Position numbers and translations under genes: made by a program | The notes under the pieces: model-generated | The model's database searches: none | Seen by the model: only the letters and a program-made list of their open reading frames with translations | What the model was told of the DNA's origin: nothing | Virus record (IMG/VR): IMGVR_UViG_3300013307_000002 | Coordinates: 18,362-82,361 of that record | Strand: one strand, 5' to 3' | Length of the DNA: 64,000 nucleotides | Origin: a virus | Shown: piece after piece, positions 1-64,000 of the stretch | Layout of the letters: each line of letters opens with the position of its first letter | How positions within the stretch are numbered: position 1 is the stretch's first letter

Positions 1-970
1 TAATACCAATATCGACACCAGCAACACGACGCCAGTGATCAGGGATTGGGAACGATTCACAACGAATCATTTCATCTGACACGTCATAGATTAGACCACT
101 ACCCATAACTGGTTCACCTCTTGAACGCATCTGAACTTGCCAGTCTGGAATAGCCGCTAACATATTTTTAATATCTTCCTCAGTGATATGCGGAGCATCC
201 CACCAAGTTGCATTTTGCCAATAGAGATCCCCATCTTTGTTGACCATGAACTTATCAACTAACTCAGTACGTCCGTTCTCTGGTGTAGCTGTTAACACTA
301 CCAAGCCTCTTGTTGTCAGAGTACGTGTAACACACTGAGAAAAGATGTTCATGCTATCGTAGGGATCTTCTTCATCTAGCCAAATGAAATCTACTGTAGC
401 ACCCATGAGTGCGTGTTCACCCTGTTGGGTAGAACGGAATTCTAATGTACTTGTTCCATCAAATTCGCCTCTCGCGTTGAAGTGTTTAACTTGTACAATT
501 AGAATCTTGTTACCATCTTTTTCTATTGTGTCAAAGTCGATGCAGTCACGCGGGATAGCTCCTGTACCAAGTGCTCCCAAATCTTTGGCTACCGGCGTAC
601 CGAACAATTCTTTTTGCAGAACCTTTCTTGTTGAGTCTCCAGTAATACCAACTGCCCAAGCGAGGATGGGCTTATTAAACCTATGACCAGTCCACCACGT
701 TGGATACCTTCCGGTTAAATGACATGCCATCTCATATGCTTCACTGTAGGATTTCCCGACACGGTTAGCTGCACAGAGAAACCTAAAGCGATAGTCTTTG
801 CTAGCACTATAGAATTGTTTTTGAAAATCGTAAGCATGGAAGTAATTCATCTTGTTATACTTCCGAAGGTTTTCCTTTTCCTGTAGCATTCGGAACAACT
901 CAGCCTTTTGTTCTTTATTCATTGTTCTCAGTGCGATTTCAATTTCTTGTGATAAATCAATATTAGACAT
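1..970 (-). CDS. terL: Terminase large subunit (TerL), C-terminus outside window
   Basis: ATP-driven DNA packaging motor and headful/end nuclease acting at the capsid portal. The translation shows a Walker A-like CAANRVGKS at about residues 66-74 and a Walker B VDFIWLDEED at about 191-200, followed by a coupling-type LTATPENG. The last visible part, with VAGVDIG, enters the nuclease domain, whose remainder lies beyond position 1. The start ATG (970-968) follows a GGAGGAAA ribosome site. It lies directly downstream of the probable small subunit, from which it is separated by a hairpin terminator. Family assignment to a T7/phiEco32-type terminase rests on motifs and position. Confidence 0.93.
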   Translation of the reverse strand, partial: MSNIDLSQEIEIALRTMNKEQKAELFRMLQEKENLRKYNKMNYFHAYDFQKQFYSASKDYRFRFLCAANRVGKSYSEAYEMACHLTGRYPTWWTGHRFNKPILAWAVGITGDSTRKVLQKELFGTPVAKDLGALGTGAIPRDCIDFDTIEKDGNKILIVQVKHFNARGEFDGTSTLEFRSTQQGEHALMGATVDFIWLDEEDPYDSMNIFSQCVTRTLTTRGLVVLTATPENGRTELVDKFMVNKDGDLYWQNATWWDAPHITEEDIKNMLAAIPDWQVQMRSRGEPVMGSGLIYDVSDEMIRCESFPIPDHWRRVAGVDIGI

Positions 971-986
971 CTTTCCTCCATCCATG

Positions 987-1020
987 AAAAAAGGGCTAGA
1001 CCCTGTATTAGAGCTAGCCC
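987..1020 (-). terminator. Hairpin terminator between terS and terL
   Basis: On the minus strand a 7-bp stem (GGGCTAG / CTAGCCC, 993-999 with 1014-1020) is followed by six U. Lying between two packaging genes it may be a partial terminator or attenuator that lowers or separates terL transcription. Confidence 0.7.
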
Positions 1021-1036
1021 CTTCCTATATTAACCT

Positions 1037-1453
1037 TTAGTCGTCTTCTGAATCCTCTTCTTTAGACGGAGGCAAAACATCTCCACCCAAACTCGCAGAT
1101 AAGAAGTCACGGATTTTATTATCCAGTTGATCTTCAGTGAGAGCATCATGCTCGTCCATCTTAACTTCAATCGAAGCAGCTTTCGGATATACCAGATCGG
1201 CAACCTTAGCAGCAGCTTTGAATCTCAGGTCAGGTGGAATGGTTGGATCTTGATAAATATCAATCATGACTTCATCAGGGGACAAACCAGCTTGTGCAAC
1301 TCTATCTAACATAGCTTGAGTTAATTTGTTTCGTTTACCTTTAGCTCTTCCGAACTTGTTTCCTTTTTCGAACTTACCTGACTGTGGGTTCATACCTTTA
1401 ACTTCATATTCATCAGTAACCCCAGCCAACCTTTTGAGTTGTTCGTTATCCAT
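1037..1453 (-). CDS. terS: Probable terminase small subunit (TerS)
   Basis: Predicted DNA-recognition subunit of the packaging machine. The 138-aa protein has a basic N-terminal stretch (FEKGNKFGRAKGKRNKLTQ, about residues 28-46), a helical middle with two short helices ending in AAKVADLVYP, and a very acidic C-terminus (EEDSEDD). Size, charge layout and place immediately before terL support the call; no catalytic motif exists to confirm it. The ATG is preceded by AAGGAG at good spacing. Alternative: an unrelated DNA-binding phage protein. Confidence 0.65.
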   Translation of the reverse strand: MDNEQLKRLAGVTDEYEVKGMNPQSGKFEKGNKFGRAKGKRNKLTQAMLDRVAQAGLSPDEVMIDIYQDPTIPPDLRFKAAAKVADLVYPKAASIEVKMDEHDALTEDQLDNKIRDFLSASLGGDVLPPSKEEDSEDD

Positions 1454-1580
1454 TTATCAGTTCTCCTTTTCTTTCATTATAAATATTTTCGCGCCGGTTC
1501 CACCTCCGCCCCCAGCTACGCGGGGTCGTCGGCGTGTCGCTTACGCTCCTTCCTCTGAAAGAAAGAGAAGTAAGTCTATA

Positions 1581-1655
1581 AATGGCATGTTTGTTATGAA
1601 TGGCAGGTCAGCTATGAATGCACACCCAATACCATGAAGGGCAGGTTTCTCTCTG
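1581..1655. repeat. Imperfect 18-bp tandem repeats upstream of terS
   Basis: Three to four degenerate units beginning AATGGCA and ending TATG: 1581-1598, 1599-1616, 1617-1636 and a decayed unit from 1637. They lie in the 250-bp gene-free gap 1454-1703, which also holds a GC-rich patch near 1490-1550. Repeats next to a small-terminase gene could be a packaging recognition site, but nothing proves it. Confidence 0.5.
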
Positions 1656-1703
1656 ATAGATACTCCCCACCCCTCATAGCTTACGTACTCTTTACTACTT
1701 TCA

Positions 1704-2252
1704 TTAGCTCAGTACAATCTTACCTGTCTTTAATCCTTCCATGATTTCATCGTACGCTGGATGTTCATGAACAGGGATGGTGTTGTACTCATATGAATGG
1801 AATGGTTCTAAGCAATTGAGCTTACCATCTTTATCAACTTCTACTCGACAACCATTGATGATGTTGCCTGAATGCACATCTTGTTTAGCTAGGCCATTAA
1901 TGCGATGGTAGGCTTGAGGCCCATTCACCATTTCCATAAATCTGTTAGCAGAATCTTCTACTTCTTTGTTATCAACAATATGATAGAAAGTGTTGTGAAG
2001 GGGGTTCTTACCACCAGATAAGAAATTCTCATAATCCTCTAACTTGTTTGGATTATTCACTTCTCTCTCATATTCTTCTTCCAGAGAGATTGCATGACCT
2101 GCGATGTTAAGGGCATGTTCCTTATCATAAATATCATTAACAGCACCACCACGTAAGCTACTAACTAATTCAGTGAATTCAGTAGGAGTGATGTGACCTT
2201 CATTCAGTAGCTCATTCAGGATTGCTACTCTCTCATTAAAATTACTATTCAT
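1704..2252 (-). CDS. Hypothetical protein, 182 aa, upstream of terS
   Basis: Unrecognised soluble protein, acidic and without membrane segments or clear motifs. The start chosen is the ATG at 2252, which overlaps the stop of the upstream HNH gene (TAATG) and has a GGAG site about nine bases ahead; a start 15 bases further upstream lacks a ribosome site. The N-terminus (FNERVAILNELLNEGHITPT) looks helical, like a short DNA- or protein-binding segment. Membership in the packaging transcript suggests a packaging or late role, which is inference only. Confidence 0.7.
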   Translation of the reverse strand: MNSNFNERVAILNELLNEGHITPTEFTELVSSLRGGAVNDIYDKEHALNIAGHAISLEEEYEREVNNPNKLEDYENFLSGGKNPLHNTFYHIVDNKEVEDSANRFMEMVNGPQAYHRINGLAKQDVHSGNIINGCRVEVDKDGKLNCLEPFHSYEYNTIPVHEHPAYDEIMEGLKTGKIVLS

Positions 2253-2740
2253 TAAATATGTCTCCATGTTTTTCTGTGTACTACATTATGGATGGTAGTT
2301 CTACCAACACCATACCTAGTAGCTAAAGCCCGAACCCCGTAAGTACGAGACTCCGGTATAAACTCTTTCCGTATCTGGAGAACATCTTCTTCAGTAAGTA
2401 CGTGTTTTCCGTGACGTTCAGAATATAAATTATTATTTACTGCGTGTTCTACATTAATCTTTTGTGTACACCACTCTAGGTTGTCTATGTGGTTGTTAAG
2501 CTTATTACCATCTTTGTGATTAACAACTAAACCTTCGTAGCTTTCTTGTGGATGCCAAGTCATAGCAATCAATCTATGAATGGGGAGGTAGTGAACTTTT
2601 TTGTCAACTGTAACCTTAACTTCTAAATATCCTGCAAGATTGATTCTGCAATATCTTTGTTTCTTATTTGTTGGTTTTCTTATTTCACCAGTCTCGTTTA
2701 CCTCTAACCAAGACTCCCAACCATTTACGAGTTTGAACAT
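2252..2740 (-). CDS. HNH homing endonuclease
   Basis: Free-standing HNH nuclease of 162 aa that would nick or cut related phage DNA at a specific site to spread itself. An HNH core is visible (IHRLIAMTWHP, then VVNHKDGNKLNNHIDNLEWC, about residues 53-93, ending N..HA). A C-terminal helix-turn-helix-like part (YGVRALATRYGVGRTTIHNV) resembles NUMOD-type DNA-binding modules. It is the first gene of the leftward block, directly after the divergent intergenic region, and is stop-start coupled to the next gene. Confidence 0.88.
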   Translation of the reverse strand: MFKLVNGWESWLEVNETGEIRKPTNKKQRYCRINLAGYLEVKVTVDKKVHYLPIHRLIAMTWHPQESYEGLVVNHKDGNKLNNHIDNLEWCTQKINVEHAVNNNLYSERHGKHVLTEEDVLQIRKEFIPESRTYGVRALATRYGVGRTTIHNVVHRKTWRHI

Positions 2741-2758
2741 AATGCCTCCAATAATATC

Positions 2759-2768
2759 TATACATCTT
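2759..2768 (-). promoter_or_regulatory. Candidate phage-sigma promoter element for the leftward block
   Basis: Minus-strand AAGATGTATA, 19 bases before the HNH start codon, followed by further AT-rich sequence. It shares the (A)ATG(T/G)ATA core with sites at 39064, 50069 and 9617, all in gene gaps. Proposed target of the phage ECF-like sigma; not proven. Confidence 0.35.
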
Positions 2769-3461
2769 ATTCATTATTGAAAGGTGGAATAGGGTTCCGT
2801 AATAGGGACACTTTTATTCTCAAAAATCCGACGAGTGGGGTATAGAGCTTTTGGCGAAAAGGCAGAAAGGGGAGTCCTCATTTGGTTTTTCCTAAACAGA
2901 ACTATCCTTGTTTGTCAATCGGAACTATCCTAAATCGCTAGCCATTCACCGCTATGCATACCTATGCACTACCTACCCCTACCCATTAATAACAGGGGGT
3001 TTTATTCAGAGGATAAACTATTCAGTGTTATATCTTATAAACTATTGATTCATATAATATAAAAAATGTAGGAAATAACCCGTATTTATGTTGACAACGT
3101 GATGCCGATATGATAGGCCCGACTATAGAACTAAGCATAGACTATACTCTGAGTAACTAAGCATTCATTGCTATTGCATAACCATTCATTATCCGCTGAG
3201 AAAGATAAAGTCTAAAGCATTAATAGCTAAAGAATGATTACATTTCCCAGGGTTAATAAACGTAGATTATTCAGTAGGTTAGTTGTAGTAGAGTTAGTAA
3301 GTTGTTGATTCTTCTCTCTTTTCTTCAGAGTGTGTTTGAGTGTAACGAAAACGTTAAAGATGTTAGTAGAGAGTTATATGCCTGTTAAGTAATTGTAATT
3401 AGATTGTTAATAGGATGTTATTCATACTTAGAATAAATATAGTAACTTAATGAAATAATTC

Positions 3462-3490
3462 TTGACATTTACTATTAAATATGTTATAAT
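3462..3490 (+). promoter_or_regulatory. Consensus sigma70 promoter with extended -10
   Basis: TTGACA (3462-3467), 17-bp spacer, TATAAT (3485-3490), with TGT just before the -10 (extended -10). This is essentially the ideal host promoter and points rightward into the early region, so it is the likely immediate-early promoter. Confidence 0.88.
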
Positions 3491-3890
3491 ATACTATTAG
3501 AATGATAGTAATAAGTTATAATGTTTTATAGAATTATTATTAATTGAAATATTATTATTAGAAATTATAACTCTTAGAATTATTAACAAGGTTAACTCTA
3601 TTACATTCAGATCCGTAGTCTATAAGTACCAGATTATAGAGTGATTATTGAGCAGTTAGATTAAGTGGTTGATTTATAAGAAGTTTTATTTGTTGATTGT
3701 TGGAACTGTACAAGATACGCATGTACGCGTTCTATCTACTGAGCGATGATTGATTGGTACTAGATAGATAAACTGTTTATAAATCAGTAACTTAGATGTT
3801 TAGTGCGATGGGATGATAAGAATTTAGAGATTATTTTCTCTTTAGAATCAATAACTTAGAAGAAAGATTGAAAATAGTTAGACAAAATGG

Positions 3891-3918
3891 TTGCAGTGAA
3901 GGGCGATTCTGATATTAT
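3891..3918 (+). promoter_or_regulatory. Sigma70-type early promoter
   Basis: TTGCAG, 16-bp spacer, TATTAT. It is followed by a hairpin and a perfect boxA, a layout repeated twice downstream. Confidence 0.7.
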
Positions 3919-3945
3919 GTATCTCAAGCCAGCAGCAACGGCTCA

Positions 3946-3980
3946 GACAACTAGAAGTTTGGTTGTCGTGCTCTTTAACA
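3946..3980 (+). promoter_or_regulatory. Hairpin plus perfect boxA (antitermination leader 1)
   Basis: A GACAAC/GTTGTC stem (3946-3951 with 3962-3967, 10-nt loop) is followed by TGCTCTTTAACA (3969-3980), identical to the boxA core of E. coli rRNA operon leaders, which binds NusB/S10 and helps RNA polymerase pass terminators. It lies about 45 nt after the expected transcript start of the promoter at 3891. Confidence 0.75.
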
Positions 3981-4106
3981 ATCAGACTGTTATGTTATCC
4001 CTTTAGTAACGATGTTACAAGCTAACGAGAATTAACTAGATTGCCGTTGAGGTTGTTACTGGAAACAGTGACTTAGCAAAAAGGTTAATTGAGAGTGAAA
4101 AAGAGA

Positions 4107-4134
4107 TTGACAGATTAAAACAGTCTGATAGAAT
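4107..4134 (+). promoter_or_regulatory. Sigma70-type early promoter
   Basis: TTGACA, 16-bp spacer, TAGAAT, directed at the small gene at 4273. A boxA-like element follows at 4207. Confidence 0.7.
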
Positions 4135-4206
4135 GGGCACCAAGTTGAACGGAAAGCCGCGCTGAATAAGTTTAGTAAGCCCCGCAAGATGTTTAGCTAG
4201 TAGTAC

Positions 4207-4218
4207 CGCTCTTTAAAA
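4207..4218 (+). promoter_or_regulatory. boxA-like element (leader 2)
   Basis: CGCTCTTTAAAA; first nine bases match the boxA consensus, the end differs from copies 1 and 3. It sits in the 5' leader of the gene at 4273. Confidence 0.55.
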
Positions 4219-4272
4219 ATTTAACTTCAGTCTGGTCTGATAAACTATCTACTTAGCAGGGGAAGGTTTATC

Positions 4273-4461
4273 ATGGCAAGAAATACTCTTAAACGTGTGA
4301 TGTTAGGTTATATCCTAATTGATAACGAAACGGGCGCTGTATTCGACAGAGGCCCACACGACAGAGAGTGGTCACTAGTGATTAATAAGTCACTGGCAGA
4401 TACTCTCAGAGATTGGGGCGGCAAGGCTGCCATAGTCGGGCAAAACGTTGTGTTTAAGTGA
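4273..4461 (+). CDS. Small early protein, 62 aa
   Basis: First gene of the rightward block. Unrecognised; basic N-terminus then a compact mixed sequence with no membrane segment. The ATG follows an AGGGGAAGG ribosome site and a promoter/boxA leader of its own, and a 14-bp hairpin starts right after the stop, so it forms an isolated transcription unit. Such first-expressed small proteins often bind and inhibit host factors; that role is inference. Confidence 0.75.
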   Translation: MARNTLKRVMLGYILIDNETGAVFDRGPHDREWSLVINKSLADTLRDWGGKAAIVGQNVVFK

Positions 4462-4493
4462 TGATAGACTGGCGCTCAGGCGCTGGTTTATCA
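4462..4493 (+). other. 14-bp hairpin with TCAG loop, after first early gene
   Basis: Bases 4462-4475 pair with 4480-4493 along all 14 positions, three of them G-U, around a TCAG tetraloop. No U tract follows, so it is more likely an RNA-stabilising or processing structure than a simple terminator. Confidence 0.6.
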
Positions 4494-4518
4494 GACTAGA
4501 TTGAAGTTGAAAAAATTG

Positions 4519-4546
4519 TTGACCTGACCGGCGATTGCTGTATAAT
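4519..4546 (+). promoter_or_regulatory. Sigma70-type early promoter
   Basis: TTGACC, 16-bp spacer, TATAAT. It drives the long leader that runs to the genes at 5267-6610. Confidence 0.8.
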
Positions 4547-4556
4547 GGTTAACAAG

Positions 4557-4616
4557 TTGAGGCGATAAGCCTTAACAGATAACGGTGTAACAGCTTGTTG
4601 TCGACGCTCTTTAACA
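4557..4616 (+). promoter_or_regulatory. Hairpin plus boxA (antitermination leader 3)
   Basis: A 7-bp stem TTGAGGC/GCCTTAA (4557-4563 with 4569-4575, loop GATAA) is followed by CGCTCTTTAACA (4605-4616). The bases GTTGTCG just before boxA are also found before copy 1, showing that the unit is duplicated rather than random. Confidence 0.7.
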
Positions 4617-5266
4617 AACAGGATGATTACTTAACTAGCGAAAGCAATCGCTTAGAATGACGCTCAGGCGCTTCTATGATGGTTGTTAGTAGGTTGGTTG
4701 TGTGTAGCGGGTAAATAAGCACAATCGACAAGGTTAGTAGCGAAACAGAAAGCTGATTATCATATCGGGCTTTTGTAGCAGTCTGCCTATCCGGTGAGAC
4801 TAAGCGCAATAGCTGTAAACGGTAGATGAAAGGTTAATAAGAAGTGCGAACGCCCACTAAGTTAAGATGACAATACAGAATGTAACAATTCGCTTTTGTC
4901 TATCATCCGAGCGGCTAACGCCGCGCCCCGTTTAACAATATGGTTTTGATTCTATCCAAGTATGAGACTAGCGAGATAGTTTAGTGTTGAGGATTGAAAG
5001 CAGATAACTCCCTGTTGTAGTTTGATATAGTGATTCTGTGAGTAGTGGCTTAACGATAATCGCTGATAGTAAAAGTAGGGCATGAGTACGTGATAGGCCG
5101 GAAAGTGTGCGAACTGAAAACGGTGATTAGTGCGGCGTTAGAGATTATTTGGATTAAATAGAATCGCCTTTGTTAAACGGGAGGATAAAATGTAAAGCGT
5201 AAAGGTTTACAACCTAAATTAATGTGAGGTGGCTTGGTGCCTTAATCTGAAAAAGATTATGTGAGC
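4617..5266 (+). other. Long early leader without convincing genes (650 bp)
   Basis: No long reading frame. It contains a GCGGC/GCCGC hairpin (4911-4924) inside a GC-rich patch whose ACGCCGCGCCCC recurs at 7650, and a strong ribosome site (GGGAGG) leading to an ATG immediately followed by TAA (5190-5195). It may hold regulatory or small RNA, but nothing specific can be named. Confidence 0.5.
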
Positions 5267-5359
5267 ATGAGCCTCTTTACCTGTTGTCAGTGCGGTTACT
5301 ACTGTGACGGCGCTGATAATGGTAAACAGGTTTTTAAACAACACCTTAGCAGGGAGTGA
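5267..5359 (+). CDS. Possible mini zinc-binding protein, 30 aa
   Basis: A short frame carries CCQCGYYC, a cluster of four cysteines able to bind metal. Its stop lies within the ribosome-site stretch of the next gene, suggesting coupling. The ribosome site ahead of its ATG is weak, so translation is uncertain. The recurrent 12-mer ACTACTGTGACG lies inside it, read in a different frame from its other coding copies. Confidence 0.35.
   Translation: MSLFTCCQCGYYCDGADNGKQVFKQHLSRE
5298..5309 (+). repeat. 12-bp repeat ACTACTGTGACG, copy 1
   Basis: One of seven exact copies in the window, all on the transcribed sense strand. Here it is read as part of Tyr-Tyr-Cys-Asp in a mini gene. Confidence 0.75.
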
Positions 5360-5364
5360 AGTAA

Positions 5365-5661
5365 ATGGAAAAAATAACACTGGTTAGAATGTTTAGACAA
5401 TTACTTGTTAGTTCAATCGACAAGTTAGGCGCAGGCGGTATGAAACCGGAGGCTGTTTATCGGGAGTTTATCGCTCGCAAGGCTAACATCCTCGAAAATG
5501 TACACTCTACCACTAACCGCAAAGAGCATTTAGCGTTAATGCTTATTGCAAACAAAGTTTATGTGAACCCCACTAAAAAGGGCAGTAGCGAACTGTTAAA
5601 GAAAGAGTTTGAAACGTGTTTAAACAAACTCCCTTCAGCAGTTAACGGTTTTAAAAAGTAG
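5365..5661 (+). CDS. Hypothetical early protein, 98 aa
   Basis: Unrecognised basic, mostly helical protein with no signal peptide. The ATG has a GGGAG site overlapping the end of the tiny frame before it. It heads the same early unit as the abundant-looking 293-aa protein. A nucleic-acid-binding role is possible from its charge only. Confidence 0.75.
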   Translation: MEKITLVRMFRQLLVSSIDKLGAGGMKPEAVYREFIARKANILENVHSTTNRKEHLALMLIANKVYVNPTKKGSSELLKKEFETCLNKLPSAVNGFKK

Positions 5662-5728
5662 TAAACTGTAGTACAATCCGAGTGTAATAACTCAATCTCA
5701 TAAATAAATACTTTGAAAGGTAAATAAA

Positions 5729-6610
5729 ATGTCTAAAGTTGAAATCGTAAAAGGTCAAGATAACATCCGTAGCGTAATTGGCGCAATCGCTGGTAAAGCT
5801 AAAGCGTACAAAACCGTTATTTCTAGCGCAATCCTCTCTGCTTATCAGCACTACCGTTTACACGGTGATTACACCCTGCTGCAAGAAGCGTTAGACACTG
5901 TTTTCTCTATCAATTACCGTGATTACTCCGCCGTTGCTGATTTTGTTCGCTCTTACACTGAGCTGGAATGTGTTACTCTTAATCAGGGCCGCCGTCAGCG
6001 TGTTGAGATCGCTGGAACAATTGAATCTCAGATGGAACGCCCGGAAAATATGTCCATGAAAGATTGGAACGCTAAGCTGGAGTCTAAGCGTAGTGAAATG
6101 ATCATCCGTAATGGTCGCTTTGACGATTTTGCTACCGGCAAGCCGATCCCAATGAAGAATCCTAATTGGGTACAGGGTATGCCTAAAGATGAAAAGCAGG
6201 AAGGCGTAGTTTACGACGGCGACATCTTTGCATGGCATGATGATGTTAAATGGCTGCGCACTGCTGCCCCTACTGTTGGCGGTGAAAGCACTGAAAACCT
6301 GCGAGAGCTGCCGGTAGAGCAAGCGGTAAACGTCGCTGTTAAACTGGAAGATCGTGTCCTGAAATCCAGCAACAAGCCAGTGTTTGCTGTCCTGATTCAT
6401 ATGATGGAACGTTTTGAAGCTGAAACCGGCGTGTATGCTACTGATGAAGAGATTGAAACTTTCCAGCGCCGTGTAAATGCACTGCTGGAGCGCACCAAAG
6501 CGCGGTCAGAAAGCAAAGCAGAACGTGAAGCTGCTGAAAAGCAGGCTGCTGAAGAAAACAGCGGTGAGCAGGTAGTAACAACAGAGCAGGGCGAACCACT
6601 GCCTTACTAA
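5729..6610 (+). CDS. Hypothetical early protein, 293 aa
   Basis: Unrecognised soluble protein. Residues 1-90 are helical; the middle is mixed with a tryptophan-rich patch (residues about 140-175); the last 50 residues form a Glu/Lys/Ala-rich probable coiled coil and a short acidic tail. Codon use is strongly host-like, suggesting high expression. It starts after AAAGGT and ends at a strong hairpin terminator. Position early in the rightward transcript suggests host takeover or an abundant structural role; neither can be read from sequence. Confidence 0.85.
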   Translation: MSKVEIVKGQDNIRSVIGAIAGKAKAYKTVISSAILSAYQHYRLHGDYTLLQEALDTVFSINYRDYSAVADFVRSYTELECVTLNQGRRQRVEIAGTIESQMERPENMSMKDWNAKLESKRSEMIIRNGRFDDFATGKPIPMKNPNWVQGMPKDEKQEGVVYDGDIFAWHDDVKWLRTAAPTVGGESTENLRELPVEQAVNVAVKLEDRVLKSSNKPVFAVLIHMMERFEAETGVYATDEEIETFQRRVNALLERTKARSESKAEREAAEKQAAEENSGEQVVTTEQGEPLPY

Positions 6611-6630
6611 TACCTGATTGTATAAAAGTC

Positions 6631-6661
6631 AAAGGGCATAATCTAACAGGTTGTGCCCTTT
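6631..6661 (+). terminator. Hairpin terminator
   Basis: AAAGGGCA (6631-6638) pairs with TGCCCTTT (6654-6661), followed by a short AT-rich stretch. Confidence 0.65.
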
Positions 6662-6688
6662 ATTGTATGCAATTATAAGATTTATGTT

Positions 6689-6732
6689 TACCCCGTCTTA
6701 AATGTAACCCTGCTAAGTTATTAGGCGGGGTA
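6689..6732 (+). promoter_or_regulatory. Stem-loop in leader of next gene
   Basis: TACCCCG (6689-6695) pairs with CGGGGTA (6726-6732) across a 30-nt loop, about 30 bases before a start codon. Possible attenuator or stability element. Confidence 0.4.
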
Positions 6733-6764
6733 GACATACCCATTATTACTAGGAAAAATTATCA

Positions 6765-7163
6765 ATGTCTGAATTTGTACAGATGAAAGATGCTCAAACC
6801 GCTGAAGAGAAAGCAGCATCTATCGCAGCTATTGCAGCCCGTAGTAAAACACGCCACCTAACTAACTTTGGTTTAAGCCGTGGTGCTCTGCGAGTGTCTA
6901 AGCAGTCTGAAAATAGTGATGTCCGTAGCAGCGTAACATCTCGCTTTCGTAAACCTGCGGAACGTGGTACGTTAGAACATCGTGAGACGCGCAAAGTAAC
7001 TAAAGGCCGTCAGAAAGTTAAAGGTAAAACTATTGAGCCTGACGGCTGGTATACTCTTTCTCAGGGCGCTGATTGTGTGATGGGGCGTGATGAAAACAAA
7101 CGCACCAAAGCTACCACGTCACAAGGCGTTTTTGTGAACGGAAAGAATAAAGGGTTTAAATGA
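6765..7163 (+). CDS. Hypothetical basic protein, 132 aa
   Basis: Unrecognised, strongly basic protein; Arg/Lys-rich from residue 27 on, with an alanine-rich N-terminal helix. No cysteine cluster or membrane segment. Likely nucleic-acid binding by charge. It has a weak AGGAAAA ribosome site, is preceded by a stem-loop and followed by a classic terminator, so it is a single-gene unit. Confidence 0.8.
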   Translation: MSEFVQMKDAQTAEEKAASIAAIAARSKTRHLTNFGLSRGALRVSKQSENSDVRSSVTSRFRKPAERGTLEHRETRKVTKGRQKVKGKTIEPDGWYTLSQGADCVMGRDENKRTKATTSQGVFVNGKNKGFK

Positions 7164-7193
7164 TCAACTGCTGTTTATAAGGTAACTTTACCT

Positions 7194-7222
7194 AGCCACT
7201 CCTCCGGGGGTGGCTTTTTTTT
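7194..7222 (+). terminator. Rho-independent terminator
   Basis: Nine-pair stem starting AGCCAC (7194-7202 with 7207-7215) followed by eight T. Confidence 0.92.
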
Positions 7223-7264
7223 GCTTAAAGAAAAGTGTAACCTTTTGTATAGGAATGTCTAACA

Positions 7265-7621
7265 ATGAAACAGCAAACAATATCTAAAGAGCGTCGCAAT
7301 GCGATGCATCGTAATTACAAGGCATACATAGGCAGGCTGATTGCCTTGTTCCCTGAAGTGTTTGACCGTGAAAACCCTAAGCCGCTGGCTATCGGTACTG
7401 CTGAAATGCTTCTCAGTCTGCCAGCGTTAAAGATGGATGATGATCTAGTGTCTGACGTGCTGGCTTGTTGGTGTAGCCGCCGGGAGTATATCCGTGCTGC
7501 TTATCAACTGCGGGAACGTTGGAACGTGGTCGGTGTGCCTGTTGGCCCTATCATTGATTGGCAACAGAAACGTTTTGACACTCTTTATCACAAGATGGTC
7601 AAGCGTGGTTTGTATAACTAA
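7265..7621 (+). CDS. ProQ/FinO-domain RNA chaperone
   Basis: Predicted RNA-binding protein of the ProQ/FinO family, which binds structured RNAs and controls sRNA-mRNA pairing. The family signature is clear: LFPEVFD then NPKPLAIG (about residues 28-44), then CSRREYIRA and a terminal WNVVGVPVGP-like strand. At 118 aa it is a single FinO domain without the linker and tudor-like tail of host ProQ. It has its own unit after a strong terminator. It may act on the structured RNAs encoded nearby or on host sRNAs (inference). Confidence 0.85.
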   Translation: MKQQTISKERRNAMHRNYKAYIGRLIALFPEVFDRENPKPLAIGTAEMLLSLPALKMDDDLVSDVLACWCSRREYIRAAYQLRERWNVVGVPVGPIIDWQQKRFDTLYHKMVKRGLYN

Positions 7622-7640
7622 GCTATACGGGGCAGGTTTT

Positions 7641-7652
7641 ACTACTGTGACG
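7641..7652 (+). repeat. 12-bp repeat ACTACTGTGACG, copy 2
   Basis: Intergenic copy between the ProQ-like gene and the SleB-type hydrolase gene, just before the latter's ribosome site. Confidence 0.75.
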
Positions 7653-7681
7653 CCGCGCCCCCTCAGTAAAAGGAATTACTA

Positions 7682-8080
7682 TTGATCTCTACGGCTATAT
7701 TATATGTCGCTCTCACTACTTACCATGAGGCAAGAGGTGAGCCAAAATTGTGTCAGTTATTAGTGGCTGAGACAGTGAGCAACCGTATGAAAAGCCGTGA
7801 TTTAACAGCTAAGCAGGTTGTAAGACAAAAGAATCAATTCTCATGGGTATCTGTCTTAAAGGGCAGAAGTGTTAGACAGGAATATAAAAGAATACAAAGG
7901 ACAGCAGAACCTGCTGATAGGAAAGCACTAGATGATTCAATCAATCTGGCTAATTGGGTTCTCTCTCCTTTGTATGTTTCAGTGAGTGATGCTGAATATT
8001 TCCACGATACTAGCATACGTACCCCTAAACACTTTAAACATAGGATAACGTGTGGAGGTAAGCTAGTTTTTTCTAGGTAA
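7682..8080 (+). CDS. SleB-type cell-wall hydrolase (Hydrolase_2 family)
   Basis: Predicted peptidoglycan-cleaving enzyme (lytic transglycosylase-like). The family pattern is present: YHEARGEP (about residues 14-21, with the expected catalytic Glu), NR near 38, FSWVSV near 53, ANWVLS near 95, and YFHDTS...GGKLVF at the end. The TTG start has an AAAGGAA site at good spacing. There is no signal peptide, so export would need a holin, or it is an endolysin. It sits in the early region, far from the spanin genes at 51372. Confidence 0.82.
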   Translation: MISTAILYVALTTYHEARGEPKLCQLLVAETVSNRMKSRDLTAKQVVRQKNQFSWVSVLKGRSVRQEYKRIQRTAEPADRKALDDSINLANWVLSPLYVSVSDAEYFHDTSIRTPKHFKHRITCGGKLVFSR

Positions 8081-8086
8081 ATCAAT

Positions 8087-8260
8087 ATGGATAAATGCGT
8101 ATTCTGTAAGCAGCCGATTGGTTTGCTACAAGAAATAATCTTAATCAATTGGCGTAAGCGTAAAGGTGAGCGCCGTATTGTTATTGCTTATAGCTGCACT
8201 GGTTGTGGTGAAGATCGTATAACTGACTTCTGCCAGCCTGAAAGGCCAGTGTTCAAATAA
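8087..8260 (+). CDS. Zinc-ribbon mini protein, 57 aa
   Basis: Two cysteine pairs, CVFC near the N-terminus and CTGC at about residues 40-43, define a zinc-ribbon fold; the part between them is basic. ATG with AGGTAAA ahead. Function unknown; similar mini zinc ribbons recur in the window. Confidence 0.75.
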   Translation: MDKCVFCKQPIGLLQEIILINWRKRKGERRIVIAYSCTGCGEDRITDFCQPERPVFK

Positions 8261-8263
8261 ACA

Positions 8264-8275
8264 ACTACTGTGACG
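8264..8275 (+). repeat. 12-bp repeat ACTACTGTGACG, copy 3
   Basis: Intergenic copy ending 18 bases before the ATG of the secreted protein at 8294. Confidence 0.75.
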
Positions 8276-8293
8276 TTTTTGTGAGGAATTGCC

Positions 8294-8764
8294 ATGCGTA
8301 AATTATTGTTGTTGGCTGTGTCAGTCTCGTTAGTTTTCACCGCCCCGGCAATGGCTCGTGGCAATTACAATTCATCCTCTGAAAATTACCAGAAATATCA
8401 GCAGGATACTCGTACCCCTGAAGAGATTGAAGAGGACGAGGATTATGAAGATGGTGTTACAGATTGGGAAGATCACACTGTACCATCTCCTCAGCATGAC
8501 TCTCAGAACGCCTCTTTAGCTATGTGCGGTAAACACACTGTCTTTATAAATCAAGATGATAATGTGCTTACAGTGGATGGTTTAAGCTATCAGTTGCTGG
8601 GTTTTGATTATAAGGTAGTTAACTCAGAACCTGTTCTAATTGATCACTATGCTCTTGGCAATAAGATTGCTAACTTAGCAGTATTTCAAAACTCTAAGAA
8701 AATGATCTTCTTTCTTCAGGGTGAAAAACACTCTGTTGAATGTGTTCCATATCAGTGGAACTAA
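8294..8764 (+). CDS. Secreted (periplasmic) protein, 156 aa
   Basis: A typical Sec signal peptide with basic start, hydrophobic core and AMA cleavage site near residue 21. An acidic, low-complexity linker (about 40-62) precedes a compact C-terminal domain with two cysteines that could form a disulfide. No family recognised; the small two-cysteine periplasmic layout recalls lysozyme-inhibitor-like folds, but this is weak. An early secreted protein might alter the envelope or block superinfection (inference). Confidence 0.75.
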   Translation: MRKLLLLAVSVSLVFTAPAMARGNYNSSSENYQKYQQDTRTPEEIEEDEDYEDGVTDWEDHTVPSPQHDSQNASLAMCGKHTVFINQDDNVLTVDGLSYQLLGFDYKVVNSEPVLIDHYALGNKIANLAVFQNSKKMIFFLQGEKHSVECVPYQWN

Positions 8765-8790
8765 GAGTATATTTCTCATAATGGACTCAA

Positions 8791-8837
8791 AGCATGAGCT
8801 TAACGCTAGCGTTGGATCGCTTGCTTCTGCACATGCT
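8791..8837 (+). other. Structured spacer with nested palindrome
   Basis: AGCATG (8791-8796) pairs with CATGCT (8832-8837), enclosing the 12-bp palindrome AACGCTAGCGTT (8802-8813). No U tract. Possible RNA structure or operator. Confidence 0.4.
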
Positions 8838-8864
8838 TAGTATTCTTTTGTATAGGAGTTCATT

Positions 8865-9053
8865 ATGGCTAAGATTAACGTTAAAACAGCCAAAAAACCT
8901 CTTAATAATAAAGAGGATAAGGCAAAAGATCCAGATGTGAATGATGTTAAACGTAAGTTAGCAGCACTACTTCTGTTTCAACAACTCCACAAAGAGAAGC
9001 CCAAGAAAGGTAGCCTATCTAAAGTGGATTCAAACGACAAACCCTCTGAGTAA
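8865..9053 (+). CDS. Lysine-rich small protein, 62 aa
   Basis: Unrecognised, rich in Lys and Asp, likely partly disordered with one central helix (KRKLAALLLFQQLH). Good TAGGAG ribosome site. Its stop codon lies inside the following terminator. Confidence 0.75.
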   Translation: MAKINVKTAKKPLNNKEDKAKDPDVNDVKRKLAALLLFQQLHKEKPKKGSLSKVDSNDKPSE

Positions 9054-9070
9054 TCAGGGGGTTTTCTTTT
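9042..9070 (+). terminator. Rho-independent terminator
   Basis: CCCTCTGA (9042-9049), loop GTAA, TCAGGGGG (9054-9061), then a T-rich tail. Confidence 0.88.
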
Positions 9071-9084
9071 ATCAGGGTTAATAT

Positions 9085-9360
9085 ATGTACGAAGATTTCG
9101 GTAGTATATGGGTAACAGCGTTGCTGGTTTACCTTATCGTTTTCTTTATCGATTTTGTGTGGATGAATAAAGTAGACAAAGAGAATCAAGGTGTTATGAC
9201 TAAAGCAGATTACTTTATTAATCTGGTTGAAAGCATGATGTGGCCTATCCTCTTACCACTTGAGATCATCTTCTTTCTTATCATTACAGTGTTCTCACTA
9301 ACTCTTGAGTCTTTGTTCTGGATTCGTCGTAAGGTTAAAACGCTGTGTAAGCAATTCTAG
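9085..9360 (+). CDS. Two-TM membrane protein, 91 aa
   Basis: Two hydrophobic segments at about residues 9-26 and 52-80 separated by a charged loop, and a basic C-terminal tail. No family recognised. It is followed after nine bases by another two-TM protein, so they may work as a pair. Holin-like or superinfection-exclusion functions are possible from topology only. Confidence 0.75.
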   Translation: MYEDFGSIWVTALLVYLIVFFIDFVWMNKVDKENQGVMTKADYFINLVESMMWPILLPLEIIFFLIITVFSLTLESLFWIRRKVKTLCKQF

Positions 9361-9369
9361 GAGGCGTCA

Positions 9370-9588
9370 ATGGATGCCGGGTACATTCTTACTATCTTCT
9401 GGTTTTTCTTTGCCTGCATCACATTTGGCTGCCTTGTAGGTGGTGATACACCTAAAGAGTTCATCAAGCCTACTAAGGGTTTTGTCTTAAAGGCTTGGTT
9501 TATCTCTGTATTCTGGCCTATAGCTTTCCTCTTAGTTACTATCGAATATCTTGCTAAGAAAACTTCTTGGTTAGGTGGTTGGAGATAA
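9370..9588 (+). CDS. Two-TM membrane protein, 72 aa
   Basis: Hydrophobic segments at about residues 5-24 and 40-60. It has an AGGAGG ribosome site and lies directly behind another membrane gene. Unrecognised. Last protein gene before the tRNA array. Confidence 0.78.
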   Translation: MDAGYILTIFWFFFACITFGCLVGGDTPKEFIKPTKGFVLKAWFISVFWPIAFLLVTIEYLAKKTSWLGGWR

Positions 9589-9605
9589 AATAGTTGGTAG
9601 TGTTT

Positions 9606-9634
9606 ATATACTATAGCGAATGGATATAGTATAT
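9606..9634 (+). promoter_or_regulatory. 10-bp inverted repeat with candidate phage promoter
   Basis: ATATACTATA (9606-9615) and TATAGTATAT (9625-9634) are a perfect inverted repeat around GCGAATGGA. The loop and right arm contain CGAATGGATA (9617-9626), close to the proposed phage-sigma element. It lies just upstream of the first tRNA. Confidence 0.45.
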
Positions 9635-9651
9635 AACCAGTAACTAATTAT

Positions 9652-9727
9652 GATTCTGTAGTTCAGTTGGTAGAACGGTGGACTGTTAATCCATATGTCG
9701 CAGGTTCAAATCCTGCCAGAATCGCCA
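9652..9727 (+). tRNA. tRNA-Asn (GTT), CCA encoded
   Basis: Acceptor GATTCTG/CAGAATC, D arm, anticodon stem GTGGA/TCCAT with loop CTGTTAA (anticodon GTT), T arm GCAGG-TTCAAAT-CCTGC, discriminator G and encoded CCA. All arms pair well. Confidence 0.93.
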
Positions 9728-9733
9728 AACAAT

Positions 9734-9802
9734 GGGAACCTGAGCACTCTAGGGGACTAGAATATGAGCAATGGTTAATGACACTCGTGATGGTTCCCAC
9801 CA
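9734..9802 (+). ncRNA. tRNA-like element ending in CCA (69 nt)
   Basis: A 7-bp acceptor-like stem GGGAACC/GGTTCCC (9734-9740 with 9792-9798) is followed by A and CCA, as in a tRNA. Inside are two 5-bp hairpins (9748-9761, 9764-9788) but no normal T loop or anticodon loop. It sits between tRNA-Asn and tRNA-Tyr with tRNA-like spacing. It could be a decayed tRNA or a functional tRNA mimic processed with its neighbours. Confidence 0.5.
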
Positions 9803-9808
9803 TTCAAT

Positions 9809-9895
9809 GTTGGATTACTCAAGCGGCAACGAGAGCAGACTGTAAATCTGTGGCCCATATGGGCTTCGAAGGTTCGAGTCCTTCATCCAACACCA
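9809..9895 (+). tRNA. tRNA-Tyr (GTA), CCA encoded
   Basis: Acceptor GTTGGAT/ATCCAAC, anticodon stem GCAGA/TCTGT with loop CTGTAAA (anticodon GTA), long variable arm, T arm GAAGG-TTCGAGT-CCTTC, discriminator A and CCA. Confidence 0.93.
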
Positions 9896-9930
9896 AACAA
9901 TGCACCTATAGTTAATTTTTGAGGTTTACT

Positions 9931-10140
9931 ATGGCAGACTGTAATCGTTGTGGGGATTCTGGGGGAAAGTACTCCCCAAATGAAAACTCTAATAATGGGG
10001 TTTTCTGTTACAACTGTATTGATATTGTGTTAGCTGGGGGCGGAGGAGGTGACTGTAACCCTCGTTACTCTGATAACCCCGGCACAAGGGAAGCTTATAG
10101 AAGACTTATGAGCGCCCCAAACTCAGAGTACAAGTATTAA
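9931..10140 (+). CDS. Zinc-ribbon mini protein, 69 aa, inside tRNA array
   Basis: CNRCGDSGG near the N-terminus and CYNC at about residues 26-29 form a zinc-ribbon pattern like those of DnaJ-type or translation-linked zinc proteins; a glycine run follows. The ATG at 9931 has a GAGGT site; an upstream TTG was rejected. It lies between tRNA-Tyr and tRNA-Arg. Function unknown. Confidence 0.72.
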   Translation: MADCNRCGDSGGKYSPNENSNNGVFCYNCIDIVLAGGGGGDCNPRYSDNPGTREAYRRLMSAPNSEYKY

Positions 10141-10153
10141 TCAAATATATAAT

Positions 10154-10228
10154 GCACCTATAGTTAAATGGATATAACAGGAGCCTTCTAAGCTCTAGTT
10201 CTAGGTTCGATTCCTAGTGGGTGTGCCA
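10154..10228 (+). tRNA. tRNA-Arg (TCT), CCA encoded
   Basis: Acceptor GCACCTA/TGGGTGT with G-U pairs, anticodon stem GGAGC/GCTCT with loop CTTCTAA (anticodon TCT), T arm CTAGG-TTCGATT-CCTAG, CCA. It reads AGA, rare in enterobacteria and common in AT-rich phage genes. Confidence 0.92.
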
Positions 10229-10234
10229 TATTTA

Positions 10235-10323
10235 GCCCGGATGATGAAACTGGTAAACATAGGAGACTTAAAATTTCCCGTCTCGTAAGAGGCTTGCGGG
10301 TTCGACCCCCGCTCCGGGCACCA
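10235..10323 (+). tRNA. tRNA-Leu (TAA), CCA encoded
   Basis: Acceptor GCCCGGA/TCCGGGC, anticodon stem GGAGA/TTTCC with loop CTTAAAA (anticodon TAA), long variable arm, T arm GCGGG-TTCGACC-CCCGC, discriminator A, CCA. Confidence 0.92.
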
Positions 10324-10356
10324 AACAAAGTAACTTTCAGTTCAGTGAGATAAAGT

Positions 10357-10554
10357 ATGAACAGAGAGCAGTCCTTGCACTGGAGGGGTTGGTTAGAAAA
10401 ACAGCCCATGTTTAATGCGAGAGTTTACTGTGTTAGATGTATGGCACCTTATAAAATAGGTGAATGTCAAGAGACACTAGATTCTCCGGGTTGCTATTGG
10501 AAGGAGAGTAAATGCCCTTCATGTGGGTGTAAACTTTATTACAGCCATCTATAG
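10357..10554 (+). CDS. Zinc-ribbon mini protein, 65 aa, inside tRNA array
   Basis: CVRC at about residues 25-28 and CPSCGC near residue 53 give a zinc-ribbon fold, with further cysteines between. N-terminal part is rich in Trp and Arg. It lies between tRNA-Leu and tRNA-Gln; ribosome site weak (GTGAGA). Function unknown. Confidence 0.68.
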   Translation: MNREQSLHWRGWLEKQPMFNARVYCVRCMAPYKIGECQETLDSPGCYWKESKCPSCGCKLYYSHL

Positions 10555-10584
10555 TAATACATCTAGCAAGAATAACCAAACAAT

Positions 10585-10659
10585 AGGGCTATCGTATAAT
10601 GGTTATTACATCGGCCTTTGACTCCGATAATCCACGTTCGATTCGTGGTAGCTCTGCCA
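10585..10659 (+). tRNA. tRNA-Gln (TTG), CCA encoded
   Basis: Acceptor AGGGCTA/TAGCTCT, D arm GTAT/TTAC, anticodon loop CTTTGAC (anticodon TTG), T arm CCACG-TTCGATT-CGTGG, discriminator G, CCA. One mismatch closes the anticodon loop. Confidence 0.88.
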
Positions 10660-10689
10660 ATTTAAATGTGTAAACTAAAGGTGGCTAAT

Positions 10690-11109
10690 ATGAAAAAGCT
10701 TTCACTGGTATTGTGTGCTTTAGCATTAGCAGGTTGTGCTCATACTTCCACCGAAGTTAGTGAGCCGATTGCTTGCAGTGCAGATTGTGATGCACGGTTT
10801 GAGAACATCAGAGCTGTTGCTACTAAGTTCTTGGGCTATACAATCACTCACGAAACTTCTAATAGTTTCACGGCTCAATTAGTAAATCTTGATAAATCTG
10901 TTGTGGTAACAAGTGCAATGAATGTATTCAAGATGCCAGAACAAATCTTCGTTGACGTAGAAACATCAGGCGTATCTGATATTACTACAGCGGCTAACAT
11001 CTCTAACCTTACTAGCCATGAAGATTTCAGAACTATCAAAGTTCATAAAACAGAGAGTGTTGTAATACCAAACACTTATACAGAAAACCTGTTTAGGATT
11101 CCTCACTAA
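10690..11109 (+). CDS. Lipoprotein, 139 aa
   Basis: Start chosen at the ATG after AGGTGG, which gives a clean lipoprotein signal: KK, hydrophobic core, lipobox LAGC at about residues 13-16. The mature part has two more cysteines (SADCDARF region) and beta-rich sequence. It would be anchored in the envelope. No family recognised. Its stop overlaps the next start (TAATG). Confidence 0.8.
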   Translation: MKKLSLVLCALALAGCAHTSTEVSEPIACSADCDARFENIRAVATKFLGYTITHETSNSFTAQLVNLDKSVVVTSAMNVFKMPEQIFVDVETSGVSDITTAANISNLTSHEDFRTIKVHKTESVVIPNTYTENLFRIPH

Positions 11110-11261
11110 TGTCAATGGCTAGTAAATATAACGCTATTTGCGAGAAGTGTGAGTCAGATATGGAAGAAGGCCCAGTTCTTTATTCAGAAGTTATGGACTG
11201 TGTTGTTCAGTCTTATATCTGTCCTCTTTGTAATCATGAGCAAGAGGAGGTAGTAGAGTGA
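11109..11261 (+). CDS. Zinc-ribbon mini protein, 50 aa
   Basis: CEKC at about residues 11-14 and CPLC near 39-42 form a zinc ribbon. Start overlaps the previous stop (TAATG) and the stop overlaps the next GTG (GTGA), so three genes are translationally coupled. Confidence 0.68.
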   Translation: MSMASKYNAICEKCESDMEEGPVLYSEVMDCVVQSYICPLCNHEQEEVVE

Positions 11262-11386
11262 GTATCATCTGGTATCTGCTCATTCGTTATAACAAGTTTA
11301 GCGATGATGCTTTGTTCGGGTTCAGTATCATAGGTGTGGTAGAGATGATTATTGAATTTGCTCTACTGGCAAACTTTATTCTTTAG
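11258..11386 (+). CDS. Single-TM membrane protein, 42 aa
   Basis: GTG start with a perfect AGGAGG site. Hydrophobic from about residue 19 to the end. Function unknown; last gene of its coupled trio, followed by a terminator. Confidence 0.6.
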   Translation: MSIIWYLLIRYNKFSDDALFGFSIIGVVEMIIEFALLANFIL

Positions 11387-11389
11387 TAT

Positions 11390-11415
11390 AAAGACCCGGA
11401 AGTATAGGGTCTTTT
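11390..11415 (+). terminator. Rho-independent terminator
   Basis: AAAGACCC (11390-11397) pairs with GGGTCTTT (11407-11414), then T. Confidence 0.8.
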
Positions 11416-11428
11416 CAATTGACAACAT

Positions 11429-11494
11429 GAAAGATCATTACCCACTTCCTTCTATTAGTGTTCGGTTATGACATTCCGCTGGTAGTGGTCTTTC
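11429..11494 (+). other. Long stem-loop RNA candidate
   Basis: GAAAGATCATTACC (11429-11442) pairs with GGTAGTGGTCTTTC (11481-11494): 14 pairs, two G-U, with a 38-nt loop. No gene here. Compensating G-U pairs suggest an RNA rather than a DNA site. Confidence 0.5.
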
Positions 11495-11556
11495 AGGTGT
11501 TCATTGAATATCGCTTGGAATCGATAATCCTGTTTAGCCAGCATCAATGGCAATAG

Positions 11557-11645
11557 TTACAGGTCGTCTAGTGGACTAGGACAACAGCCAAGTAATTCTT
11601 AGGAATGAAACGCGGGAAACGTAGGTTCAAATCCTGCTCTGTAAC
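11557..11645 (+). ncRNA. Degenerate tRNA-like element
   Basis: A D arm (GTC-GAC with TAGTGGACTAG), a good T arm (GTAGG-TTCAAAT-CCTGC) and an acceptor-like TTACAGG/TCTGTAA stem can be drawn, but no normal anticodon stem-loop fits and CCA is absent. Either a decayed tRNA or one with an unusual anticodon arm. Confidence 0.45.
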
Positions 11646-11690
11646 ATCTCAAATACTGAAAATGATACGTCTCTTCAGAGGAAATATAAA

Positions 11691-12050
11691 ATGGGCAACA
11701 AAAAATCTAACGCAGGTAAAGGTTCACTGGCAGCATACAAATCAAACAATAGCTTTGGTAAAAATAAAGTTCGTAAGCTGCAAACTCACCTGAAAAAGCA
11801 TCCTGAAGATGCTGTTGCTGCTGCAACCCTGTCGGCTGTAAGCCGTTCTATTGCTACCTCCCCTCGTTGGGGTCATAAGCGTGTAGGTAATCTGAATGCA
11901 TCTCAGCGCCTGCAAGATCAAACTGTAAGCAAAGTGAAGTCTGGCCTGCGTCAGCTCTCTTTCCTGTCTCGCCACGACAATGTTGAAATGGTTGACGGTA
12001 ACTACACCTCTGATCAAATCAAAGAGCGTGCTGCACGTAAAGCCGCGTAA
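11691..12050 (+). CDS. Hypothetical basic protein, 119 aa
   Basis: Unrecognised, very basic throughout (KNKVRKLQTHLKK, RRWGHK-like patches), no cysteine pairs. GAGGAAA ribosome site and host-like codon use suggest strong expression; a strong terminator follows. Probable nucleic-acid-binding protein by charge. Confidence 0.8.
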   Translation: MGNKKSNAGKGSLAAYKSNNSFGKNKVRKLQTHLKKHPEDAVAAATLSAVSRSIATSPRWGHKRVGNLNASQRLQDQTVSKVKSGLRQLSFLSRHDNVEMVDGNYTSDQIKERAARKAA

Positions 12051-12059
12051 TTCTGCCGG

Positions 12060-12088
12060 GGAGCCTTTTGGCTCCTCTTCTTTTTTTT
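12060..12088 (+). terminator. Rho-independent terminator
   Basis: GGAGCC (12060-12065), TTTT loop, GGCTCC (12070-12075), then a long T tract. Confidence 0.92.
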
Positions 12089-12107
12089 ATATGTGAGAGA
12101 TGCTGTA

Positions 12108-12242
12108 ATGATTGAGAATGCTGACGACAACGATATCCTGAATATTGCAATCGTTGCTTGTGTGGTTTGTATTGCTCTGGTTCTGTGTGTAGCCATCCCT
12201 GCTGCATACTTTTTATTTACTACTGTGACGGGTGGTGCGTAA
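12108..12242 (+). CDS. Single-TM membrane protein, 44 aa
   Basis: Acidic N-terminus, then one long hydrophobic segment (about residues 11-37) and a short tail TTVTGGA, whose codons are the recurring 12-mer. Stop overlaps the next start (TAATG). Weak ribosome site. Confidence 0.6.
   Translation: MIENADDNDILNIAIVACVVCIALVLCVAIPAAYFLFTTVTGGA
12219..12230 (+). repeat. 12-bp repeat ACTACTGTGACG, copy 4
   Basis: Located at the end of a membrane-protein gene (read Thr-Thr-Val-Thr), 12 bases before the next start codon. Confidence 0.75.
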
Positions 12243-12544
12243 TGTCAAAACCAATTCAACTTTATGCGGTTCATGAAAAGCAGGATGGCGTGCAGTGCAG
12301 TCATATCAAAACTGCGTACAATATCAATGCCCTCTTCCGTGCGCTGAATCTTCAGCCTGATATGAATGACGTAAACTCTCAGCGGTGTGTTGAAGCCATT
12401 AAAAGTAATGGCAAAATGTTTGTTTATCTCTCTCCTGAAATTAAGAAGTTTCATTTTTCCCGTGAAGCTCTTATGGAAGAGTTGATGTATTATCGTCAAC
12501 AAAAACAGCTATTGTCTGCTGTTGAGTCATTAGATAATACCTAA
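12242..12544 (+). CDS. Hypothetical protein, 100 aa
   Basis: Start placed at the ATG overlapping the previous stop; a longer frame beginning upstream reads through the other gene and was not used. Unrecognised soluble protein, helical C-terminus (EALMEELMYYRQQKQLLSAV). Its last codons lie in the left arm of the inverted-repeat element that follows. Confidence 0.75.
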   Translation: MSKPIQLYAVHEKQDGVQCSHIKTAYNINALFRALNLQPDMNDVNSQRCVEAIKSNGKMFVYLSPEIKKFHFSREALMEELMYYRQQKQLLSAVESLDNT

Positions 12545-12680
12545 CAAAATATTGACCATTCATATATTAAACATTTAATTGTGAATATAGAAAGTTAAAC
12601 CCTAATTATTAGGGGGGTTCGGGAAACCTAGTTTTACTAACAAAACTTAAACTATCACGAATGGTCAATCTTTTGTTAGG
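12540..12680 (+). ncRNA. Structured element closed by a 22-bp inverted repeat
   Basis: Bases 12540-12561 pair with 12659-12680 at 21 of 22 positions. Inside are further hairpins: CCCTA/TAGGG, GGTT/AACC and AGTTTT/AAAACT. The result is a compact multi-branch RNA of about 141 nt, or a MITE-like insertion; no target duplication is visible. The left arm includes the stop codon of the preceding gene. Confidence 0.6.
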
Positions 12681-13094
12681 TAGCGCATCTGGTATATGTG
12701 AGTTATAGAATGTAGCGTATCTCACCTCCGTGTAAAGAGGGTTGTTTCGGCCCGATTGAATGCCCATGTGTGAGTGAGCATTCTCCGCACATCTATATGT
12801 AATATACAAGCCATCCAGTCTGAGATAAGGTGGTAGGAGCGCCACTGGCGACAAAGCTCCAACCTTTAAGTTTTCATTATAATACAGCTCTGTCATTCTT
12901 TTACTTTAACGTAATCTGACGACACCTTCACTGGACAGATAAAGCTGTATTCTAATGAAAATTTAGCCCTACAATAAGAATGCTGGAAACCTTGCAAGTA
13001 GGTTCGGGGCTTACAGAAACGTCTCCATATCCTAACTCGAAATTAGGATGAATTATATTCATTAGTTTAATTGGTAAAACATGGAGCCATTTCT
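12681..13094. other. Gene-free structured region (414 bp)
   Basis: No convincing gene. It contains a second long inverted repeat (listed separately), a perfect hairpin ATCCTAA/TTAGGAT (13029-13035 with 13043-13049), and short stretches resembling tRNA D arms near 12682 and 13061 without full tRNAs. Possibly several small RNAs or remnants of tRNA genes. Confidence 0.5.
12871..12961 (+). ncRNA. Second structured element, 19-bp inverted repeat
   Basis: 12871-12889 pairs with 12943-12961 at 18 of 19 positions; just inside, CTGTC (12890-12894) faces GACAG (12934-12938). A roughly 91-nt hairpin RNA is predicted, 190 bases after the first element. Confidence 0.55.
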
Positions 13095-13196
13095 ATGGAT
13101 CTCGTTTATTTATATTCTGTACTTCTACTCTCCATAGGAGCGCTAATCTTTTGCCTTAGAGAGTTATTCATCCACCTTCTGAGGATCTTTGAATGA
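13095..13196 (+). CDS. Tiny membrane protein, 33 aa
   Basis: A GGAG site precedes the ATG. Hydrophobic for most of its length (LVYLYSVLLLSIGALIF). Overlaps the next lipoprotein start by ATGA, an arrangement suggesting coupled synthesis. Confidence 0.55.
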   Translation: MDLVYLYSVLLLSIGALIFCLRELFIHLLRIFE

Positions 13197-13405
13197 AGCG
13201 TCTGTTAGTATCAGTAGCTGTTGTTATTTCACTGGCTGCATGTTCCACACCACCTGTTGTAAAGTCTGCTATTGAACGTGATTCCGCTTATCACAAAGCA
13301 GTAGATTTTTGTGGAGATAAAGATAATATCTCCTATTTTTTCTACAAACAACAAGTAGCATCCTTTAAAGTCTACTGCATGGATGGTCGAGGTCGTGAGC
13401 TATAA
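13193..13405 (+). CDS. Small lipoprotein, 70 aa
   Basis: Signal with basic start, hydrophobic core and lipobox LAAC at about residues 14-17. The 53-residue mature part contains two cysteines. GAGGA ribosome site. Coupled behind a tiny membrane protein; this recalls spanin-like pairs, but true spanins are found at 51372-51873, so an early envelope or exclusion role is more likely. Confidence 0.75.
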   Translation: MKRLLVSVAVVISLAACSTPPVVKSAIERDSAYHKAVDFCGDKDNISYFFYKQQVASFKVYCMDGRGREL

Positions 13406-13679
13406 AAACTGCAATTCAGTAAGACGACACTACATTAAACAAGGTAAAAGTTTGCATACAGTTAAGTGTAAACTTAAAGAAAGTCGTAAAGCTAAGTACT
13501 TAGCTACAAGACTTCGCCTTGCTGAGTCTGAAAGAGAGGTTGATTATTATAAACGATTGATTGCATATTATGCTAAAAATGGTTTATTTGGCGGTGTCCA
13601 CTGGTATAACGCTAAATCCAATCTCATGCTCTATGCACAACAAGTTAAGGATCTTTCTCATGCTCTTGGACATGATTAA
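13383..13679 (+). CDS. Hypothetical basic protein, 98 aa
   Basis: Unrecognised. Lys/Arg/Tyr-rich helical protein. It overlaps the previous gene by 23 bases and has no clear ribosome site, so its start is uncertain and translation may depend on the upstream gene. AT-rich with rare codons compared with neighbours. Confidence 0.6.
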   Translation: MVEVVSYKNCNSVRRHYIKQGKSLHTVKCKLKESRKAKYLATRLRLAESEREVDYYKRLIAYYAKNGLFGGVHWYNAKSNLMLYAQQVKDLSHALGHD

Positions 13680-13854
13680 AGAGTATAAACTCTCTGTCAT
13701 TTTTGGTGGTATGGAAGAACCTCCGCTGCCCCCAGTATGGCATGTTATTTCTCCATTCATCAGAGATAACCTCCCTAGATTCTCTGCCTCTAACGAAGAT
13801 TTAGAGGCTGCAATCTACGATGTTGTTGGGATGATTGACAGGGGAAGTAAGTGA
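13660..13854 (+). CDS. Hypothetical protein, 64 aa
   Basis: Start chosen at the ATG preceded by AAGGA at eight bases, overlapping the previous gene by 20 bases. Proline-rich centre (EEPPLPPVW). Unrecognised. Stop overlaps the next GTG. Confidence 0.6.
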   Translation: MLLDMIKEYKLSVIFGGMEEPPLPPVWHVISPFIRDNLPRFSASNEDLEAAIYDVVGMIDRGSK

Positions 13855-13985
13855 TTTGGATATATAACTTCTTTTGTGGCATCTGGCTGGGGGTCTGTTA
13901 CTTCTGGTTTCCTGAAGATTTCTGGACTAATTTTGCTATCCTTGTTCCTAATATGATTTTGTGGACACTAATTTTCGACCTATAA
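13851..13985 (+). CDS. Membrane protein, 44 aa
   Basis: GTG start with AGGGGAAG ahead. Aromatic-rich, hydrophobic almost throughout, probably two short membrane segments. Unrecognised. Last gene before a strong terminator. Confidence 0.6.
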   Translation: MIWIYNFFCGIWLGVCYFWFPEDFWTNFAILVPNMILWTLIFDL

Positions 13986-13989
13986 AACT

Positions 13990-14022
13990 GCCCTGACCAG
14001 AAATGGTTGGGGCTTTTTTTTT
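13990..14022 (+). terminator. Rho-independent terminator
   Basis: Ten-pair stem GCCCTGACCA/TGGTTGGGGC (two G-U) around GAAA, followed by nine T. Confidence 0.93.
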
Positions 14023-14060
14023 GTTTAAAGTATAACCCACTGAAATAAATAGGAATAAAT

Positions 14061-15281
14061 ATGACTGGTCAAATGTTCGATGTTCGTGGAAAGCGCGTTT
14101 TTACTGCATCTGATCGTGGTACAGAAGTTAGTGTGATTCCTGCCAGTGTTTACACTGTGGAGTTCAACCCCATGACTGGTTGGTATCTGGAGCGTGCTGC
14201 TATCCCTTCCCGACCGAAGCGTCTGTACGGCGATGTGGCAGACCGTGCTCAACGTATTCTGAACACTTATCATGATCGTCTGAACCAGCCCGGTAAAAAC
14301 ACAGCGGCGCTGCTGTCAGGTAATAAAGGCTCAGGCAAAACTATGCTGTCTGCTGAAGTTGCTGTAGCTGCTATTGAATCTGGTCTGCCAGTTATTCTGG
14401 TTGAAGCGGGCCACACTGATCCTAGCTTCTTTAAGTTCCTGAACTCAATCACCCAGCCTTCTATCGTTCTGATTGACGAGTTCGAGAAGAAGTATAAAGA
14501 CGATGAAGAGCAAAATGCTCTGCTCGGTCTGTTGGACGGTATCAATGCTGGCGGTAAGCTTTTCATTCTTACCTCAAACAACAGCACCGTATCTCAGTTC
14601 CTCATGTCTCGTCCGAGTCGTATCTTTTACCACTACCGCTATGAAAAGCTGGACGAAGCAACTGTGGTTGGTTACTGTAACGACAATCTGACCGATGCAG
14701 CTAAGCATCATCAAGTGAATATCAAAACTCTGTGGGATTTCTCTACAGATTTTAACTTCGATATTCTTCAGTGTCTGGTCGAAGAGCTTAATCGTTATCC
14801 AGCGATCAATTTTGTTGAATGTCTGAAAGTTCTGAACATTGTGGTTAATGGCCTCACTGAGCGCCGTTTTGTTCTGGAGAAATTCACCCTTGATGGTGTA
14901 GATATTTCCAGAAGTAAAGGTCAGATGTTCAGCATCAACGTGGCAACTTTCGTAGATGGCTATCAAGGCTTAGCTGTCAACGGATTCTTTTCACAAGAAG
15001 AAGACATGTTGCAGCTTGAACGTTGTGCCGGTAAGAGTATGTATCATCACAATATTAACTACTTTAAGCTAAAAGCTGAAACTGGTAAAGCCGCATCTGA
15101 TGATTATTATGATGGAGATTTTACTTATTATGTTAAAGCAGACCCCTCTCATGTCTCTGTTTCTGCTGAAGAAATTAGCGGTATGTGGGACATTGAAGGC
15201 CGTCGCCTTGAAGTTAAAGCTGTTGTTTCTCGCAAGTCTTCAGAGCAAGACCTGTATGAAAAAATCTTTGTTAGCAATTAA
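14061..15281 (+). CDS. AAA+ ATPase, 406 aa
   Basis: P-loop ATPase of the AAA+ type. Walker A GNKGSGKT at about residues 87-94, Walker B IVLIDEFE at about 134-141, sensor 1 ILTSNNS near 171 and an SRPSRIF arginine-finger-like motif near 184. The C-terminal 170 residues match nothing I recognise. AGGAAT ribosome site; own transcription unit between terminators. Such phage AAA+ proteins may remodel replication or host complexes; the substrate is unknown. Confidence 0.85.
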   Translation: MTGQMFDVRGKRVFTASDRGTEVSVIPASVYTVEFNPMTGWYLERAAIPSRPKRLYGDVADRAQRILNTYHDRLNQPGKNTAALLSGNKGSGKTMLSAEVAVAAIESGLPVILVEAGHTDPSFFKFLNSITQPSIVLIDEFEKKYKDDEEQNALLGLLDGINAGGKLFILTSNNSTVSQFLMSRPSRIFYHYRYEKLDEATVVGYCNDNLTDAAKHHQVNIKTLWDFSTDFNFDILQCLVEELNRYPAINFVECLKVLNIVVNGLTERRFVLEKFTLDGVDISRSKGQMFSINVATFVDGYQGLAVNGFFSQEEDMLQLERCAGKSMYHHNINYFKLKAETGKAASDDYYDGDFTYYVKADPSHVSVSAEEISGMWDIEGRRLEVKAVVSRKSSEQDLYEKIFVSN

Positions 15282-15478
15282 CAAATGATGTGGGAGTTAT
15301 TGCTCTATCGTAAGCCACGTTAAAAAGTATAGAAAGAGCATGAAGAATATAATAGTCGGACTATCAATCCACGGAATGCATACACCCACAAAGTAGTATG
15401 TGGCTATTATGTTTCTTCGCTGCAAGCCTTCCAGTTTTCGGTCTGGGTTATCAAAACCGTTTAACTAAAGAGGTTAAT

Positions 15479-15670
15479 ATGTCAAAACCAACTAAAGCTA
15501 TCTGTATTTATCCTTTTACTTTTGAAGTGATAGAAAAGTCTGGAAATATTTATAGACACTCGGTTCCAGTTGGAACTATTGCAGACTTAGAGGAAGGTAA
15601 ATGGTTAATCTGGTGTGGTGATATATCAAAGGAAGTTAAACAGTATTTTAGACCACTACTGGAATGGTAA
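15479..15670 (+). CDS. Hypothetical protein, 63 aa
   Basis: Start at the ATG after GAGGTTAAT; an upstream in-frame start without ribosome site was rejected. Small beta-rich soluble protein. Unrecognised. The 200 bases before it show no gene. Confidence 0.7.
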   Translation: MSKPTKAICIYPFTFEVIEKSGNIYRHSVPVGTIADLEEGKWLIWCGDISKEVKQYFRPLLEW

Positions 15671-15796
15671 GTATTCGGTACTCATGTTATGTTAGTGAAA
15701 ATGTACAAAAGATATAACAAGAAAGAAATTTCCTCTGTTATCCACCCGTAACGCTAATAGACAATTGGATTGTCGCTAACCTGAAAGGTAATCTAC

Positions 15797-16537
15797 ATGG
15801 GAAAACAACGTAATTCTCGCAGATCTAACCGTCAAATGGATGTTGAAAACATGGGGACTCCAGCTAATGTTGAACACCTCCACCTCGTCACGAAAACCAA
15901 ACGCGATTCTTCGCCCATCGAGCCTCGCACTAGCAATCAAGCTAAATATATCGACGCTATTAACACTAAGCTCCTCGTCTTTGCTACAGGAGATGCCGGT
16001 TGTGGCAAGACATTCCTCAGTTCCGCCCTCGCTGCTGAGAGATTGTGGAATAAAGAAGTAGACAAGATTATTGTTACTCGTCCTGTACTGCAAGCTGATG
16101 AAGATCTCGGCTTCTTACCGGGAGATGTAGCAGAGAAGTTTGCTCCTTATTTCCGTCCAGTGTATGACGTATTGCAGAAGCGTCTCGGTGCATCTTTCCT
16201 TGAATACTGCTTGAAACCTCAAGTAGCTAAGGTAGAGATTGCTCCTTTTGCTTATATGCGTGGTCGTACTTTTGAGAATGCTTTTGTTATTCTTGATGAA
16301 GCACAGAACGTAACTCCTTCACAAATGAAAATGTTCCTCACTCGTATTGGTGAAAACTGTACAGTGATTGTGAATGGCGATGTTACTCAGTGCGACCTTC
16401 CAAATAAAGCGTCAAATGGTCTGGCTGATGCCCTCACTCGTTTTGGTGTAGATGATCAAGTTGACTTGATTCAGTTCACTGTAGACGATTGTGTGCGTTC
16501 TGAGATTTGCCAGAAAGCATTGTTTGCATATCGCTAA
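15797..16537 (+). CDS. phoH: PhoH-like ATPase
   Basis: Single P-loop NTPase domain of the PhoH family, common in phages; related to RNA helicase-like ATPases, exact role unknown. Walker A GDAGCGKT at about residues 65-72, then IIVTRPVLQADEDLGFLPGD, which is the family hallmark, Walker B FVILDEAQN at about 163-171 and NGDVTQCDLP. The N-terminal 45 residues are basic and variable. Ribosome site AAAGGT. Stands alone before a structured leader region. Confidence 0.93.
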   Translation: MGKQRNSRRSNRQMDVENMGTPANVEHLHLVTKTKRDSSPIEPRTSNQAKYIDAINTKLLVFATGDAGCGKTFLSSALAAERLWNKEVDKIIVTRPVLQADEDLGFLPGDVAEKFAPYFRPVYDVLQKRLGASFLEYCLKPQVAKVEIAPFAYMRGRTFENAFVILDEAQNVTPSQMKMFLTRIGENCTVIVNGDVTQCDLPNKASNGLADALTRFGVDDQVDLIQFTVDDCVRSEICQKALFAYR

Positions 16538-16575
16538 TAACGTAAAGGCTACTTTTTGTATTGAGTGGCCTTTGA

Positions 16576-16597
16576 GTTGTGTAGTGAAGCACACAAC
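16576..16597 (+). other. Hairpin in structured spacer
   Basis: GTTGTGT pairs with ACACAAC around an 8-nt loop. The 233-bp spacer 16538-16770 holds several further short stems and ends in a terminator; no gene is seen. Confidence 0.45.
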
Positions 16598-16705
16598 AAC
16601 TAACCTATCTTATCAACCCAAAGCGGTGTTGGATGGTGTTAGCCCTGACATAATGTACTGTCTAGGGTGAGTGTATTGCAGCACTCCCCTATTTATTCTA
16701 TAGAG

Positions 16706-16735
16706 GCTCGCTACTTAACGGTAGCGGGCTTTTTT
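16706..16735 (+). terminator. Rho-independent terminator
   Basis: GCTCGCTAC (16706-16714), loop TTAACG, GTAGCGGGC (16721-16729), then T tract. Confidence 0.92.
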
Positions 16736-16770
16736 CGTTTGTAGTTCTCGTAAATTAAAAGGTAAAGTTT

Positions 16771-17160
16771 ATGACCGATATTACCCCTGAGTCACTGCTG
16801 GAAGAGAGTAAAGTATTGGCATCAAAAGCGGCTGGCGCTACTGTCGAAAGTGTGTTGATTGGCAACCTGAAGCGTTGGGATACCAATCTGAAAATTGCTC
16901 GTGACAACATTTCAACCTACAAAATGACCTCGAAAGCTACCGGCCTTCTGCTGTCTAAGCTTAAAGCTAAGCGTCTGGTTGCAGATCGTAATGGTGGCGG
17001 TAATATCACTTCTCGCCTGACCAAGCAAATCAACACTGGTCGTAATATCATCAACGAATCTCGTCAGATGATTGAAGAAGAAATCACCTCTGCCCAGCGG
17101 TTTTATGAAATCCGCAAAAGTGTTCTCGGCGCTCTGCGTCTTTATTATTCTCAGATGTAA
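16771..17160 (+). CDS. Hypothetical helical protein, 129 aa
   Basis: Unrecognised; almost entirely helical with basic middle and a probable coiled coil near the end (INESRQMIEEEITSAQRFYE). AAAGGT ribosome site and host-like codons suggest good expression. First gene of the operon that runs through the alarmone-hydrolase-like and TerB-like genes. Confidence 0.8.
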   Translation: MTDITPESLLEESKVLASKAAGATVESVLIGNLKRWDTNLKIARDNISTYKMTSKATGLLLSKLKAKRLVADRNGGGNITSRLTKQINTGRNIINESRQMIEEEITSAQRFYEIRKSVLGALRLYYSQM

Positions 17161-17166
17161 GAGGTA

Positions 17167-17178
17167 ACTACTGTGACG
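17167..17178 (+). repeat. 12-bp repeat ACTACTGTGACG, copy 5
   Basis: The copy spans the GTG start codon (17173-17175) of the HD hydrolase gene. Confidence 0.75.
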
Positions 17179-17640
17179 GATTTTGTTTTGGAAGCATCTA
17201 AATTAGCGGCTCAGTTTCATCAGGGTCAAAAGTATGGCAACCTCGATTACTTCGAGGGTCATATTGATTCAGTCGCAACTCAAGCTGATGTAATTGCATA
17301 TGGTTTGAAGTTTAGTAGTGAAGAAATCCGCCATGTGGTTGCCGCTGCGTATCTTCATGATATTCTTGAGGATACTTTCTGTGAAGCTAAAACTCTCCTT
17401 GAGAAAGGTATACCGCATGTTGTTGTAACTGCTGTCGGTGTTCTGACTAAAGGGTGCGAGTCTAAGAGTCAGTATTTAGCGGCTATCTCTTGTAGTAGAA
17501 TAGCTACTGTCGTTAAATTGGCTGACAGCATGGTGAACTTAAGGGCTTGTATTGCTGATGGCAAATTTGTCAAAGCTCTTAAGTATTCAGACAACATCAA
17601 CTTTCTTACGACTGTTATTAGTCGTTGGAGTGGTCAATGA
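17173..17640 (+). CDS. RelA/SpoT-type HD hydrolase (predicted small alarmone hydrolase)
   Basis: Metal-dependent HD phosphohydrolase resembling the (p)ppGpp hydrolase domain of SpoT and stand-alone MESH1-like enzymes. At 155 aa it is a single domain. Visible motifs: HQGQ (15-18), GH near 30, catalytic HDILEDT (62-68), LTKG (91-94) and VKLADSMVNL (114-123). GTG start after AGAGGT. It could remove stringent-response or related toxic nucleotides during infection; MESH1-like enzymes also act on NADPH, so substrate is open. Coupled to the next gene by ATGA. Confidence 0.82.
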   Translation: MTDFVLEASKLAAQFHQGQKYGNLDYFEGHIDSVATQADVIAYGLKFSSEEIRHVVAAAYLHDILEDTFCEAKTLLEKGIPHVVVTAVGVLTKGCESKSQYLAAISCSRIATVVKLADSMVNLRACIADGKFVKALKYSDNINFLTTVISRWSGQ

Positions 17641-17852
17641 AAAAAGCTGTATTAGTTTTAATCGCTGTAGCAGCACTGCTTTTGATTTTCCGTGGTTACG
17701 GTCTGGTCAAATGTACTGTTGCTCAGTATGACCTTAAGCGTCCTACCCATTACAGTTTCGTAACTGGTAACTGTATGGTAGACACTGAAAAAGGTCGCAT
17801 CTACCTGAAATCTCTTCGTGGCTATGGAGATGCTGATAGTGAGTCACACTGA
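17637..17852 (+). CDS. Membrane-anchored small protein, 71 aa
   Basis: Start at the ATG overlapping the upstream stop and preceded by GGAG. One N-terminal hydrophobic segment (residues 5-21), then a small soluble part with two cysteines that would face the periplasm. Unrecognised. Confidence 0.75.
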   Translation: MKKAVLVLIAVAALLLIFRGYGLVKCTVAQYDLKRPTHYSFVTGNCMVDTEKGRIYLKSLRGYGDADSESH

Positions 17853-17988
17853 GCCAGTTAATATGATGGATCGTGCTCCCTTTTTAGTAGGTGAGCTGGT
17901 AGGTCATCGTCCATTCATCTTTTATAAATTCGACAAGCGTTACTATATGTCGATTGTCAACAAACCAAATCAAAAGGTAATTCACTAA
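17839..17988 (+). CDS. Hypothetical protein, 49 aa
   Basis: GTG start with GGAG nine bases upstream, overlapping the preceding gene; stop overlaps the TerB-like start (TAATG). Unrecognised, mixed and aromatic (FIFYKFDKRYYMSIV). Confidence 0.6.
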   Translation: MSHTEPVNMMDRAPFLVGELVGHRPFIFYKFDKRYYMSIVNKPNQKVIH

Positions 17989-18422
17989 TGTTCGGACTGA
18001 AAAAGAAACTGCAATCCCTGATCTCTTCCATCAAAAAGATCGAAAATAAATCTGCATTCCAAGCTGCTGTAGCTTCTGCTGTTTGGGTAGCTGCTGCTGA
18101 TGGCTCTATCGACGATAACGAACTGGATCTGCTGGAAAAACTGATCAAAGGCAACGATAAGCTGTCTAACTTCTCCAGCGAAATCGATTCTGAAATGGGC
18201 AAATGGGTTGCTGCCTTCACTGGCGGTGGTAAGCGTTCTGCAATGCTTCAGGTAAACGCTCTGCTGGATTCCATCAAAACTGACCGTGCTGCTGCTGAGC
18301 AGGTACTGGTTACTGTCATTGATGTGGCAGATACTGATAATAACATCGACGAAAATGAAGCGGCTGTCGTTCGTCAGGTTGCTTCCCGCCTCGGCCTGAA
18401 TGCTTCTAATTACGGCCTGTAA
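17988..18422 (+). CDS. TerB-like protein
   Basis: Matches the TerB (tellurite-resistance protein B) helical fold: AVWVAAADGSIDDNELDLL at about residues 31-49, repeated as a second acidic helix-turn (DVADTDNNIDENEAAVV near 108-124). TerB proteins bind metal at the inner membrane and partner with TerC, which this phage also carries at 21134. Host-like codon use suggests high expression. Known for the family: part of stress and phage-related Ter systems; role in a phage is unknown. Confidence 0.8.
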   Translation: MFGLKKKLQSLISSIKKIENKSAFQAAVASAVWVAAADGSIDDNELDLLEKLIKGNDKLSNFSSEIDSEMGKWVAAFTGGGKRSAMLQVNALLDSIKTDRAAAEQVLVTVIDVADTDNNIDENEAAVVRQVASRLGLNASNYGL

Positions 18423-18425
18423 TAA

Positions 18426-18497
18426 ATGCTGATGGTCTTTCTTCAACTGTGGTGGATAGTGGCAGTGTTCGTAATAATACTGCTTTATACGTTCTAA
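18426..18497 (+). CDS. Possible tiny membrane protein, 23 aa
   Basis: A short frame directly after the TerB-like stop encodes a single hydrophobic helix (LQLWWIVAVFVIILLY). No clear ribosome site; could be a membrane tether translated by reinitiation, or chance. Confidence 0.35.
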   Translation: MLMVFLQLWWIVAVFVIILLYTF

Positions 18498-18508
18498 GTT
18501 GATTACTT

Positions 18509-18535
18509 ATAAGCCTCTACGGGGGCTTATTATTG
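18509..18535 (+). terminator. Possible weak terminator
   Basis: ATAAGCC (18509-18515) pairs with GGCTTAT (18524-18530); the following stretch is AT-rich but not a pure T run. Confidence 0.5.
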
Positions 18536-18565
18536 ATTAATCTTTGTGACAATAAGAGGTTCAAT

Positions 18566-19447
18566 ATGATTCGTCTTAAAATTAATAATGTCGATGTAGC
18601 CTTAAATCAGGTTTCATTCTCAGATGGAGCTAAGAGCTTATCACTTCGTGGTGCCTTACCTACCTACTGTAATAACGCCACCATTGAAGCAACACCCGAT
18701 GGCAGCCTTCCAGAGCTTTTCTTTGAAATTGCTCAATGTGTAGATGTTCTTCGTCAGAAGAATAATCGCATTGAAATTAAACTGATCATGCCTTACATTC
18801 CATATGCAAGACAAGATCGTCCAATGGTGCGCAACGATTCCTTCTCTCTCAGAGTGTTCGCTGATTTACTCAACAGCTTAAACCTCGATAAAGTTATTGT
18901 TGTCGATGCCCATAGCAATGTAAGCACCGCGTTAATTCGTAACTGTGTGCATATCGAGCAGCATCAGCTCATTTCATATTCTCCGATTCTGGTTATCTTC
19001 CCTAAAGATTGCGTTCTGGTTGCTCCAGACGAAGGATCTCTGAAGAAGATTAATAAGGTTGCTGATGTTGTTAAGCCTGCTGGCGTTGTTGTAATGTCTA
19101 AAGAGCGTGACGTTTCGACAGGACAAATTATTGGATCTTCGATTGTGTCTAGCCCTTTCCAATCGTTAGAAGGTCGAACCTGTACGATTGTTGATGATAT
19201 CTGCGATGGCGGAGCAACATTCATCAGTATCGCACAAAAGCTTAAAGAAGCTGGAGTTGAGCGTGTGTATCTCTGGGTTACTCATGGCATATTCAGTAAA
19301 GGTCTGACACCTTTGCTAGAGCAGGGTATTGATGGTGTCTACACCACAAACAGCCTGAACCAGTCTAAGCAACTTGACAAAGATTGGCGTGGTAAATTCT
19401 GCTCTTTCAACCTCTCTCCTATGATTTCCGCAAGAAGTTTAATGTGA
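18566..19447 (+). CDS. Ribose-phosphate pyrophosphokinase-like (Prs or ADPR-PP synthetase)
   Basis: Phosphoribosyltransferase-fold kinase of 293 aa. Family motifs: MPYIPYARQDRP (about 79-90), VVDAHS, VLVAPDEGS and the nucleotide/ribose-phosphate loop CTIVDDICDGGATF (about 204-217). Ordinary Prs makes PRPP from ribose-5-phosphate and ATP. Because the next gene is NAMPT-like, it could instead be the Adps of the NAD-rebuilding NARP1 pathway, which is Prs-like but pyrophosphorylates ADP-ribose. Start at the ATG after GAGG. Sequence alone does not separate the two activities. Confidence 0.9.
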   Translation: MIRLKINNVDVALNQVSFSDGAKSLSLRGALPTYCNNATIEATPDGSLPELFFEIAQCVDVLRQKNNRIEIKLIMPYIPYARQDRPMVRNDSFSLRVFADLLNSLNLDKVIVVDAHSNVSTALIRNCVHIEQHQLISYSPILVIFPKDCVLVAPDEGSLKKINKVADVVKPAGVVVMSKERDVSTGQIIGSSIVSSPFQSLEGRTCTIVDDICDGGATFISIAQKLKEAGVERVYLWVTHGIFSKGLTPLLEQGIDGVYTTNSLNQSKQLDKDWRGKFCSFNLSPMISARSLM

Positions 19448-19474
19448 TTACTATCTCTGATAATAGGATGTAAA

Positions 19475-21109
19475 ATGGATCTGAATCCGATTTTTGCAAT
19501 TGATGGCTATAAAACTTCACATCGTGACCAATACCCATCAGGCACTGAGAAGGTGTACGGCAACTTTACCCCTCGCAGTAATAAGCACTTTGACTCTCCA
19601 TTCTTTGCTAAACGCAAAGGTGGTAGCCCTCTGATTTGGGCTGGCTCTCAGGCGCTGGTTCTTCAGTGGTTGTGCAAAAACTTCAATCAGTATTTCTTCA
19701 ATGCTGATAAAACTCGCACGGTCAATGAGTTCAAATCTTTTATGGACTCATATCTCGGCAAAAATGCTGTTTCTGTAGATGGCATTGCTGCACTTCATGA
19801 CCTCGGATATCTGCCTCTGGAGATTAAATCTCTCCCTGAAGGTAGTTTCGTTGAAATGAAAACGCCAGTGCTTACCATCACAAATACTCTGCCTGAATTC
19901 TTCTGGCTGGTTAACTATCTGGAAACCCTGTTCAGCGCTGAGCTTTGGCCTGTAGCAACTGCTGCCACGATCGGTTTCAACTACCGCTGTATTGGCGAGT
20001 ATTGGGCAGCCAAGACTTGTGACAATTCAGAGCACATTGGTTGGCAGTTCCATGACTTCTCTGCCCGTGGTGACATGGGTATGTGGGCTAACACTCTGGT
20101 TGGTATGGGGCATCTGTTCTCCTTCACCGGCACTGATTCAGTGGCTGCTCTGCGTCGTCTGCAAATGCAGTATGAGATTGATTGTCTGGATGGTGGTTCT
20201 ATCCCAGCGACAGAGCATAGCGTGATGTGTATGGGGACTAAGGACGGTGAACTTGAAACGTTCCGCCGTCTTGTTCAAGATATCTATCCATCAGGCCCAA
20301 TGGCAGCAGTGGGTGATACTTGGGATTGGTGGAAAGTCCTTCTTGAGTATGCTTCCCAACTGAAAGAGATTATTTTGTCCCGCGAAGGCAAAGTAGTTTT
20401 CCGTCCAGACTCAGGTGACCCGGTAGATATTATCTGCGGTGAGCAGTTCATCGATCTGGATAGTTGTACTCATCTTGGCGAAGCACTTACTACTATGCTG
20501 CGTGCTAGAGCTGAAGGTCTTGTTTGCCGTTTTAATGGCGAATATTTCCGTCTAGTTGACGGTGGCTTTGTTCAAGTTCCTGAACACATCATCAAAGGCT
20601 CTATTCAGTTGCTGTGGGAAATCTTTGGTGGCACGATCAATAAGAAGGGCTTCAAAGTTCTGAACCCTAAAGTTGGTCTGATTTATGGTGATAGCATCAC
20701 TATGGAACGTGCTGAAGAGATTTTCGAACGCTTAGCCAATAAGAGCTTTGCGTCGTCCAACGTAGTGCTGGGTATTGGTTCTTATACCTATCAGTATGTT
20801 ACTCGTGACACGTTTGGTTTTGCCATGAAAGCTACTTATGGCGTTGTTAATGGCGAACCTCGTGAAATCTTTAAAGACCCTGCTACCGATGATGGGACTA
20901 AGAAGTCTCTGAAAGGTCTGCTATGCCACACGGTTAATGATCGTGGTGAATGGTCAGTTAAAGATCAAGTAACCCCTGAAGAAGAGGCTAAGAGCGAGCT
21001 GACCACTATCTTTAAAGATGGTAAGGTCACTGGTCACACTTCCCTTCAGGAAATTCGTAACCGCGTATCTTATGCGGTGTCTAAATTCGTGGCAGAACGT
21101 TCTGTCTAA
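19475..21109 (+). CDS. nadV: Nicotinamide phosphoribosyltransferase-like (NadV/NAMPT or Namat)
   Basis: Transfers a phosphoribosyl (or ADP-ribosyl) group to nicotinamide for NAD synthesis. Full length (544 aa). Motifs: DGYKTSHRDQYPSGTE at residues 10-25, FHDFSARGD near 192, PATEHSVM with the phosphorylatable His at 248, DTWDWW near 282, FRPDSGDPVDI with the substrate-binding Arg near 310, and GIGSYTYQYVTRDTFGF. It is 27 bases behind the Prs-like gene, with which it forms a two-step pathway. Host-like codons. Could be classic NMN-making NAMPT or Namat of NARP1. Confidence 0.93.
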   Translation: MDLNPIFAIDGYKTSHRDQYPSGTEKVYGNFTPRSNKHFDSPFFAKRKGGSPLIWAGSQALVLQWLCKNFNQYFFNADKTRTVNEFKSFMDSYLGKNAVSVDGIAALHDLGYLPLEIKSLPEGSFVEMKTPVLTITNTLPEFFWLVNYLETLFSAELWPVATAATIGFNYRCIGEYWAAKTCDNSEHIGWQFHDFSARGDMGMWANTLVGMGHLFSFTGTDSVAALRRLQMQYEIDCLDGGSIPATEHSVMCMGTKDGELETFRRLVQDIYPSGPMAAVGDTWDWWKVLLEYASQLKEIILSREGKVVFRPDSGDPVDIICGEQFIDLDSCTHLGEALTTMLRARAEGLVCRFNGEYFRLVDGGFVQVPEHIIKGSIQLLWEIFGGTINKKGFKVLNPKVGLIYGDSITMERAEEIFERLANKSFASSNVVLGIGSYTYQYVTRDTFGFAMKATYGVVNGEPREIFKDPATDDGTKKSLKGLLCHTVNDRGEWSVKDQVTPEEEAKSELTTIFKDGKVTGHTSLQEIRNRVSYAVSKFVAERSV

Positions 21110-21133
21110 CAACCCAAAACAGAGGCTTAACTG

Positions 21134-22063
21134 ATGGGTAATCCATTCTGGTTGTATGTTGCACTAGCTGTAACTTTGGTAGTGTCTATCTTTGTTGATT
21201 TTATTGGTCACAAGGAAGGCAAAGAACAAACTTTGGCCTCAAGCGTTGTATGGTCATTGTTCTGGATTGCAGCAGCCGTAACACTCGGTGGTTATATCTA
21301 CCTTGTTTATGGGTCAACTGCTGCCAGTGAATACTTCTCAGGCTATGCAATGGAGAAAGCACTCTCTATTGATAACTTGATGGTGTTTGTTGCTATCTTC
21401 TCGTTCTTCGGTATCAAAGACAGTTATCGAAAGCATAAGATCCTGCTATGGGGTATTGCTGGAGCACTTGTGTTCCGTGCAATATTTGTAGCTTTAGGTA
21501 CTACGTTGTTCCATCTACATTGGAGCGTCGAAGTTATCTTTGGCTTACTGGTTATCTTTTCAGCTTACGCTTTGGTCAAAGGTGGAGATGATGAAGAAGA
21601 GGAAAACTATAATGAAAAACCGTACATCAGGCTGGTTCGCAAGTTCTACCCTGTGGACTCAGACTCTAACAGTAGCCGCTTTTTTACTGTTAATAACGGT
21701 GTTCGTTATGTTACGCCTATGTTTCTTTGTCTGCTCACTGTTGAGCTTAGCGACATTATGTTTTCGTTCGACTCCGTGCCAGCAGTTATCGGAATCACGA
21801 AAGAGCCACCTCTGGTATATGCGGCGATGATTATGGCCATTCTTGGCCTGAGAGCGCTGTTCTTCGTACTAGGCTGGATGATGAAGCATCTGACACGTCT
21901 CGACGCTTTCGTAGCACTTATTCTAGTGTTTGTTGGTGTTAAACTTGTTGGACACCCTTTTGGGTTGGAAATCGGGGCAACGCAAAGTCTTTATGTGGTG
22001 CTCGGTTTGCTGTTGGCTGGCGTACTTGTTTCTTTGGTTCTCCCTAAGAAAGAGAACGATTAA
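21134..22063 (+). CDS. terC: TerC-family membrane protein
   Basis: Integral inner-membrane protein of 309 aa with about eight to nine hydrophobic segments. TerC/Alx signatures: EKALSIDNLMVF at about residues 76-87 and VELSDIMFSFDSVPAV near 204-219, both with acidic residues inside the membrane that bind metal. An acidic cytoplasmic loop (DDEEEE) lies between. Family members are linked to manganese export and tellurite/stress resistance. It follows the NAMPT-like gene by 24 bases. Carriage by a phage together with TerB is unusual. Confidence 0.92.
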   Translation: MGNPFWLYVALAVTLVVSIFVDFIGHKEGKEQTLASSVVWSLFWIAAAVTLGGYIYLVYGSTAASEYFSGYAMEKALSIDNLMVFVAIFSFFGIKDSYRKHKILLWGIAGALVFRAIFVALGTTLFHLHWSVEVIFGLLVIFSAYALVKGGDDEEEENYNEKPYIRLVRKFYPVDSDSNSSRFFTVNNGVRYVTPMFLCLLTVELSDIMFSFDSVPAVIGITKEPPLVYAAMIMAILGLRALFFVLGWMMKHLTRLDAFVALILVFVGVKLVGHPFGLEIGATQSLYVVLGLLLAGVLVSLVLPKKEND

Positions 22064-22101
22064 ACAGCATCACATATTGGACTCTAACAAGGAGGTTCAA
22101 T

Positions 22102-22257
22102 ATGTTCCACTTTCTGTTTATGTCAATGCTAACTTTTGCAACAGGTTATGCAGCTTGGCATGTCGTAGGATTCTTTATTGGTTGGATTCTTGAGCTGTTA
22201 GGTTATCAGTTAGAGTTCACGAACGATAAAGATGACGAAGATTCTGACGAAGAATAA
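22102..22257 (+). CDS. Small membrane protein with acidic tail, 51 aa
   Basis: Perfect AAGGAGG site. One or two hydrophobic helices (residues 2-36) and an Asp/Glu-rich cytoplasmic tail. Directly after terC, so it may be a TerC accessory (inference). Confidence 0.72.
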   Translation: MFHFLFMSMLTFATGYAAWHVVGFFIGWILELLGYQLEFTNDKDDEDSDEE

Positions 22258-22273
22258 GAGAGTTTTTAACTTC

Positions 22274-22305
22274 GAGGGTGTCAGTTATTCTGACTTCCCT
22301 CTTTT
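22274..22305 (+). terminator. Rho-independent terminator
   Basis: GAGGG...TCAG (from 22274) pairs with CTGA...CCCTC (ending 22301), followed by TTTT. Confidence 0.8.
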
Positions 22306-22325
22306 AAACATTCTCAGGAGGTAAT

Positions 22326-22682
22326 ATGTTTAGAGGTAAAAAATGGACTCCTGAAGCTATTGAAGCTTTTGGTAAGTCCTATGAAACAGATGGCCCGAAA
22401 GCAACCGCTGCTAAATACGGTTTAACAGTAAAACATACGTATTCCTTAGCAGGTCGGTATGGTTTTAAATCTAATCCCCATAAGAACAATTGGGATGAAG
22501 GTGATGATTATTTAGTGGTTGGCCTTCATTTAGAAGGTGTGAGCCACAAAGAGATAGCACGTAAGATGGATAAGACAGAGTGGCAAATTAGCGCTCTTAT
22601 TGCCTCTTTACGGGCTAAAGGTAAGTTTGACGACTTAATGAATCGTCATGTCCGTTCTAAGTTTAAATGGGTGAAACAATGA
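22326..22682 (+). CDS. Helix-turn-helix protein, 118 aa
   Basis: Two HTH-like units: KWTPEAIEAFGKSY...TAAKYGLTVKHTYSLAGRYG (residues 6-47) and a second with GVSHKEIARKMDKTEWQISALIASLR (about 70-95). Basic tail. Probably a DNA-binding regulator. AGGAGG ribosome site; first gene of the large peptide-ligation block, so it may control it (inference). Confidence 0.72.
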   Translation: MFRGKKWTPEAIEAFGKSYETDGPKATAAKYGLTVKHTYSLAGRYGFKSNPHKNNWDEGDDYLVVGLHLEGVSHKEIARKMDKTEWQISALIASLRAKGKFDDLMNRHVRSKFKWVKQ

Positions 22683-22966
22683 AATCTACAGCAGTTTTGA
22701 CTAATCCAGTGGTTATTTGTACTGGAACTGCTATTGAAGCAGAAACAGGCACTGCAATCTGGTTAGGGTGGGGAAACATCAAAGATGATACTTCTTCAGT
22801 CGGAGATCGTCCTTTTCCTGATGGGACGCAAATTCGCACTTCTCCCATCGAAGATATCGTAACTGAGGACGGAAAGCAGTATTTAGTCACCCGTAACTCA
22901 GTTTATGAGATTTCTGGCGAAATTAACTATCAAGGGCCAGTTTTCATTAAAAAAGCTGGTAATTGA
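22679..22966 (+). CDS. Hypothetical protein, 95 aa
   Basis: Starts inside the previous stop (ATGA); an ATG 12 bases upstream lacks a ribosome site. Beta-rich soluble protein, unrecognised. A terminator follows. Confidence 0.7.
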   Translation: MKSTAVLTNPVVICTGTAIEAETGTAIWLGWGNIKDDTSSVGDRPFPDGTQIRTSPIEDIVTEDGKQYLVTRNSVYEISGEINYQGPVFIKKAGN

Positions 22967-22973
22967 GTTTTAG

Positions 22974-22994
22974 CCCCTTTTCGGAGGGGTTTTT
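22974..22994 (+). terminator. Rho-independent terminator
   Basis: CCCCT (22974-22978) pairs with AGGGG (22985-22989), followed by five T. Confidence 0.82.
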
Positions 22995-23035
22995 ACTGAA
23001 TTACTACACTAAACTCAATAATAGAAGGAAATATC

Positions 23036-23236
23036 ATGTTTAAGCCAAAACCAACCCACGCTTCAGCTATGAAACTGTTCACCGAAGCGAAAAACGAGCT
23101 GGAAGCAGCTCAAGAGATCAACCGTGCTGAAAAAGCTGAACTGACTGAAAAAATGTCAGCAGTTGAGAAAGAAGAAGCAGCTATTAACCAGTCTCTGTCC
23201 TTCTTCAACACCCTTTTCGGTACAAACAATGCATAA
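23036..23236 (+). CDS. Coiled-coil small protein, 66 aa
   Basis: Ala/Glu/Lys-rich helix predicted over residues 10-55, then SFFNTLFG. AGAAGGA ribosome site. Unrecognised. Overlaps the next lipoprotein gene by eight bases. Confidence 0.72.
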   Translation: MFKPKPTHASAMKLFTEAKNELEAAQEINRAEKAELTEKMSAVEKEEAAINQSLSFFNTLFGTNNA

Positions 23237-23699
23237 GCAGCGTTTTCTGATTCCAAGCCTCATTTTAGGGGCTTTTCTCTTATCAGGGTGCGATGATAGT
23301 GATGTGTCTCGCACTAAATTCACTGCTGAACAGCAAATCCGGCTGGCAGAGATTAAATCTCAAGAACGTATTGAGTTAGCGCGTATTTCTAAAGAAGAAA
23401 ATCGCCGAAATCTGCAAGCCCAACAGGAAGCTTCATATAATGAAGATCGTGAAGTGTATCTCGATAGTTCTAATCGTCATAGCACTAGCGATGCTAACTA
23501 TGATGGCGGGAATGGTGTGGGGTCTCACGTTCTTGCTGCCAGTGCTGGGGCTGTAGGCGGATATTTAGCTGGTAAAGCTATATCTAAGCCTGATAATCAG
23601 CAAAAAGTTTCTCAGTATAAGCGTAAAGCCTATACTCAATACCGCTTTGCTAAAAGCAAGGCATCTTCAAAATATCGTTCTCTGAAAAAACGCAAATAA
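23229..23699 (+). CDS. Lipoprotein, 156 aa
   Basis: Start chosen at the ATG that gives a proper lipoprotein signal (HKQRF, hydrophobic core, lipobox LLSGC at about residues 17-21). Mature part: charged helix, a glycine/alanine stretch (SAGAVGGYLAGKAIS) that could insert into a membrane, then a Lys/Tyr-rich tail. No clear ribosome site, so translation is probably coupled to the previous gene. Unrecognised family. Confidence 0.7.
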   Translation: MHKQRFLIPSLILGAFLLSGCDDSDVSRTKFTAEQQIRLAEIKSQERIELARISKEENRRNLQAQQEASYNEDREVYLDSSNRHSTSDANYDGGNGVGSHVLAASAGAVGGYLAGKAISKPDNQQKVSQYKRKAYTQYRFAKSKASSKYRSLKKRK

Positions 23700-23712
23700 A
23701 AGGTAATAGCAA

Positions 23713-23988
23713 ATGCTTAAAATTCACGTAAAGTTGTTAGCTAAAATTCGTTTAATTTCTCTGCGTGACATGGAAGTCGGCATGGTCTATCGAGGGTATA
23801 AGGGATTACCCAAAATCGTAGTCCATAAAACTCGTTGTACTGTTGTTGTTCGTAATCTTGGGGAGGAAAAAACATTCCCCTTCAGTATTACACGAAAAGC
23901 AGGCACTAAGCCTTTCCAAGTATTTGCTTTTACTCGTAATGACCAGAGTGATATTGATACACTGGTAAGTAAAACCCCTGCCAAATAA
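23713..23988 (+). CDS. Hypothetical basic protein, 91 aa
   Basis: AAAAGGT ribosome site. Basic, beta-rich protein (VVHKTRCTVVVRNL), perhaps a small barrel binding nucleic acid. Unrecognised. Confidence 0.72.
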   Translation: MLKIHVKLLAKIRLISLRDMEVGMVYRGYKGLPKIVVHKTRCTVVVRNLGEEKTFPFSITRKAGTKPFQVFAFTRNDQSDIDTLVSKTPAK

Positions 23989-23997
23989 GGATCTGTC

Positions 23998-24375
23998 GTG
24001 GCTAAACTTCGTCCAATTGTCGGTACTGTAGCAAATCTGTCTCTTCTTACTGAAATCGCTGAGCGTAATGTTGTTTCAGCACAAGAGCAGGCTCAGTATT
24101 TCTTCAAAGCCATTCAGGCAGCTCGTAAAAAGCTGAATGAAACGATCAGTCGTCAAAAAAACATCAAAGCAACAATTCGTCGTCGTGCTAAGTTGGGTAA
24201 TATGCCGAAAGGCGCTTTTAAAGACCTGCTTAACATGAAAGCTGAGGCTGCTTACAAAGAGTCTCAGATTCGTGCTGAAATTGAAAGCTTCAAATCTAAT
24301 TTGAATGTTTGTCGTGAAGTAGAATTCAGCTACGCTTCAATGTTGAAGTTGATTGACCTTCAATCCGATAAGTAA
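23998..24375 (+). CDS. Coiled-coil protein, 125 aa
   Basis: GTG start with AAGGA six bases before. Helical throughout and basic in the middle (IKATIRRRAKLG). Unrecognised; lies directly before the first large protein of the peptide-ligation block. Confidence 0.72.
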   Translation: MAKLRPIVGTVANLSLLTEIAERNVVSAQEQAQYFFKAIQAARKKLNETISRQKNIKATIRRRAKLGNMPKGAFKDLLNMKAEAAYKESQIRAEIESFKSNLNVCREVEFSYASMLKLIDLQSDK

Positions 24376-24383
24376 GGGTATTT

Positions 24384-25553
24384 ATGTTCCCGGTGACTCT
24401 TGAAAGCGTCGGGGGTTTGTTGCAAACGTATCAGACCCCTTGTTATGGTTTCCTTCATGAAGGTGAGTGGTGGAGTGAGAATTATGCATTCGTTGATGGC
24501 TGGCAAAACATGGTCAGTTATCCGTATCATTCCGCTTCACCACAACAGCCTTTTGGGTTCTACTGCCTACAAAACTATGGGTCTACGGTTTTTTCAGAAG
24601 AAGATAGAATCGAGTTAGATGATCTTCGTTATATCTGGAATAGTGGCGCTGTTCTTCCGACTGTAGGTTTGGGTAAAGATAATAATCCCAAAAACCCTAT
24701 TGCTAAGCAGCATTGGGGTAGCTCAAAGATCTCCTATGGTGAAGAACCAGCAACACCAGTGGATAATGTAGCTCTGTGGAGCCAAGCATCTGGAATACCT
24801 TACACTCGTAAGGAGTTCTTAGAAGCTCTTGAATCTTGGATTGATGCTGGAAGAAGTTCCGCAATGGTTTGGGATCATCGTGGCTTCATGGGTGTTCGAG
24901 CTGATGTTCCTGCTGACAGGGCTTTGTTTTATCTCATGGTAGATAGAGAGCTTTGGGATAATGATGTGAAGTCTAAGACTAACTTCATTATGGATCAGAT
25001 TCATAAGAAGGGACGTAATCCTATGATTGCCTTCCTCATGAGTCGATTAGTCTCGATTGAAACCAATGCTGTTGGTCAGACTAAGATGTACTACACTGGC
25101 AACACAGGGGATAACTGTATTTTACCTGATTCTTTACTGGTTAAAGGGTTAGGTTCTAAGTACAAAGAACCTCTTGCTGTCGAGTGGGAGCAATCTTGCT
25201 ATTCTGACAACTGTCCGCATGAAAGGGATGAAGATATCGATGAAAGAAAAGGTGGCTGGTACTTCGAATCAGAAGAGTTCTGCGCTACTGTTTCCAACTC
25301 AATGTTTAACCCACTGTTCATGCTAGAGCAAAGCAGCACCTCTGCCGTCTCCCTGATTGGGGAAGGTGAAGAAGCTACTCCGATTAATAAGCTATTCGGG
25401 ATTGAAGTGCTAGGTGAGTCTGTATTCCGATCTAGTAACTATCGATATTGGGAAATTGGTGAAATTATCAATGCCCTATCGGAAAGCGACGAAACAAAAA
25501 TCCCTTCCTCAGAGTGGGAAGATGTTATGTATAAACTCCTTATGGGTGAATAA
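24384..25553 (+). CDS. Unknown protein of the amidoligase cluster, 389 aa
   Basis: Unrecognised soluble protein rich in Trp, Tyr and acidic residues, with several cysteines (CYSDNCPHERDEDID near 270-290). No membrane segments and no nucleotide-binding loop seen. Three bases separate it from the next unknown gene, which in turn overlaps the amidoligase, so all three are co-translated and probably serve the same pathway as scaffold, substrate carrier or additional enzyme (inference). Confidence 0.82.
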   Translation: MFPVTLESVGGLLQTYQTPCYGFLHEGEWWSENYAFVDGWQNMVSYPYHSASPQQPFGFYCLQNYGSTVFSEEDRIELDDLRYIWNSGAVLPTVGLGKDNNPKNPIAKQHWGSSKISYGEEPATPVDNVALWSQASGIPYTRKEFLEALESWIDAGRSSAMVWDHRGFMGVRADVPADRALFYLMVDRELWDNDVKSKTNFIMDQIHKKGRNPMIAFLMSRLVSIETNAVGQTKMYYTGNTGDNCILPDSLLVKGLGSKYKEPLAVEWEQSCYSDNCPHERDEDIDERKGGWYFESEEFCATVSNSMFNPLFMLEQSSTSAVSLIGEGEEATPINKLFGIEVLGESVFRSSNYRYWEIGEIINALSESDETKIPSSEWEDVMYKLLMGE

Positions 25554-25556
25554 AAA

Positions 25557-26408
25557 ATGTCAACATCCTTTCTGTCCGCTCCCTCTGTCCCTCTACGAAA
25601 TGGGAGAGTAGTGGAGCAATCCCGTAGAGCGTGCTTCGGTGAGTATAATCGACTTTCTGATGAAGCTAGAAGCACACTGGAAGTCATGGAGTGGCACCCA
25701 GAAACATCTAACGGGTATAAACAGGCAAAGGAATGTCGTGAATTTATTAGCAGCTTTGGTTTCTGGAAAGATGTGTATCGAGTGACAACACTGAGTGGAA
25801 TGGCTGCTGATATCCGAGATAAACCTGCTGATTTAATTATCACTGGTTTCATGGCGGCAAGAAACTTTAGCCAGCGTCAGTATGAGTTTTTGGCAGATGG
25901 CGGTTCTTTCCCTGAAGGAACTACCTATCTTGATTCGTGCCGATACAGCTTTCTTGCCTCAGTGATTGGCGGGTCTGTTGGGGCTTTTGGTTTCAACTAC
26001 ACCGACCCGCGTAATGGCGAGAGTGGTCTTTGTCGTTTGTTAGAAGAAGATGATGCTTATGGCTTATATCTTCTGGCGTTTGGTAGTAAAGAAGAGTGTG
26101 AAGGGGCTTTCTTTCAACATCCACTGTTTACTCCGGGCACCCCTAATGACAACGGTTATCTGAGAGATGATCACCGTACCACTGCACGGAGCATGATGCG
26201 CCAGATGGGCTACACACCTCAGCAAGTAGATGTGTGGCGATCAATGTCTGATTGGCTCCGGCTGTTCCTGACCTCATCTAAAGCTCAGGCTTCTGGTAAG
26301 TTAGGTCGCTTAACTGTAGGACAGTTTATCTCTCGTCATTCACAACGTGGTAATGATATTACTACCTTCGTATCTATGTTTGAAGAACTTAAGGATATGT
26401 ACTCATGA
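25557..26408 (+). CDS. Unknown protein of the amidoligase cluster, 283 aa
   Basis: Unrecognised soluble, acidic protein. Glycine-rich stretch SVIGGSVGAFGFNYTDP near 140-156; helical C-terminus. It overlaps the amidoligase start by ATGA, evidence for tight coupling. Function not deducible. Confidence 0.82.
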   Translation: MSTSFLSAPSVPLRNGRVVEQSRRACFGEYNRLSDEARSTLEVMEWHPETSNGYKQAKECREFISSFGFWKDVYRVTTLSGMAADIRDKPADLIITGFMAARNFSQRQYEFLADGGSFPEGTTYLDSCRYSFLASVIGGSVGAFGFNYTDPRNGESGLCRLLEEDDAYGLYLLAFGSKEECEGAFFQHPLFTPGTPNDNGYLRDDHRTTARSMMRQMGYTPQQVDVWRSMSDWLRLFLTSSKAQASGKLGRLTVGQFISRHSQRGNDITTFVSMFEELKDMYS

Positions 26409-27199
26409 GTTTCACTATCGGAACCGATCCAGAGCTGTTCACCCGTCGTCAAGGCAAAATCTCCTCAGTAGCAGGTCTGCTGGGCTGTAGTAAGTCTGAG
26501 AAGTTGCATCTTAGTCAGAACGTTCGTCTGCAAGAAGATAATGTTCTTGCTGAATTCGATATTAACCCTTGTAAGGGTTTTGAGCAGTTCGATGCAACTG
26601 TGCAGGAAGGTCTGGATCTTACTCAGGCGCTTCTGGCTAAGCATGGCCTTGAGATTGCTAACGGTGTTAGTAGTCACATTTTCTCTGAAGAAGAGATGAA
26701 AAGCTTCCATAAGAGTGCTTTTGAGTTTGGATGTACTCCAGACTATAATGCTTTTACTGGTCGTCAGAACGCTTCTCCTTCAGCAGCAGATCCCGGCCTT
26801 CGTACTGCCGGTGGTCACATCCACATCGGTTATGCTGAAACAATTCCAGTCACCAAACAAAACCAGTTAACTGCTGGCGTTCTGTGTGACTATTTCCACT
26901 CACTTCCAGCGATGTTTATGGATGGTGATGAACGTCGTAAAGAGCTTTACGGCAAAGCAGGTGCAATTCGTTTCAAAGATTACGGTATCGAATATCGTTC
27001 TCTTAGTAATTTCTGGGTAACAGATAAGAATCTGCGTCGTGTCATTTACGACCAGACAGAGAAAGTTGTTCAGTTCTTGGGAACAGATAAGCTGCTTCAG
27101 CTCAACTCCCTGCTGCCTGTACAGCGTTTACAGACCATCATTAACACTAATGATAAGCGTACAGCAGAATCTTTCTTATCTCGTTTGGGTATTATTTAA
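26405..27199 (+). CDS. phiEco32-type COOH-NH2 ligase (amidoligase type 2)
   Basis: Member of the glutamine-synthetase/GCS-like superfamily of ATP-dependent carboxylate-amine ligases. Visible hallmarks: IGTDPELF (5-12), FGCTPDYNAFTG (about 108-119), GGHIHIG (about 137-143), metal- and substrate-binding positions of the fold, then AGAIRFKDYGIEYRSLSNFW (near 191-210). Predicted to join an amine to a peptide or amino-acid carboxyl group; substrate unknown. Sits with a second amidoligase, glutamine amidotransferase, ATP-grasp and GGCT-like genes. ATGA-coupled to the gene before. Confidence 0.85.
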   Translation: MSFTIGTDPELFTRRQGKISSVAGLLGCSKSEKLHLSQNVRLQEDNVLAEFDINPCKGFEQFDATVQEGLDLTQALLAKHGLEIANGVSSHIFSEEEMKSFHKSAFEFGCTPDYNAFTGRQNASPSAADPGLRTAGGHIHIGYAETIPVTKQNQLTAGVLCDYFHSLPAMFMDGDERRKELYGKAGAIRFKDYGIEYRSLSNFWVTDKNLRRVIYDQTEKVVQFLGTDKLLQLNSLLPVQRLQTIINTNDKRTAESFLSRLGII

Positions 27200-27208
27200 G
27201 GGGGCTAT

Positions 27209-27814
27209 ATGAGCTTGCTTCGTGACTATAATCACTATTACCAGCAATCTTGGGTAGGGGTGAAAGAGGGTAATCTTCTTCTCCCTATCTATGTTGAGCA
27301 GGTTATTGACAGTAGTGATTATGACAGAGATGATTACTCGGAAGAACACAGAGCGCGTCTTGAAATACACGGTTATCGCTACACTAAGAATAGTCGTGGT
27401 CGCGTGTCTGGTTCTCGTTTTTCTATCTCTGTTCTTGATGAAAGTCTTGTTCTGGAATCTCCAGACGTAGGTTACATCTCAAACGGTCATGATGTTCGTT
27501 GGGCGGTTATCCGTCCAGTTCGTCAGCGCATGAAAGGCATGGTAAGCAATAAGGTTGTTGGTACAAGTTTGGGTCGTAGCAATGAAAATGCTTCGATTAT
27601 CTACAACCTGTTTAATCCTGAATTTGAAGGTATGATTAATCGCTATATGTTTGTAGCTCCGTCTGACAATCACATCTATTATAAAGGTGCGAAAGTTGGG
27701 GTAATTACAGAAACTGGTGTTAATATTATCTCTCGGTTCTCTTACCTGCTTCCTATGCTTACCGCGTGTGAGCAGTATCGTGATTTACCTGTAACTCCTG
27801 TAGAGGCTCTATGA
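27209..27814 (+). CDS. Unknown protein between two amidoligases, 201 aa
   Basis: Unrecognised, basic beta-rich protein (GYRYTKNSRGRVSGSRFSIS; ISNGHDVRWAVIRPVRQRM). Ends four bases inside the next amidoligase gene (ATGA). Its strict position suggests a subunit or substrate-binding partner of the ligases (inference). Confidence 0.8.
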   Translation: MSLLRDYNHYYQQSWVGVKEGNLLLPIYVEQVIDSSDYDRDDYSEEHRARLEIHGYRYTKNSRGRVSGSRFSISVLDESLVLESPDVGYISNGHDVRWAVIRPVRQRMKGMVSNKVVGTSLGRSNENASIIYNLFNPEFEGMINRYMFVAPSDNHIYYKGAKVGVITETGVNIISRFSYLLPMLTACEQYRDLPVTPVEAL

Positions 27815-28947
27815 CCACTGTACAGTCTGTATTTAATCATCGTCCCCCACGGCTTAGCAGCCCGCATCCAAAAATCGCATTCAATGCCGGCGTTGGTATT
27901 GAGTTAGAGGTTGAGGGTGTAAGTCACATTGATGTACCCCTCTGGAACTGCACTGAAGATGGCTCACTTCGTAATGGTTGTGAGCTGGTTTGTGCTAATC
28001 CTTACTCTGGCGTTCAGTTGTATGAAGCGATTGAAAACCTCAGCGAATCAGTAACTCGTAGCGGTGCTCAAGGCACTTGGCGCTGTTCCACTCACGTTCA
28101 CTTAGATGTTCGTGATTGTGATGATAACACGCTGAAGAAAGTCATTCTTGCATGGGCTTTTTATGAAAAGCTCCTGTTTAAATGCTCTGGTTTCCATCGT
28201 TATCGTAGTAACTTCTGTCCGGCGTTTGCTGTTGTTCAGGCTCAGCTTTTAAACGCTTCTATAGCGTTCAATCATTCTGGTGAAAACTTCTTTCATCGTC
28301 TGGTTAGTTGCTGGGATAAATACACTTCACTGAATCTGCTCCCTTTGATGCAGTTCGGTAGTGTTGAATTCAGAATTTCTGAGCCTAAGTGGAAGCGTAC
28401 TAACCTGTTGAATCTGGTTAACCGTTTCTTAACTCTGAAAAAACTGGCTGTAGAAAACAGTCATCTGACACATCAAGCTTTTATTGATATGTTACGTGAT
28501 TTAGGTTTCTCTGCAATGATGGAATATCTGCCGCTTGATTATATGCTTGACCAGAGAGATCTGGATGATGGGTATATTCTGGCGAATGATGTTCTTAATG
28601 TTCGTGCAAGAGAGACTACTGTTGTTTCTCGTGTTACTCTTAATGTTCTGAATGCTGAAGCTATTGATAACTACGTAGTGGAAGATGTTCGTTCTGTATT
28701 GAATAACTGGACACACTATGCAGGGCACTGTGTATCTAAGAATGAGTTGTACGCTAACATTTTTAGAGAGATCTTTTCGACAGGTTCACCTCGTTCTGTA
28801 GATAGTTGTAATCTCGGAATGATTAGCCGGTTGATCGAAGAGTGGAAAGTTATTGCGCAAAGTCGTGCCGACACTGACAGTGAGATCAATGAGATTATCC
28901 TGTCGAACTGGACTAATGAATTAAGTCGTTTTATTGAAAATCTTTAA
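27811..28947 (+). CDS. Amidoligase (Amidoligase_2 family)
   Basis: Second predicted ATP-dependent carboxylate-amine ligase. Signs of the family: GVGIELEVEGV (about 28-38), W...EDGSLR-NGCELV (about 45-60), CSTHVHLDV (about 91-99), then NFCPAFAV, and LLPLMQFGSVEFRISE (near 176-191) with the conserved Glu-Arg. Residues after about 230 are helical and unassigned. It probably acts after or together with the type-2 ligase on the same product. Overlaps the previous gene by four bases. Confidence 0.83.
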   Translation: MTTVQSVFNHRPPRLSSPHPKIAFNAGVGIELEVEGVSHIDVPLWNCTEDGSLRNGCELVCANPYSGVQLYEAIENLSESVTRSGAQGTWRCSTHVHLDVRDCDDNTLKKVILAWAFYEKLLFKCSGFHRYRSNFCPAFAVVQAQLLNASIAFNHSGENFFHRLVSCWDKYTSLNLLPLMQFGSVEFRISEPKWKRTNLLNLVNRFLTLKKLAVENSHLTHQAFIDMLRDLGFSAMMEYLPLDYMLDQRDLDDGYILANDVLNVRARETTVVSRVTLNVLNAEAIDNYVVEDVRSVLNNWTHYAGHCVSKNELYANIFREIFSTGSPRSVDSCNLGMISRLIEEWKVIAQSRADTDSEINEIILSNWTNELSRFIENL

Positions 28948-28964
28948 AAATAGAGGATTATAAG

Positions 28965-30992
28965 ATGTGTGGAATCGTATTGGCAGGTGGTAACTTATTC
29001 GCTACAGAAGCAGATATTTTTAGTAATCTTCTGTATGCTGATGTATTTCGTGGTATTCATGCAACTGGTGTTTATGCAAAGCGTGGTACTGAAGGTATCG
29101 TAATGGCTAAAGATGCCGTGCCTTCTTATACTTTCCTTAACACGAAAGCTTATAAAGAAGTGCTGACTGGTAAAACAACAGCTAACGTATTTCCTTCTTT
29201 CATCGTTGGGCATAACCGCCATGCAACACGGGGTAACTCAGATGATCCTAAAGGTGCCCACCCGTTCCAGCACGGTAAAATAACGCTGGTTCATAACGGT
29301 ACTCTGTATGACACTTCTCACTTACCAGAGCACGAGAAGTTTGTTGTGGACAGTGAAAACATCTGTTACTCGATTGATAAGATTGGAGCGGAAGCGACCA
29401 TTCAGAAACTGGATGGTGCCTTTACTCTTATTTGGCACGATGCCAATGATGAAACAGTGCATATCATTCGTAACAGTGAGCGTCCATTCCATCTTGCCAA
29501 AGCAGGCGCTGATTGGTTTGGTGCTTCTGAAGAAGAGATGCTGATGTGGATTCTGAATCGCAGCAAATCTGTAGGCAAACGTAAAATTGAACACTTCGAA
29601 TGCGAAGTAGGTGTTGAATACATCTTCGACGTTAGTGGTGTCGGTAAGAAGTTTGAACTTAAATCTCAGGTCAAACACACTCTCCCAACTTTTACGTACG
29701 CCAGTCGTTATGGAGCGCTGGGAAGCGGTTGGCAAAACAGCTATGGAAACAAGAGAAGCTACTATCCAGCGGTAAGTCAGGAAGAAAGAAAGGCAACCGC
29801 AAACGCAGGCTATAATGCTATTGCTATTCGTAATGGCCTTAAAGTTCGTGTTGATCATCGTGTTGACTTTATTCCAACATCTTTCTTCCCCTACAGCAAC
29901 AACAGTAATGTAGGTAAGATGATGGGCTACTTCATGGATAATGACACTGAGTACCTTGAAGTTGATGTGTTCGGTGTTAAGAAAGAATTGTATGACGAGT
30001 CTCAGAGAGATTTGAACTTCGTCTTTACTGGCACTGTTCAGTCTATCATTGAGCTGAAACCTGCTGCCTCTGCCCATAGCAACCGCCCTATTCCTCGTCT
30101 GATTGTGACTGGTATTTCTTTGCTTAGTCCAGAAGCAAAAAAAACAAGGGATACGATTGACGAAGAGTTAACTGAACTCGCTGATGATGTACCTTTTGAG
30201 CATGAAGGGGGTGATACGGATTCTCCGGACTCCTTTCGTACCATTGGAGGTACAGAGATTACTCGCGACTTTTGGATGAAGCATGACCACGGTGTCTGCA
30301 TGGGTTGTAACAAAACAATCCCGTGGAGTAAGGCGAAGGATGCAGCATATGCATACCAAGCTTTCTGGCATCCAGAATGTTTAGCTCGTACAGAGAAAGA
30401 AGAGGCTGATGTTCGTGAACAGTCTAATAATACTTTCTACTGTGGTTCATGTGGTAGTGAAAAGGATATGAAATTCCTCGACACCACTGCATCAGCGAAG
30501 AACGAAACTGACACTTGCTCAGCTTGCGGCTCTGAAGAACGTCGTCGTGGCGCTGTTCAGGGGAATGATTACGTCACCGCTTCTTTCAAAGTTTCGGATA
30601 GTTCAGGTAATGTTAAAATGACGTCTCGTGTGTTTAATCGTCGTGAGTTTGAACACATGATTCGTGAACGTGGTAGTGATAGTGTGGAGTTCAAAAACTT
30701 AGCAGATGCGAATATTACACTTCGCGGAAGCAATGTGTTTGCTTATTTCTATAAGAAAGATGGTAGTCACAAAGCTGTAGCTAAGGAGGAAACCAGCACT
30801 CAAGCTGGAAGCTTTCCCACAGCAAAGTTCATCAAAAAGTCTGATGGAACAAGCTACAAAGTCTCAAAAGCCCTCTGGCTTCAAATCGGTTCTTGCGTCC
30901 ATTGTCGGAGCACTGTTCCGTGGATAGATGTTGAGAAGTGTTCATTTACTGAAAATGGTAAAGTGGTCTGCAAAGATTGTAAAGGTGAATAA
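28965..30992 (+). CDS. Class II glutamine amidotransferase with C-terminal zinc fingers
   Basis: The N-terminus MCGIVLAGG has Cys2, the class II (Ntn) glutaminase nucleophile; GHNRHATRG (about 86-94) and HNGTLYD (about 109-115) complete the active site. It would release ammonia from glutamine. Unlike GlmS, PurF or AsnB it has no recognised acceptor domain; instead residues after about 430 carry several zinc-finger pairs (CMGC, CGSCGS, CSACGS, CVHC, CKDC). Probably feeds ammonia or a glutamyl group to the neighbouring ligases, with the zinc fingers binding a partner (inference). Confidence 0.88.
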   Translation: MCGIVLAGGNLFATEADIFSNLLYADVFRGIHATGVYAKRGTEGIVMAKDAVPSYTFLNTKAYKEVLTGKTTANVFPSFIVGHNRHATRGNSDDPKGAHPFQHGKITLVHNGTLYDTSHLPEHEKFVVDSENICYSIDKIGAEATIQKLDGAFTLIWHDANDETVHIIRNSERPFHLAKAGADWFGASEEEMLMWILNRSKSVGKRKIEHFECEVGVEYIFDVSGVGKKFELKSQVKHTLPTFTYASRYGALGSGWQNSYGNKRSYYPAVSQEERKATANAGYNAIAIRNGLKVRVDHRVDFIPTSFFPYSNNSNVGKMMGYFMDNDTEYLEVDVFGVKKELYDESQRDLNFVFTGTVQSIIELKPAASAHSNRPIPRLIVTGISLLSPEAKKTRDTIDEELTELADDVPFEHEGGDTDSPDSFRTIGGTEITRDFWMKHDHGVCMGCNKTIPWSKAKDAAYAYQAFWHPECLARTEKEEADVREQSNNTFYCGSCGSEKDMKFLDTTASAKNETDTCSACGSEERRRGAVQGNDYVTASFKVSDSSGNVKMTSRVFNRREFEHMIRERGSDSVEFKNLADANITLRGSNVFAYFYKKDGSHKAVAKEETSTQAGSFPTAKFIKKSDGTSYKVSKALWLQIGSCVHCRSTVPWIDVEKCSFTENGKVVCKDCKGE

Positions 30993-30993
30993 A

Positions 30994-31218
30994 ATGGAAG
31001 TGAAGAAAATTTTACTGGATGATGTAGCGGTTGTACGTAAAATCCCTATGTCAGAGAAAGGATGCGACAATCTCCGAGCTATTCAGAAGTATCTCGTTGA
31101 TGGACTATCAGCAAAAATGGGTAAGCCTGTTGAGCTGCCATACCCTACCGTGATTAACATGGTTCTTGCTGAGTTTGTACAGAGGCACAATATCCATGTC
31201 CCAGGTAAGTCAAGTTGA
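30994..31218 (+). CDS. Hypothetical protein, 74 aa
   Basis: Start at the ATG after AAAGGT. Small helical protein (MSEKGCDNLRAIQKYLVDGL; PTVINMVLAEFVQRHNI). Resembles a ribbon-helix-helix or dimerisation unit but not assignable. Overlaps the next gene by 23 bases. Confidence 0.65.
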   Translation: MEVKKILLDDVAVVRKIPMSEKGCDNLRAIQKYLVDGLSAKMGKPVELPYPTVINMVLAEFVQRHNIHVPGKSS

Positions 31219-31414
31219 GTTTTCACTAGCTTTCATCATGGGTCGACTCTCCGCTCTTGTGGCGGAGCAGTCTCGTGCCTATGTTTATGCTTTCGATATC
31301 GAAGCACCCTCTGATGAAGTTTATTTTCAATCATTAGAAGATTACATATTCCTAGCAGAACAAATCCAATACTGCTTAATTGAACTCGATCAAATCAAAA
31401 GGTTATTAAAATGA
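31196..31414 (+). CDS. Hypothetical acidic protein, 72 aa
   Basis: Helical and acidic; start at the ATG with GAGG ten bases before. Stop overlaps the ATP-grasp start by ATGA. A carrier-like or adaptor role for the ATP-grasp enzyme is possible from coupling only. Confidence 0.65.
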   Translation: MSQVSQVEFSLAFIMGRLSALVAEQSRAYVYAFDIEAPSDEVYFQSLEDYIFLAEQIQYCLIELDQIKRLLK

Positions 31415-32664
31415 CTCGTATTGCTATCCTTCCTTATGGCCCATCTGACTCTTGTACTGCACTGCGTGATGCTCTTATTGCTCAGTTTGAAGGTGACAAC
31501 ACTACTTCTGTTCGTAAACTTCGTAGTGATAATAGCAGCACTTTTCGTGGTCGTGCTGGTGATATCATCATCAACTATGGCAATCGTTCAGCCCCTGAAG
31601 AACGTTTCGGTAATGCCTTTGTCTTAAACAGTCAGGGTGCTCTGAGAAATGCAGCTAACAAGCTGAATGCCTTGAATACGATGCGTAATAACAACGTGTC
31701 AACTGTCCCATTCACTGTAAACTCAGAAGAAGCTCGTATTTGGGCGGCATCTGGTTCAGTTGTATATGCTCGTACAACTTTGAATGGTCACTCTGGTGAA
31801 GGTATTGTTGTTGTCAATGCTAATAACATTGATGCTATGCCGGAAGCACCTCTGTACACCAAGGGTATTACTGGTCGTCGTCGTGAATGGCGTGTTCATG
31901 TTTTCGATGGTGTAATCACTCATGTTCAGGTTAAACGTCGTCGTAACGGTTATGCTGAAGATCCTAACTATCGTGATGATGTACGTAACCATCAAACTGG
32001 TTGGATTTATGCAACTGAAAACATCAACCCATCTCAGGCAGTTCTGCGTAATGCAGTGAATGCTGTTGCTTGTATGGGTCTTGACTTCGGTGCTGTTGAT
32101 ATCATCAGTCTTGGTGATGAAGCTTGGGTTCTGGAGGTTAATACTGCTCCGGGTCTTCAGGCAGAAACTACTATGACAGCTTTTGTCAATGCTCTAACTG
32201 CGAAAATTCATAACATTCGCTTCCGGGGTGCGCCTCAAATGGTTATCACTCCAGCGTTCCAACTGGAACCAGAGGTACAGGAAGAAGATGCTTTTACTCC
32301 AGAAGAAATTGCTGCTGAAGAAGATGATCTTGCTGGTAGTTATGACCCAGAAGCCGCAGCCTTCTTTAATGCGGGAGCTTTTGGCACTGATCGTCCGGCA
32401 GCCATGTCAGCTCCTCAAGTACAAATGACTGCTGAAGGTACTCTCCCTGAAGCAGAAACTCGCAATGTTCCAGATGGCTATTATCTTGCAAATATTCAGC
32501 GAATGGACGATCGTTCAACTGCAATGAATGTAATTGTGTGGGTTTCTAGTGGTCTTGTATATCGACACGGTTGGAACTCTCCGATTCGTCTGAGTCAAGT
32601 TCGTGGCCTTCGTGCCATCACCTCTGTAGTGTCTGGTAACGAAACTGTAGCTGTTTCTGTATAA
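31411..32664 (+). CDS. ATP-grasp ligase
   Basis: Predicted carboxylate-amine/thiol ligase using ATP through an acyl-phosphate. ATP-grasp features: YARTTLNGHSGEGIVVV (about 112-128), a second lysine-bearing strand with REWRVHVFDG, and the metal site AVDIISLGDEAWVLEVNTAPGL (near 229-250, shown in parts). RimK/YheCD-like layout. The C-terminal 130 residues contain an acidic disordered linker and a small beta domain. Central enzyme of the peptide-ligation block; substrate unknown. Confidence 0.88.
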   Translation: MTRIAILPYGPSDSCTALRDALIAQFEGDNTTSVRKLRSDNSSTFRGRAGDIIINYGNRSAPEERFGNAFVLNSQGALRNAANKLNALNTMRNNNVSTVPFTVNSEEARIWAASGSVVYARTTLNGHSGEGIVVVNANNIDAMPEAPLYTKGITGRRREWRVHVFDGVITHVQVKRRRNGYAEDPNYRDDVRNHQTGWIYATENINPSQAVLRNAVNAVACMGLDFGAVDIISLGDEAWVLEVNTAPGLQAETTMTAFVNALTAKIHNIRFRGAPQMVITPAFQLEPEVQEEDAFTPEEIAAEEDDLAGSYDPEAAAFFNAGAFGTDRPAAMSAPQVQMTAEGTLPEAETRNVPDGYYLANIQRMDDRSTAMNVIVWVSSGLVYRHGWNSPIRLSQVRGLRAITSVVSGNETVAVSV

Positions 32665-32694
32665 CTTTTTAAACAACTTATTAAGGGTATTAGT

Positions 32695-32931
32695 ATGTCA
32701 ATGGAAGACATTTTAGATCGCGGTTTTATGGAAGAAAAAGAGCCTATGATTGTCCACTCTCGCAAAGTTCTTAAAGGGCTTTGTGAAGAGTATGGAATCA
32801 CCAATCAGCGTCGAGTTAGCAGCGAGTATTCAGCTTTCGTTACCTTCATGAATCGTGGTGATGAAGAAAGTGCTCGTCGTATGCTGACTCAGTGGCAAGA
32901 AGATGAAGCTGTAACTAAAATCCCTCACTAA
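32695..32931 (+). CDS. Hypothetical acidic protein, 78 aa
   Basis: Helical acidic protein; ribosome site AAGGGT. Unrecognised. Follows the ATP-grasp gene by 30 bases. Confidence 0.7.
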   Translation: MSMEDILDRGFMEEKEPMIVHSRKVLKGLCEEYGITNQRRVSSEYSAFVTFMNRGDEESARRMLTQWQEDEAVTKIPH

Positions 32932-32944
32932 TAACTGAAACAAC

Positions 32945-32964
32945 AGCCCGGCGGTGTTCGGGCT
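32945..32964 (+). terminator. Hairpin without U tract
   Basis: AGCCCG pairs with CGGGCT around an 8-nt loop; no T run, so an attenuator or inactive terminator. Confidence 0.4.
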
Positions 32965-32976
32965 TATGGAGTTCTT

Positions 32977-33165
32977 ATGGCTATTGTAACTGCTAAGAAA
33001 GTATTTACTGCACTGAATCCTGAAAATGGTCTTATGTTAGACATTGTTGCTAACAGCTTTATTCGTAATGGAGATCATTTTGAGTTTGCCGACAGTACAA
33101 GTATTATTGCTTTTATCCCTGATAATTTTATTGTGGCACTGAAGGATAACATCGTAAATGAATAA
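32977..33165 (+). CDS. Hypothetical protein, 62 aa
   Basis: GGAG ribosome site. Small beta-rich protein; unrecognised. Confidence 0.68.
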   Translation: MAIVTAKKVFTALNPENGLMLDIVANSFIRNGDHFEFADSTSIIAFIPDNFIVALKDNIVNE

Positions 33166-33198
33166 TACAGCCAAGTAAGGCAAAAGTAATTAATTACT

Positions 33199-33224
33199 AC
33201 AAGGCATTCTTTTGAGTGCCTTGT
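33199..33224 (+). other. 8-bp hairpin in gene gap
   Basis: ACAAGGCA (33199-33206) pairs with TGCCTTGT (33217-33224). Shape fits a terminator but lacks a T tract. Confidence 0.45.
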
Positions 33225-33247
33225 GTTGATTATGTTGGAGAATACTT

Positions 33248-33400
33248 ATGTTGAAATACAGTATTCATGGAAGGATGGATAAGGATGATGATTGGCATTT
33301 TATTGGAGTCTTCTCTGAAGAGGAGTTGGAAGATAAAATTGATTATTATCTAATCTTCTGGAGATACCTAAAGCGTCAAGCTTTTATAGGATATTTATGA
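33248..33400 (+). CDS. Hypothetical protein, 50 aa
   Basis: ATG after TTGGAG. Acidic first half, then aromatic/basic (YYLIFWRYLKRQ). Coupled to the next gene by ATGA. Unrecognised. Confidence 0.6.
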   Translation: MLKYSIHGRMDKDDDWHFIGVFSEEELEDKIDYYLIFWRYLKRQAFIGYL

Positions 33401-33576
33401 AAATCGGAAGTCCTGAACACAAGAAGTTTCAAGAAGAAAATGGTCGTAAGCTCCGAGAAAGGCTTCAGAAAGAAGTTGAAGCCGGGCCAAAAAGTGATGG
33501 CATGTTTGACCGCTTATCACATAACTTTTCTTCAAATCTGTTAAATTCACTCAACACTCGTAAGGTAGTTAAATAA
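33397..33576 (+). CDS. Hypothetical basic protein, 59 aa
   Basis: Starts in the previous stop with AGGA ahead; ends in the GGCT-like start (TAATG). Helical and basic. Unrecognised. Confidence 0.62.
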   Translation: MKIGSPEHKKFQEENGRKLRERLQKEVEAGPKSDGMFDRLSHNFSSNLLNSLNTRKVVK

Positions 33577-33977
33577 TGTCAGATGTTCAACTGGTAGCTG
33601 TATATGGATCACTTCGTTCAGGGATGCAGAACTTTCACGTTAACAATCGAGCTGGAGCTGCTCTGGTTGGTAAGGGTGCTACTGTAGATAACCACGATCT
33701 GTTTCGTTATGCAGGTTGCTACTTCCCATCAGTTTCTCTGGCACATTCAGAGTCAGGTAAACCTGTTGTAGTGGAAGTATTCGCCACAGATGAAGCAGGA
33801 CTGACTGGCCCGTATGATGCTCTTGAGGGTTATCCAAACTTCTATAATCGTACTCAGATTCCAGTTAAACTGGATGATGGTCGCGATGTTATGGCTTGGA
33901 TTTATCACATTGATGAAGAGCAATCTGATCGTGTTGAATCTGGTGATTGGGTTGAATATTGCAAAGGGGATAAATAA
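33576..33977 (+). CDS. Gamma-glutamylcyclotransferase-like (GGCT/AIG2) protein
   Basis: GGCT-fold protein of 133 aa. YGSLRSGM (residues 10-17) is the substrate-cradling loop; the catalytic Glu is expected at 84 in DALEGYPNFYNR. Family members cleave gamma-glutamyl amides with formation of 5-oxoproline (for example BtrG) or act on gamma-glutamyl amines. With amidoligase and ATP-grasp genes nearby it may remove a gamma-glutamyl protecting group or trim the product. Stop-start coupled on both sides. Confidence 0.85.
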   Translation: MSDVQLVAVYGSLRSGMQNFHVNNRAGAALVGKGATVDNHDLFRYAGCYFPSVSLAHSESGKPVVVEVFATDEAGLTGPYDALEGYPNFYNRTQIPVKLDDGRDVMAWIYHIDEEQSDRVESGDWVEYCKGDK

Positions 33978-34156
33978 TGGGCTTAGTTAATCTGGAAACT
34001 TTAAACAGAATTAAAGAAGAAAGACGACAAGCTTATCTATCTGGTAACTACGGGGTTTCTCAAGCTTTAAGGGCTTTAGATTCTGCTATCGCACAACTCG
34101 AACAGATAGATTTAGTGACCAAAAATCTTGAATTAAAGGTTGTTGAGAAAGGATAA
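33977..34156 (+). CDS. Hypothetical helical protein, 59 aa
   Basis: TAATG-coupled behind the GGCT-like gene. Coiled-coil-like with heptad leucines near the end. Unrecognised. Confidence 0.62.
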   Translation: MGLVNLETLNRIKEERRQAYLSGNYGVSQALRALDSAIAQLEQIDLVTKNLELKVVEKG

Positions 34157-34159
34157 CCT

Positions 34160-34363
34160 ATGTGCTCCAAAGTTGAAGAAGTAAGGCAGCTTCAACAAAA
34201 ACTATGCTTCTTCAAATGGAAAATCCGTACATTCGAAAAATACTGGTCAGAGCAAAAGCTGACCGGTTCAAGAAACACAATCGAATATGCGGAGAAGAGC
34301 ATTAAAGCCTATGAAGCCGCCGCTGATACTTGTCTTAGGCGTATTGGCGAATTAATAGGATAA
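34160..34363 (+). CDS. Hypothetical helical protein, 67 aa
   Basis: AAAGGAT ribosome site. Basic helical protein with three cysteines. Last gene of the peptide-ligation block. Confidence 0.68.
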   Translation: MCSKVEEVRQLQQKLCFFKWKIRTFEKYWSEQKLTGSRNTIEYAEKSIKAYEAAADTCLRRIGELIG

Positions 34364-34399
34364 AGTAATTATGCTCATGGAACTCAAGGAGAGAAGAGC

Positions 34400-36196
34400 G
34401 TGAAAACAGATAAAGTAATCGTAGGTGATACAGCTTGTCCAGAATGTCGCTCTCATGGACGTGACAAGTCAGGCAATCACCTAATCCTTTTTCACAACAC
34501 TCAGACAGATGAGCGGTGGGGCAAATGTGGTCGTTGTGGTCACTATGAGGTATTTGATAAGGGTAATATGCCTGAAGTCAAAGAGAAGAAGGAGCTAACT
34601 CCAGAAGAGCTTAAAGAGCTTTTGGATGAAGTTCTGGAACTTCCTCAGAAAGACCTCACTGACAGATTGATTCCTAAATCTGTTGCTGAACGCTTCGGTG
34701 TTCGTATTGGTCTTAGTTGTGAAGATGGTCAGACCCCTGTAAGTTATTTCTTTCCTCGTGAGAAGGAAGGGGATATTCAGGGGTATGAAGTTAAAGGTAT
34801 TGAACGTAAATATTTTTACTTCGTAGGTAATGTCAAAGAGTCTGATTTCTTTGGACTCTCTCAAGCACAGCGTGGCGATGTTTATAACAAGAAGCTTTTC
34901 ATCTTTGAGGATGCTTTGAGTTGTATGTCTGGTTTCCATGTCCTGACTCAGTTCACGACAGCCACTAACATCAAACCAGCTTGTGTTGCACTTCCAAACG
35001 GTGCAGGAAGCATCTCTTCAGTCATGTCTCGCAATCGTGAGTTTCTTAACGGCTTTGATGAAATTGTTATCTGTATGGATAATGATTCTGCTGGAGAGGA
35101 AGCTCTGATTAAAGGTCGTGCTCTTTATCCGAATGCCAAGTTTGCAAGGATTCCGAAAGGTATCTTTACTTACAAAGGTAATGAGAAAGAGATGAAGGAT
35201 GCCAATGATATGCTTCTGGCAGGTCGTGGTCAGGAACTCTTTAACATTCTCAAGTATTCAGCGAAACGTGAATCTCCAGCAGGTTCTGTTACGGTGTTTG
35301 ATTGCTTAGAGGATGCTCTAAAGAAACCTGAGTGGGGTATTCCATATCCGTGGGAGACTCTGAACAACATGACCTTTGGTATTCGTTGGGGTGAGATGGT
35401 CGCTATTGGTGGCGGTGTAGGGTCTGGTAAGACTCTGATTGCTCATGAACTAGTAGCGTGGCTTTGCCTCAAGCACGGATTTAATGGCGGTGGATTCTTC
35501 TTAGAAGAAAAAGTCGGCATGTCCGTTAAGAATATCGCTGGTAAAGCAGCAAGTATTCCATTCCATCGTCCAGATATCGAGTATGACCAAGATGTTCTGT
35601 ACAACGAAGCTTTGAAGTTCGCTGATAAGTTCTTCCTGTACGACAACTTTGGTCAGAATGACTGGAGTGATATTAAGCAGTGTATTCGTTTTTGGGTTGT
35701 TGAGAATGATTGTAAGTTTATTATTCTTGATAACATCACAGCCCTTGTCTCACATCTTACTCCTTCAGAGATCAATACTGAGATTAGTAAGATTGCATCT
35801 GAGCTTGCTGGTATGTGTCAGGAACTGAACTTCACTGCTTTTGTTCTGTCTCACTTGAACTCACCAACATCAGGCAATCCTCATGAAGAGGGCGGTCAGG
35901 TTAAAGAGGTGCAGTTCACTGGTTCTCGTTCACTTATGCGTTGGTGCCAGTGCATCATCGGCTTTGAGCGTAACAAACAGGCAGATGGTAATGGAAAGAA
36001 CTTGTCCTTGATTCGACTTCTCAAGGAACGTAACTATGGTCAGACAGGTATCTGTTATACCAAGTACGAACCAGCCACAGGGCGTCTCTTAGAGCGTACT
36101 GAGGAAGAAGTGGATGAAGGTAATCCTTTTGCTTGCATGGAAGATGTAATCGCAATGGAAGAAGGTGCGAAAGAGAATGACAAGTCTCCGTGGTAA
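34400..36196 (+). CDS. T7 gp4-like primase-helicase
   Basis: Bifunctional replication enzyme. Zinc-binding domain CPEC...CGRC (about 13-48), TOPRIM primase with IFEDALSCM and [11 protein letters not shown] (about 165-240), and a RecA-like hexameric helicase with Walker [10 protein letters not shown] (about 336-344), Walker [11 protein letters not shown] near 440 and a final arginine region. 598 aa is close to T7 gp4. GTG start with AAGGAGAG ahead. Heads the replication block; exonuclease follows with overlap. Confidence 0.94.
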
Positions 36197-36713
36197 TAAA
36201 AAGATCTATGCGTTCGATATTGAATCCAACGGTCTGTATGATGATATTACAACCGTTTGGTGTGTCTTTATCGAGGACATTCTCACAGGAGAGAAGTGGG
36301 GGTATCGCCCCCATGAGATTGAATTTGCTATTGAGAAACTGAAAGATGCTGATATTCTCGTAGGGCATAACATCATTGACTACGACTTACCAGCTCTTGC
36401 TAAAGTTTATGGGCAGCTTAAGGGCTGCTCTTTCAATGTAGTAGATACTCTCTGCCTGAGTCGTTTTCTTCAACCAGACCGTAACTTTGAATCTCCTCCG
36501 GGACACTCCTTAAAATCTTGGGGTATCAGGTTAGGTGATGCAAAAGGTGCTTATGGTGATGAAGTAGAAAACGCTTGGGACGTCTTCAGTGAGGAGATGT
36601 TTGAATATTGTGAGCAGGATGTTCACGTAACTGTTCTGCTGTACAAAACACTGTGTAGGGCGGCTGGTTATGATGTTGCAGACCCGCCGACTATCACTAA
36701 TACGTTAAATTGA
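36177..36713 (+). CDS. DnaQ-like 3'-5' exonuclease (stand-alone polymerase proofreading domain)
   Basis: Matches the exonuclease half of T7-type DNA polymerases. Exo I FDIESNGL (about 13-20), Exo [15 protein letters not shown] (about 62-74), [11 protein letters not shown], and Exo [14 protein letters not shown] (near 143-153). The polymerase half is a separate gene at 46803. About 178 aa; ATG or an earlier GTG at 36165 may start it; the gene overlaps the primase-helicase end. Probably binds the polymerase to give a two-subunit proofreading enzyme. Confidence 0.88.
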
Positions 36714-36729
36714 TTATTAGGATAATCCA

Positions 36730-37569
36730 ATGCAAGTATGTTCTCTTGGAACCGCTCTAGCTTCTATTGCTCCAAATCAACGGCTTAATACGGGGATTGA
36801 TTTCTTAAGACTTTTGAGGTCTGAAGGTATTTGTCCTTTAGGGGAAGGGTTATCCCCTGCTATCATGGGAGGTGCTCCCAGAGATGTGTTCTTTTCAGGA
36901 ACTAACCCCAATGATATCGATATCTTCTTTTTTGCAAACCTAAACTATCAGAGAGCCTCTTCTACAAGGGTTTTAAATAATCTGAAAGAGGATTTAATTG
37001 TTTGGTTGGAAGATCAAAACATTGACTACGAATCTCTTCTCAACGAAGCTAGTAGTGAATATGGAAACGAAAATCGATTCTTGGATATTATCTCTTTTAA
37101 TTGGAGAGATACAAAGATCCAAGTAATGATTCCTAGTAGTCATCTTAATACCTCTGGTGATGTATTCTCTTTAGTTAATTCTATGCCGTTGTTCAGCTCA
37201 ATAGCTGTCACTCAGGAGAATCTTGTTATTGCTAATACATTCTTAGCTGCGTATAAGATGTCTGAAAGTAATCTGTATCCATTTACAAGTTATAAGGATG
37301 TTGCCTATATACGTAAAAAACGTCCTAATGGTAATTTAATCCATGTATCATCAGGAGATGCTTTAAATTATTTAGCTTTTGGTGAGGATGCAAGGAGTGT
37401 GTATATTCCTCCTAGTGACCAAAGATCTCCAGAAATGATTTACAGATCTTCTAATCCCGTAAGAAGAAGTGTGCTATCACGGAGAGAGATCTCTCGTAGA
37501 TTCTCCGGGCCTGTTGCATCATCTTTCCGTGATACTTTGAGTGTCACAAGTTTGAATGAAACGCTTTAA
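36730..37569 (+). CDS. Nucleotidyltransferase (CCA-adding-enzyme-like head domain)
   Basis: The motif MGGAPRDVFFSGTNPNDIDI (about residues 46-65) is the G-G-x-x-R-D plus D-x-D signature of class II polymerase-beta nucleotidyltransferases such as CCA-adding enzymes and poly(A) polymerases. The rest (279 aa total) lacks the usual RNA-binding tail and ends basic and serine-rich. The phage tRNAs already encode CCA, so it may repair tRNA ends, or modify another RNA or protein. AT-rich codon use compared with neighbours. AGGAT ribosome site. Confidence 0.75.
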   Translation: MQVCSLGTALASIAPNQRLNTGIDFLRLLRSEGICPLGEGLSPAIMGGAPRDVFFSGTNPNDIDIFFFANLNYQRASSTRVLNNLKEDLIVWLEDQNIDYESLLNEASSEYGNENRFLDIISFNWRDTKIQVMIPSSHLNTSGDVFSLVNSMPLFSSIAVTQENLVIANTFLAAYKMSESNLYPFTSYKDVAYIRKKRPNGNLIHVSSGDALNYLAFGEDARSVYIPPSDQRSPEMIYRSSNPVRRSVLSRREISRRFSGPVASSFRDTLSVTSLNETL

Positions 37570-37593
37570 TAATTTAAAACAAGGATGTTTATA

Positions 37594-38127
37594 ATGAGTT
37601 TATTAGGTTCTAAAGAATTACATGATGTAATCGATCAAGGTTTTCTGGATGCTAAGCATGAGTTTGTTAATGCAGCATCTATTGATATTCGTATTGGCGA
37701 CACCATTCTGGTAGAAGTTGCTGCGAGTGGTGTTGTTGATATTGATAAGAAAGAGAATCTTAACTGGAAAGAAGTTGTTATTCCAGATGAAGGTTATGTG
37801 GTGAAGCCCGGTGAGTTCTTCTTGGCTCATAGTGTTGAAGAGTTTAACCTCCCTGATAATATCAGTGGACAGTTTATTCTCCGTAGCTCTATGGCTCGTT
37901 GTGGTATGAATCACGCATTTGCCGGTTGGGTGGATGCAGGCTTCACTAAAAGTAAACTAACTTTTGAATTTTATAATATAACCCAGCATCATAGCTTGAG
38001 GATTAAGAAGGGGATGCGTGTTGGTCAAATGGTATTTTCTGAACACTCACCTGCTGGAGACCACTCATATGCTGTGAAAGGTAACTACAACAACAGTGCG
38101 AGTGTAAGAGCAAGTAATGGTGTTTGA
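37594..38127 (+). CDS. dcd: dCTP deaminase / dUTPase family protein
   Basis: Trimeric dUTPase-fold enzyme making dUTP (or dUMP) from dCTP, feeding thymidylate synthesis. Motifs: LRSSMARCGMNHAFAGWVDA around residue 98-117 with the catalytic-region Ser-Ser-Arg, then GFTKSKLTFEFYN. 177 aa. Start at the ATG after AAGGATG. Fits with ThyX at 43110 and thioredoxin at 39112. Confidence 0.86.
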   Translation: MSLLGSKELHDVIDQGFLDAKHEFVNAASIDIRIGDTILVEVAASGVVDIDKKENLNWKEVVIPDEGYVVKPGEFFLAHSVEEFNLPDNISGQFILRSSMARCGMNHAFAGWVDAGFTKSKLTFEFYNITQHHSLRIKKGMRVGQMVFSEHSPAGDHSYAVKGNYNNSASVRASNGV

Positions 38128-38575
38128 TTTACCAGAAATTAAAAGAAGGTTTGATTACCATCAAGATGGGTATTTGATCTGGAAAATTTCTCCTTCTAAT
38201 AATGTAAAAGTGGGCGACATAGCTGGGTGTTTAAATAGGGATGGTTATTATAGAGTAACTATAAATAACAGAATTTACCTTCTTCATAGGATTATTTATT
38301 TTTGGCATCACGGAGTTCTTCCTGAACTTATTGACCATAAAGACAGGAATCCTTTGAATAATAAAATAGATAACCTGAGAAGCTCAGATAAAACAAGAAA
38401 CGGCCTAAACAGAGGTGCTAATAAAAATAGCAAATCTGGCATAAAAGGTGTTTCATTTGATGTATCAAGAACTAAGTGGAAAGCTCAACTAAAAATCGGA
38501 TCTAAAGTTTATTCTAAAAGGTTTGATAGTTGTGATGATGCAGTAGCTTGGTTAGAAAATTTAAGGAAGGTATAA
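38117..38575 (+). CDS. HNH homing endonuclease with AP2 domain
   Basis: HNH part: LHRIIYFWHHGVLPELIDHK then NPLNNKIDNLRSSDKTRNGLN. C-terminal AP2-like DNA-binding part SGIKGVSFDVSRTKWKAQL...KRF (about 110-145). Overlaps the dcd stop and is coupled to the next gene (TAATG), as if inserted exactly between two genes. AT-rich relative to neighbours, in line with a mobile origin. Confidence 0.9.
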   Translation: MVFDLPEIKRRFDYHQDGYLIWKISPSNNVKVGDIAGCLNRDGYYRVTINNRIYLLHRIIYFWHHGVLPELIDHKDRNPLNNKIDNLRSSDKTRNGLNRGANKNSKSGIKGVSFDVSRTKWKAQLKIGSKVYSKRFDSCDDAVAWLENLRKV

Positions 38576-38772
38576 TGTCTCAAGTAAAAGTGTCAAAAGA
38601 AGATGGTCGCTATTTCATCCAAATCGATGAAGGGGAAACTGGAGTAAATCTTTTTGTAAAAGAAGATACTCTTCCACTCTTACAAGAGGCTATCACCACT
38701 CAATTTAACTCAGAAATCGTTCTGGATGATTTTGTCCTAGACGATGATGACTGTGCGGGGTGCAAGATTTAA
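38575..38772 (+). CDS. Hypothetical acidic protein, 65 aa
   Basis: Ribosome site GGAAGG; start in the preceding stop. Acidic tail LDDFVLDDDDCAGCKI with two cysteines. Unrecognised. Coupled to the next gene. Confidence 0.7.
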   Translation: MSQVKVSKEDGRYFIQIDEGETGVNLFVKEDTLPLLQEAITTQFNSEIVLDDFVLDDDDCAGCKI

Positions 38773-39029
38773 TGATTGTAAAAGATAGAAAGGGTGATTG
38801 GGTTGCTCGTATTTACACACAAAATCCCGGTGAGGACTTTAAGGTGATTTGTGAGCAGTATTATGCTACCAGAGCTGAAATGCGTGATGGTATTCAGTTG
38901 TGGAAAAAGCTAACAGCTAGCTCCACCACTAAAGTAAAAATCAAAAGCTATCGAATTAAAATTTTAGGGGAGTCTATTGTCACCCCTATGGGCGTCTTCA
39001 ACACAGTGGTATACAAAGAAGCTCGATAA
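38772..39029 (+). CDS. Hypothetical basic protein, 85 aa
   Basis: TAATG start. Mixed alpha/beta, basic. Unrecognised. Followed by a strong terminator. Confidence 0.68.
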   Translation: MIVKDRKGDWVARIYTQNPGEDFKVICEQYYATRAEMRDGIQLWKKLTASSTTKVKIKSYRIKILGESIVTPMGVFNTVVYKEAR

Positions 39030-39035
39030 TGGAAA

Positions 39036-39063
39036 AAAGGGTGGGACTTTTGTCCTGCCCTTT
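39036..39063 (+). terminator. Hairpin terminator abutting a promoter
   Basis: Twelve-pair stem (39036-39047 with 39052-39063, two G-U) with TTTT loop. The downstream edge runs directly into the AT-rich promoter-like element, so one unit ends where the next begins. Confidence 0.75.
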
Positions 39064-39077
39064 ATAATGTATATAAT
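39064..39077 (+). promoter_or_regulatory. Candidate phage-sigma promoter (ATAATGTATA)
   Basis: ATAATGTATATAAT just after a terminator and 35 bases before the thioredoxin gene. No good -35 is seen, which fits a non-sigma70 promoter; TATAAT at its end could also serve host polymerase. Confidence 0.45.
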
Positions 39078-39111
39078 AGTATCTATGTACACATGAATAA
39101 GGATATTCAAA

Positions 39112-39369
39112 ATGGTATTGACTAAATTATATACTGATAGCTGCCAGCCTTGTAAGGATATGGCTCCTGTCATTGAAAAAGTTCTGGAAGATTTCCCTGA
39201 GATTGAATTTAAGGAAGTAAATGCTCGCACGGAAGAAGGTGCTGCTAAAGCGGCTGAGCTGGGTGTTCGTTCCGTTCCTACCCTGTTCCTTAATAATGAC
39301 TATAAGCATAGCGGCCCAATGTCTGAATCTCAGCTAAGGTCGTGGCTTAGTAATTATCAAGGAGCATAA
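39112..39369 (+). CDS. Thioredoxin-like protein
   Basis: Small thiol oxidoreductase (85 aa). Active-site CQPC at residues 11-14 and cis-proline loop VRSVPTLF near 52-59. Could supply electrons to ribonucleotide reduction or serve as polymerase processivity factor as host thioredoxin does for T7; the second idea is attractive because the polymerase is T7-like, but unproven. First gene after a promoter-like site. TAATG-coupled to the next. Confidence 0.88.
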   Translation: MVLTKLYTDSCQPCKDMAPVIEKVLEDFPEIEFKEVNARTEEGAAKAAELGVRSVPTLFLNNDYKHSGPMSESQLRSWLSNYQGA

Positions 39370-39692
39370 TGATGATTGATCTCAGACAAGTTGCTCCTCC
39401 TGAAGAAGTCGTAGCCCAATCAAGGGTTATGCAAAAGTATTATCACCGAGATATGCTAGGTCGTTATATCAAGAACCGAGATATTGTGGCTTGGTCTATC
39501 GGCAATCAAGGTTATCTGTTGAAGGTTCTCCAAGTAGTAGGAAGCACAGCTAAGCGTGTTAAAGTCTATGACCCTGAGAAGGGTAAGTCTAAGGATGTTT
39601 TACCAACTAACTGTATTGTGATCACACAGCAGGTGTTGGATAATATTCAGAGAAACGTAGCTCATTCCGAAAACGTAGATGGAGATGTATAA
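39369..39692 (+). CDS. Hypothetical protein, 107 aa
   Basis: Coupled on both sides by TAATG. Beta-rich centre (RDIVAWSIGNQGYLLKVLQVV; KRVKVYDPEKGKSKDV) suggests a small barrel. Unrecognised. Confidence 0.75.
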   Translation: MMIDLRQVAPPEEVVAQSRVMQKYYHRDMLGRYIKNRDIVAWSIGNQGYLLKVLQVVGSTAKRVKVYDPEKGKSKDVLPTNCIVITQQVLDNIQRNVAHSENVDGDV

Positions 39693-40135
39693 TGATTGAA
39701 ACTTCAATGGGTCGCCTTGATGCAATGCAAAATCTTATCAGTGGATATAATTCAGAGACAGACGTTCTTAATGATTTGTCTCGACATGCACTGACTGTAT
39801 TAACTAATGCACATGTCGCTGAGTATAGCGATGATAAATGTGATTTAATACATCAACTTATTGATGATTTTTCTTGTCACTACTCTAAAATTGCTCGTCG
39901 CCTTCAGATTAAAGGTCGAACTATGACCTTAAGCGACATTCCTTGTTGCAGTTTCGTTTCAGAAGAAATGGTTATCCCTCAATTGCTCTCCTTAATTTCA
40001 GAAATGCGGGACTGCCTGCTCTCTGGTATTAATGTAATGAGTATAGGAGATAAATATATTCTAGGTGAAATTGCTGCTAAGTTAGATGATACTATCTATT
40101 GTCTATCTGAATGCTTAATGAACGACGATGAATAA
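39692..40135 (+). CDS. Hypothetical helical protein, 147 aa
   Basis: Soluble, acidic, all-helical; unrecognised. Last gene of the thioredoxin operon, followed by a terminator. Confidence 0.76.
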   Translation: MIETSMGRLDAMQNLISGYNSETDVLNDLSRHALTVLTNAHVAEYSDDKCDLIHQLIDDFSCHYSKIARRLQIKGRTMTLSDIPCCSFVSEEMVIPQLLSLISEMRDCLLSGINVMSIGDKYILGEIAAKLDDTIYCLSECLMNDDE

Positions 40136-40146
40136 TTTCCTGAATT

Positions 40147-40169
40147 ACCCTGCATGATGCGGGGTTTTC
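40147..40169 (+). terminator. Rho-independent terminator
   Basis: ACCCTGC pairs with GCGGGGT around ATGAT, followed by TTTTCTT. Confidence 0.85.
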
Positions 40170-40194
40170 TTGTCCTCAATATAAGGAGAGTAGC

Positions 40195-42141
40195 TTGACA
40201 CAAACAGCAGAGGTAGTATTAGCAGAAGGTTTTAATGAATCAGTAGCTGGAATTGCTCAGCAGCAGATTGATGCATTCTCTAATGGTATTGAATCGTTTG
40301 ATAAGTTAAGAAATAGGACACCGAGATTTGAAGGTGAACGAGTATACCTAAAGTCTTGGAATGAAGGTGTTGGTAAGGGTGGTGGTTTCTTTGTTGGTAA
40401 ATTGACTAGACAAGCTGACGATGGTGGTTACATTGCTTCTGTAGGAAGTAATTATCACTGGAAGCGTGAATGTGTAGACATTGACCATCTGACAGTTCTA
40501 GACTTTGGAGCTGTAGGTGATGGAACAACTGATGACGCTCCTGCTGTTCGTAGGATGATTGATTTCTCTTATAGTAATTACGCTAAGACAATCAGTATTC
40601 ATGCTGGTCGTGTTGGTGTTAGATTTCCAACTGGATCTTTCAACGTAAGCCCTATTGATATTACAGATAAAGGAGAAGTTCCTGAATTTGTTATCTTTGC
40701 TCCGTGGATGATCTTTGGTGTAATGCCTCTGACGACTATCACCTCAGATAAGAGTGATAAACCTGTATTCCTTGTAAAAGCTCGTCGTATGACAGTGCAT
40801 GGAATCAATTGGGATGGTCAACAGACTACTCCAATTAATCGTAGGAATGAAAGTAACCCGACAGGCACTAATATGCTTGTAGGCGCTACTCTGGGTATCT
40901 TTAATGATACAGCAAGTAATAAACAATCATTCCTAAGAAATATTTGTTCAGGTGGTGAATATGTTCGAATCCACTGTTTCCGTGCTTATCGTACTGGCGG
41001 TGTGGTATTCGATACCCTTGATACGTTGGATACTAAACTTGATCAAGTATATGGCAATATGACAGCAGCTCCGTTTATTACAGCGGGCTGGTCAAATCAG
41101 TCATGGGCTTCATGGGATCATTCAACAGCATTAGAGCTTTCAAATGCGAACTTCCAGTTCTGTATGGCTCCTGCTATTTATGCTCCTCGTTGTGCTCAGT
41201 CTATCTTTGATAATGTTTGGTTTGAACATGGAGCTATTCCTTTCGACATTAACAACGGTCACTTCCGACTGATGAATGTTAGTGTTGAAGATTGTGTTTA
41301 CAATCCTGTTGCTTGGAAAGCTCGACTGAATATTCAAGGTTGGTCTGGCCCTACTGGTAATAAACTAGACACTACAACCACTCCTACTGATGCAGCATGG
41401 CCTAGCTATCCTACTAATCCTGATGGTCAACCTATCACTGGTTGGTTATCTGGTTATGAAGATGGTAAGTTTGAATTAGAGCATTACGGCGCTCGGTTTG
41501 ATTGCCCTGTTCGTATTCTCTGGAGTGAGGGTAATGTTCGTGGTCGTAATAACACCGGTTCTTCAGTGTGGGTTAAACTCTGTAGATTGCAGTCTCAAAC
41601 AGTGGGTCAGCAATGGGAGTTAGAAATCCTATCTAAGAATGGTTATAGTGGACTGAGAGCAGCACCTAAGCCTACTGGCGATGGTACAGCAGGTAAGACA
41701 GTAATTCGAGTACAGAGGGGCGCTGGTTCAGCTCCTATTCTCTCTATGCATCATGAAGGTTTTAATGGTATTCTAGAGGCTCAGTATACTGCTCCTTATA
41801 GTAATATCGTAGAGATTTGGGTGAAAGTAGCTGCTTGGTGTGGTGAATATGCAATGTTCGCTAAATCAACAGGAGTCACTCGTTATGATGCAGGAGCTTG
41901 TTGTATCTTCACCCCTTATGGTGATCAACAGACAGATGCTCCGGGTCTTACACCTATTGCCCCTATGTTCAGTTTACATAATGGACAGGCAGGAGTTGGT
42001 GCTTATGGAGATACGATTGCGTTTGATACAGCGTTTGTAGCAGCCAATCAAATCGATACAAGTAAAACACCTGTATATGTTAAAGTCCGATTTAACGGGA
42101 AAGACTATGCATTAGCTTTAAGTAGCTTGCTAGCTTCCTAA
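40195..42141 (+). CDS. Tailspike-like protein, right-handed beta-helix (pectate-lyase type)
   Basis: 648-aa protein with LDFGAVGDGTTDDAPAV at about residues 102-118, the entry motif of phage beta-helix depolymerases and tailspikes. Before it lies a particle-binding-like N-terminal domain with FVGKLTRQADDGGYI, as in other tailspikes. The C-terminus looks like a jelly-roll trimerisation part. TTG start with AAGGAG. It would bind and cut surface polysaccharide. Unusual: it is on the early/middle strand, flanked by terminators, away from the leftward virion block. Confidence 0.83.
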   Translation: MTQTAEVVLAEGFNESVAGIAQQQIDAFSNGIESFDKLRNRTPRFEGERVYLKSWNEGVGKGGGFFVGKLTRQADDGGYIASVGSNYHWKRECVDIDHLTVLDFGAVGDGTTDDAPAVRRMIDFSYSNYAKTISIHAGRVGVRFPTGSFNVSPIDITDKGEVPEFVIFAPWMIFGVMPLTTITSDKSDKPVFLVKARRMTVHGINWDGQQTTPINRRNESNPTGTNMLVGATLGIFNDTASNKQSFLRNICSGGEYVRIHCFRAYRTGGVVFDTLDTLDTKLDQVYGNMTAAPFITAGWSNQSWASWDHSTALELSNANFQFCMAPAIYAPRCAQSIFDNVWFEHGAIPFDINNGHFRLMNVSVEDCVYNPVAWKARLNIQGWSGPTGNKLDTTTTPTDAAWPSYPTNPDGQPITGWLSGYEDGKFELEHYGARFDCPVRILWSEGNVRGRNNTGSSVWVKLCRLQSQTVGQQWELEILSKNGYSGLRAAPKPTGDGTAGKTVIRVQRGAGSAPILSMHHEGFNGILEAQYTAPYSNIVEIWVKVAAWCGEYAMFAKSTGVTRYDAGACCIFTPYGDQQTDAPGLTPIAPMFSLHNGQAGVGAYGDTIAFDTAFVAANQIDTSKTPVYVKVRFNGKDYALALSSLLAS

Positions 42142-42147
42142 ATAAAT

Positions 42148-42175
42148 AACCTCGCTTCGGCGGGGTTTTCTTTTC
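42148..42175 (+). terminator. Rho-independent terminator
   Basis: AACCTCGC/GCGGGGTT stem with TTCG tetraloop, then TTCTTTT. Confidence 0.9.
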
Positions 42176-42187
42176 TCTGGAGTAAGT

Positions 42188-42502
42188 ATGAAAAATCTTC
42201 CACAGCTTATTAATCTTTGTCGTAAAGCTCTTATGCCGCCTGCTTCTCCAGTAGAAGAGAAGACTACTGTGACGCCTAAAAAGTTTTCTTTATCAGAAGC
42301 TCACGCTATTCTATGTATTGCTGAGGAAGAGCGTAGACGTTCTTGTAATCAGTTACGGTTAGGGCAGGCTATCTGGAACGTAGCGAGAGATAAAAATCCA
42401 GATCTTATGTCAGCGCATTGTGCTACTGATAAAGATTTCTTCTATTTTAGAGATCCTCATAAGGCTTTAGAATACTTCAACACTTATTATGTAGAGCATT
42501 AA
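42188..42502 (+). CDS. Hypothetical protein, 104 aa
   Basis: TGGAG ribosome site. Unrecognised soluble protein; residues 26-29 (TTVT) are encoded by the recurrent 12-mer. Confidence 0.74.
   Translation: MKNLPQLINLCRKALMPPASPVEEKTTVTPKKFSLSEAHAILCIAEEERRRSCNQLRLGQAIWNVARDKNPDLMSAHCATDKDFFYFRDPHKALEYFNTYYVEH
42263..42274 (+). repeat. 12-bp repeat ACTACTGTGACG, copy 6
   Basis: Inside a gene, read Thr-Thr-Val-Thr. Confidence 0.75.
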
Positions 42503-42503
42503 A

Positions 42504-42671
42504 ATGAAATGCTTTAGTTGTAGTAGTCCTCAAGTGAATCTAAGATATTACTCTATGCAAGAGTTAAAGAAGGGTTCACCCACTAGAGGGAAGAATAAAG
42601 AGTATGTTACTGTTAAAGTTAAACATGCAACCTGTAAAGTTTGTCAAGCTCAATCAGCGGAGTATTCATGA
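42504..42671 (+). CDS. Zinc-ribbon mini protein, 55 aa
   Basis: CFSC at residues 3-6 and CKVC near 45-48; basic between. Coupled to the next gene by ATGA. Confidence 0.68.
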   Translation: MKCFSCSSPQVNLRYYSMQELKKGSPTRGKNKEYVTVKVKHATCKVCQAQSAEYS

Positions 42672-42880
42672 AAGTAGCTATTTTAATTTGCGATGCTGGG
42701 GATGGCTCAGCATATTTGGACTGGTTTAAAAATGTTGAACTGGCAAAGTCTATTAGCAATAAACATGAAGATTATTATATGAACGAAGGATCTCCAAACA
42801 TTATTGAGGTTCCAGATGGTTGGTCGCCTCCGAGTGGATTCTCTGATGATATGTTTTCAGACAATGGAGAGGAAGAATAA
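42668..42880 (+). CDS. Hypothetical acidic protein, 70 aa
   Basis: Start in the previous stop with CGGAG ahead; a longer upstream start was rejected. Acidic tail. Unrecognised. Confidence 0.7.
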   Translation: MKVAILICDAGDGSAYLDWFKNVELAKSISNKHEDYYMNEGSPNIIEVPDGWSPPSGFSDDMFSDNGEEE

Positions 42881-43095
42881 TGGCTGTAAATAACTCTCGT
42901 CGTTTTCGTGTAGCAGAACCTCCTGCTTCTTCTCCAGATAAGTTTAGAGTTACCCTCACTCAGTGGAATCCTGAGTTTACAGAGGTTCGTTGGCAGGATG
43001 TTAAAGTAGCTAAAACAATGGGTCAGGCTGCTAAGATTAAAGGCGACTTTGAGGCAGAGCATTTTACCAACATCGGAAATATTGAATCAATTTAA
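42880..43095 (+). CDS. Hypothetical protein, 71 aa
   Basis: TAATG-coupled. Basic, beta-rich. Directly before thyX. Unrecognised. Confidence 0.72.
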   Translation: MAVNNSRRFRVAEPPASSPDKFRVTLTQWNPEFTEVRWQDVKVAKTMGQAAKIKGDFEAEHFTNIGNIESI

Positions 43096-43109
43096 GTAAG
43101 GAGTCATGG

Positions 43110-43766
43110 ATGACTGCGGAAGTAAAACTAGTAAGTATTACCCCTGATGCAGAAGCAACTATGGGTTACATCGCTCGTGTATCAAACCCAGCTAATCAGA
43201 ACAACCCAAATGTTGCAGGTCTGCTTTCTTATTGTCTACGTCATGGTCACTGGTCTGTATTTGAACAGGCTACAATGACTCTGGAGATTAAGACAACGAG
43301 AGCTATCTCAGCTCAGATTCTTCGTCATCGAAGCTTCACTTTCCAAGAGTTTAGTCAGCGGTATGCTGAAGTCAGTTCGGAGTCTCTGGAAGTTCCAGAA
43401 CTCAGAGCACAAGACACTACAAATCGTCAGAACTCTTTTGTTGTAGAAGGTGAAGAACAGAAAGCGGTATTTGAAGGCTTTCAAAAAGAAGCTGAAATAC
43501 TCTTTGAAGAGATTATGGATCTCTATGAAGAGATGCTTAGATTCGGTGTTGCTAAAGAATGTGCTCGAATGATTCTTCCTATGTGTTCACCTACCACGAT
43601 TTATATGACTGGTAATGTTCGTAGTTGGATTAATTATATTAACCTCCGTGCTGCTAATGGTACACAGAAAGAGCATATGGAAGTAGCTGAGCTGGCTAAG
43701 AAAGTATTTGTAGAACAACTACCTATTGTTTCAAAAGCATTAGGTTGGGTTTCTGAGACTGAGTAA
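43110..43766 (+). CDS. thyX: Flavin-dependent thymidylate synthase ThyX
   Basis: Makes dTMP from dUMP using FAD, NADPH and methylene-tetrahydrofolate. ThyX signature RHRSFTFQEFSQRYAE at about residues 72-87; second region RMILPMCSPTTIYMTGNVRS with substrate-binding Arg near 150-170. 218 aa, normal length. AAGGAG ribosome site. Works with dCTP deaminase and the dNMP kinase in the phage nucleotide pathway. Confidence 0.95.
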   Translation: MTAEVKLVSITPDAEATMGYIARVSNPANQNNPNVAGLLSYCLRHGHWSVFEQATMTLEIKTTRAISAQILRHRSFTFQEFSQRYAEVSSESLEVPELRAQDTTNRQNSFVVEGEEQKAVFEGFQKEAEILFEEIMDLYEEMLRFGVAKECARMILPMCSPTTIYMTGNVRSWINYINLRAANGTQKEHMEVAELAKKVFVEQLPIVSKALGWVSETE

Positions 43767-43778
43767 GAGGAGAGTAGA

Positions 43779-44003
43779 ATGAATATTATCTACGTTGCGT
43801 TTATTGTTTATATCGTATTGTCAGCTATTCCTGTTTATCTTCTTTTCCGCTGGAAACGAAAGCATGAACAAGACCTTAGAAACCTAGCTATGCAATCTGG
43901 TAAAATGGCAGTAGCACAATTAAATCAGACTCTTCTTATCAGTGACCTCTCAGAACGAATGACATCGTTAGAGTCTAAGACAGAGGAGTCTAAAACTCAA
44001 TGA
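43779..44003 (+). CDS. Single-TM protein, 74 aa
   Basis: One N-terminal membrane helix (residues 3-23), basic edge and a cytoplasmic coiled-coil tail. AGAGGAGAG ribosome site. Unrecognised. Confidence 0.72.
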   Translation: MNIIYVAFIVYIVLSAIPVYLLFRWKRKHEQDLRNLAMQSGKMAVAQLNQTLLISDLSERMTSLESKTEESKTQ

Positions 44004-44023
44004 TGGCAAGTATGGAGGTTAAA

Positions 44024-44173
44024 ATGGGAGTTGATACAGTGAAATGGTGTGACGATAAAATGAAAGAGGCTATCGAAGGTGGTAAGCAACAAGAAGCTGC
44101 TGCCTATGCTAGACTCAAACATATGTGGGAAGAAAGAGTAAATGATCCGAGTAAGAAACCTGATAACGGGTAA
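44024..44173 (+). CDS. Hypothetical protein, 49 aa
   Basis: GGAGG ribosome site. Helical, charged. Unrecognised. Confidence 0.62.
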   Translation: MGVDTVKWCDDKMKEAIEGGKQQEAAAYARLKHMWEERVNDPSKKPDNG

Positions 44174-44217
44174 GATTGAAGAAGCTCACTTTGACAACGA
44201 CTTTTGGAGATTGAAAG

Positions 44218-44727
44218 ATGAAGTACGTACAAGGGAATCTGTTGACGGCTCTACAATCTGGCAAGCTGGATGTGATCGCCCATCAGACGAACTGCTTCTG
44301 CAAGGGTCGTCGTGGAATAGCACCTCAAATCTTTGATGCCTTTCCTGAAGCTAAGCTTGCTGACGATAAAACAGAAGTAGGCGATGCAAGCAAGATGGGC
44401 AACTTTACTGTAGCGACCACTATGTGTGGTGGTCGTGTTTATAACCTCTATGGTCAATATCATTTTGATAACAGGAAGTCTGACTATGGAACTCATTATC
44501 CCTCTTTGCAGAACTCTTTATATGAAATGGCTTGTGATTTGCGAGAAGTTTATAGAAGCTCTACCGATGATACTCCTATTAGGGTTGGCTTTCCTCTCAT
44601 TGGCTGCGGCCTTGCCGGGGGTGATTGGAATCGTGTTTCAGAGTTTATAAAGAATGCCTTTGATGGCCCAGAATATGATGTTTATATTTATACTTTAAAT
44701 AAAATGGATGGTGTTCAATATGTCTAA
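44218..44727 (+). CDS. Macro-domain protein
   Basis: ADP-ribose-binding macro domain of 169 aa, of the Poa1/ADP-ribose-phosphatase-like type. Motifs: VQGNLLTAL (4-12), VIAHQTNCFCKGRRGIA (about 19-35), NLYGQYHFDNRKSDYG, and PLIGCGLAGGDWNRV (near 124-138). Known members bind or hydrolyse ADP-ribose derivatives or de-ADP-ribosylate proteins. Together with the NAD-synthesis-like pair it suggests handling of ADP-ribose during infection. GGAG ribosome site. Confidence 0.88.
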   Translation: MKYVQGNLLTALQSGKLDVIAHQTNCFCKGRRGIAPQIFDAFPEAKLADDKTEVGDASKMGNFTVATTMCGGRVYNLYGQYHFDNRKSDYGTHYPSLQNSLYEMACDLREVYRSSTDDTPIRVGFPLIGCGLAGGDWNRVSEFIKNAFDGPEYDVYIYTLNKMDGVQYV

Positions 44728-44884
44728 GATTAGTAAAATTGCTTTACATCTGGATGTACTTTTCTGGTTTATTATTGTTGTTTCTACCACAGTTTTTGAC
44801 ATGATATTTTCACCGACCTTCTGGGTGTTTGTTGCAATCTGCGGTTTGATTGAAGCATGTGCTCGTTTGTTAAAATCAGACTAA
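44720..44884 (+). CDS. Membrane protein, 54 aa
   Basis: Two hydrophobic segments; overlaps the macro-domain gene by eight bases, so translation is coupled. Unrecognised. Confidence 0.65.
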   Translation: MSKISKIALHLDVLFWFIIVVSTTVFDMIFSPTFWVFVAICGLIEACARLLKSD

Positions 44885-44923
44885 TTAGCACTCTAGACTC
44901 CTTCAGATGAATGAATATGTATT

Positions 44924-44935
44924 GTATACGTATAC
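44924..44935. promoter_or_regulatory. Perfect 12-bp palindrome GTATACGTATAC
   Basis: AT-rich palindrome 22 bases before the HNH gene start, in a promoter-like stretch. Possible operator. Confidence 0.35.
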
Positions 44936-44957
44936 ACTTATCTACAAGGAGTTTAAG

Positions 44958-45275
44958 ATGCCATCAAGTAAAGGATACATTCGCAATTATGATCAAGAAA
45001 GAAAAACAGCCATCTCCAGAGGGGAAACTGGAAAAGGATCTAATTCTGGAGATGCAGTACGTCACCGCGCACGTAGGATCGTTGAAAAACGCTCTGGTAA
45101 GAGTGCAATCGCTGGAAAAGATGTTGACCACATTAAAACCATCAAGTCAGGTGGCAGTAATGAATCACACAACTTACGTATTAGATCAGCTTCCGCAAAT
45201 CGCTCAGATGGTGGAAAGTCTGGCTCTGTCAGCGGAAAAGCTAAAGGCGGAAGAAAAGGAGCTTTAAACAGTTGA
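44958..45275 (+). CDS. HNH-type nuclease, small
   Basis: Basic 105-aa protein with the core VDHIKTIKSGGSNESHNLRI then SANRSDGGK, the D-H and N-N of HNH nucleases. The start is at the ATG after AAGGAG; a longer upstream frame was rejected. Compact size resembles phage HNH proteins used in DNA processing rather than homing types. Confidence 0.8.
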   Translation: MPSSKGYIRNYDQERKTAISRGETGKGSNSGDAVRHRARRIVEKRSGKSAIAGKDVDHIKTIKSGGSNESHNLRIRSASANRSDGGKSGSVSGKAKGGRKGALNS

Positions 45276-45553
45276 GTGTAACTATAACAGTTCCTGATTA
45301 CCAAGTGCTGGAGAGCTTAACATCATCAACCGTTGTTGAGTTCTTTGGAAACGATCTTCTTACCTACTTCAGCGAATCAAGTTTAATTGAAGCTGCGGGA
45401 GGGTTAGAACATCTTGTCAGTTATTTACCTGATGATAAGATTGACGAAGAGTTTCTCCATAGGCACCCAAATCCTAGCGAAATCCTAGACTACCTAGATG
45501 ATGAAGCTATTATGGATTACCTTATTAATAAAGGTTACAATATCGAAATGTAA
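45272..45553 (+). CDS. Hypothetical acidic protein, 93 aa
   Basis: TTG start overlapping the previous stop (TTGA) with AAGGAG about ten bases before. Acidic helical protein; could mimic DNA, but this is speculative. Terminator follows. Confidence 0.7.
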   Translation: MSVTITVPDYQVLESLTSSTVVEFFGNDLLTYFSESSLIEAAGGLEHLVSYLPDDKIDEEFLHRHPNPSEILDYLDDEAIMDYLINKGYNIEM

Positions 45554-45556
45554 AAC

Positions 45557-45587
45557 AACCCGCTAGAGGGATCTAGTGGGTTTTCTT
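45557..45587 (+). terminator. Rho-independent terminator
   Basis: Eleven-pair stem (45557-45567 with 45572-45582) around GGGA, then TTCTT. Confidence 0.88.
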
Positions 45588-45609
45588 GTCTCTAAATTAG
45601 GATTAGCAT

Positions 45610-45897
45610 ATGTCTAAAAATATCCCTTCAAATTCAGTAGCATCTGTAGCGGTAGCTGACGTGTTCAATGACTTCGTTATGTTCCATACTTATAAAGCGT
45701 ATGACGTTAGCGAGTTTGAGAACGTAAGCATGTGGATTGAAGCAATCAATCTGTTCCAAAATAACACTGCTCGTACTAATGTTATCATCCGAGGAAGAGA
45801 CGGTAAATTCATTAGCTACAAAGATGTTCCTGCTCTTCGTGATACCGTAGCAGCATTAAAACCTTTCCCTGTTGTTGGTGAAACTGTCGGAGTTTAA
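45610..45897 (+). CDS. Hypothetical protein, 95 aa
   Basis: Unrecognised soluble protein; new transcription unit after a terminator. Confidence 0.74.
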   Translation: MSKNIPSNSVASVAVADVFNDFVMFHTYKAYDVSEFENVSMWIEAINLFQNNTARTNVIIRGRDGKFISYKDVPALRDTVAALKPFPVVGETVGV

Positions 45898-45898
45898 T

Positions 45899-46081
45899 AT
45901 GAAAGTCAGTATTCGTGCAGTGGTTCGTGAGGCTTTAATCAATCACGTATCAAGACCTGCTCAGCTATTTTTTATAATGAAAATTCTTGGCGTATCTAAA
46001 GATAAAGCAAAAGAACTTCTGTTTGCATTTCTATATAACGCTGAGGATGAATACTTAATGAGTTTAGCTCTCAAGGATTAA
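45899..46081 (+). CDS. Hypothetical protein, 60 aa
   Basis: GGAG ribosome site inside the end of the previous gene. Helical, basic N-terminus. Unrecognised. Confidence 0.68.
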   Translation: MKVSIRAVVREALINHVSRPAQLFFIMKILGVSKDKAKELLFAFLYNAEDEYLMSLALKD

Positions 46082-46083
46082 TT

Positions 46084-46233
46084 ATGGATATACTTCTCTG
46101 GCCCAATAACATTTGGGTGTTCAAGGATGATTACACAGAAGAAGAGTATAGCTGGTTGAGTGATGATTATCATGTCGTCACTCAATATACCCCTGAATGG
46201 TATTCTCTTGTTGGTGATGATTTTAAGGAGTAA
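46084..46233 (+). CDS. Hypothetical acidic protein, 49 aa
   Basis: AAGGA ribosome site. Very rich in Asp, Glu, Trp and Tyr. Unrecognised; ends inside the ribosome-site stretch of the SLOG gene. Confidence 0.65.
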   Translation: MDILLWPNNIWVFKDDYTEEEYSWLSDDYHVVTQYTPEWYSLVGDDFKE

Positions 46234-46238
46234 TTTGA

Positions 46239-46787
46239 TTGAGATATTACACAGGTATCGGAAGTAGGGAAACCCCTTTGCATATCACAGAGCTTATGAA
46301 TCGGATTGGAGAAATCTGTGCTAAGCATAACATCATCCTTAGAAGTGGAGGTGCCGAAGGCGCTGACTCTGCTTTTGAGATGGGGTGTGACTCTGTAAAT
46401 GGTGAAAAAGAAATCTTCATTCCGTGGAACAACTTCAATGGTCGTAGGTCATCTATGAAAGGTGTTTACGTCAGAGGAGATGATGTTCACTCAAGGGTGA
46501 TTGCCCACAGCCTGCATCCTGTTTTTGACAGGCTTGGGAGAGGCGCTCAAGCCCTCCATACAAGAAATGTTAATCAGGTTCTTGGGAAAGATTCAGGCAG
46601 CCCTGAGCCTAGTAGCTTTGTCTTATTCTATGCTCCTGAAACATCATCAGGCAACGTTAAAGGTGGAACAGCTACTGCCGTGAATCTCGCTAAGCGTAAT
46701 AATATTCCTTGCTGGAATATGTGGTCTAATTCTAGTTATGACCAAATCCTAGATTGGATTGATAGTATCTTTAAAGAAAAACAATAA
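46239..46787 (+). CDS. SLOG/DprA-like Rossmann-fold protein
   Basis: Start TTG with AAGGAG. The sequence TGIGSRETP (5-13), ILRSGGAEGADSAFE (about 33-47) and EIFIPW (about 58-63) match the nucleotide-binding SLOG superfamily (DprA/Smf, LOG). Such proteins bind or cleave nucleotide ligands, or bind DNA (DprA). 182 aa, single domain. It precedes the DNA polymerase, so either a DNA-processing role or binding of a nucleotide signal is possible. Confidence 0.82.
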   Translation: MRYYTGIGSRETPLHITELMNRIGEICAKHNIILRSGGAEGADSAFEMGCDSVNGEKEIFIPWNNFNGRRSSMKGVYVRGDDVHSRVIAHSLHPVFDRLGRGAQALHTRNVNQVLGKDSGSPEPSSFVLFYAPETSSGNVKGGTATAVNLAKRNNIPCWNMWSNSSYDQILDWIDSIFKEKQ

Positions 46788-46802
46788 GGAGCTTTTAGGT
46801 AC

Positions 46803-48638
46803 ATGGAGAGTGAAAAGAATGTGAACTATGACCCATTTAAAATTGAAATGTGTGTCGCTGATATTATTAGTCGTCAGTCAAAACATGGAGTAAATTTTAA
46901 TGGTCGTCAAGCACGTTGGTTTGTTCATGTCTTAACAGAGTATATTCTGAATATTGATATTGAACTTATCCCTCTCCTACCCAAAATGCGTGTCGATGGA
47001 ACCTCGTACAGAAAGCCTTTCAAATTGAATGGTGACCTGTCAAAATTTCCTAAGCAGTATGCTGATAGGGTAGGTTTGACAAGAGAGGAAATCGGTGGGC
47101 CGTTTACTGCAATTGAGTATGTAGACTTTGACCCCTCGAAAGTACAACGTGTTAAAGAAGCACTTATGGATGAAGGTTTTCTTCCTCCTGAGTGGAATAG
47201 TGTCAAGAAGCCGTGGAACGTACACGAGTTTCGTCGTGACTTACAACGTATGACTTATGCTGAATGGGTTAACTCCTACAGCAGAGGGAATGCTAGAGAG
47301 CGTCAGATTGCCGCAATGGTTGATGCTGATGTTCAGAAATTTATTCAAAAGCATTTCAAACTACGTACTGTTAATTATATGAAGGCTTATCTTTATGGAT
47401 TAGGCTTCAATGCAAAAACAAGACCACCGACTTTTGATCAAATCAAGAAGAGACTTGCTCTTTCAGATAAGTGGATTACTGCACCAAAAGACTTAGAGGA
47501 GACGCTGGATGAAAGTCTAGGCGGTGACTTAGGTCGAGTAGGTGGACTGCTTAAAAAGCGTATGGTGGCTTCTCACCGTATGGGATTGATTAAAGGTTTG
47601 ATTGACAAGGAGCGCAGTGATGGTAAGTTATCAGCGGATGCTAACCCTTGCGCTACTCCGACTTTTCGTTTCAAGCACCGTGTTGTTGTTAATATTCCTT
47701 CTAGGGGATTCTTTGGTCACGAATGTCGTAGTCTATTCCAGTCTGACATTAGTTCCGATGTTTCTCATAGTAATGCTTTCATTATCACTAACAGTATTCC
47801 TGACGGTTGCTACCTTAAAACAGGTACTAACGTTATTTATGACCAGAAGAAGAATAAGCCGGTAGGTATCTATCAGTATTATGTTCCTGCTGGCTATCAG
47901 GTATTTGTTGGTTATGATGGTTCAGGATTAGAACTTCGTATGCTTGCTCACTACCTCATTGACGAGTGTAGGGAGATGCTTGCTGAAGCTATAGCGGAGA
48001 ATAATCTAGCTAAGAAAGCAACAGCAGAGCGTGGATTAGCTTCAGCTATTCTTTATCGTGATATTCTTCTTGATGGTGACATTCATTCACACAACCAGAA
48101 ACTGGCAGGTCTACCAACTCGTGATAACGCTAAGACGTTTATCTATGCGTTTAACTACGGTGCTGGCGACCTTAAGCTTGGTAGTATCACTGGTGGTGGT
48201 AAAGAGGAAGGGGCTATCATGAGAGAGCGTTTCTTAGCAGAGAATCCTTGTATTGCAATCTTAATTGAGCGCATGACAGAGAAAGCTAAGAAAGGTTATA
48301 TCACTGGTGTTGATGGTCGTAAGATTACAATGCGTAGAGATGCTCAAGGTAAAGTCATGACACACAAAGCTCTGAATACGCTTCTACAGAGTGCTGGTGC
48401 AATTGTCATGAAGTATGCAATGATCTTCTTAGATAAGTGGATTAAGCGTGATAAGCTTCGTTGTGCTAAAGTTATCGACATGCATGATGAAGGTCAGTTT
48501 ACTTGCCACCGTGAAGATGTCACTCCTCTGTGTGATTTAATGAAACTGTGCGTCAAGCAAGCTGGTGAATATCTGAAGATGGAATGTCCTCTAGCTTCTG
48601 ATTGTCAGGTTGGTGTTAACTGGTTACATACTCATTAA
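46803..48638 (+). CDS. T7-type DNA polymerase (family A), polymerase part only
   Basis: Replicative polymerase of 611 aa. Motif A GYDGSGLELRMLAHY near 371-385, O-helix motif B RDNAKTFIYAFNYGAG near 439-454, and motif C MHDEGQF near 559-565 are complete. The N-terminal part lacks the exonuclease acids; the proofreading domain is encoded separately at 36177. AAGGAG ribosome site upstream. Likely works with the T7-like primase-helicase and SSB. Confidence 0.94.
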   Translation: MESEKNVNYDPFKIEMCVADIISRQSKHGVNFNGRQARWFVHVLTEYILNIDIELIPLLPKMRVDGTSYRKPFKLNGDLSKFPKQYADRVGLTREEIGGPFTAIEYVDFDPSKVQRVKEALMDEGFLPPEWNSVKKPWNVHEFRRDLQRMTYAEWVNSYSRGNARERQIAAMVDADVQKFIQKHFKLRTVNYMKAYLYGLGFNAKTRPPTFDQIKKRLALSDKWITAPKDLEETLDESLGGDLGRVGGLLKKRMVASHRMGLIKGLIDKERSDGKLSADANPCATPTFRFKHRVVVNIPSRGFFGHECRSLFQSDISSDVSHSNAFIITNSIPDGCYLKTGTNVIYDQKKNKPVGIYQYYVPAGYQVFVGYDGSGLELRMLAHYLIDECREMLAEAIAENNLAKKATAERGLASAILYRDILLDGDIHSHNQKLAGLPTRDNAKTFIYAFNYGAGDLKLGSITGGGKEEGAIMRERFLAENPCIAILIERMTEKAKKGYITGVDGRKITMRRDAQGKVMTHKALNTLLQSAGAIVMKYAMIFLDKWIKRDKLRCAKVIDMHDEGQFTCHREDVTPLCDLMKLCVKQAGEYLKMECPLASDCQVGVNWLHTH

Positions 48639-48650
48639 TAGGGAACATGA

Positions 48651-48821
48651 ATGTCAGATGCAGTAACAAGCGAATTAAAAGATACCACCGAATATGATGT
48701 TTGGTGGTATTTAAAGAACTATAATAAACCTCAATGGGTTAATTCCCATGAGGTTGCATGGCGATACAGAATGTACGGTAAAAAATATAATCTACCAAAA
48801 CCAATAAAAGGTGAGAAATGA
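48651..48821 (+). CDS. Hypothetical protein, 56 aa
   Basis: AGGGAA ribosome site; aromatic and charged. Coupled to the next gene by ATGA. Unrecognised. Confidence 0.65.
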   Translation: MSDAVTSELKDTTEYDVWWYLKNYNKPQWVNSHEVAWRYRMYGKKYNLPKPIKGEK

Positions 48822-49024
48822 AAAGGTATTTTTGGATTGTAGATGAATGGGGGTGTATGAATTTCTTTGATAATATCTCAGATTTTCGACATGCTCGTAA
48901 ACACATTCACGGAATGATGGAGGGGGATACCTTCCATTATGGCAACTTTATGGCAGAGAATGTAGAAGATTGTTGGGCTACGGAAGATGTTCTTAAATGG
49001 AAAGATGGAATCTCCAATGACTGA
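48818..49024 (+). CDS. Hypothetical protein, 68 aa
   Basis: Rich in Trp, His and Phe; start in the previous stop. Unrecognised. Confidence 0.68.
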   Translation: MKRYFWIVDEWGCMNFFDNISDFRHARKHIHGMMEGDTFHYGNFMAENVEDCWATEDVLKWKDGISND

Positions 49025-49184
49025 AATGATTATTTATTATCACACTTACTATGTCAGCAGCGGTAAAGGCCACAGGAAAATTCATAAGGTTTACTTCACT
49101 AAAGAGGAGGCAGACGAGCATCTGCTTCTTATGGGAGGTGAGATGAAACCTTTCAAGGAGATTAGCAATGACGACATTAGCTGA
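49017..49184 (+). CDS. Hypothetical protein, 55 aa
   Basis: Overlaps both neighbours; ribosome site weak, start uncertain by a few codons. Unrecognised. Confidence 0.58.
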   Translation: MTEMIIYYHTYYVSSGKGHRKIHKVYFTKEEADEHLLLMGGEMKPFKEISNDDIS

Positions 49185-49650
49185 AATACGTGCAGCATTA
49201 GACAGATCTCAATGGGAATCAATAACTCGACATTTTGAAGCTGTCTCACACCAACATGAATTACGTATGACACCTGACGACTGGAGAGGTGATGCATCTT
49301 CATCTTTGGTTTCTACGACCCCTTATGAGGGGATGTTTAGATGGACAGTCAGATGCAACTCTTGTGGAACAATCATTGAAGGAGATTCCTGTGACTATGA
49401 GCGGTGTGAAAGAGTAGCATCTGCGGGAATAGTCAACGGAGTTATGACAGTAACAGATCATTTAGGAATAGAGAGAGCTAGGATAGGAGACATATCCACT
49501 GTTAATGATCATAATATTCCAAGAGGGTGGGTAGTAGCTGATGGTCGTGCTGTTAGTAGTGGAAGGTATGGTAGCTCTATCTCTAATATGGATGCGAATA
49601 GAGGGGGGTATGGATGGGGACTAAGCTCCAGAATAGGTTCGAGCCGCTGA
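49168..49650 (+). CDS. Hypothetical protein with zinc-like motif, 160 aa
   Basis: CNSCGT near residue 63 with CDYERC about 12 residues later suggests a metal site. C-terminal third is Gly/Ser/Arg-rich and looks disordered. AAGGAG ribosome site. Unrecognised. Confidence 0.72.
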   Translation: MTTLAEIRAALDRSQWESITRHFEAVSHQHELRMTPDDWRGDASSSLVSTTPYEGMFRWTVRCNSCGTIIEGDSCDYERCERVASAGIVNGVMTVTDHLGIERARIGDISTVNDHNIPRGWVVADGRAVSSGRYGSSISNMDANRGGYGWGLSSRIGSSR

Positions 49651-50045
49651 GAATAGCATTAGATTATGATGATACATTCTCCGCTGATAAGCCGATGTGG
49701 GCTAATATAGTAGCTTTCATGAAGGCTAATGGATGTGATGTAAGATTCGTAACATCTAGATTTGAATCAACTAATAAATATAGTAATGAAGATATTCTTC
49801 AAGACTCTGATAGAATAAATATTCCTATCATCTTTTGTAATGGTAAATCAAAACAAGAAGTAGTTGATAGAGTTAATTTCAAAGTTAATATCTGGATAGA
49901 TGATTATCCTTTATGGATACCTAGTCATAATGACATGGTTAAACTTCTATCTAAATCTTCTAGTTTACCAGAGACTAATGTTAATCTCTCTTCTTCTACT
50001 TCAGAGGAAAAATATTCAACAGAAACTCTAGTTATTCCTAGATAA
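49614..50045 (+). CDS. HAD-like phosphatase
   Basis: LDYDDTFSAD (about 16-25) carries the HAD nucleophile and acid pair; VTSR near 46 is motif II and IWIDDYP near 93 the final acidic motif. 143 aa, so a minimal HAD with a serine-rich tail, similar to phage polynucleotide-kinase-phosphatase or 5'-nucleotidase-like proteins. Substrate unknown. Overlaps the previous gene by 37 bases. Confidence 0.78.
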   Translation: MGTKLQNRFEPLRIALDYDDTFSADKPMWANIVAFMKANGCDVRFVTSRFESTNKYSNEDILQDSDRINIPIIFCNGKSKQEVVDRVNFKVNIWIDDYPLWIPSHNDMVKLLSKSSSLPETNVNLSSSTSEEKYSTETLVIPR

Positions 50046-50068
50046 GTGGTACTCTAGCCTTACTCTAT

Positions 50069-50166
50069 ATAATGGATAAAGCATATAGCTTAGCTTAGCT
50101 TTGATATGCTAGCTTTGCTAGATGCTTCCAATCAGAAGTTAATAATACTCTTGTCCAAGATGGACA
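50069..50166 (+). promoter_or_regulatory. Promoter-like and hairpin-rich leader of the SSB gene
   Basis: ATAATGGATA (50069-50078) matches the proposed phage-sigma element. It is followed by AGCATAT/ATATGCT (50080-50086 with 50104-50110), CTAGC/GCTAG (50109-50121) and TGTCC/GGACA (50152-50166), the last ending 25 bases before the start codon. A likely regulated leader. Confidence 0.5.
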
Positions 50167-50191
50167 CAATTCAAATAAGGATATACATAAT

Positions 50192-50938
50192 ATGTCAATG
50201 ATTCCACAGATGGCTTCTACTTCTACTGCTAAGAAATTCACCTACAACGTTATTCCTGATGGTGAGTACGAAGCTCGTATCGTTCGTTTTATTGGTCTTG
50301 GTGTTCACAAGCAAGATCCTTGGACTGACCCTAAAACGAAAGAAGTGAAAGAGAAGCAACCTGCATTCCGTGCTGATGTGACTTTCGAGTTGATTGGTCA
50401 GGATGCAACTGGAGTTGATTCAGAAGGTAAGCCACTGGAAGCTCGTCCAGCTTGTCAGTTTAAGACTTACCCAGTTAATCCTCGTGCTAAGAACTCCGGT
50501 ATGCTGGATCTTTGCAAAATGATTGACCCATCCATTCAGGCTCTGAAAGGTGATCTGAACTGGTTCAAAGAAGTTCTGTTAGGTCAGCCAGTCAACATCA
50601 CGATTGGTAACTACACTAACAAAGCAGGTGAAGTTAAGAATAAGATTGTTCGTATCGACCCAATCCCAGCTAAGTATCGTGGTGGTGTTGGTGAAGCTCG
50701 TACCGATCTGGTATTCTTCGAACCATATGCAACCACTGACGAGAACGTAGCGTCTTACAATAAGATCTACCCTTATCAGCGTAACCTTCTGGTTGATGCT
50801 ATGGATGCTAAGAATATTCCACTGGCAGGCAAAGAAGTTGAGAAAGCTGCTAGCACAGAAATGCAAGAACCTAAAGCTACTGTTGAAACTATCGACAAAG
50901 AGCCAAACATTGTACTGGATGATGATATCCCGTTTTAA
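50192..50938 (+). CDS. Single-stranded DNA-binding protein
   Basis: 248-aa protein with an OB-fold-like beta core (residues about 15-170) and an acidic C-terminal tip DDDIPF, the hallmark by which SSBs contact replication partners. Host-like codons and a long dedicated leader suggest abundant, regulated synthesis. Followed by a terminator, so it is transcribed alone. Assignment rests on the tip and replication context rather than on a firm family match. Confidence 0.78.
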   Translation: MSMIPQMASTSTAKKFTYNVIPDGEYEARIVRFIGLGVHKQDPWTDPKTKEVKEKQPAFRADVTFELIGQDATGVDSEGKPLEARPACQFKTYPVNPRAKNSGMLDLCKMIDPSIQALKGDLNWFKEVLLGQPVNITIGNYTNKAGEVKNKIVRIDPIPAKYRGGVGEARTDLVFFEPYATTDENVASYNKIYPYQRNLLVDAMDAKNIPLAGKEVEKAASTEMQEPKATVETIDKEPNIVLDDDIPF

Positions 50939-50958
50939 TGTTAGGTTAAACTAATAAG

Positions 50959-50982
50959 AGGCTGCCTTCGGGTGGCCTTTTT
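50959..50982 (+). terminator. Rho-independent terminator
   Basis: AGGCTGCC/GGTGGCCT stem with TTCG loop, then TTTTT. Confidence 0.9.
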
Positions 50983-50997
50983 CTTTCTGGAGCATAT

Positions 50998-51348
50998 ATG
51001 TTCGATAAATGTAAGAAATGTGGTAAACGTTATTTTCTAAAAGCATCTGCATTAATATGTGCAGTGAACGATTATGAAAATGAACGGTCTAACTTAGAAA
51101 TCTTAATGAAAGCAAGCAGGAGAATCTCTATGGATATTCGTACCCGTCGTGAAAAAGAAGAGAATGAACGTCGCCGTCGCAGTAATAGTGGTTCATCAAG
51201 CAGATCTTCGTCTACATCAAATATGATTACAGATAGTGTGATTTACTCTGGGGCTTATGATAGTTATTCTTCCAGCTCTAGCTCAAGTTCATACGATTCG
51301 GGCAGCAGTTGTGATTCTTCCTCCTCTTCATCATCTTCGTGTGATTAA
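50998..51348 (+). CDS. Zinc-motif protein with poly-serine tail, 116 aa
   Basis: CKKCGK at residues 5-10 and one later cysteine suggest metal binding; the middle is an Arg/Glu-rich helix; the last 45 residues are a low-complexity Ser/Tyr/Asp tail ending SCD. Unrecognised. The tail is probably disordered. Good GGAG ribosome site. Confidence 0.72.
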   Translation: MFDKCKKCGKRYFLKASALICAVNDYENERSNLEILMKASRRISMDIRTRREKEENERRRRSNSGSSSRSSSTSNMITDSVIYSGAYDSYSSSSSSSSYDSGSSCDSSSSSSSSCD

Positions 51349-51371
51349 TGTTGAACTTGAGGATGAACTAG

Positions 51372-51740
51372 ATGCAATTAAGCGTAACAACAATTGACAG
51401 GGCTTTGTCTATTGCATTGTTCGTAGCAACCTTTGCAGGGGGTTATTATGTAAAAGGTTTAGTTACTGATAAAGATGCACTAGCCCAAGAAAAGATTTCT
51501 CAACAGATTGTTCAGAAACAAGATGAAGCTGCTAGTGCAGTGGCTACTAAGGTTCTGGATAACCTGTCTGCATGGAGGCAGAATACACGAGATGTTGTTA
51601 AAGAAATCCACACTGAAACAAGCAACCCTGTGTTTGTTAATGTCTGCGCTACTGATAAGTACGTCGAGTTGTTCAACCAGAGGCAGCGCCAAGCCAGAGC
51701 GGCCCTTGCCGGTGAACTTAAAGCAGAAGTGCAGCATTGA
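51372..51740 (+). CDS. Inner-membrane spanin (Rz-like)
   Basis: i-spanin for outer-membrane disruption at lysis. One N-terminal membrane anchor (about residues 9-30), then a long periplasmic coiled coil (KISQQIVQKQDEAASAVATK) with one cysteine. 122 aa. The o-spanin gene starts inside it in another frame, the classic Rz/Rz1 layout. Confidence 0.82.
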   Translation: MQLSVTTIDRALSIALFVATFAGGYYVKGLVTDKDALAQEKISQQIVQKQDEAASAVATKVLDNLSAWRQNTRDVVKEIHTETSNPVFVNVCATDKYVELFNQRQRQARAALAGELKAEVQH

Positions 51741-51873
51741 TGTACCAGAGCTAACAGGGCCAACAGGTTTAGCTCTAACGAAAATAAATGATTGGTATCA
51801 GGATGAATACACACAATGTGCAGCCAATCATAATGGATTAATTGATGCTCTCAAGGAAAGAGGTATCCAATAA
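51592..51873 (+). CDS. Outer-membrane spanin lipoprotein (Rz1-like), overlapping the i-spanin gene
   Basis: Start chosen to give a lipoprotein signal (MLLKKSTLKQATLCLLM...) with lipobox ISTSSC at about residues 22-27; GGAGG lies 13 bases ahead. The mature 67-residue part is proline-containing (PERPLPVNL) as in other o-spanins. It overlaps the i-spanin by half its length and extends past it. Confidence 0.8.
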   Translation: MLLKKSTLKQATLCLLMSALLISTSSCSTRGSAKPERPLPVNLKQKCSIDVPELTGPTGLALTKINDWYQDEYTQCAANHNGLIDALKERGIQ

Positions 51874-52055
51874 TGTTTTTAGTCTTTGCCGGTCAAGGAT
51901 CATTTGACTATAATAGGGCAGGTGGTTGGAACGACTTCATTGAAGAGTTTCATCAAGAAGAGGTTGCTTTAGCTTTTGGTGAAAAACTTAAAAGTCAGTA
52001 TGCATGGGTTCAAGTTGTAGATTCAGATGTTAGAAAGATTATTTGGGAATATTAA
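51873..52055 (+). CDS. Hypothetical protein, 60 aa, similar to part of the exonuclease
   Basis: TAATG-coupled behind the o-spanin. Its start MFLVFAGQGSFDYNR resembles MFLVFSGQGNFRYEH inside the 5'-3' exonuclease at 53433, suggesting a fragment duplicated from that gene and since diverged. No catalytic acids of that family are retained. Confidence 0.62.
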   Translation: MFLVFAGQGSFDYNRAGGWNDFIEEFHQEEVALAFGEKLKSQYAWVQVVDSDVRKIIWEY

Positions 52056-52070
52056 TGACATGGAGGTCAT

Positions 52071-52718
52071 ATGGCTGGTAAAACTACAGCAACCCGTTAT
52101 CGTATTCATGGTATCCCTATTGTGTATTGTGACAACTACACAGAGTTCTATAAAAAGAACTGGGGAGTAGTACACAAGTTCTTCATGTATGATTTAAAAG
52201 ATTATCATGAAGCTGAGGATATTACTCAGGATATCTTTATCAACGTCTGGAGATTTATCTTTGAACGCGATGAAAAGATTTATCGACTGCTTCCATCCCA
52301 CCAAGAGAATATGACTTATCAGGTTAAGAATATTATCTGGTCTATTCGTTCTAACCGAAACACAATGCTTGAACGTCGTATTGATGTATTGACTGAGAGT
52401 ATGATGTTTGATAATCCTAATAGTGATGAAACCCCTCTAGAAACGGTTGTAAACCGCTGTCATAGTGTAGGCGACCCATTCACTGAGTCTCGTGTTTATT
52501 TCTTCTTAGAAGACCTTCAGGAGTCTTATAGCGATAAGAAAGTAAGTGATATGTTCACACTAATTTTCTTAGGTTTCTCTCACGATGAAATTCAACAGAA
52601 ACTGAACATCTCACACGGAACATTCTACCGTCGTTATAAAGATCACAAAGCTAAATACGAAACTATTGCTTTGAATCACTTTTCATCAGAGGAGATGGAG
52701 CTTCATGAAGGAAATTAA
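52071..52718 (+). CDS. ECF-like sigma factor
   Basis: Phage RNA polymerase sigma factor. Region 2 is clear: YHEAEDITQDIFINVWRFI (about residues 45-63). Region 4-like HTH FSHDEIQQKLNISHGTFYRR near 165-184. 215 aa, typical ECF size. phiEco32-type phages are known to encode such a sigma for middle and late genes. Candidate target promoters with AATG(T/G)ATA lie at 2759, 9617, 39064 and 50069. GGAGG ribosome site. Coupled to the following genes. Confidence 0.87.
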   Translation: MAGKTTATRYRIHGIPIVYCDNYTEFYKKNWGVVHKFFMYDLKDYHEAEDITQDIFINVWRFIFERDEKIYRLLPSHQENMTYQVKNIIWSIRSNRNTMLERRIDVLTESMMFDNPNSDETPLETVVNRCHSVGDPFTESRVYFFLEDLQESYSDKKVSDMFTLIFLGFSHDEIQQKLNISHGTFYRRYKDHKAKYETIALNHFSSEEMELHEGN

Positions 52719-52896
52719 GTCTTTCGGTTTTTACACTGTTTATTTTGTTAAGTATGTCCAGAAGTATTGGGTAATCAATACCGCTGAAGATGTTCTTGAA
52801 GCTGTACCAGATTCCTTACCGGAGGCTTTGGCGGTTGCCGAAGCTTTCAATAATAGCCTTGCTAAATTTATTATGGAAAACGATGCAAATGACTAA
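52705..52896 (+). CDS. Hypothetical protein, 63 aa
   Basis: GGAGATGG ribosome site within the sigma gene end. Small alpha/beta protein; an anti-sigma role would be possible from adjacency, but nothing in the sequence shows it. Confidence 0.68.
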   Translation: MKEIKSFGFYTVYFVKYVQKYWVINTAEDVLEAVPDSLPEALAVAEAFNNSLAKFIMENDAND

Positions 52897-53482
52897 AGTA
52901 GTTATTCTGAATGGCCCACCACGTAGCGGTAAAGATACTATTGGAACCTTTGCTGCTGATGATTGGGGGTTTGCTACTCTGGCTTTTAAAGAGCCTATGT
53001 ATCGTATTGCAGCAGATACTATTGGCATGAGTTATGAAGATTTCATGTTCAATTATGAAACTGATGGATGGAAAGATACTAAGGTAAAGGGTTGGGGAGG
53101 TAAGTCTGTTAGGGATCTGATGATTGCTATTAGTGAGACTTACATTAAACCTTTCTTTGGTGAAGATTACTTCGGTCGTAAAGTGGCTGAGAAGATGGAA
53201 AAGATGTCCCCATACGTAGCTCATTATATTATGACTGATGGGGGTTTCTTTGCTGAAGTTGATGCATTAGTAAAAGCGGGGATTGACGTTTACGTCGTCC
53301 ATATGTTCCGAGACGGTTGCACATTCGAGGGCGATTCTAGAGATTACATAGATCACCCGGAAGTAACAACCCTTATGCTGGAAAACAACGGAACGATTGA
53401 AGAAGCTCTAGAAGAACTGACAAGGATGTTAAGTGCTTATGGATTACCAACTTGCCCCGGAGACGATAACCCCGTCCTATGA
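52889..53482 (+). CDS. Deoxynucleoside monophosphate kinase-like
   Basis: P-loop NGPPRSGKDTI at about residues 7-17 followed by a kinase-like sequence (EPMYRIAADTIG; VHMFRDGCTFEGDSRDY). 197 aa. Resembles phage dNMP kinases that turn dNMPs into dNDPs for replication. Start at the ATG inside the previous gene end. Overlaps the exonuclease gene by 50 bases. Confidence 0.83.
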   Translation: MTKVVILNGPPRSGKDTIGTFAADDWGFATLAFKEPMYRIAADTIGMSYEDFMFNYETDGWKDTKVKGWGGKSVRDLMIAISETYIKPFFGEDYFGRKVAEKMEKMSPYVAHYIMTDGGFFAEVDALVKAGIDVYVVHMFRDGCTFEGDSRDYIDHPEVTTLMLENNGTIEEALEELTRMLSAYGLPTCPGDDNPVL

Positions 53483-54284
53483 TTATACGTTAGCTCTTGT
53501 CGATGCCGATGTTCTTCGATATGAGATAGGAGCTATTCAGACTGATCACCCCTTCTTGGCTGGGAATAAAATCCCGGCTAACCCTGAGTTTATCTATCAA
53601 CGGATTGAGGATAGACTTAGGAGAATCAAAGAAGCAACAAGCTGTTATAATATGTTCCTAGTATTCAGTGGACAAGGTAATTTCAGATACGAACATGCTA
53701 CCCTTGAACCATATAAAGGAAAGCGTACAGGTGTCGAAAAGCCCCACCACTGGATTACAGTAGATAACTACTTGAAGCAACATTATGATCACATCATAAT
53801 TAATAGTCGTGAAGCAGATGATTATTTAGCAGAGCGACAACGAGTAGATAAGAATACAATTATCTGTACTCGTGATAAGGATTTGTTAGTGACTCCCGGA
53901 TGGCATTATCGCTGGGCTTGCGGAGAGAATCAACCTGAAGTACCTCCTCATTATGTAACCGAGCTAGAAGCTTGGAGAAACTTCTTCTATCAAATGCTCA
54001 TTGGAGATAACACTGATAATATTATTGGTTGTGGTGAAAGACGACCTGTTATCAGAGGTGGTAAGGAAGTAATGTGGAGGTTTGGTATAGGTTCTAAAGC
54101 AGCCAAAAAGCTCTTATCTGGTTGTCAAACAACTACTGGCATGTATCATACTGTTAGAGCAGAATACTTGAGACTATTCCCTGATAAATGGGAATGTAAT
54201 ATGTTAGAGAACGCTAGACTACTATTTGTCGGACAAAGAGAAGATGATTTGTTTGATTGGTCTTGGCTAACTAAAGAATGGTAA
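53433..54284 (+). CDS. 5'-3' exonuclease (T7 gp6 / FEN-like)
   Basis: Nuclease with a PIN/FEN fold: LVDADVLRYE (22-31), NSREADDYLAERQ and ICTRDKDLLVTPG (near 130-160) supply metal-binding acids, and MLIGDNTDNIIGC plus FGIGSKAAKKLL give the DNA-binding helix-hairpin-helix. 283 aa. Removes primers and degrades host DNA in T7-like phages. GTG start with AAGGA ahead; an ATG two codons later is possible. Confidence 0.88.
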   Translation: MLMDYQLAPETITPSYDYTLALVDADVLRYEIGAIQTDHPFLAGNKIPANPEFIYQRIEDRLRRIKEATSCYNMFLVFSGQGNFRYEHATLEPYKGKRTGVEKPHHWITVDNYLKQHYDHIIINSREADDYLAERQRVDKNTIICTRDKDLLVTPGWHYRWACGENQPEVPPHYVTELEAWRNFFYQMLIGDNTDNIIGCGERRPVIRGGKEVMWRFGIGSKAAKKLLSGCQTTTGMYHTVRAEYLRLFPDKWECNMLENARLLFVGQREDDLFDWSWLTKEW

Positions 54285-54305
54285 CATATTACTCAAGGAT
54301 GATAT

Positions 54306-54461
54306 ATGAAAGTAGATTACAGCCGCTATGAAGAGATGGAAACTCGTCAATCAACTCGTGATGTTCGTATTAAAAATCACCTGATGGATAAGCGTGGTAA
54401 TAAGTCTCGTACATACAAGACCTCCCATCGTGTTGAAAAACGTCGAGATTGGGAGGAATAA
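54306..54461 (+). CDS. Hypothetical basic protein, 51 aa
   Basis: AAGGAT ribosome site. Highly basic, no hydrophobic core; probably nucleic-acid binding. Unrecognised. Confidence 0.68.
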   Translation: MKVDYSRYEEMETRQSTRDVRIKNHLMDKRGNKSRTYKTSHRVEKRRDWEE

Positions 54462-54463
54462 GA

Positions 54464-54889
54464 TTGGCTAGAAAAACTTCGGGGAGCAAGTCTCCCCTCA
54501 CAAGATGTTCTGGCAGATGGACTGAAGCTAGATATAATAGTTTTGTTAAGTCTGCAATAAGAAGTATGAGTGGTAGATGGCCTGTTAAATATGATGCTAT
54601 GAAGAAAGCTCAAGTAGGTATCATGATTAATGAAAAGACAGGACGTAAAGCAATGCACTATAAATGTGCTTGTTGTGGTTTAGACTTCCCCGCTAAAGAA
54701 GTTCAAGTTGACCACATCGAACCTCTCGTTCCTACTGATGGAGCTTCTCAGAACGATTGGAATATCATTATTGGCAGAGCTTTAGTAGAGGTTGACGGCT
54801 TTCAGGTTCTTTGCAAACCTTGCCATAAAGTAAAAACTAGTGAGGAAAACAATGAGCGTAGAAACAGTCGAAAGCACACAGACTCCTGA
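54464..54889 (+). CDS. HNH endonuclease with cysteine cage
   Basis: TTG start after GGAGG. CACCGLDF, then VQVDHIEPLVP, then FQVLCKPCHKVKTSEEN: an HNH core held by two cysteine pairs, typical of phage-encoded McrA-like nucleases. Basic N-terminus. May resolve or degrade DNA. Confidence 0.85.
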   Translation: MARKTSGSKSPLTRCSGRWTEARYNSFVKSAIRSMSGRWPVKYDAMKKAQVGIMINEKTGRKAMHYKCACCGLDFPAKEVQVDHIEPLVPTDGASQNDWNIIIGRALVEVDGFQVLCKPCHKVKTSEENNERRNSRKHTDS

Positions 54890-55088
54890 AATGACTTTTC
54901 TTTATACTAATTATAAAGGTGAGACAGATTTGAGAACTGTAGTAACACCAAGCATCACTTACGGTGTTTCAGAGTATCATAATGATGGTGAACCTTGTTG
55001 GTTACTGGTAGCGTTTGACACTAAGAAAGGTGATTGGAGATCTTTTGAAGTGTCAAGCATCCGAAGTTTTGAACAAATCCCATTTTAA
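54852..55088 (+). CDS. Hypothetical small protein, 78 aa
   Basis: GAGGAAAA ribosome site; overlaps the HNH gene. The part EYHNDGEPCWLLVAFDTKKG and WRSFEVSSIRSF recalls a shortened WYL-like or related ligand-binding barrel, but length is below the family norm and the call is weak. Confidence 0.68.
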   Translation: MSVETVESTQTPEMTFLYTNYKGETDLRTVVTPSITYGVSEYHNDGEPCWLLVAFDTKKGDWRSFEVSSIRSFEQIPF

Positions 55089-55097
55089 GGAAATGTT

Positions 55098-55250
55098 ATG
55101 AAAAATCTGATGGATAGAAAAAGAGAGGGAATGAAAGCTCTTAAAAAGTCATGGGACAAACATGAACAAGAGCAAGTAAATAAACTTCTTGATCAAATGG
55201 AGTTTTGTGCTAGCAATATTAAAGCTTTGTGTGAAAAAATTAAAAGTTAA
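55098..55250 (+). CDS. Hypothetical charged protein, 50 aa
   Basis: AAGGAAA ribosome site. Helical, Lys/Glu-rich with two cysteines. Unrecognised. Confidence 0.65.
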   Translation: MKNLMDRKREGMKALKKSWDKHEQEQVNKLLDQMEFCASNIKALCEKIKS

Positions 55251-55258
55251 GGTATCAG

Positions 55259-55372
55259 ATGAAGATAATATCTATAGTTGTTTATTGCCCACAATGTCAC
55301 TCATCTAATATTCAATCTAGTACTTACACAGATTATTGTGGTGACTGTAATTATATACTTCAAACCTATTAA
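55259..55372 (+). CDS. Zinc-ribbon mini protein, 37 aa
   Basis: CPQC at about 10-13 and CGDC near 28-31. AAGGT ribosome site. Last rightward gene before the converging terminator. Confidence 0.65.
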   Translation: MKIISIVVYCPQCHSSNIQSSTYTDYCGDCNYILQTY

Positions 55373-55387
55373 AAGTTAAATAAAAAT

Positions 55388-55420
55388 AAACCCCCTTGGA
55401 TTTCTCCTTGGGGGTTTTCT
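55388..55420. terminator. Bidirectional terminator between converging blocks
   Basis: AACCCCC pairs with GGGGGTT around an inner GA/TC stem. T-rich on the right and A-rich on the left, so it can stop transcription from both the rightward early/middle block and the leftward virion block. Confidence 0.9.
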
Positions 55421-55424
55421 TGTT

Positions 55425-58400
55425 TTAGTCTCTCTTCAGATTAAGCCTTCTGGCTCTCACCTTGTATCGACTTCTCACTGGCTTGCCTGAATTAGCATCC
55501 AGCAGGGCAGCCCTAGCCTTAGCATTATCCAGTGAAACCTTCTTAGTCAACTCACCTGAATCCACTTTCTTAGCAAATTCTTCCCTCTGAGCATTAGTCA
55601 TTAACTTAACCTCTTCAGGATTCTTACCAAGAACTGTTCTAACAATCTGAGACTTAAGACCATTAGCATGTGTGCTGTTACTCTTAGAGAGATTAGCAAC
55701 ATCTTCACTTGATAACCACAGAGCAGGTTGGTCAGGATACGTATCTTTATAAGATTTAGACTTCTGTAGCATTCTCACATATTGACGCAGAGAATGACCA
55801 GCAGGAGAGTTATCCCCATAATATACTTTAGACAGGACGTTAGCAGCATCAACTACATCTTCTAAACTATCACCGTCTCTCAGAGCCTTTTCAGCCCTAT
55901 CCACAATCTCACCACTCAAAGCATCTTGTGCTTCTTTCACATCACCTGCATTAGATTTATTGATAGTCTTCTTCAGAGAATCAATCTCTTTATGCAGAGC
56001 TTCCAGTTCTGGATTTGCTTCAGATAATGGGCCAGTAGAACCTGACAGCTCCATCTCTTTCTCAGCAGGAGTAGCATCTTTCTGAAGTTTCTTAGAGTAA
56101 CGTTCAGCAGCATTACGAGCCTTAGTGTAAGCTTCTTCCATTCTACCTTGAGCCAGAGGCTGACGAGTCAGGTTGAAGTTCCTATCCATATAAGCATCGA
56201 TAAAGTCTTGAACATCTTTAGGGTCAGCATCAGTCTTAAACTCTTTCTTCATGTCAGAACTAATCTTGTCCATCTGAACAGATAAGTCATGCAAGTCTTG
56301 AATTTGTTTAGCAGTCTTGATAGCTTCAGATTTCTTCTTCTCAGCAGCTTCAGCTTCAGCAGCCTGTTTCTCTGCATTACCTTCCAACTCCTGAGCTTTA
56401 CGCTTAGCCTCTTCCGCTTCTTTTTGCTTCCCTAGTCTCTTGTTAATAACTTCTTCTTGATTAAAGATCTTTTTCCACAGAGAATTAGATTCGGATGGTG
56501 TTAATGGTTTACCAGTTTTCTCAGCAGCTCTGAACGCCTGATTAATCATAGGCATAACAGCTTTCTGAACATCAGGATGCATATCACCAACTGAATTGAA
56601 ATATCCATCTCTCTGGTCATTCCATTTAACAGCTTCAACAGTAGGAGTGTTATCTACCGTACCATCTGACTTAGGAACCAAAGACTTCTCATAAGCTTTC
56701 TCAGCCCTAACCTTAATATCGTTAATACCTAAGACTTTAGAGTGAGTTAAACCTTTAGCACGAATAGCATCACTAATAAAACCCCAAGGGATATTAAAGT
56801 CTTTACTCCAGCTCTGAAGTTCATTCATGTTGATTTCGTGTTGCTTATCTTCACGAATTCTTCTAGCTCTATTGACTTGTTCTACAGAATGATTTAAAGC
56901 TTCAACATTATTAGCAACATCTTCCCTTCTCATTTGTTTCAAGAACTCTTTATCATTTTTGTTATTATGATTAATTTGATCTTTAACTTGCTGAGTAGTG
57001 AATTGATCTTTAACAGTGTTAAGTTTACGATCTTCAATAGCTTGTACAGCCTTAGACATAGCATCCATATCCTCTCTAGGAGTCTTTGTAGGAGCTTCTG
57101 GCTCTGGGGTAGGCTCAGCTACTGGTTCTTCTGTAGGACGCTGCTCAGGACGTCTCACGAGCGTCTGGTCGATAGTAGGAGTAGGCTCAGGCACTGGCTC
57201 TGGAGTAGGCTCTTCCACAACAGGTTCTTCAGCTTGTTTAGGGGCTTCAGGACGTCTTGCAAGAATCTGGTCTGGCTCAGGCTTAGTCTCAACTACAGGC
57301 TGCTCTTCTACAGGAGCTTCCTCTGGTCTAGAAGGTCTACGTACTAACGCTTGGTCAGGTTCAGGAGTAACAACAGGTTGTGGTTCTTCCGTCACAGTAG
57401 TTTCTTCTACAACAGGTTCCTCTACCTTTCTTGGAGCAGGTCTACGAACAAGAGCTTGGTCTGGCTGTGGTGCAGGAGTTGCTTCAGGGGTTGGTGCTAC
57501 ATCAGGTTGATCATACTGAAGTTCAGGAGTGTTCTCTTCAATACTATTAGAGTTTTCCATATCAGCACGAGCATCATCTACAGCAGCTCTAGTCCTTTGA
57601 GCAGCAAAATCACCACGAGCAAGATCTCTTACTTGGTTAAGGTTATTAGCTTGTTCCCTTCTCAGAGCACGTTTTGCATGACCTGACTTAAGAGCATCTA
57701 CAGTTGTACCTACAACCTTATCAATAAAGCCGCCAGAACTTACTGTAGCGTTACGACCAGCAGTAGGGTTAGTTCTACCATTCCTAAAGTTAGGGTGCAT
57801 ATTGTCAAGCTGATTATAAACAGCATTGTACTCAGCAGCATGTGCAATAGGATTAAACCCTTCAGTAAAACCTTTAGGGGCAGTATAATTCTCATTGAAA
57901 TGAGTCTTAAAGTAATCAGGAGTTCTGTCAAAAGAATCTTGAACCTGCTTAGCTTTATTCAGAAGTGATTGCTGCCTTGCTGGGTCAGTAGAACCTTTAT
58001 CACGTTTCATCATAGATACGTAATCATTTAAGTTCTTCTGGAATCTATCTACTCCTGCCAACTCTGCATTGATAGTTGAGTTATAACTGTTAGTGTCTCC
58101 CTCTGAAGCATATCTGCTCTTCAAGTCTTTCACAAAATCATCTGTATTAAGTTTAGCTGTATTTAAGCTATCCTCAACGTTCTTAACAATAGCAGAACCT
58201 TTATTTTCAATATCAGATTTAGTAACAGCCATTCTACCAGTATCACCATCTTTAGTAACAAATGGTAATCTTGCGTTGGTAGCTGAATCTCTACCTGCAT
58301 CCATCGATTTAAACACATCATCCTGAGTCTTACCAAAAGCAGCCTGAGCAGAAGCATCGTTGTTAAGACGACTATCTAACAGAGGAACACCTTGGTCAGC

Positions 58401-59381
58401 TAGGATTTGACTACCACGAACAGCGTTGTAACGACCACCATTTGCATAAGCGCCTAAGAGTTCATCAGAGGATTTAGCATTAGCAATAGTCTGAGACTCT
58501 GCATCAATATCAGCTCTAGCATTCTCAGGGGTTGAATCAAGAACATCTCTAGCAGCCTTACCACCACGAGAAAGTAAATGAGATGCACCACCAAAAGCTC
58601 CACCGAAAGCAGCACCATAACCACCACCTTCAACAGCTCCTGTCAGAACATCACCTAAGTCACCTTCAGGATTATTGTTTGCTTCATTAGCAGCACCTAC
58701 TACAGCACCACCTCCAGCACCTACAGCAGCATTCCTACCAACTGTACCTGCCATCTCCATAGACTTACCGAGAAGGCTTTCAGCAACACGACTACCAGAA
58801 CCCGGAAGAAGTCTGTTTGCGATGTAGTTAGCACCACCCACGTTTACTGCGTCTGTAAGGCTCTCTTGGCCTTCTTTCTGGTTAGCATAGGCATTACCCA
58901 TCTCGCGCATAGCAATGCCCGGAATAGCGAACTCAGGAGCTACAATCATTGCTCCCACATCAGCAGCTATCCTACCACCAGTTTCGCCAATAGAACGACC
59001 AGTAGTGTCTCCAATATTGTCCTGACGTTTCTTATATAAATCATCAGCGTTCTGTTCCATTCGTCTACCATAAGCAGACAGGGAACTAGCATCCCTACCA
59101 ATAAGATTATTAGCAGCTTTATCACCCATCTGAACAAGACCAGCAATACCTCTAGCAACATCATGGCTAACTGTGTTAGCGCCTGATTGGATAGTGTCTG
59201 CTAAGAAGTTACCAACCGTACCAGCAACAGAATCATCTTTAGGTGCAGGAGCTGGAGCTGCTTGGGGGATTACTCCCCCTGCATTCTTATACTTAGCCTG
59301 CATTTCTACTTTCTGATCTTCGCTCGCATTCTGATAGGTTGGAGAAGCAGTAATCTCACTCCAATCTTTTAAAGAAGCCAT
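55425..59381 (-). CDS. Large internal virion protein, 1318 aa
   Basis: Very long protein at the end of the leftward virion block, probably packed in the head core and ejected with DNA as T7 gp16-type proteins are. N-terminal part has Ala/Gly-rich possible membrane-active segments (residues about 140-290). Residues about 635-765 are a Pro/Glu-rich linker with four repeats of the kind PDQ-LV-RRP. The rest is mostly charged coiled coil. No catalytic transglycosylase motif seen; that activity is on a separate gene at 63071. Good ribosome site. Confidence 0.82.
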   Translation of the reverse strand: MASLKDWSEITASPTYQNASEDQKVEMQAKYKNAGGVIPQAAPAPAPKDDSVAGTVGNFLADTIQSGANTVSHDVARGIAGLVQMGDKAANNLIGRDASSLSAYGRRMEQNADDLYKKRQDNIGDTTGRSIGETGGRIAADVGAMIVAPEFAIPGIAMREMGNAYANQKEGQESLTDAVNVGGANYIANRLLPGSGSRVAESLLGKSMEMAGTVGRNAAVGAGGGAVVGAANEANNNPEGDLGDVLTGAVEGGGYGAAFGGAFGGASHLLSRGGKAARDVLDSTPENARADIDAESQTIANAKSSDELLGAYANGGRYNAVRGSQILADQGVPLLDSRLNNDASAQAAFGKTQDDVFKSMDAGRDSATNARLPFVTKDGDTGRMAVTKSDIENKGSAIVKNVEDSLNTAKLNTDDFVKDLKSRYASEGDTNSYNSTINAELAGVDRFQKNLNDYVSMMKRDKGSTDPARQQSLLNKAKQVQDSFDRTPDYFKTHFNENYTAPKGFTEGFNPIAHAAEYNAVYNQLDNMHPNFRNGRTNPTAGRNATVSSGGFIDKVVGTTVDALKSGHAKRALRREQANNLNQVRDLARGDFAAQRTRAAVDDARADMENSNSIEENTPELQYDQPDVAPTPEATPAPQPDQALVRRPAPRKVEEPVVEETTVTEEPQPVVTPEPDQALVRRPSRPEEAPVEEQPVVETKPEPDQILARRPEAPKQAEEPVVEEPTPEPVPEPTPTIDQTLVRRPEQRPTEEPVAEPTPEPEAPTKTPREDMDAMSKAVQAIEDRKLNTVKDQFTTQQVKDQINHNNKNDKEFLKQMRREDVANNVEALNHSVEQVNRARRIREDKQHEINMNELQSWSKDFNIPWGFISDAIRAKGLTHSKVLGINDIKVRAEKAYEKSLVPKSDGTVDNTPTVEAVKWNDQRDGYFNSVGDMHPDVQKAVMPMINQAFRAAEKTGKPLTPSESNSLWKKIFNQEEVINKRLGKQKEAEEAKRKAQELEGNAEKQAAEAEAAEKKKSEAIKTAKQIQDLHDLSVQMDKISSDMKKEFKTDADPKDVQDFIDAYMDRNFNLTRQPLAQGRMEEAYTKARNAAERYSKKLQKDATPAEKEMELSGSTGPLSEANPELEALHKEIDSLKKTINKSNAGDVKEAQDALSGEIVDRAEKALRDGDSLEDVVDAANVLSKVYYGDNSPAGHSLRQYVRMLQKSKSYKDTYPDQPALWLSSEDVANLSKSNSTHANGLKSQIVRTVLGKNPEEVKLMTNAQREEFAKKVDSGELTKKVSLDNAKARAALLDANSGKPVRSRYKVRARRLNLKRD
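57097..57480 (-). repeat. Protein-level repeats in internal virion protein
   Basis: Four units with (P)xxDQ(A/I/T)L(V/A)RRP followed by Glu/Pro/Val-rich spacers. The recurrent 12-mer ACTACTGTGACG is found in one spacer. Confidence 0.75.
57390..57401 (-). repeat. 12-bp repeat ACTACTGTGACG, copy 7
   Basis: Minus-strand copy inside the internal virion protein gene, read Thr-Thr-Val-Thr; it is on the sense strand of its gene like the other six. Confidence 0.75.
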
Positions 59382-59402
59382 CAGCTCCCCTCCTTACTTA
59401 TA

Positions 59403-61094
59403 TTAGTTATACATCCAAGAATCATCTGTAGATAAAGCACCACCGGTACGAGATCTAACTTCATTTTCGCCAGCTTCTTCAAAAACACCATAAGGGTCAT
59501 GGAATCCACTACCGTAAGCTCTGTTAACAAGAGCTGTTGCCCTTTCTTTTCCGAGGGTTCTCGCAACAGATTTAATCCTCTGAATTTTGATTCTCTGAAT
59601 ATTAGAATCCGCAGATTTAGAACCTACATCATTGGCTTTATCAAGATAGTCAATAGCTCTAAGAGTTGGACTCCAACCAGCTTTAAGGCTAATCTTGTTT
59701 GTACCCTTAGTGAAGATGCTTGGGTCTTCTGCAAAGCCAGAAACATCAGCTTCTTGAAGTGAACGGTTCTCACCAATCTCACCCCTTGCAGAGTTAAACG
59801 CAGCCTGTTGGTACGCAGCAGCAGCAGCTTGAGGGTCACCCTTAGCAATCGCATCTCTAGCAAGTTCCAAGTCCTTCTTAGCAGCATCAAAGTAACCTTG
59901 CTTAACACTCCAAGACTTAATTACAGAACCTTCTGGTGTATTCTTCTCAGCATTAAGATCTCTCGAAGTGAAGTTATAATCATTAGCAGCAGCTTTAGCA
60001 GCAGCTTGTTTGATTCTATCTCTTTCATTGAGTAATTCTTTCTGTTGAGCAAACCTAGCATTCTGTAGCTTCTCTTGTTGAGCAGCTCTTGCATCAGCAG
60101 CTCTGTTAGTAGCTTCCAGTCTCTGAGAAAATCTCTGATCTTCTTGGGCACTAGTAATAGCATTACGTCTTCCCCATTCAGCATTGGTAGCATCCATTTT
60201 ATCTGCATCCGACATTTGTTGCTGTCTTAACAGTTTAGGATCTCCAGCAGCAATAGCCGCAGCTACCGAGTCAGGAGTATATTGCTGTAACAGATACTCT
60301 CTATTGTTCTTGAGTTGATCTTTAACTTCTGCATTTTCCATAGCCTGAGAACCAGCTTGGAATGCTTGCATAGGATTAGCCCCAGACATAATAGCCAGAC
60401 CAGTATTCATCATACCAGTATAGAAGTTAGAGTTCTTATAGAAAGGATCTTGTTTAACTTCCTGCCATGCAGCTTTAGGATCTTTTGCTTGAGCAATAGA
60501 AGCCATATCACTTTTAATTCTACTAGCATCTAAACTCTGAGATTCAGCAGACATTGCATTCTGTGGATTCTGAGAAGAGATTCCAATATCAACACTCTGT
60601 AAGCCATTAGATAAAGCAGCTTGAGAATATTGTTTGGTGTCATTAGTAGGATTCTGAGAGATTTGCTTAGGAGCAGAAGTTGGTAACAGTCCATTATCAG
60701 CCATAGTCTGTTCATCTTTAAATGCTTCCGTACCTCCCTGAGTGGGTTGTGGGGAACCAATATCGATACCAGCTAAGTTACCACCAGAGATTTGACCAAT
60801 TAACTGATTAATATCCACAGGAGCAGGTTGCTGTCCTTGAGGTTGATTAATATCGTAGTCAGGTCTGGTAATCTGTTGCATATCCTGTTGAGCATTACCA
60901 ACTAAAGTAGATAGGTCAATGCCTTGAGGAGTTTGAACTTGACCCTGTGTTGGGTTGATATTATTTTGTTTTAAATAGTCCTGTAACGCCTGCATGTTAA
61001 TCCTATTTCTCGGAGGAGCAACAGCCATTGGATTACTAGGGACAGCCTGAGAAGGGGCCGAAGCCCCCGTTCTCTGTGAATAAATGGTATCCAT
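59403..61094 (-). CDS. Internal virion protein, 563 aa
   Basis: Gln/Asn/Pro-rich first third (residues 1-170, mostly disordered), then Ala/Lys/Glu/Gln-rich long coiled coil (about 300-440) and a compact C-terminus. Lies between the 1318-aa protein and the paralogous pair, in the usual place of ejected core proteins. No enzymatic motif seen. Confidence 0.78.
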   Translation of the reverse strand: MDTIYSQRTGASAPSQAVPSNPMAVAPPRNRINMQALQDYLKQNNINPTQGQVQTPQGIDLSTLVGNAQQDMQQITRPDYDINQPQGQQPAPVDINQLIGQISGGNLAGIDIGSPQPTQGGTEAFKDEQTMADNGLLPTSAPKQISQNPTNDTKQYSQAALSNGLQSVDIGISSQNPQNAMSAESQSLDASRIKSDMASIAQAKDPKAAWQEVKQDPFYKNSNFYTGMMNTGLAIMSGANPMQAFQAGSQAMENAEVKDQLKNNREYLLQQYTPDSVAAAIAAGDPKLLRQQQMSDADKMDATNAEWGRRNAITSAQEDQRFSQRLEATNRAADARAAQQEKLQNARFAQQKELLNERDRIKQAAAKAAANDYNFTSRDLNAEKNTPEGSVIKSWSVKQGYFDAAKKDLELARDAIAKGDPQAAAAAYQQAAFNSARGEIGENRSLQEADVSGFAEDPSIFTKGTNKISLKAGWSPTLRAIDYLDKANDVGSKSADSNIQRIKIQRIKSVARTLGKERATALVNRAYGSGFHDPYGVFEEAGENEVRSRTGGALSTDDSWMYN

Positions 61095-61106
61095 TATAAC
61101 TCCTTA

Positions 61107-62078
61107 TTAAGATGCAAGACCGCCAAGAGCACCACCTGCTAAAGCACCCCACGGGCCAAATGCAGAACCAGCAGCAGCACCAGACATAACACCACCAAGT
61201 AATCCAGAGCCACCACCAGAAGTGGTTGACTTAGTTGTCATACCCTGAGCACCATTAAGAACAGAAGTTGCATTGATCATATTTTGAATCTGTGACCAAT
61301 CGTAATTCTGATTGTTAAGTGCATTGTTGTAGTTATTATTCAGATTAGCCTGTTCATTCTGTTGCATCATATTACCAGCGTTAAGAGCATTCTGATTAGC
61401 CTGATTAGCAAACTGAGCACCAGTGTTAGCAAGACCGGCAGCATTAGCCCCGTTCTGAGCTAGAGCACCTAAAGCACTAAACTGACTCTGCCTATTACCA
61501 GAGAGAATACTATTAGCCTGACTTACTGCATTATTATATGCTTGGTCGGTAATATTAGAAGCATCATTCTGCATCTGAGATAGAGCAGCAGTACGTGCAT
61601 TATCTTTAGCCATTCTAGAAGCACTACCACCTCCACCACCCTGCATAGTTTGCTGAGCAATATTAGTAAGTTGGTTCTTAGCTAGGTTTTGTTTTGTACC
61701 ATAATTAGTTGCATCAATTGCACCCTCGACAGCGCCTTTATCATAAAGCTGACCAGCTAGCCCACTAATTTGATCGGAAGTAATTCCACCATTAGTAGCT
61801 AAACCTTGTAGTTGAGAGTAAGCATTGTTCAAAGTATCTAAGCCTGCTTGACCACCTTGAATAAGTTGACCAGACAAACTGTTCAGTTGATCTGAGTTGA
61901 TTAACTGATTTAAAGCATCCTGTTGTGTTTGATTTAATCCAGCATACTGTTGATTAACATAACTACCGTTGTTAGTGTTATTAACTTGGTTTGTCAGAGA
62001 ATCAATCATATTCTGAATGTAGTCAGGACGAGTCATGCTGCTGGTAGTAGTTTTACTACCCCCACCGAATAATCCCAT
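61107..62078 (-). CDS. Virion-associated paralog A, 323 aa
   Basis: Starts MGLFGGGSKTTTSS. Almost entirely Asn/Gln/Ala/Gly/Leu, rich in helical NxxxQ stretches, with a glycine-rich hydrophobic C-terminus (GGVMSGAAAGSAFGPWGALA) able to insert in membrane. Clearly related in start and layout to the next protein. The second of two adjacent ATGs has the better spacing to GGAGG. Probably an ejected internal or tail-tube-extending protein. Confidence 0.8.
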   Translation of the reverse strand: MGLFGGGSKTTTSSMTRPDYIQNMIDSLTNQVNNTNNGSYVNQQYAGLNQTQQDALNQLINSDQLNSLSGQLIQGGQAGLDTLNNAYSQLQGLATNGGITSDQISGLAGQLYDKGAVEGAIDATNYGTKQNLAKNQLTNIAQQTMQGGGGGSASRMAKDNARTAALSQMQNDASNITDQAYNNAVSQANSILSGNRQSQFSALGALAQNGANAAGLANTGAQFANQANQNALNAGNMMQQNEQANLNNNYNNALNNQNYDWSQIQNMINATSVLNGAQGMTTKSTTSGGGSGLLGGVMSGAAAGSAFGPWGALAGGALGGLAS

Positions 62079-62090
62079 CATATACCTCCA

Positions 62091-63059
62091 TTAAGAAAAC
62101 ATGTTAAACAAACCGTTTAGAGCACCAGTACCGCCTTTGTTATAAAGTTGGTTAGTGTAGTTACCCTGAGCATTAGTATTTCCTGTACCAGAGAACCCAC
62201 CTAAACTACCAACAATACCAAGACCAGTAATACCAGCACCAAGTAACTGTTGTCCAACACCTTGTCCCGGAGTATTACTTGTAGTCGTATAACCTGCCAT
62301 TGGGCTTAATGAATTAAGTACATTAAGTTTATTGTTGAGCTGGTTCCAGTCGAACTGTTGTGAACCCATCTGGTTCTGCCAAGTGTTATTGTATTCATTC
62401 TGAGTCTGAGACTGCATCTGATTACCAGCATTCAGAGCATTCATGAGTGCAGATTGAGTAAGACCAGCAGACTGATTACCGAGATTAATATTGGAGTTAG
62501 CAACATTACCGAGTAAGTTAGCAGCACCAAGCTGAGATGAATTATTTCCTTGAAGTACATTAACACCTAAATTGTTCAGCGACTGCTGCCTGTTGTTGTT
62601 TGTTAGAGCAGAGATGTTATTTGAGTTAGCTCGGTTGGCTGCTCGAACAGCAGCACCGCCACCAAGACTTTGAGCAGCATTACCTGCACTAAGTCCTTGA
62701 GAGATAGCACCTCTGTTAACGGAACTACCCATCATACCATTAGTAAAGTCTTTTACTTGCTGGCCTGTAACTCCATTGTTAGCCACACCTTGAAGTAGCT
62801 GATTCACATCCCCTAGTTGACCTAATCCCTGTTTAGTTAAACCACCATACATTCCTGCAACTTGATTCAGAGCTGAGCTATCAGTTAAAGCCTGAAGCGC
62901 ATTATTCTGAGTATCATTTAAACCAGCAATGTCATGATTGATATAGCCACCAACATCCATGTTGTTTGTCATCGAAGCAATTTGTCTCAGAAGATCAGCA
63001 ACATTATCGGATGGTTTAACTGTGTTGGTGGTTTTAGTAGAACCTCCAAATAAACCCAT
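62091..63059 (-). CDS. Virion-associated paralog B, 322 aa
   Basis: Starts MGLFGGSTKTTNTV; same length, composition and order of segments as paralog A (GGYINHDIAGLNDTQNNALQ here against GSYVNQQYAGLNQTQQDALN there). C-terminus Gly-rich (GAGITGLGIVGSLGGF). Tandem duplication followed by divergence. Confidence 0.8.
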   Translation of the reverse strand: MGLFGGSTKTTNTVKPSDNVADLLRQIASMTNNMDVGGYINHDIAGLNDTQNNALQALTDSSALNQVAGMYGGLTKQGLGQLGDVNQLLQGVANNGVTGQQVKDFTNGMMGSSVNRGAISQGLSAGNAAQSLGGGAAVRAANRANSNNISALTNNNRQQSLNNLGVNVLQGNNSSQLGAANLLGNVANSNINLGNQSAGLTQSALMNALNAGNQMQSQTQNEYNNTWQNQMGSQQFDWNQLNNKLNVLNSLSPMAGYTTTSNTPGQGVGQQLLGAGITGLGIVGSLGGFSGTGNTNAQGNYTNQLYNKGGTGALNGLFNMFS

Positions 63060-63070
63060 ATACCCTCCTA

Positions 63071-63859
63071 TTATCTATTGAAAGAAGAACCACCGATACT
63101 TCCGAGAATCTGCATAACCCTCTGAGTGTCGTTATTCCAACCTGAAGCACCTCTACCTATTCCAGAATGACCTTCCACCGTTACAGACTTAGGCTTCGTT
63201 CCTGCTAAAGTTGATAAAGCAGCTAAAGCAGCATTACCCCATTGACCACTTCCTTGATTCTCTACTGGAGCATTTTGAGAAACAATAGGAAGAGCAGCAC
63301 CCATTTGAGCTTCTGCTTGATTAGGAGCATTCTGAGCAATAGTCCTGTCAAGTAGAGCAGGAGTAAATTGATTAGAAGGTTTTCTTGAAGCAAGTGCTCC
63401 TACAGGATCTAATACATCATCTATATTTTCTGGTGTTGAATACTGAGAAGGTACATTAGAGGATACAAAGTTTCTGAAGTTAGGATTTCGAATATACTTA
63501 AAACCCTCTTCAGGCATGTTACGTTTACCAGAGATGATTTGTCTAGCACCACCAGTACCTTGATTGTATCCTAACAAAGCTTTAGGGACGTTACCCTGAA
63601 AAGCTCTGAGGTTGTCTGCGAGATACCTAGCACCCATTTCAATATTCTTAGCAGGATCATATCTATCTTGAGGGTTATATCCATAATCTTTAGCAACAGC
63701 CCTACTAACCTGCATAAGACCTACAGGGCCAGTACCTGATTCTGCATTAGGATTACCACTAGATTCTGCCTGTATGACAGAGGTGATAAGCTCCGCTGGA
63801 ATACCATATCTAGCTGAAGCATTATTAATTAATGCCCCATAATTCTTTTGAATAGTCAT
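63071..63859 (-). CDS. Virion lytic transglycosylase (SLT family)
   Basis: Peptidoglycan-cleaving virion enzyme that opens the wall during DNA entry. SLT signature: YGIPAELITSVIQAESSGNP with catalytic Glu near 32, GPVGLMQVSRAVAKDYG near 44-60, then ARYLADNL and ALLGYNQGTGGARQI. About 130 residues of catalytic domain followed by a Gln/Asn-rich tail. GGAG-type ribosome site (AAAGGAG). Confidence 0.9.
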   Translation of the reverse strand: MTIQKNYGALINNASARYGIPAELITSVIQAESSGNPNAESGTGPVGLMQVSRAVAKDYGYNPQDRYDPAKNIEMGARYLADNLRAFQGNVPKALLGYNQGTGGARQIISGKRNMPEEGFKYIRNPNFRNFVSSNVPSQYSTPENIDDVLDPVGALASRKPSNQFTPALLDRTIAQNAPNQAEAQMGAALPIVSQNAPVENQGSGQWGNAALAALSTLAGTKPKSVTVEGHSGIGRGASGWNNDTQRVMQILGSIGGSSFNR

Positions 63860-63887
63860 TCAGCGACTCCTTTAAAGCGTCTATATA

Positions 63888-64000
63888 TTATTCATCCTTC
63901 CGACTGTAATATAGTTCCAAATCAGAAGTAATCAGCAGCATCCAAGCAAGGTAGGTTGAACCCCATTTGTGCTCTAACTGGAGAAGTATAAAAGTACACA
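63888..64000 (-). CDS. C-terminal end of a virion-block gene, cut by window edge
   Basis: An open minus-strand frame of 36 codons ends at TAA (63890-63888) with YYSRKDE. Aromatic and hydrophobic. Position just upstream of the transglycosylase fits a virion gene; too little is visible to name it. Confidence 0.45.
   Translation of the reverse strand, partial: CTFILLQLEHKWGSTYLAWMLLITSDLELYYSRKDE

Follow-up and report, generated by a model that had tools for sequence, protein, structure and literature searches.

Ribosomal RNA-type boxA elements in the early leader of a phiEco32-like phage and its relatives, and their possible role in antitermination by host Nus factors

The RNA element boxA is a binding site for NusB-S10, and RNA polymerase is modified by the Nus complex. 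In the leader and spacer of the E. coli rrn operons, boxA acts with a NusB/NusE/NusA/NusG/SuhB complex. The boxA of the lambda nut sites has a form other than the rrn type, and the nut hairpin follows boxA. Further settings are described in the papers cited here. The gamma-proteobacterial boxA consensus, GYTCTTTAANA, was derived from E. coli rRNA, suhB and mutational work, and the outcome of the boxA located before suhB is repression (PMC5725501). In Legionella, the RNA level of a long untranslated CRISPR array increased about 10-fold with a boxA located before it (PMC7862264, where Stringer et al. are cited for boxA before CRISPR arrays). The put RNA of phage HK022 causes antitermination by itself, without a phage protein (PMC9378689). 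Like phiEco32, phage SU10 has three σ70 promoters in the corresponding leader spacer (PMC4281155). Phage 7-11 must very likely antiterminate its early transcription, by a strategy that was yet to be defined in 2022 (PMC8948821).

The locus presented here is the early leader of a phage that is placed near phiEco32 and Grimontviridae by protein searches. The stretch of DNA analyzed, called the window, has 64,000 nucleotides and consists of bases 18362-82361 of a virus record of 82,361 bases. The leader extends from a divergent gene (2252-2740, minus strand), which encodes an HNH endonuclease, to position 5365, where the first long early ORF begins. It is 2.6 kb long, nearly without translation, and carries three boxA elements on the plus strand. 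No match was obtained when DNA-level relatives of the leader were searched in the phage records, in near and distant modes. Genes on the plus strand run on to about 54 kb. The features are the following, in window coordinates:

1037-1453, minus strand: phrog_8771 gene, a divergent landmark beside the leader across the group
3462-3490, plus strand: strongest early σ70-type promoter, TTGACA-17-TATAAT (12/12), located some 480 nt before boxA copy 1
3891-3918, plus strand: weak promoter-like sequence of unit 1, TTGCAG-16-TATTAT, its -10 preceded by TG
3946-3967, plus strand: hairpin GACAAC-tagaagtttg-GTTGTC directly before boxA copy 1
3969-3980, plus strand: boxA copy 1
4107-4134, plus strand: promoter of unit 2, TTGACA-16-TAGAAT (11/12), with TG before the -10; similar site in the relative G001, aligned in A2
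4207-4218, plus strand: boxA copy 2
4273-4461, plus strand: ORF of 62 residues between units 2 and 3, the frame of which looks kept in the relatives G001 and IMG31419
4519-4546, plus strand: promoter of unit 3, TTGACC-16-TATAAT (11/12)
4561-4605, plus strand: folded stretch before boxA copy 3
4605-4616, plus strand: boxA copy 3
4620-5364, plus strand: untranslated leader past the last boxA, predicted conserved structured RNA (window, G001, IMG31419)
4926-5182, plus strand: predicted RNA domain within it
5365-5661, plus strand: first long early-operon ORF, 98 residues, without PHROG match
9652-10659, plus strand: five tRNA genes of the early operon
52071-52718, plus strand: phage sigma factor, phrog_1740 (Pfam match below the curated cut-off)

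Copy 1 of boxA, TGCTCTTTAACA, is identical to the leader boxA of E. coli rrnB (GCGGCACTGCTCTTTAACAATTTATC), and copy 3, CGCTCTTTAACA, has one mismatch; sequence comparison confirms the earlier note on both. Copy 2, CGCTCTTTAAAA, had been called partial. It has two mismatches, but it shares its core with the boxA of the rrnB 16S-23S spacer, and since the latter reads TTTGCTCTTTAAAAATCTGG, copy 2 belongs to the spacer type and is not a broken copy. The consensus GYTCTTTAANA is matched by 3/3 leader copies, which, together with the rrnB leader and spacer matches, upholds their assignment to the rrn type. These matches, like the position and strand of the sites, are direct observations. Within the leader (2741-5364), GYTCTTTAA occurs three times in the sense and never in the antisense orientation, with 0.047 expected per shuffle and a maximum of one in 300 shuffles. 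On both strands of the window, GCTCTTTAA occurs five times, for 0.92 expected. Two other candidates were discarded: a degenerate boxA-like copy at 4926 is an arm of a long helix and was not counted as boxA, and a site with one mismatch at 11635 was taken as tRNA-like sequence, as an apparent tRNA T arm (...GGTTCAAATCC) directly precedes it. ARAGORN lists no tRNA at the latter site.

A consensus scan of the leader yields three outstanding promoters on the plus strand, at 3462, 4107 and 4519, the first of which lies outside the interval of the earlier note. That note gave a σ70 promoter to every unit. The promoters of copies 2 and 3 are indeed strong, but that of copy 1 is weak: the site at 3891 was read from the sequence and is listed by neither of two promoter scans. 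The succession promoter-hairpin-boxA as a repeated unit also holds in part. The hairpins proposed before copies 1 and 3 were found, with z of −2.4 and −3.2, respectively, but the hairpin is absent upstream of copy 2 (folding z 0.1). The heptamer GTTGTCG is present before copies 1 and 3, as had been noticed, and belongs in copy 1 to the 3' arm of the hairpin.

The phage leader resembles the E. coli rrn leader and spacer by the boxA core sequence, the σ70 promoter upstream, the structured untranslated RNA downstream and, for copies 1 and 3 only, the hairpin before boxA. It differs by being viral, by having one to five boxA copies behind separate promoters and some units without hairpin, and by heading a protein-coding early operon. 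With lambda N/nut it shares the early operon, boxA with a hairpin and, presumably, the host Nus factors, but the boxA is of the rrn type, the hairpin precedes it, and no N family was found. Antitermination would be N-independent as with HK022 put, although put acts alone as a folded RNA. The boxA of CRISPR arrays and suhB are also outside rRNA operons, and CRISPR arrays are long untranslated RNA, but these are cellular genes with a single boxA. The boxA of the phage leader is a known element in a new setting.

The early strand of 30 leader stretches, taken from 28 phages, contains 54 matches to GYTCTTTAA and the opposite strand none; dinucleotide shuffles give a total expectation of 0.83. Four kuraviruses (TH42, NC-B, Bas88 and ECBP2) were added to reach 32 phages, and the full consensus occurs in their 34 leader stretches 72 times in the sense and never in the antisense orientation. 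Leader boxA elements, one to five per phage, are present in 26 of the 32 phages including that of the window. Conservation of the leader position in related phages, to which the earlier note had pointed as a check, was therefore observed directly. There are three copies each in the window and its closest relatives G001 and IMG31419, four or five in kuraviruses and kin, two or three in the Privateer group, two in Lahexavirus and PJNS034, three in BUCT695 and IMG33688, and one in Crifsvirus. The leaders of SE131, 7-11, pSal-SNUABM-01, Vp_R1, PKM.Hi.22.6 and APT65 (6/32) have none; the whole record was searched for five of them, and the leader stretch only for pSal-SNUABM-01. As many of the 32 phages are closely related, the counts are not independent, and more weight attaches to the presence of the sites in several genera. 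The leader boxA sites are real, conserved and beyond chance. Upstream of the early promoters, there is also a block, 46 bp long at most, with 78–96% identity, found at positions 252-297 of the phiEco32 leader (L026, minus strand) and in A24, ECO319P1, Privateer, 3H10_20, IMG31419, PKM.Hi.22.6, SE131 and 7-11, some of which lack boxA.

Hairpin and promoter statistics were obtained from 18 of the 26 leaders with boxA, after prior exclusion of near copies (ECO319P1, Privateer, 3H10_20, J3S, LAh_8, LAh_9, 4_4572 and ECBP2). At the 54 sites of these leaders, which are not independent, the 40 nt before boxA have a mean z of −0.98 for a background of −0.42 (Mann-Whitney p 0.002). The 40 nt after boxA are also somewhat structured (mean z −1.00). 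A promoter-like site is found within 200 nt upstream of 44 of the 54 sites, as compared to 37% of random positions, and with a stricter cut at 32/54 sites compared to 22%; the weight matrix is rough and its scores are relative only. Even with the looser cut, 10/54 sites have no such promoter. With a promoter-like site before 44/54 copies, most early transcripts would carry their own boxA, as required for a signal acting in cis.

The earlier note supposed antitermination without a recognised phage N protein, and family searches agree: the record contains no match to N36 (PF11438), which is weak evidence since N proteins diverge, and no member of the NusB family. Antiterm (Q, PF03589) was absent from this record and six related ones (0/7). 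In phage 7-11, the leader of which is devoid of boxA, a protein is annotated as a Q-like antiterminator (L010 6691-6906). The terminators reported at 7194, 12060 (here 12058) and 13990 are present, and 22 terminator-like sites were counted in 3000-15000, for 8.0 expected. The proposal that boxA lets the polymerase pass strong intrinsic terminators is unsupported as stated, since those at 7194, 12058 and 13990 are not expected to yield to boxA by itself.

Given their exact consensus and conservation, the leader sites are likely to bind Nus factors. Host σ70 RNA polymerase would initiate at the tandem early promoters, and boxA emerging in the nascent RNA would be bound by host NusB and S10 (NusE). 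With NusA, NusG and probably SuhB, these proteins would remain on the polymerase, which would then be resistant to termination by Rho, both in poorly translated stretches and in the leader, long and untranslated as it is. Early transcription could thereby reach far downstream genes and finally that of the phage sigma factor, which, being 48 kb downstream of the leader on the same strand, needs long read-through. A separate boxA behind most promoters would equip nearly every early transcript. Judged from the sequences, Rho-resistant early transcription with the help of host Nus factors is the best single reading of the main effect and a rather probable one; what we infer is that Nus factors bind, that antitermination occurs and that Rho is the target. 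Besides the leader statistics and the position of the sigma gene, the units before tRNA arrays of viral contigs, the effect of boxA on the Legionella CRISPR RNA and the need for antitermination deduced for phage 7-11 speak for it. Several observations count against it: the weak promoter of unit 1, copy 2 without a hairpin, the six of 32 phages without boxA and the 10/54 sites without promoter-like site within 200 nt. C-poor, G-rich RNA is unlike a typical Rho loading site. The leader RNA is of this kind (16% C, 25% G), and because it is C-poor, Rho loading in the leader itself is disfavored. It also counts against this reading that, according to PMC5725501, rRNA is intrinsically Rho-resistant and Nus factors mainly aid its folding. 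The element was rejected as the answer for phage 7-11 itself: its layout is the same as in the window phage, but as its leader has no boxA, 7-11 must use other means.

The untranslated leader past the last boxA is predicted to form a conserved structured RNA. Alignment windows downstream of boxA, compared to column shuffles, reach z of −9.9 with seven kuraviruses and −8.7 with the window group. RNAalifold predicts 244 pairs from the seven kuraviruses, of which 62 are maintained through a double change, and 179 pairs from the three sequences only of the window group, 55 of them with compensatory changes. Such counts lean towards the predicted structure, whereas the column-shuffled control does not. 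The domain at 4926-5182 would be closed by CCCCGTTTAACAA (4926-4938) and TTGTTAAACGGGA (5170-5182), the outermost pair being unformed in the window. It spans about 290 alignment columns in both groups, the 5' arm of the closing helix passing through TTTAACAA or the adjoining ACAATAAGG, and the closing helix of the kuraviruses is comparable to that of the window. The kuravirus counterpart of the structured leader is found in phiEco32 at L026 4788-5642, minus strand. No family was matched in an Rfam search with the window and kuravirus leaders. If the prediction is correct, this is a large conserved structured leader RNA, undescribed, in a well-studied phage group. The last boxA may also pair with TAGAGAGCGG, located immediately upstream of the first early gene, but this pairing was set aside, as it is invariant and gives 0.02–0.06 per sequence against shuffles. 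It is the best pairing in six of seven kuraviruses (NJ01 is the exception), and none was seen outside kuraviruses.

Viral contigs were scanned with the pattern TTGACA-15..18-TATAAT-10..40-GYTCTTTAANA. At least 120 stretches matched, compared to 26 with a reversed boxA as control. Among them, 80 listed loci were analyzed, from diverse contigs of 4 kb to 367 kb. The 16S motifs searched were found in 0/80 of these loci. A hairpin is present between the -10 and boxA in 34/80 (p<0.05), and the loops of hairpins at p<0.1 are dominated by GAAA (13), GCAA (5) and GAGA (3). The listed loci are mostly outside long ORFs (67/80 compared to 4/26 controls), and 52/80 have sense tRNA genes at most 3 kb downstream, compared to 0/26 controls; since the controls are mostly inside genes, part of this contrast reflects intergenic position. 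Once near copies are removed, tRNA genes follow in 38/62 groups and in 0/14 control groups among the matches listed; in 16 of those 38 the first tRNA begins 7–18 nt after boxA, and 24/62 groups have no tRNA.

Other explanations were weighed against Rho-resistant transcription. The boxA-Nus complex may serve mainly the co-transcriptional folding or processing of the large leader RNA, as proposed for rRNA. The predicted structure of the leader, with its z values and compensatory pairs, is consistent with this, as is the main role in folding ascribed to Nus factors at rRNA in PMC5725501. In the Privateer group, however, the last boxA lies only about 70–90 nt from the end of the leader with no long RNA after it, so that the common factor is the early operon and not a long leader RNA; boxA also occurs before tRNA arrays. 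Folding as the main role is considered unlikely. It is also conceivable that leader transcripts, being short and abundant, work in trans and draw NusB and S10 from host rRNA synthesis like a sponge, as the one to five boxA copies per leader behind early promoters would allow. An upstream promoter of their own, which most copies have, is needed by a cis signal but not by a sponge. Compared to host rRNA, two or three copies in each transcript would seem a small number, and the units before tRNA arrays are mostly single-copy. A sponge is quite improbable.

A divergent N/nut system, with the hairpins as boxB-like sites for an undetected N-like peptide, is given a similarly small probability. Loops of the GNRA type recur before boxA in the viral contigs, among the matches listed, and also in several kuravirus units. 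N proteins, being small and divergent, may escape family searches. Against such a system, the record has no N36 match, and the ORF of 62 residues, as read from its sequence, is not rich in arginine and had no match in a search of phage records. Moreover, the hairpin precedes boxA, in the reverse of the lambda nut order, and loop and stem vary between units of one leader, copy 2 having none. Lastly, the boxA matches could be due to chance or be an untranscribed motif of promoter regions, since in 21 whole records with boxA leaders, 54/113 matches to GYTCTTTAA (both strands) lie in the leader and 59/113 outside. With 54 leader matches for 0.83 expected, complete strand bias, and sites downstream of the -10 that are kept across distant genera, this explanation is hardly credible.

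That the same signal heads early genes or tRNA clusters in many other phages suggests that phages may commonly borrow the host boxA machinery. The chances appear about even that the rrn-type boxA is a general phage device, in which promoter-(GNRA hairpin)-boxA units head untranslated RNA and confer processive Rho-resistant transcription or RNA folding by host Nus factors without an N protein. On the same even balance, such units would head tRNA arrays as well as long early leaders with RNA structure, the latter in phiEco32, Grimontviridae and their kin and, as traces, in T5-like phages. Term searches returned boxA zero times in papers on 7-11, SU10, Privateer and kuraviruses, including the SU10 paper (PMC4281155). 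A full-text literature search gave no description of boxA in such leaders or before phage tRNA arrays; novelty is not proven, as the main phiEco32 papers, Savalia 2008 and Pavlova 2012, were outside its scope. If boxA works here, the E. coli kuraviruses such as phiEco32 would be simple systems for N-independent antitermination by host factors only. Phage early operons and tRNA arrays would then join the small set of boxA uses known outside rRNA, and there would be a reason for phages to depend on NusB or SuhB.

In the pre-early region of T5, one site with the boxA consensus lies after a GGCGG-CCGCC hairpin (L214 4978-4988, minus strand), and it recurs in the right terminal repeat. Four consensus sites are found in the pre-early region of the T5-like Proteus phage Stubb (L131 4801-5776, minus strand).

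Follow-up and report, generated by a model that had tools for sequence, protein, structure and literature searches.

Phages that carry a NARP1 system convert ADP-ribose (ADPR) into ADPR-pyrophosphate (ADPR-PP) and this into NAD+, and survive NAD+-cleaving defenses (PMC12774641, PMC11559045, PMC13232231). In the Bacillus phage SPbetaL1, an Adps gene precedes a Namat gene, and the Namat, whose structures are given as 9W5X/9W5W in the data statement, owes its preference for ADPR-PP to a selectivity clamp formed by a helix with the signature GSX-Phi-X-Phi-X-Phi-TRD, aromatic stacking residues, and a loop residue; the loop pattern has Lys in the third place and a fourth residue that stacks (PMC12774641). 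With PRPP as substrate, the same enzyme forms NMN in vitro as well, and the structural basis of Adps selectivity has been called obscure (PMC12774641). In the Vibrio phage ICP1, the system NrsAB is reported to restore NAD+ against a SIR2-HerA (Nezha) defense; most ICP1 carry a non-functional version (PMC11559045). A homologous NAMPT fold and nicotinamide chemistry are also found in NARP2-type systems (NadV/Nampt plus NMNAT, as in KVP40, phiCbK, and Arash), which differ in having a glycine-rich motif in place of the clamp and NMNAT, not Adps, as the usual neighbor.

Here, we describe a gene pair that is very probably a clear new example of this mechanism, already known from other phages. It lies in IMGVR_UViG_3300013307_000002, a metagenomic virus contig of 82,361 bp from IMG/VR, of which bases 18362 to 82361 (64,000 nucleotides, here called the window) were analyzed (Table 1). 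While the sequence-only reading of this DNA left the choice between NARP1 and NadV plus Prs open, the choice of NARP1 is now supported by sequence signatures, residue comparison, trees, a modelled structure, and gene context, and we regard the pair as a probable NARP1 system, with the enzymology highly likely and the counterdefense role likely. The Adps-type enzyme would use ATP as the pyrophosphate donor and the free 1''-hydroxyl of ADPR as the acceptor, giving ADPR-PP, in which the Namat-type enzyme would replace the pyrophosphate with nicotinamide, forming NAD+ in two steps without an adenylyltransferase. During infection, NAD+ would be rebuilt from ADPR and nicotinamide, the products of the NAD+-cleaving SIR2, TIR, and SEFIR defenses, and the phage could complete its replication. 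We infer this substrate use from the features described below, and the role in counterdefense by analogy with SPbetaL1, ICP1, and DyoEdafos.

The gene pair and its relatives

From its sequence, the 82-kb virus is related to Grimontviridae: the order of its replication and metabolic genes is that of Salmonella phage 7-11 and of Cronobacter phage GAP52, with 57 to 59% identity to these phages in the primase/helicase and 49 to 50% in the DNA polymerase. Its near relatives in IMG/VR measure 88 to 90 kb, and little of the genome may therefore be missing from the record. The adjacent, co-oriented Prs-like and NAMPT-like genes described earlier as 27 bases apart were confirmed as two complete ORFs with a gap of exactly 27 bp. 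Both start with ATG, the first behind AAGAGG and the second behind AGGA; the first frame can also be extended to an open TTG start at 18533. In profile searches, the Prs-like protein matched the ribose-phosphate pyrophosphokinase domains Pribosyltran (2.8e-10), Pribosyl_synth (7.2e-10), and Pribosyltran_N (7e-6) as well as PHROG 619 (7.7e-81), and the NAMPT-like protein matched NAPRTase (1.3e-35), NAMPT_N (2.2e-5), and PHROG 448 (1.6e-185). PADLOC matches of the Prs-like protein to ShosT/PsyrT were dismissed, as they arise from the common phosphoribosyltransferase domain.

Table 1. Features of the window that bear on the gene pair
Feature	Position	Strand	Remarks
TerB-like gene	17988..18422	+	PF05099 6.1e-11; upstream of the pair, as also in loci L016 and L017
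Terminator-like hairpin between TerB-like gene and pair	18509..18530	+	Consensus match only
Prs-like/Adps-type (ADP-ribose pyrophosphate synthetase) gene	18566..19447	+	293 aa; PRPP-synthetase fold, Adps clade, Adps-type loops
Adps catalytic flexible loop KERDVSTGQI	19100..19129	+	Residues 179-188; Adps-type TGxI ending
Adps ribose-5-phosphate loop DDICDGGATF	19193..19222	+	Residues 210-219; Prs has DDMIDTGGTL
NAMPT-like/Namat-type (nicotinamide ADP-ribose transferase) gene	19475..21109	+	544 aa; insert at residues about 324-369
Selectivity-clamp loop K37-H38	19583..19588	+	Corresponds to adenine-stacking positions 40-41 of SPbetaL1
Selectivity-clamp helix motif GSYTYQYVTRD, Namat signature	20777..20809	+	Residues 435-445; consensus from PMC12774641
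TerC-family membrane protein gene	21134..22063	+	PF03741 1.1e-42; 24 bp downstream of the pair
Macro-domain-like gene	44218..44727	+	Possible ADP-ribose-releasing helper; Pfam Macro E 0.0028, 18.1 bits vs cut-off 22
SLOG/DprA-like gene	46239..46787	+	TTG start; Pfam E about 0.01; PHROG 768 1e-63

The adjacency is unlikely to be due to chance, since it recurs in Grimontviridae (GAP52, A24, ECO319P1, and 7-11), in Felixounavirus, and in many viral contigs. Compared with near relatives by the Nei-Gojobori method, dN/dS was 0.17 for Adps and 0.09 to 0.10 for Namat, rough figures given that dS is near saturation; these values argue against a decaying pair, in contrast to the shortened ICP1 copy described below, and for purifying selection.

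The pairs of the Cronobacter phages GAP52 and A24 and of Salmonella phage 7-11 share the gene order, the clamp motif, and the DGGxTF loop with the window, and their Namat proteins are about 60% (GAP52) and 52% (7-11) identical to that of the window, yet their annotation goes no further than ribose-phosphate pyrophosphokinase and nicotinamide phosphoribosyl transferase. The Felixounavirus pair, as in Escherichia phage momo, is similar in its GSYTYQYMTRD and DGGRTF motifs and differs in a longer Namat (593 aa) and in the lack of Ter genes within the stretch displayed. Bas63, known from the NARP1 papers, belongs to this group. With SPbetaL1 the window shares the Adps-then-Namat order, the catalytic core, the motif GS[FY]TYQY[NV]TRD, and the TGxI loop of Adps. 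The window Namat is 48% identical to its SPbetaL1 counterpart and 53 aa longer, with the insert listed in Table 1, and the Adps proteins are 28% identical, with DGGxTF in the window where SPbetaL1 has SSFGGTF. The ICP1 pair carries the same signatures as the window pair, but in isolate 2018_Mat_167 the NrsB ORF is shortened at its 5' end, in line with the reported prevalence of non-functional copies (PMC11559045).

Substrate signatures of the two enzymes

The closest PDB sequence to the NAMPT-like protein is SPbetaL1 Namat (448 bits), followed by HdNadV of Haemophilus ducreyi (9KE8, 393 bits) and, in third place, mammalian/human NAMPT (about 205 bits). The same order was found for the fold of its AF2 model (pLDDT 92.8): the Namat crystal structures matched best, with a TM score of 0.94 by target length, ahead of HdNadV and human NAMPT. 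The core residues named for SPbetaL1, both nicotinamide and ribose-phosphate, are all retained, among them F195, Y12, H248, R310, and D221, which correspond to the nicotinamide-stacking Phe/Tyr, the catalytic His, Arg306, and Asp215. The clamp is likewise intact (K37/H38, Y437, Y441, T443, R444, and D445). In its loop, Lys followed by His stands where SPbetaL1 has a stacking Arg, and K37-H38 conforms to the pattern expected of NARP1, with Arg, or with Lys or Tyr plus a stacking next residue; Lys is the commonest residue at this position in Namat-type proteins (43/80).

When 80 viral proteins of Namat type and 79 of Nampt type were aligned, six columns split the two types (SPbetaL1 positions 190, 362, 391, 392, 394, and 396). 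At all six, the window protein agrees with Namat (S, S, S, Y, Y, and Y), whereas KVP40 NadV (locus L192, taken to be KVP40) agrees with Nampt. Residues S436, Y437, and Y441 in particular contrast with the Nampt-type motif, which lacks the aromatic clamp and has G, G or A, and a mostly non-aromatic residue at these places.

The Prs-like protein was modelled by AF2 as a PRPP-synthetase fold (pLDDT 94.1), and its catalytic residues His116, Asp155, Lys179, and Arg181 do not vary across 45 viral Adps-type proteins, which were sampled from the loci fetched with the Namat alignment; used as the sole query against viral contigs, the Prs-like protein found no relative. Two loops set it apart from Prs, as DTGGT and KRR are absent and DGGAT and KERDVSTG stand in their place; both loops agree with those of Adps-type proteins, including members with experimental support. 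The first of the loops listed in Table 1 follows the pattern KxRxxxTGxI common to the Adps of SPbetaL1, ICP1, mycobacteriophage, Felixounavirus, and Kayvirus, where E. coli Prs reads KRRPRAN. In the second, 69 of 74 Adps-type proteins have Gly where Prs has Thr, and Phe follows the last Thr in all 74, with SSFGGTF or TSYGGTF in SPbetaL1 and the Gram-positive group. Because this is the loop by which Prs holds ribose-5-phosphate at its 5-phosphate, the altered form would fit a larger substrate.

The folds and the general annotation of both proteins also fit classical, NARP2-like salvage, in which ribose-5-phosphate would be turned into PRPP, PRPP and nicotinamide into NMN, and NMN into NAD+ by a host or phage NMNAT. 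Namat keeps PRPP activity in vitro (PMC12774641), and therefore some NMN output by the window enzyme, finished by a host NMNAT, is possible alongside NARP1. Yet the clamp aromatics of the Namat-type protein and the missing Prs loops of its partner speak against salvage, which we consider distinctly unlikely, also in view of the trees and gene context.

Trees and gene context

The sequence-only reading had held that a grouping with classic Prs and NAMPT, together with use of ribose-5-phosphate and PRPP alone, would exclude NARP1. Instead, the Prs-like protein fell inside the Adps clade, split from bacterial and phage Prs with 100/100 support, and the NAMPT-like protein grouped with Namat and not Nampt, again with a 100/100 split. 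In both trees, the window clustered with L016, L017, GAP52, and 7-11, near Felixounavirus, the nearest named phage group outside Grimontviridae; such a shared grouping would be seen if the two genes move together.

However, clade placement is necessary but not sufficient for NARP1. HdNadV, annotated as NadV and solved with NMN, falls within the Namat clade beside SPbetaL1 Namat, with 58% identity over aligned columns (its sequence was taken from the printed PDB alignment and has small gaps). We thus rejected the clade alone as settling function, since a NadV can sit within the Namat clade, which is a point in favor of salvage. On the other hand, HdNadV itself reads GAQTYQRNTRD, a motif that lacks the clamp aromatics, and has no Adps partner, as no Prs-like gene was found on the H. 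ducreyi plasmid pNAD1. The functional call therefore depends on the clamp residues and on a partner gene, and the window has both.

To place the pair in a wider context, we compared the same flanks in three sets of viral loci from IMG/VR: Namat-type (79), Nampt-type (77), and PhoH (79). An Adps-like gene was nearby in 71 of the 79 Namat-type loci but in only 2 of the 77 Nampt-type loci, while NMNAT showed the opposite pattern (0/79 versus 52/77). The window context is of the Namat kind, with Adps next to Namat and NMNAT missing: the 82-kb record, which may be incomplete, gave no match to CTP_transf_like (PF01467) at E <= 1. Together, the clamp residues, the partner's TGxI and DGGxTF loops, and the absence of NMNAT separate NARP1 from NadV salvage better than the tree does. 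On this residue-level evidence, an unannotated "Prs plus NAMPT" pair moves to NARP1, as by extension do the named Grimontviridae pairs annotated as salvage.

Neighboring genes and the role in infection

The pair is flanked by Ter genes. The TerB-like gene, separated from it by the hairpin, is probably transcribed separately, while TerC is likely to be on the same transcript. TerC directly follows the pair in GAP52, A24, ECO319P1, L016, and L017; it adjoins NARP1 in phages of the Grimontviridae genus Crifsvirus and in their near relatives. Contig L054, which is unrelated, has a TerD-TerB-TerC set ahead of Adps-Namat. This arrangement might suggest a Ter-type stress module, in which TerB, TerC, and the Prs-like and phosphoribosyltransferase-like enzymes make some other nucleotide-like metabolite. 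However, TerC occurs near only 4 of the 79 NARP1 loci, the 7-11 pair has no adjacent TerC, TerD (PF02342), present with TerZ in GAP52 and A24, was not found in the record, and the active sites of the pair are those of NARP1, making such a module extremely unlikely.

The NARP1 chemistry could alternatively be mainly housekeeping, refilling NAD+ drained by phage or host ADP-ribosylation or by RNA repair rather than countering defense. RNA ligase, Thg1, HAD_SAK RNA-repair, cREC, and macro genes are indeed often near NARP1 loci in IMG/VR, and the reaction accepts ADPR from any source. Nevertheless, under NADase defenses, growth or replication is restored by homologues of NARP1 (PMC12774641, PMC11559045, PMC13232231), the functional ICP1 system costs fitness where the defense is absent (PMC11559045), and the window pair sits beside Ter and not RNA-repair genes. 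We therefore regard a mainly housekeeping role as unlikely and the role in counterdefense as the better reading.

Additional macro and SLOG proteins had been proposed to favor a link to ADP-ribose. Both genes exist, but their matches are weak, they lie 23 to 27 kb from the pair, and the SLOG protein is DprA-like; as the SLOG genes that recur close to NARP1 elsewhere are of another family, it was dropped as evidence. The macro-like protein does not reach the Pfam gathering score, although matches to OARD1 (4e-4, PDB sequences) and DarG (4.5e-6) support homology, and it belongs to the same family as macro genes inside some NARP1 loci (8e-23). Macro genes were near 16/79 NARP1, 7/77 Nampt, and 2/79 PhoH loci, counts that are not independent as the loci are related, and one group of contigs has a macro gene between Adps and Namat. 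It is tempting to speculate, though rather doubtful, that NARP1 forms the core of a larger set of genes for recovering ADPR, in which the macro enzyme frees ADPR for Adps, from modified targets or ADPR-1''-phosphate, comparable to the supply of NARP1 by RyDEP in phage DyoEdafos, while the cotranscribed TerC tunes metal supply or membrane state; RyDEP itself (PF02026) was not found in the record.

A further observation concerns a small HAD-phosphatase family, absent from the window record, that occurs in 10 of the 79 NARP1 loci and in none of 156 control loci. Nine of these 10 loci have a HAD ORF that overlaps that of Adps; the gene order is Adps-HAD-Namat in seven of them and Namat-HAD-Adps in two. 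In the crAss-like phage cr111_1, the gene likewise lies between Namat and Adps; in Phass-1 it comes immediately after Adps-Namat, and two Lak phages have it next to Adps. The HAD phosphatase is possibly a third NARP1 gene, and such candidate accessory genes, together with the macro enzymes, could widen the ADP-ribose pool usable by NARP1.

Genes within and beside NARP1 loci

A small gene for a HAD-superfamily phosphatase recurs between or beside the genes of the Adps-Namat pair, in both gene orders and with overlapping ORFs; it is present at 10 of the 79 Namat-anchored viral loci as compared with none of the 156 controls anchored on Nampt-type genes or PhoH. It corresponds to PHROG 1238, whose label reads phosphoheptose isomerase. 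It is possible that this phosphatase is a third NARP1 gene, whose product might remove phosphate from ADPR derivatives. In one group of viral contigs, a gene found between Adps and Namat encodes a macro-domain protein, a layout that recalls the DyoEdafos NARP1 operon, where RyDEP is placed inside. Genes for a nucleoside 2-deoxyribosyltransferase-like protein (PF15891) lie near 19/79 NARP1 loci versus 1/156 controls, a count that is inflated because the NARP1 loci are related.

Genes accompanying Adps and Namat at the comparison loci (L-numbers)
Feature	Locus	Coordinates	Remark
HAD phosphatase	L056	5601-5999	
HAD phosphatase	L068	5287-5730	
HAD phosphatase	L069	5527-5964	
HAD phosphatase	L094	5519-5956	
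HAD phosphatase	L076	7457-7855	
HAD phosphatase	L090	7533-7946	
HAD phosphatase	L268	3965-4396	
HAD phosphatase	L267	4001-4420	Phage Phass-1
Macro domain	L055	3756-4271	between Adps and Namat
Macro domain	L057	4845-5483	between Adps and Namat
Macro domain	L071	3164-3664	between Adps and Namat
Macro domain	L072	4138-4656	between Adps and Namat
Macro domain	L075	5473-5988	between Adps and Namat
Macro domain	L078	3893-4429	between Adps and Namat
PF15891	L030, L043, L055, L057, L060, L063, L066, L069, L072, L075		nearby
PF15891	L079-L082, L086, L092-L095		nearby

In Phage Phass-1 (L267:905-4420), a nicotinamidase gene directly precedes Adps-Namat-HAD, which is at odds with the requirements of Namat, since nicotinamidase would use up nicotinamide.

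Possible variants of Adps and Namat

NadV from Haemophilus ducreyi (pNAD1, L270:3828-5315) is placed inside the Namat clade of our tree and has neither the adenine-clamp aromatics nor an Adps partner; within this clade, it apparently lost the use of ADPR-PP or never gained it. Because the phage profile PHROG 12872 (547 positions) matches both the first 221 residues of the window's Adps (P0001) and the last 300 of its Namat (P0002), this match pattern suggests that some phages encode a fused or truncated Adps-Namat protein.

Ter genes and other neighbors in the window

The window's pair is flanked by TerB (17988-18422) and TerC (21134-22063), and in a contig unrelated to the window, TerD-TerB-TerC lie upstream of an Adps-Namat pair (L054:1078-3112). 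Just 5' of the Ter/NARP1 region, an HD-domain phosphohydrolase-like protein is encoded (17173-17640; PHROG 990, 1.8e-28). Salmonella phage 7-11 has a counterpart of the AAA/nSTAND3-like ATPase at 14061-15281 (PHROG 2376, 6.4e-92) and shares with Cronobacter phage GAP52 the cluster at 26405-32664, comprising COOH.NH2 ligase, Amidoligase_2, glutamine amidotransferase, and RimK-like ATP-grasp genes. The window's own phage also encodes a ProQ/FinO-family RNA-binding protein (7265-7621; PF04352, 3.6e-12).

Follow-up and report, generated by a model that had tools for sequence, protein, structure and literature searches.

A phiEco32-type amide-ligase cassette in a podophage genome and the gamma-glutamyl product that it might build

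Introduction

The locus described here raises the question of what a phage makes with three ATP-dependent ligases, a glutaminase and a gamma-glutamyl cyclotransferase encoded close together, and where such a product ends up. It lies in a window of 64,000 nucleotides taken from an 82-kb IMG/VR record, the carrier being a phiEco32-type podophage. This combination of genes has been described before, under the name "peptidoglycan modification cassette", for which two papers (PMC5498523, PMC11945000) cite Iyer 2009 and Hardies 2013, and the window locus adds one more case. Predicted in 2009, the cassette is still without a proven product, and the functional proposals for the same gene set in PMC5498523, PMC10580990 and PMC11945000 are predictions. 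Approximately 300 of the 50,697 sequenced phage records contain it, as do well over 100 distinct environmental virus groups; carriers include Pseudomonas and E. coli phages considered for therapy.

Gene content and arrangement

Genes A to I follow one another in that order, and J lies about 0.9 kb further, after an interval with four small ORFs, among them one for a homologue of gp79, and with a hairpin at 33198-33225 that resembles a terminator (Table 1). All ORFs named in a preliminary description of this DNA are present. The overlaps between genes which it reported were found, at 4 nt each, at the joints 25557/26405, 27209/27811 and H/31411; the GGCT gene, however, is not tightly coupled to that of the ATP-grasp protein. 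The real start of G is probably downstream of the listed ATG. The three large proteins which had been left unassigned (24384, 25557 and 27209) do exist but represent two things, the first two forming a single family, here termed Q, and the third another.

Table 1. Features of the cassette locus in the window
Gene	Coordinates	Strand	Size, product and family
A	24384..25553	+	389 aa; Q family; phrog_13063
B	25557..26408	+	283 aa; second Q-family protein; phrog_13102
C	26405..27199	+	phiEco32-type COOH-NH2 ligase; PF14395, phrog_3815
D	27209..27814	+	201 aa; core component, predicted beta-rich fold; phrog_4877
E	27811..28947	+	Amidoligase_2; PF12224
F	28965..30992	+	class II glutamine amidotransferase; GATase_6/7 above cut-off, phrog_4736
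G	30928..31218	+	small DUF7195 protein; PF23825, E 8e-20
H	31166..31414	+	small protein, phrog_13464; the TTG listed as its start is uncertain
I	31411..32664	+	RimK/D-Ala-D-Ala-ligase-like ATP-grasp ligase; phrog_2599
gp79 homologue	32695..32931	+	embedded at the same place as gp79 in phiEco32, after I and before J; 53% identity, E 1e-29
J	33576..33977	+	GGCT/GGACT, gamma-glutamylamine cyclotransferase type; PF06094

Ligases, glutaminase and cyclotransferase

The enzyme families proposed earlier for C, E, F, I and J hold, and alignment shows their catalytic motifs to be intact. Protein C is a type-2 COOH-NH2 ligase (PF14395, 29.9 bits against a cut-off of 25; phrog_3815, E 5e-104) with the conserved motifs GxDPE, GGHxH and YGxEYR, and by family membership it is predicted to have a glutamine-synthetase fold. 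Amidoligase_2 is represented by E (PF12224, 38.4; Pfam cut-off 22), with the motifs ExE, DGSLR, HxH and EFR. The class II glutaminase F (GATase_6, 56.6, cut-off 27; phrog_4736, E 9e-136) has CxxC pairs in its C-terminal part and a complete glutaminase site, comprising an N-terminal Cys2 directly after Met1, R85, N111-G112 and D129. Its nearest solved structure is asparagine synthetase, and no fused synthase domain was recognised in it. The ATP-grasp protein I (phrog_2599, E 3e-117) possesses the conserved residues K84, R161, D230 and E242-x-N244 and a phage-specific C-terminal extension; its nearest solved chains are RimK (5zct, 4iwx), and its RimK PF08443 score of 18.5 is just below the Pfam cut-off of 21, while phrog_2599 and the RimK chains support its place in the ATP-grasp superfamily. 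Protein J is GGCT-like (GGACT PF06094, 73.2 bits, cut-off 22.8), having its catalytic Glu84 in DxLEGY. The nearest solved structure to it is AIG2-like domain-containing protein 1 (3jub), and it is closest to GGACT, an enzyme acting on gamma-glutamylamines.

Proteins A, B and D

The two Q-family proteins share an invariant Cys and Arg (Cys20 and Arg188 in A, Cys26 and Arg102 in B), and in other phages Q often opens the cassette. Comparison of more than 100 related viruses assigns the Q and D families to the cassette, as well as a second enzyme cleaving gamma-glutamyl groups. The AF2 model of A (pLDDT 77.4) has BFVD matches in Cronobacter, Proteus and Aeromonas phages, while against the PDB it gave no match at E<=0.001 (best E 0.5). 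A reading of Q as an Ntn-hydrolase found no support from this model, the PDB giving nothing significant and gamma-glutamyltranspeptidase only at E > 1.

Protein D has a beta-rich predicted fold (AF2 model, pLDDT 94.7) for which no relative was found in the PDB. It was identified in 83 of 130 virus groups, with D-like ORFs in further C-E gaps, and on sequence comparison it is a core part of the cassette. In D-less lineages E has N-terminal extensions of approximately 140-280 aa; these might be D fused to E, though hhalign showed no similarity. D was rejected as a carrier or tag protein, its C-terminus not being conserved. This also bears on the possibility that the cassette puts amino acids or a peptide on protein carboxylates, of the host or of the virion, in the manner of RimK, the glutamate ligase of ribosomal protein S6. 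The closeness of I to RimK and the neighbouring transcription-switch gene gp79 speak for such tagging. However, one ligase suffices for a RimK-type reaction, compared with three and a glutaminase here, and a dedicated tag protein is missing, with no universal small ORF among the 130 groups. We consider this reading decidedly unlikely.

Distribution and co-conservation

Each of the genes C, E, F and I was counted in 288-329 of the 50,697 phage records, host genus by host genus in nearly equal numbers, and the gene order is shared with phiEco32 and LUZ24; the observed grouping is therefore not due to chance. The genes are kept together across many phage lineages, bearing out the co-conservation expected in the preliminary description. 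At nucleotide level, a search for near relatives returned a single 57-bp match and nothing more. In scans of viral contigs, single sequences yielded almost nothing, and it was alignment queries that found the relatives. The hosts named among the matches listed are diderm bacteria with peptidoglycan, which would suit a target in the cell envelope; this is an impression from an incomplete tally, and a similar gene set has been described in a Bacillus subtilis phage (PMC11945000).

Throughout the 130 virus groups the cassette is tightly coupled and its genes mostly overlap, with median gaps of 3 (C-D), -10 (D-E), 3 (E-F) and -2.5 nt (F-I). Since ATP-grasp ligases cyclise graspetides in bacteria and the small ORFs G and H adjoin I, a ribosomal peptide of the graspetide type, with I as its cyclising enzyme, comes to mind. 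However, G was found in just 15/130 groups (exclusively in phiEco32/LUZ24-type cassettes) and H in 6/130 (the closest relatives only), while the near-zero gaps between core genes leave no space for a universal precursor gene. The gene spacing has already largely refuted this reading, which is extremely improbable.

A primase/helicase lies near the cassette in 115/130 groups and Gordonclarkvirinae withstand restriction-modification systems, the cause not being known (PMC11990801), both of which would suit hypermodification of phage DNA by the cassette. However, the primase is loosely coupled (median gap 976 nt), and a scan of ten other window genes revealed no hypermodification family. Restriction digests of other cassette-bearing phages make this explanation very unlikely, as the DNA of phage tf is cut by RsaI, HpaI, EcoRV, SmaI and HaeIII (PMC3517423) and that of U17 by 11 of 16 enzymes (PMC11945000).

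Regulation

The solved chain 9m7y_G, designated "gp79", matches the gp79 homologue within the cassette. In phiEco32, gp79 inhibits sigma70 transcription and is the product of a middle gene; on this basis the cassette is probably expressed during takeover. No phiEco32-type sigma promoter (tAATGTAtA) was found before the cassette, the single window match, at 39065, being at chance level, and sigma70-like promoters around the cassette are also at chance level.

Proposed removal of a gamma-glutamyl group

Many relatives have in their cassettes a Peptidase_C26, of the gamma-glutamyl-hydrolase family, with the conserved motifs GiCRGxQ, HHQ and HPE. Among the 101 virus groups with C, E, F and I, GGCT is present in 54, C26 in 64 and at least one of them in 97; two of the four groups without either (L177 and L114) sit at contig ends. 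That nearly every complete cassette has one or the other points to a gamma-glutamyl intermediate. Together with the families this supports the pathway proposed earlier, in which amide and gamma-glutamyl bonds would be made and GGCT would act in removal. The two enzymes are distributed in a complementary manner (Fisher 2.6e-8, a value inflated by shared ancestry), and changes on the tree number at least 16 for GGCT, 8 for C26 and 4 for "GGCT or C26". Tree-based independent pairs gave no signal, with little power; the complementarity is not significant once ancestry is counted and was dropped as statistical proof, being retained as description. Mutual exclusion of Q and C26, suspected from Q-less loci, was also rejected, as the two occur together in 28 groups (Fisher p 0.37).

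A glutamine-synthetase-type ligase with an ATP-grasp enzyme and GGCT or C26 is the logic of known gamma-glutamyl-protected pathways. With J being of GGACT type and C26 occurring in relatives, the product could be a free small molecule acting in the infected cell, perhaps a gamma-glutamylamine or a gamma-glutamyl peptide in amidated form, from which the protecting group is removed last, as in the butirosin and Puu pathways. We regard this as somewhat unlikely, given that the cassette has no recognisable carrier protein, transporter or tailoring enzyme and that phage infections are brief.

Proposed working and significance

The reading we prefer, albeit tentatively and at less than even confidence, is that this phiEco32-type cassette uses ammonia from glutamine and three ATP-dependent ligases to build a trimmed gamma-glutamyl or amide product with a recipient in the cell envelope. 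F, with its intact class II active site, would hydrolyse glutamine and deliver the ammonia. Judging from their families, C and E (glutamine-synthetase-type) and I (RimK-like ATP-grasp) would each join an ATP-activated carboxylate to an amine or ammonia, and the growing acyl chain would carry, or pass through, a gamma-glutamyl group. J, or Peptidase_C26 in relatives, would then cut this group off as 5-oxoproline or glutamate. The invariant Cys and Arg suggest, speculatively, that Q is probably a cysteine-dependent enzyme handling acyl or amide groups, and the core status of D suggests, again speculatively, a scaffold or a part in substrate recognition. As putative recipient a precursor of the cell envelope is favoured; the peptidoglycan stem peptide, for instance, contains a gamma-glutamyl bond and free carboxylates. 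No membrane or lipid-II-binding protein was recognised in the cassette. As in published proposals, the purpose would be to block superinfection or to prepare lysis.

A wider proposition, and a more doubtful one, is that viruses have in the cassette a widely distributed assembly line, either for a product of a new kind, gamma-glutamyl-protected or amidated, or for an envelope change. A cysteine-dependent acyl or amide enzyme Q of new fold and a small D of new beta-rich fold would be at its heart, and GGCT and Peptidase_C26 would be interchangeable in deprotection. What is added here is that Q, D and C26 extend the parts list, and that the gamma-glutamyl constraint narrows the mass shifts to be expected. 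As the BASEL collection includes Kuraviruses infecting E. coli K-12 (PMC11990801), the function of the cassette is open to experiment.

Comparison with known systems

Phage phiEco32 (Kuravirus, Gordonclarkvirinae) has in phi32_88-77 the order seen in the window, including two Q genes, D, DUF7195, gp79 and GGCT, by a primase/helicase; proteins of the phiEco32 group are approximately 28-68% identical to those of the window, and the two loci have different small ORFs in the interval from gp79 to GGCT. LUZ24, tf and UFV-P2 (Bruynoghevirus and relatives) share the order C-D-E-F-G-I-J but have shorter F and I. Upstream, at the place of A and B, they encode two proteins marked by a C-aromatic-G motif, whose homology to A and B rests on motif and position, hhalign giving none. 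RIO-1 and PSA-HP1, the phages of the Hardies 2013 cassette, also possess GGCT, GATase, COOH-NH2 ligase, D, amidoligase and ATP-grasp. In RIO-1 the Q-family protein is RIO-1_7, directly upstream, which is not counted in the cassette by PMC5498523. Unlike the window, these two phages have the order J-F-C-D-E-I and one Q gene. The Puu pathway (PuuA/PuuD) and butirosin biosynthesis (BtrJ/BtrG) are not homologous to the cassette as systems and are without counterparts to the class II glutaminase, Q and D; nevertheless they work in a like manner, a gamma-glutamyl group being added by a ligase and taken off by a C26 hydrolase or GGCT.

Cassette organization

The window forms part of an 82,361-bp IMG/VR virus record, and every ORF assigned in the preliminary description to an amide-bond cluster is present in it, while the five enzyme families named there (COOH-NH2 ligase, Amidoligase_2, class II glutaminase, ATP-grasp and GGCT) were confirmed by hmmscan. 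The stretch from A to I fits the description of these genes as largely joined; J does not, because it is separated from I by approximately 0.9 kb containing a terminator-like hairpin. A gp79 homolog is also found between I and J, the position occupied by the gp79 gene in phiEco32. This is a middle gene whose product, of solved structure (9m7y, 9m7z), inhibits sigma70 transcription (PMC8948821), and given its homolog here, takeover is the probable time of cassette expression.

Genes of the cassette, with motifs kept on alignment, and other features of the window
Feature	Position	Assignment	Motifs
A	start 24384
B	start 25557
C	start 26405	COOH-NH2 ligase	GxDPE, GGHxH, YGxEYR
D	start 27209
E	start 27811	Amidoligase_2	ExE, DGSLR, HxH
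F	start 28965	class II GATase	MCG, GHxRxxT, HNG
G	start 30928	DUF7195
H	start 31166
I	start 31411	ATP-grasp	ExN
Small ORFs	between I and J
gp79 homolog	32695-32931	53% identity to phiEco32 gp79
J	start 33576	GGACT	DxLEG
K	start 34400, after J	primase/helicase
tRNA genes	9652-10659	Asn, Tyr, Arg, Leu, Gln
NAMPT	19475-21109	NAMPT/NAPRTase-type nicotinamide phosphoribosyltransferase
TerC	21134-22063	TerC-family membrane protein
Regulators	52071-52718 and 22326-22682	weak match to sigma-70 region 2/4 (a phage sigma factor like those of phiEco32-like phages); D5-like transcriptional regulator
Macro domain	44218-44727	weak match, PF01661, below cut-off

Conservation among phages

In tblastn searches of 50,697 phage records, C, E, F and I were found in 313, 288, 329 and 310 records, and within a genus the four counts are close to one another (Pseudomonas 121/112/121/120; Escherichia 93/92/92/93). 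With tblastn, D (117 records) and A (97) were recognisable in close relatives alone; profiles detected them further out. The profile survey covered the window and 198 loci (199 sequences) in 148 virus groups, 130 of which hold three or more of C, E, F and I, the core genes being mostly overlapping or adjacent. The active-site motifs of these four and of J are conserved on alignment. A reduced E-F-I cassette precedes the primase/helicase gene in L093, L094, L104-L106, L110, L123, L125, L127, L141, L144, L148, L150, L151 and other loci; its amidoligase is of about 520 aa with an N-terminal extension of about 270 aa, and C, D, J and Peptidase_C26 (C26) were not recognisable there. Two contigs filed as bacterial MAGs (L195, L196), which are probably phage, carry a complete C-D-E-F-I with C26.

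K lies near the cassette in 115 of the 130 groups. As replication genes are thus nearby and the Gordonclarkvirinae resist restriction-modification systems from an unexplained cause (PMC11990801), a DNA-modifying role behind this resistance was seriously considered. It is a poor candidate, however, as DNA of the cassette-bearing phage tf is cut by RsaI, HpaI, EcoRV, SmaI and HaeIII (PMC3517423) and 11 of 16 enzymes cut that of Bruynoghevirus U17, which also carries the cassette (PMC11945000), while no hypermodification enzyme was identified among ten other window genes scanned (families ThyX, dCTP deaminase, NAMPT, TerC, sigma and exonuclease). In Kuraviruses, a sparse DNA modification or another gene may still be responsible. 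The NAMPT-type gene, with TerC just downstream, possibly functions in NAD salvage or anti-defence.

Accessory proteins

A and B are linked by profile comparison (hhalign probability 85.5%, E 5.6e-6), and an iterated profile unites them with upstream proteins of 66 loci, RIO-1_7 included, as family Q. A 57-member alignment shows an invariant Cys (C20 in A, C26 in B) and an invariant Arg (R188 in A, R102 in B); in a separate 55-member alignment the only invariant columns are these two and the start Met. At the A/B position, LUZ24-type phages encode a pair of proteins with a C-aromatic-G motif; hhalign alone gave no link to A/B, and motif and position make them putative Q members. Three Q genes, the most seen, occur in L170 (Q-J-Q-Q-C-D-E-F). 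The predicted model of A (pLDDT 77.4) had no PDB match, its BFVD matches being only uncharacterised proteins of Cronobacter, Proteus, Aeromonas and other phages.

Of the 130 groups, 83 have D; a D-like ORF lies in the C-E gap of roughly six more cassettes. Its very confident model (pLDDT 94.7) had no PDB match beyond weak partial likeness to chromodomain/Tudor-like barrels (E > 0.1).

Gamma-glutamyl removal and predicted function

Gamma-glutamyl hydrolases and PuuD belong to Peptidase_C26. A member of this family is encoded by the ORF upstream in 10 of 10 tested cassettes without a Q match, and the family's Cys-His-Glu motifs are conserved across 79 sequences. C26 as an alternative to Q was ruled out, both being present in 28 groups. 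The 101 groups with C, E, F and I divide into GGCT only (33), C26 only (43), both (21) and neither (4, two of these at contig ends). This complementarity (Fisher's test 2.6e-8) is descriptive rather than proof, since it was not significant by an independent-pairs test on the tree of C. Together with the closest similarity of J to gamma-glutamylamine cyclotransferase, it points to formation and later cleavage of a gamma-glutamyl bond.

At sequence level the cassette thus has an intact glutaminase site, three ligase families, operon-like packing, a gamma-glutamyl-removing family in nearly all complete cases and two frequent accessory families. Ammonia from F would be passed to a ligase, C, E and I would perform successive ATP-dependent amide formation, and J would remove the gamma-glutamyl group last. 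More speculatively, the recipient could be a peptidoglycan precursor, Q a Cys-dependent acyl/amide enzyme and D a scaffold.

Comparison with known phages

The cluster is real and well conserved, with a predicted function; a literature search found no experimental function. The cassette itself has already been described; the present analysis adds a chemical constraint and a more complete list of its parts. In the literature it is regarded as a peptidoglycan-modification cassette, with reference to Iyer et al. (2009) and Hardies et al. (2013), and its proposed purpose is superinfection exclusion (PMC5498523, PMC10580990) or preparation of lysis (PMC11945000). phiEco32 has the gene order of the window (phi32_88 to phi32_75), though its stretch has one annotated tRNA (Arg) compared to five; the order is nearly kept in LUZ24 (gp14-gp24) and UFV-P2 (ORF19-31), and the genes are rearranged in RIO-1.
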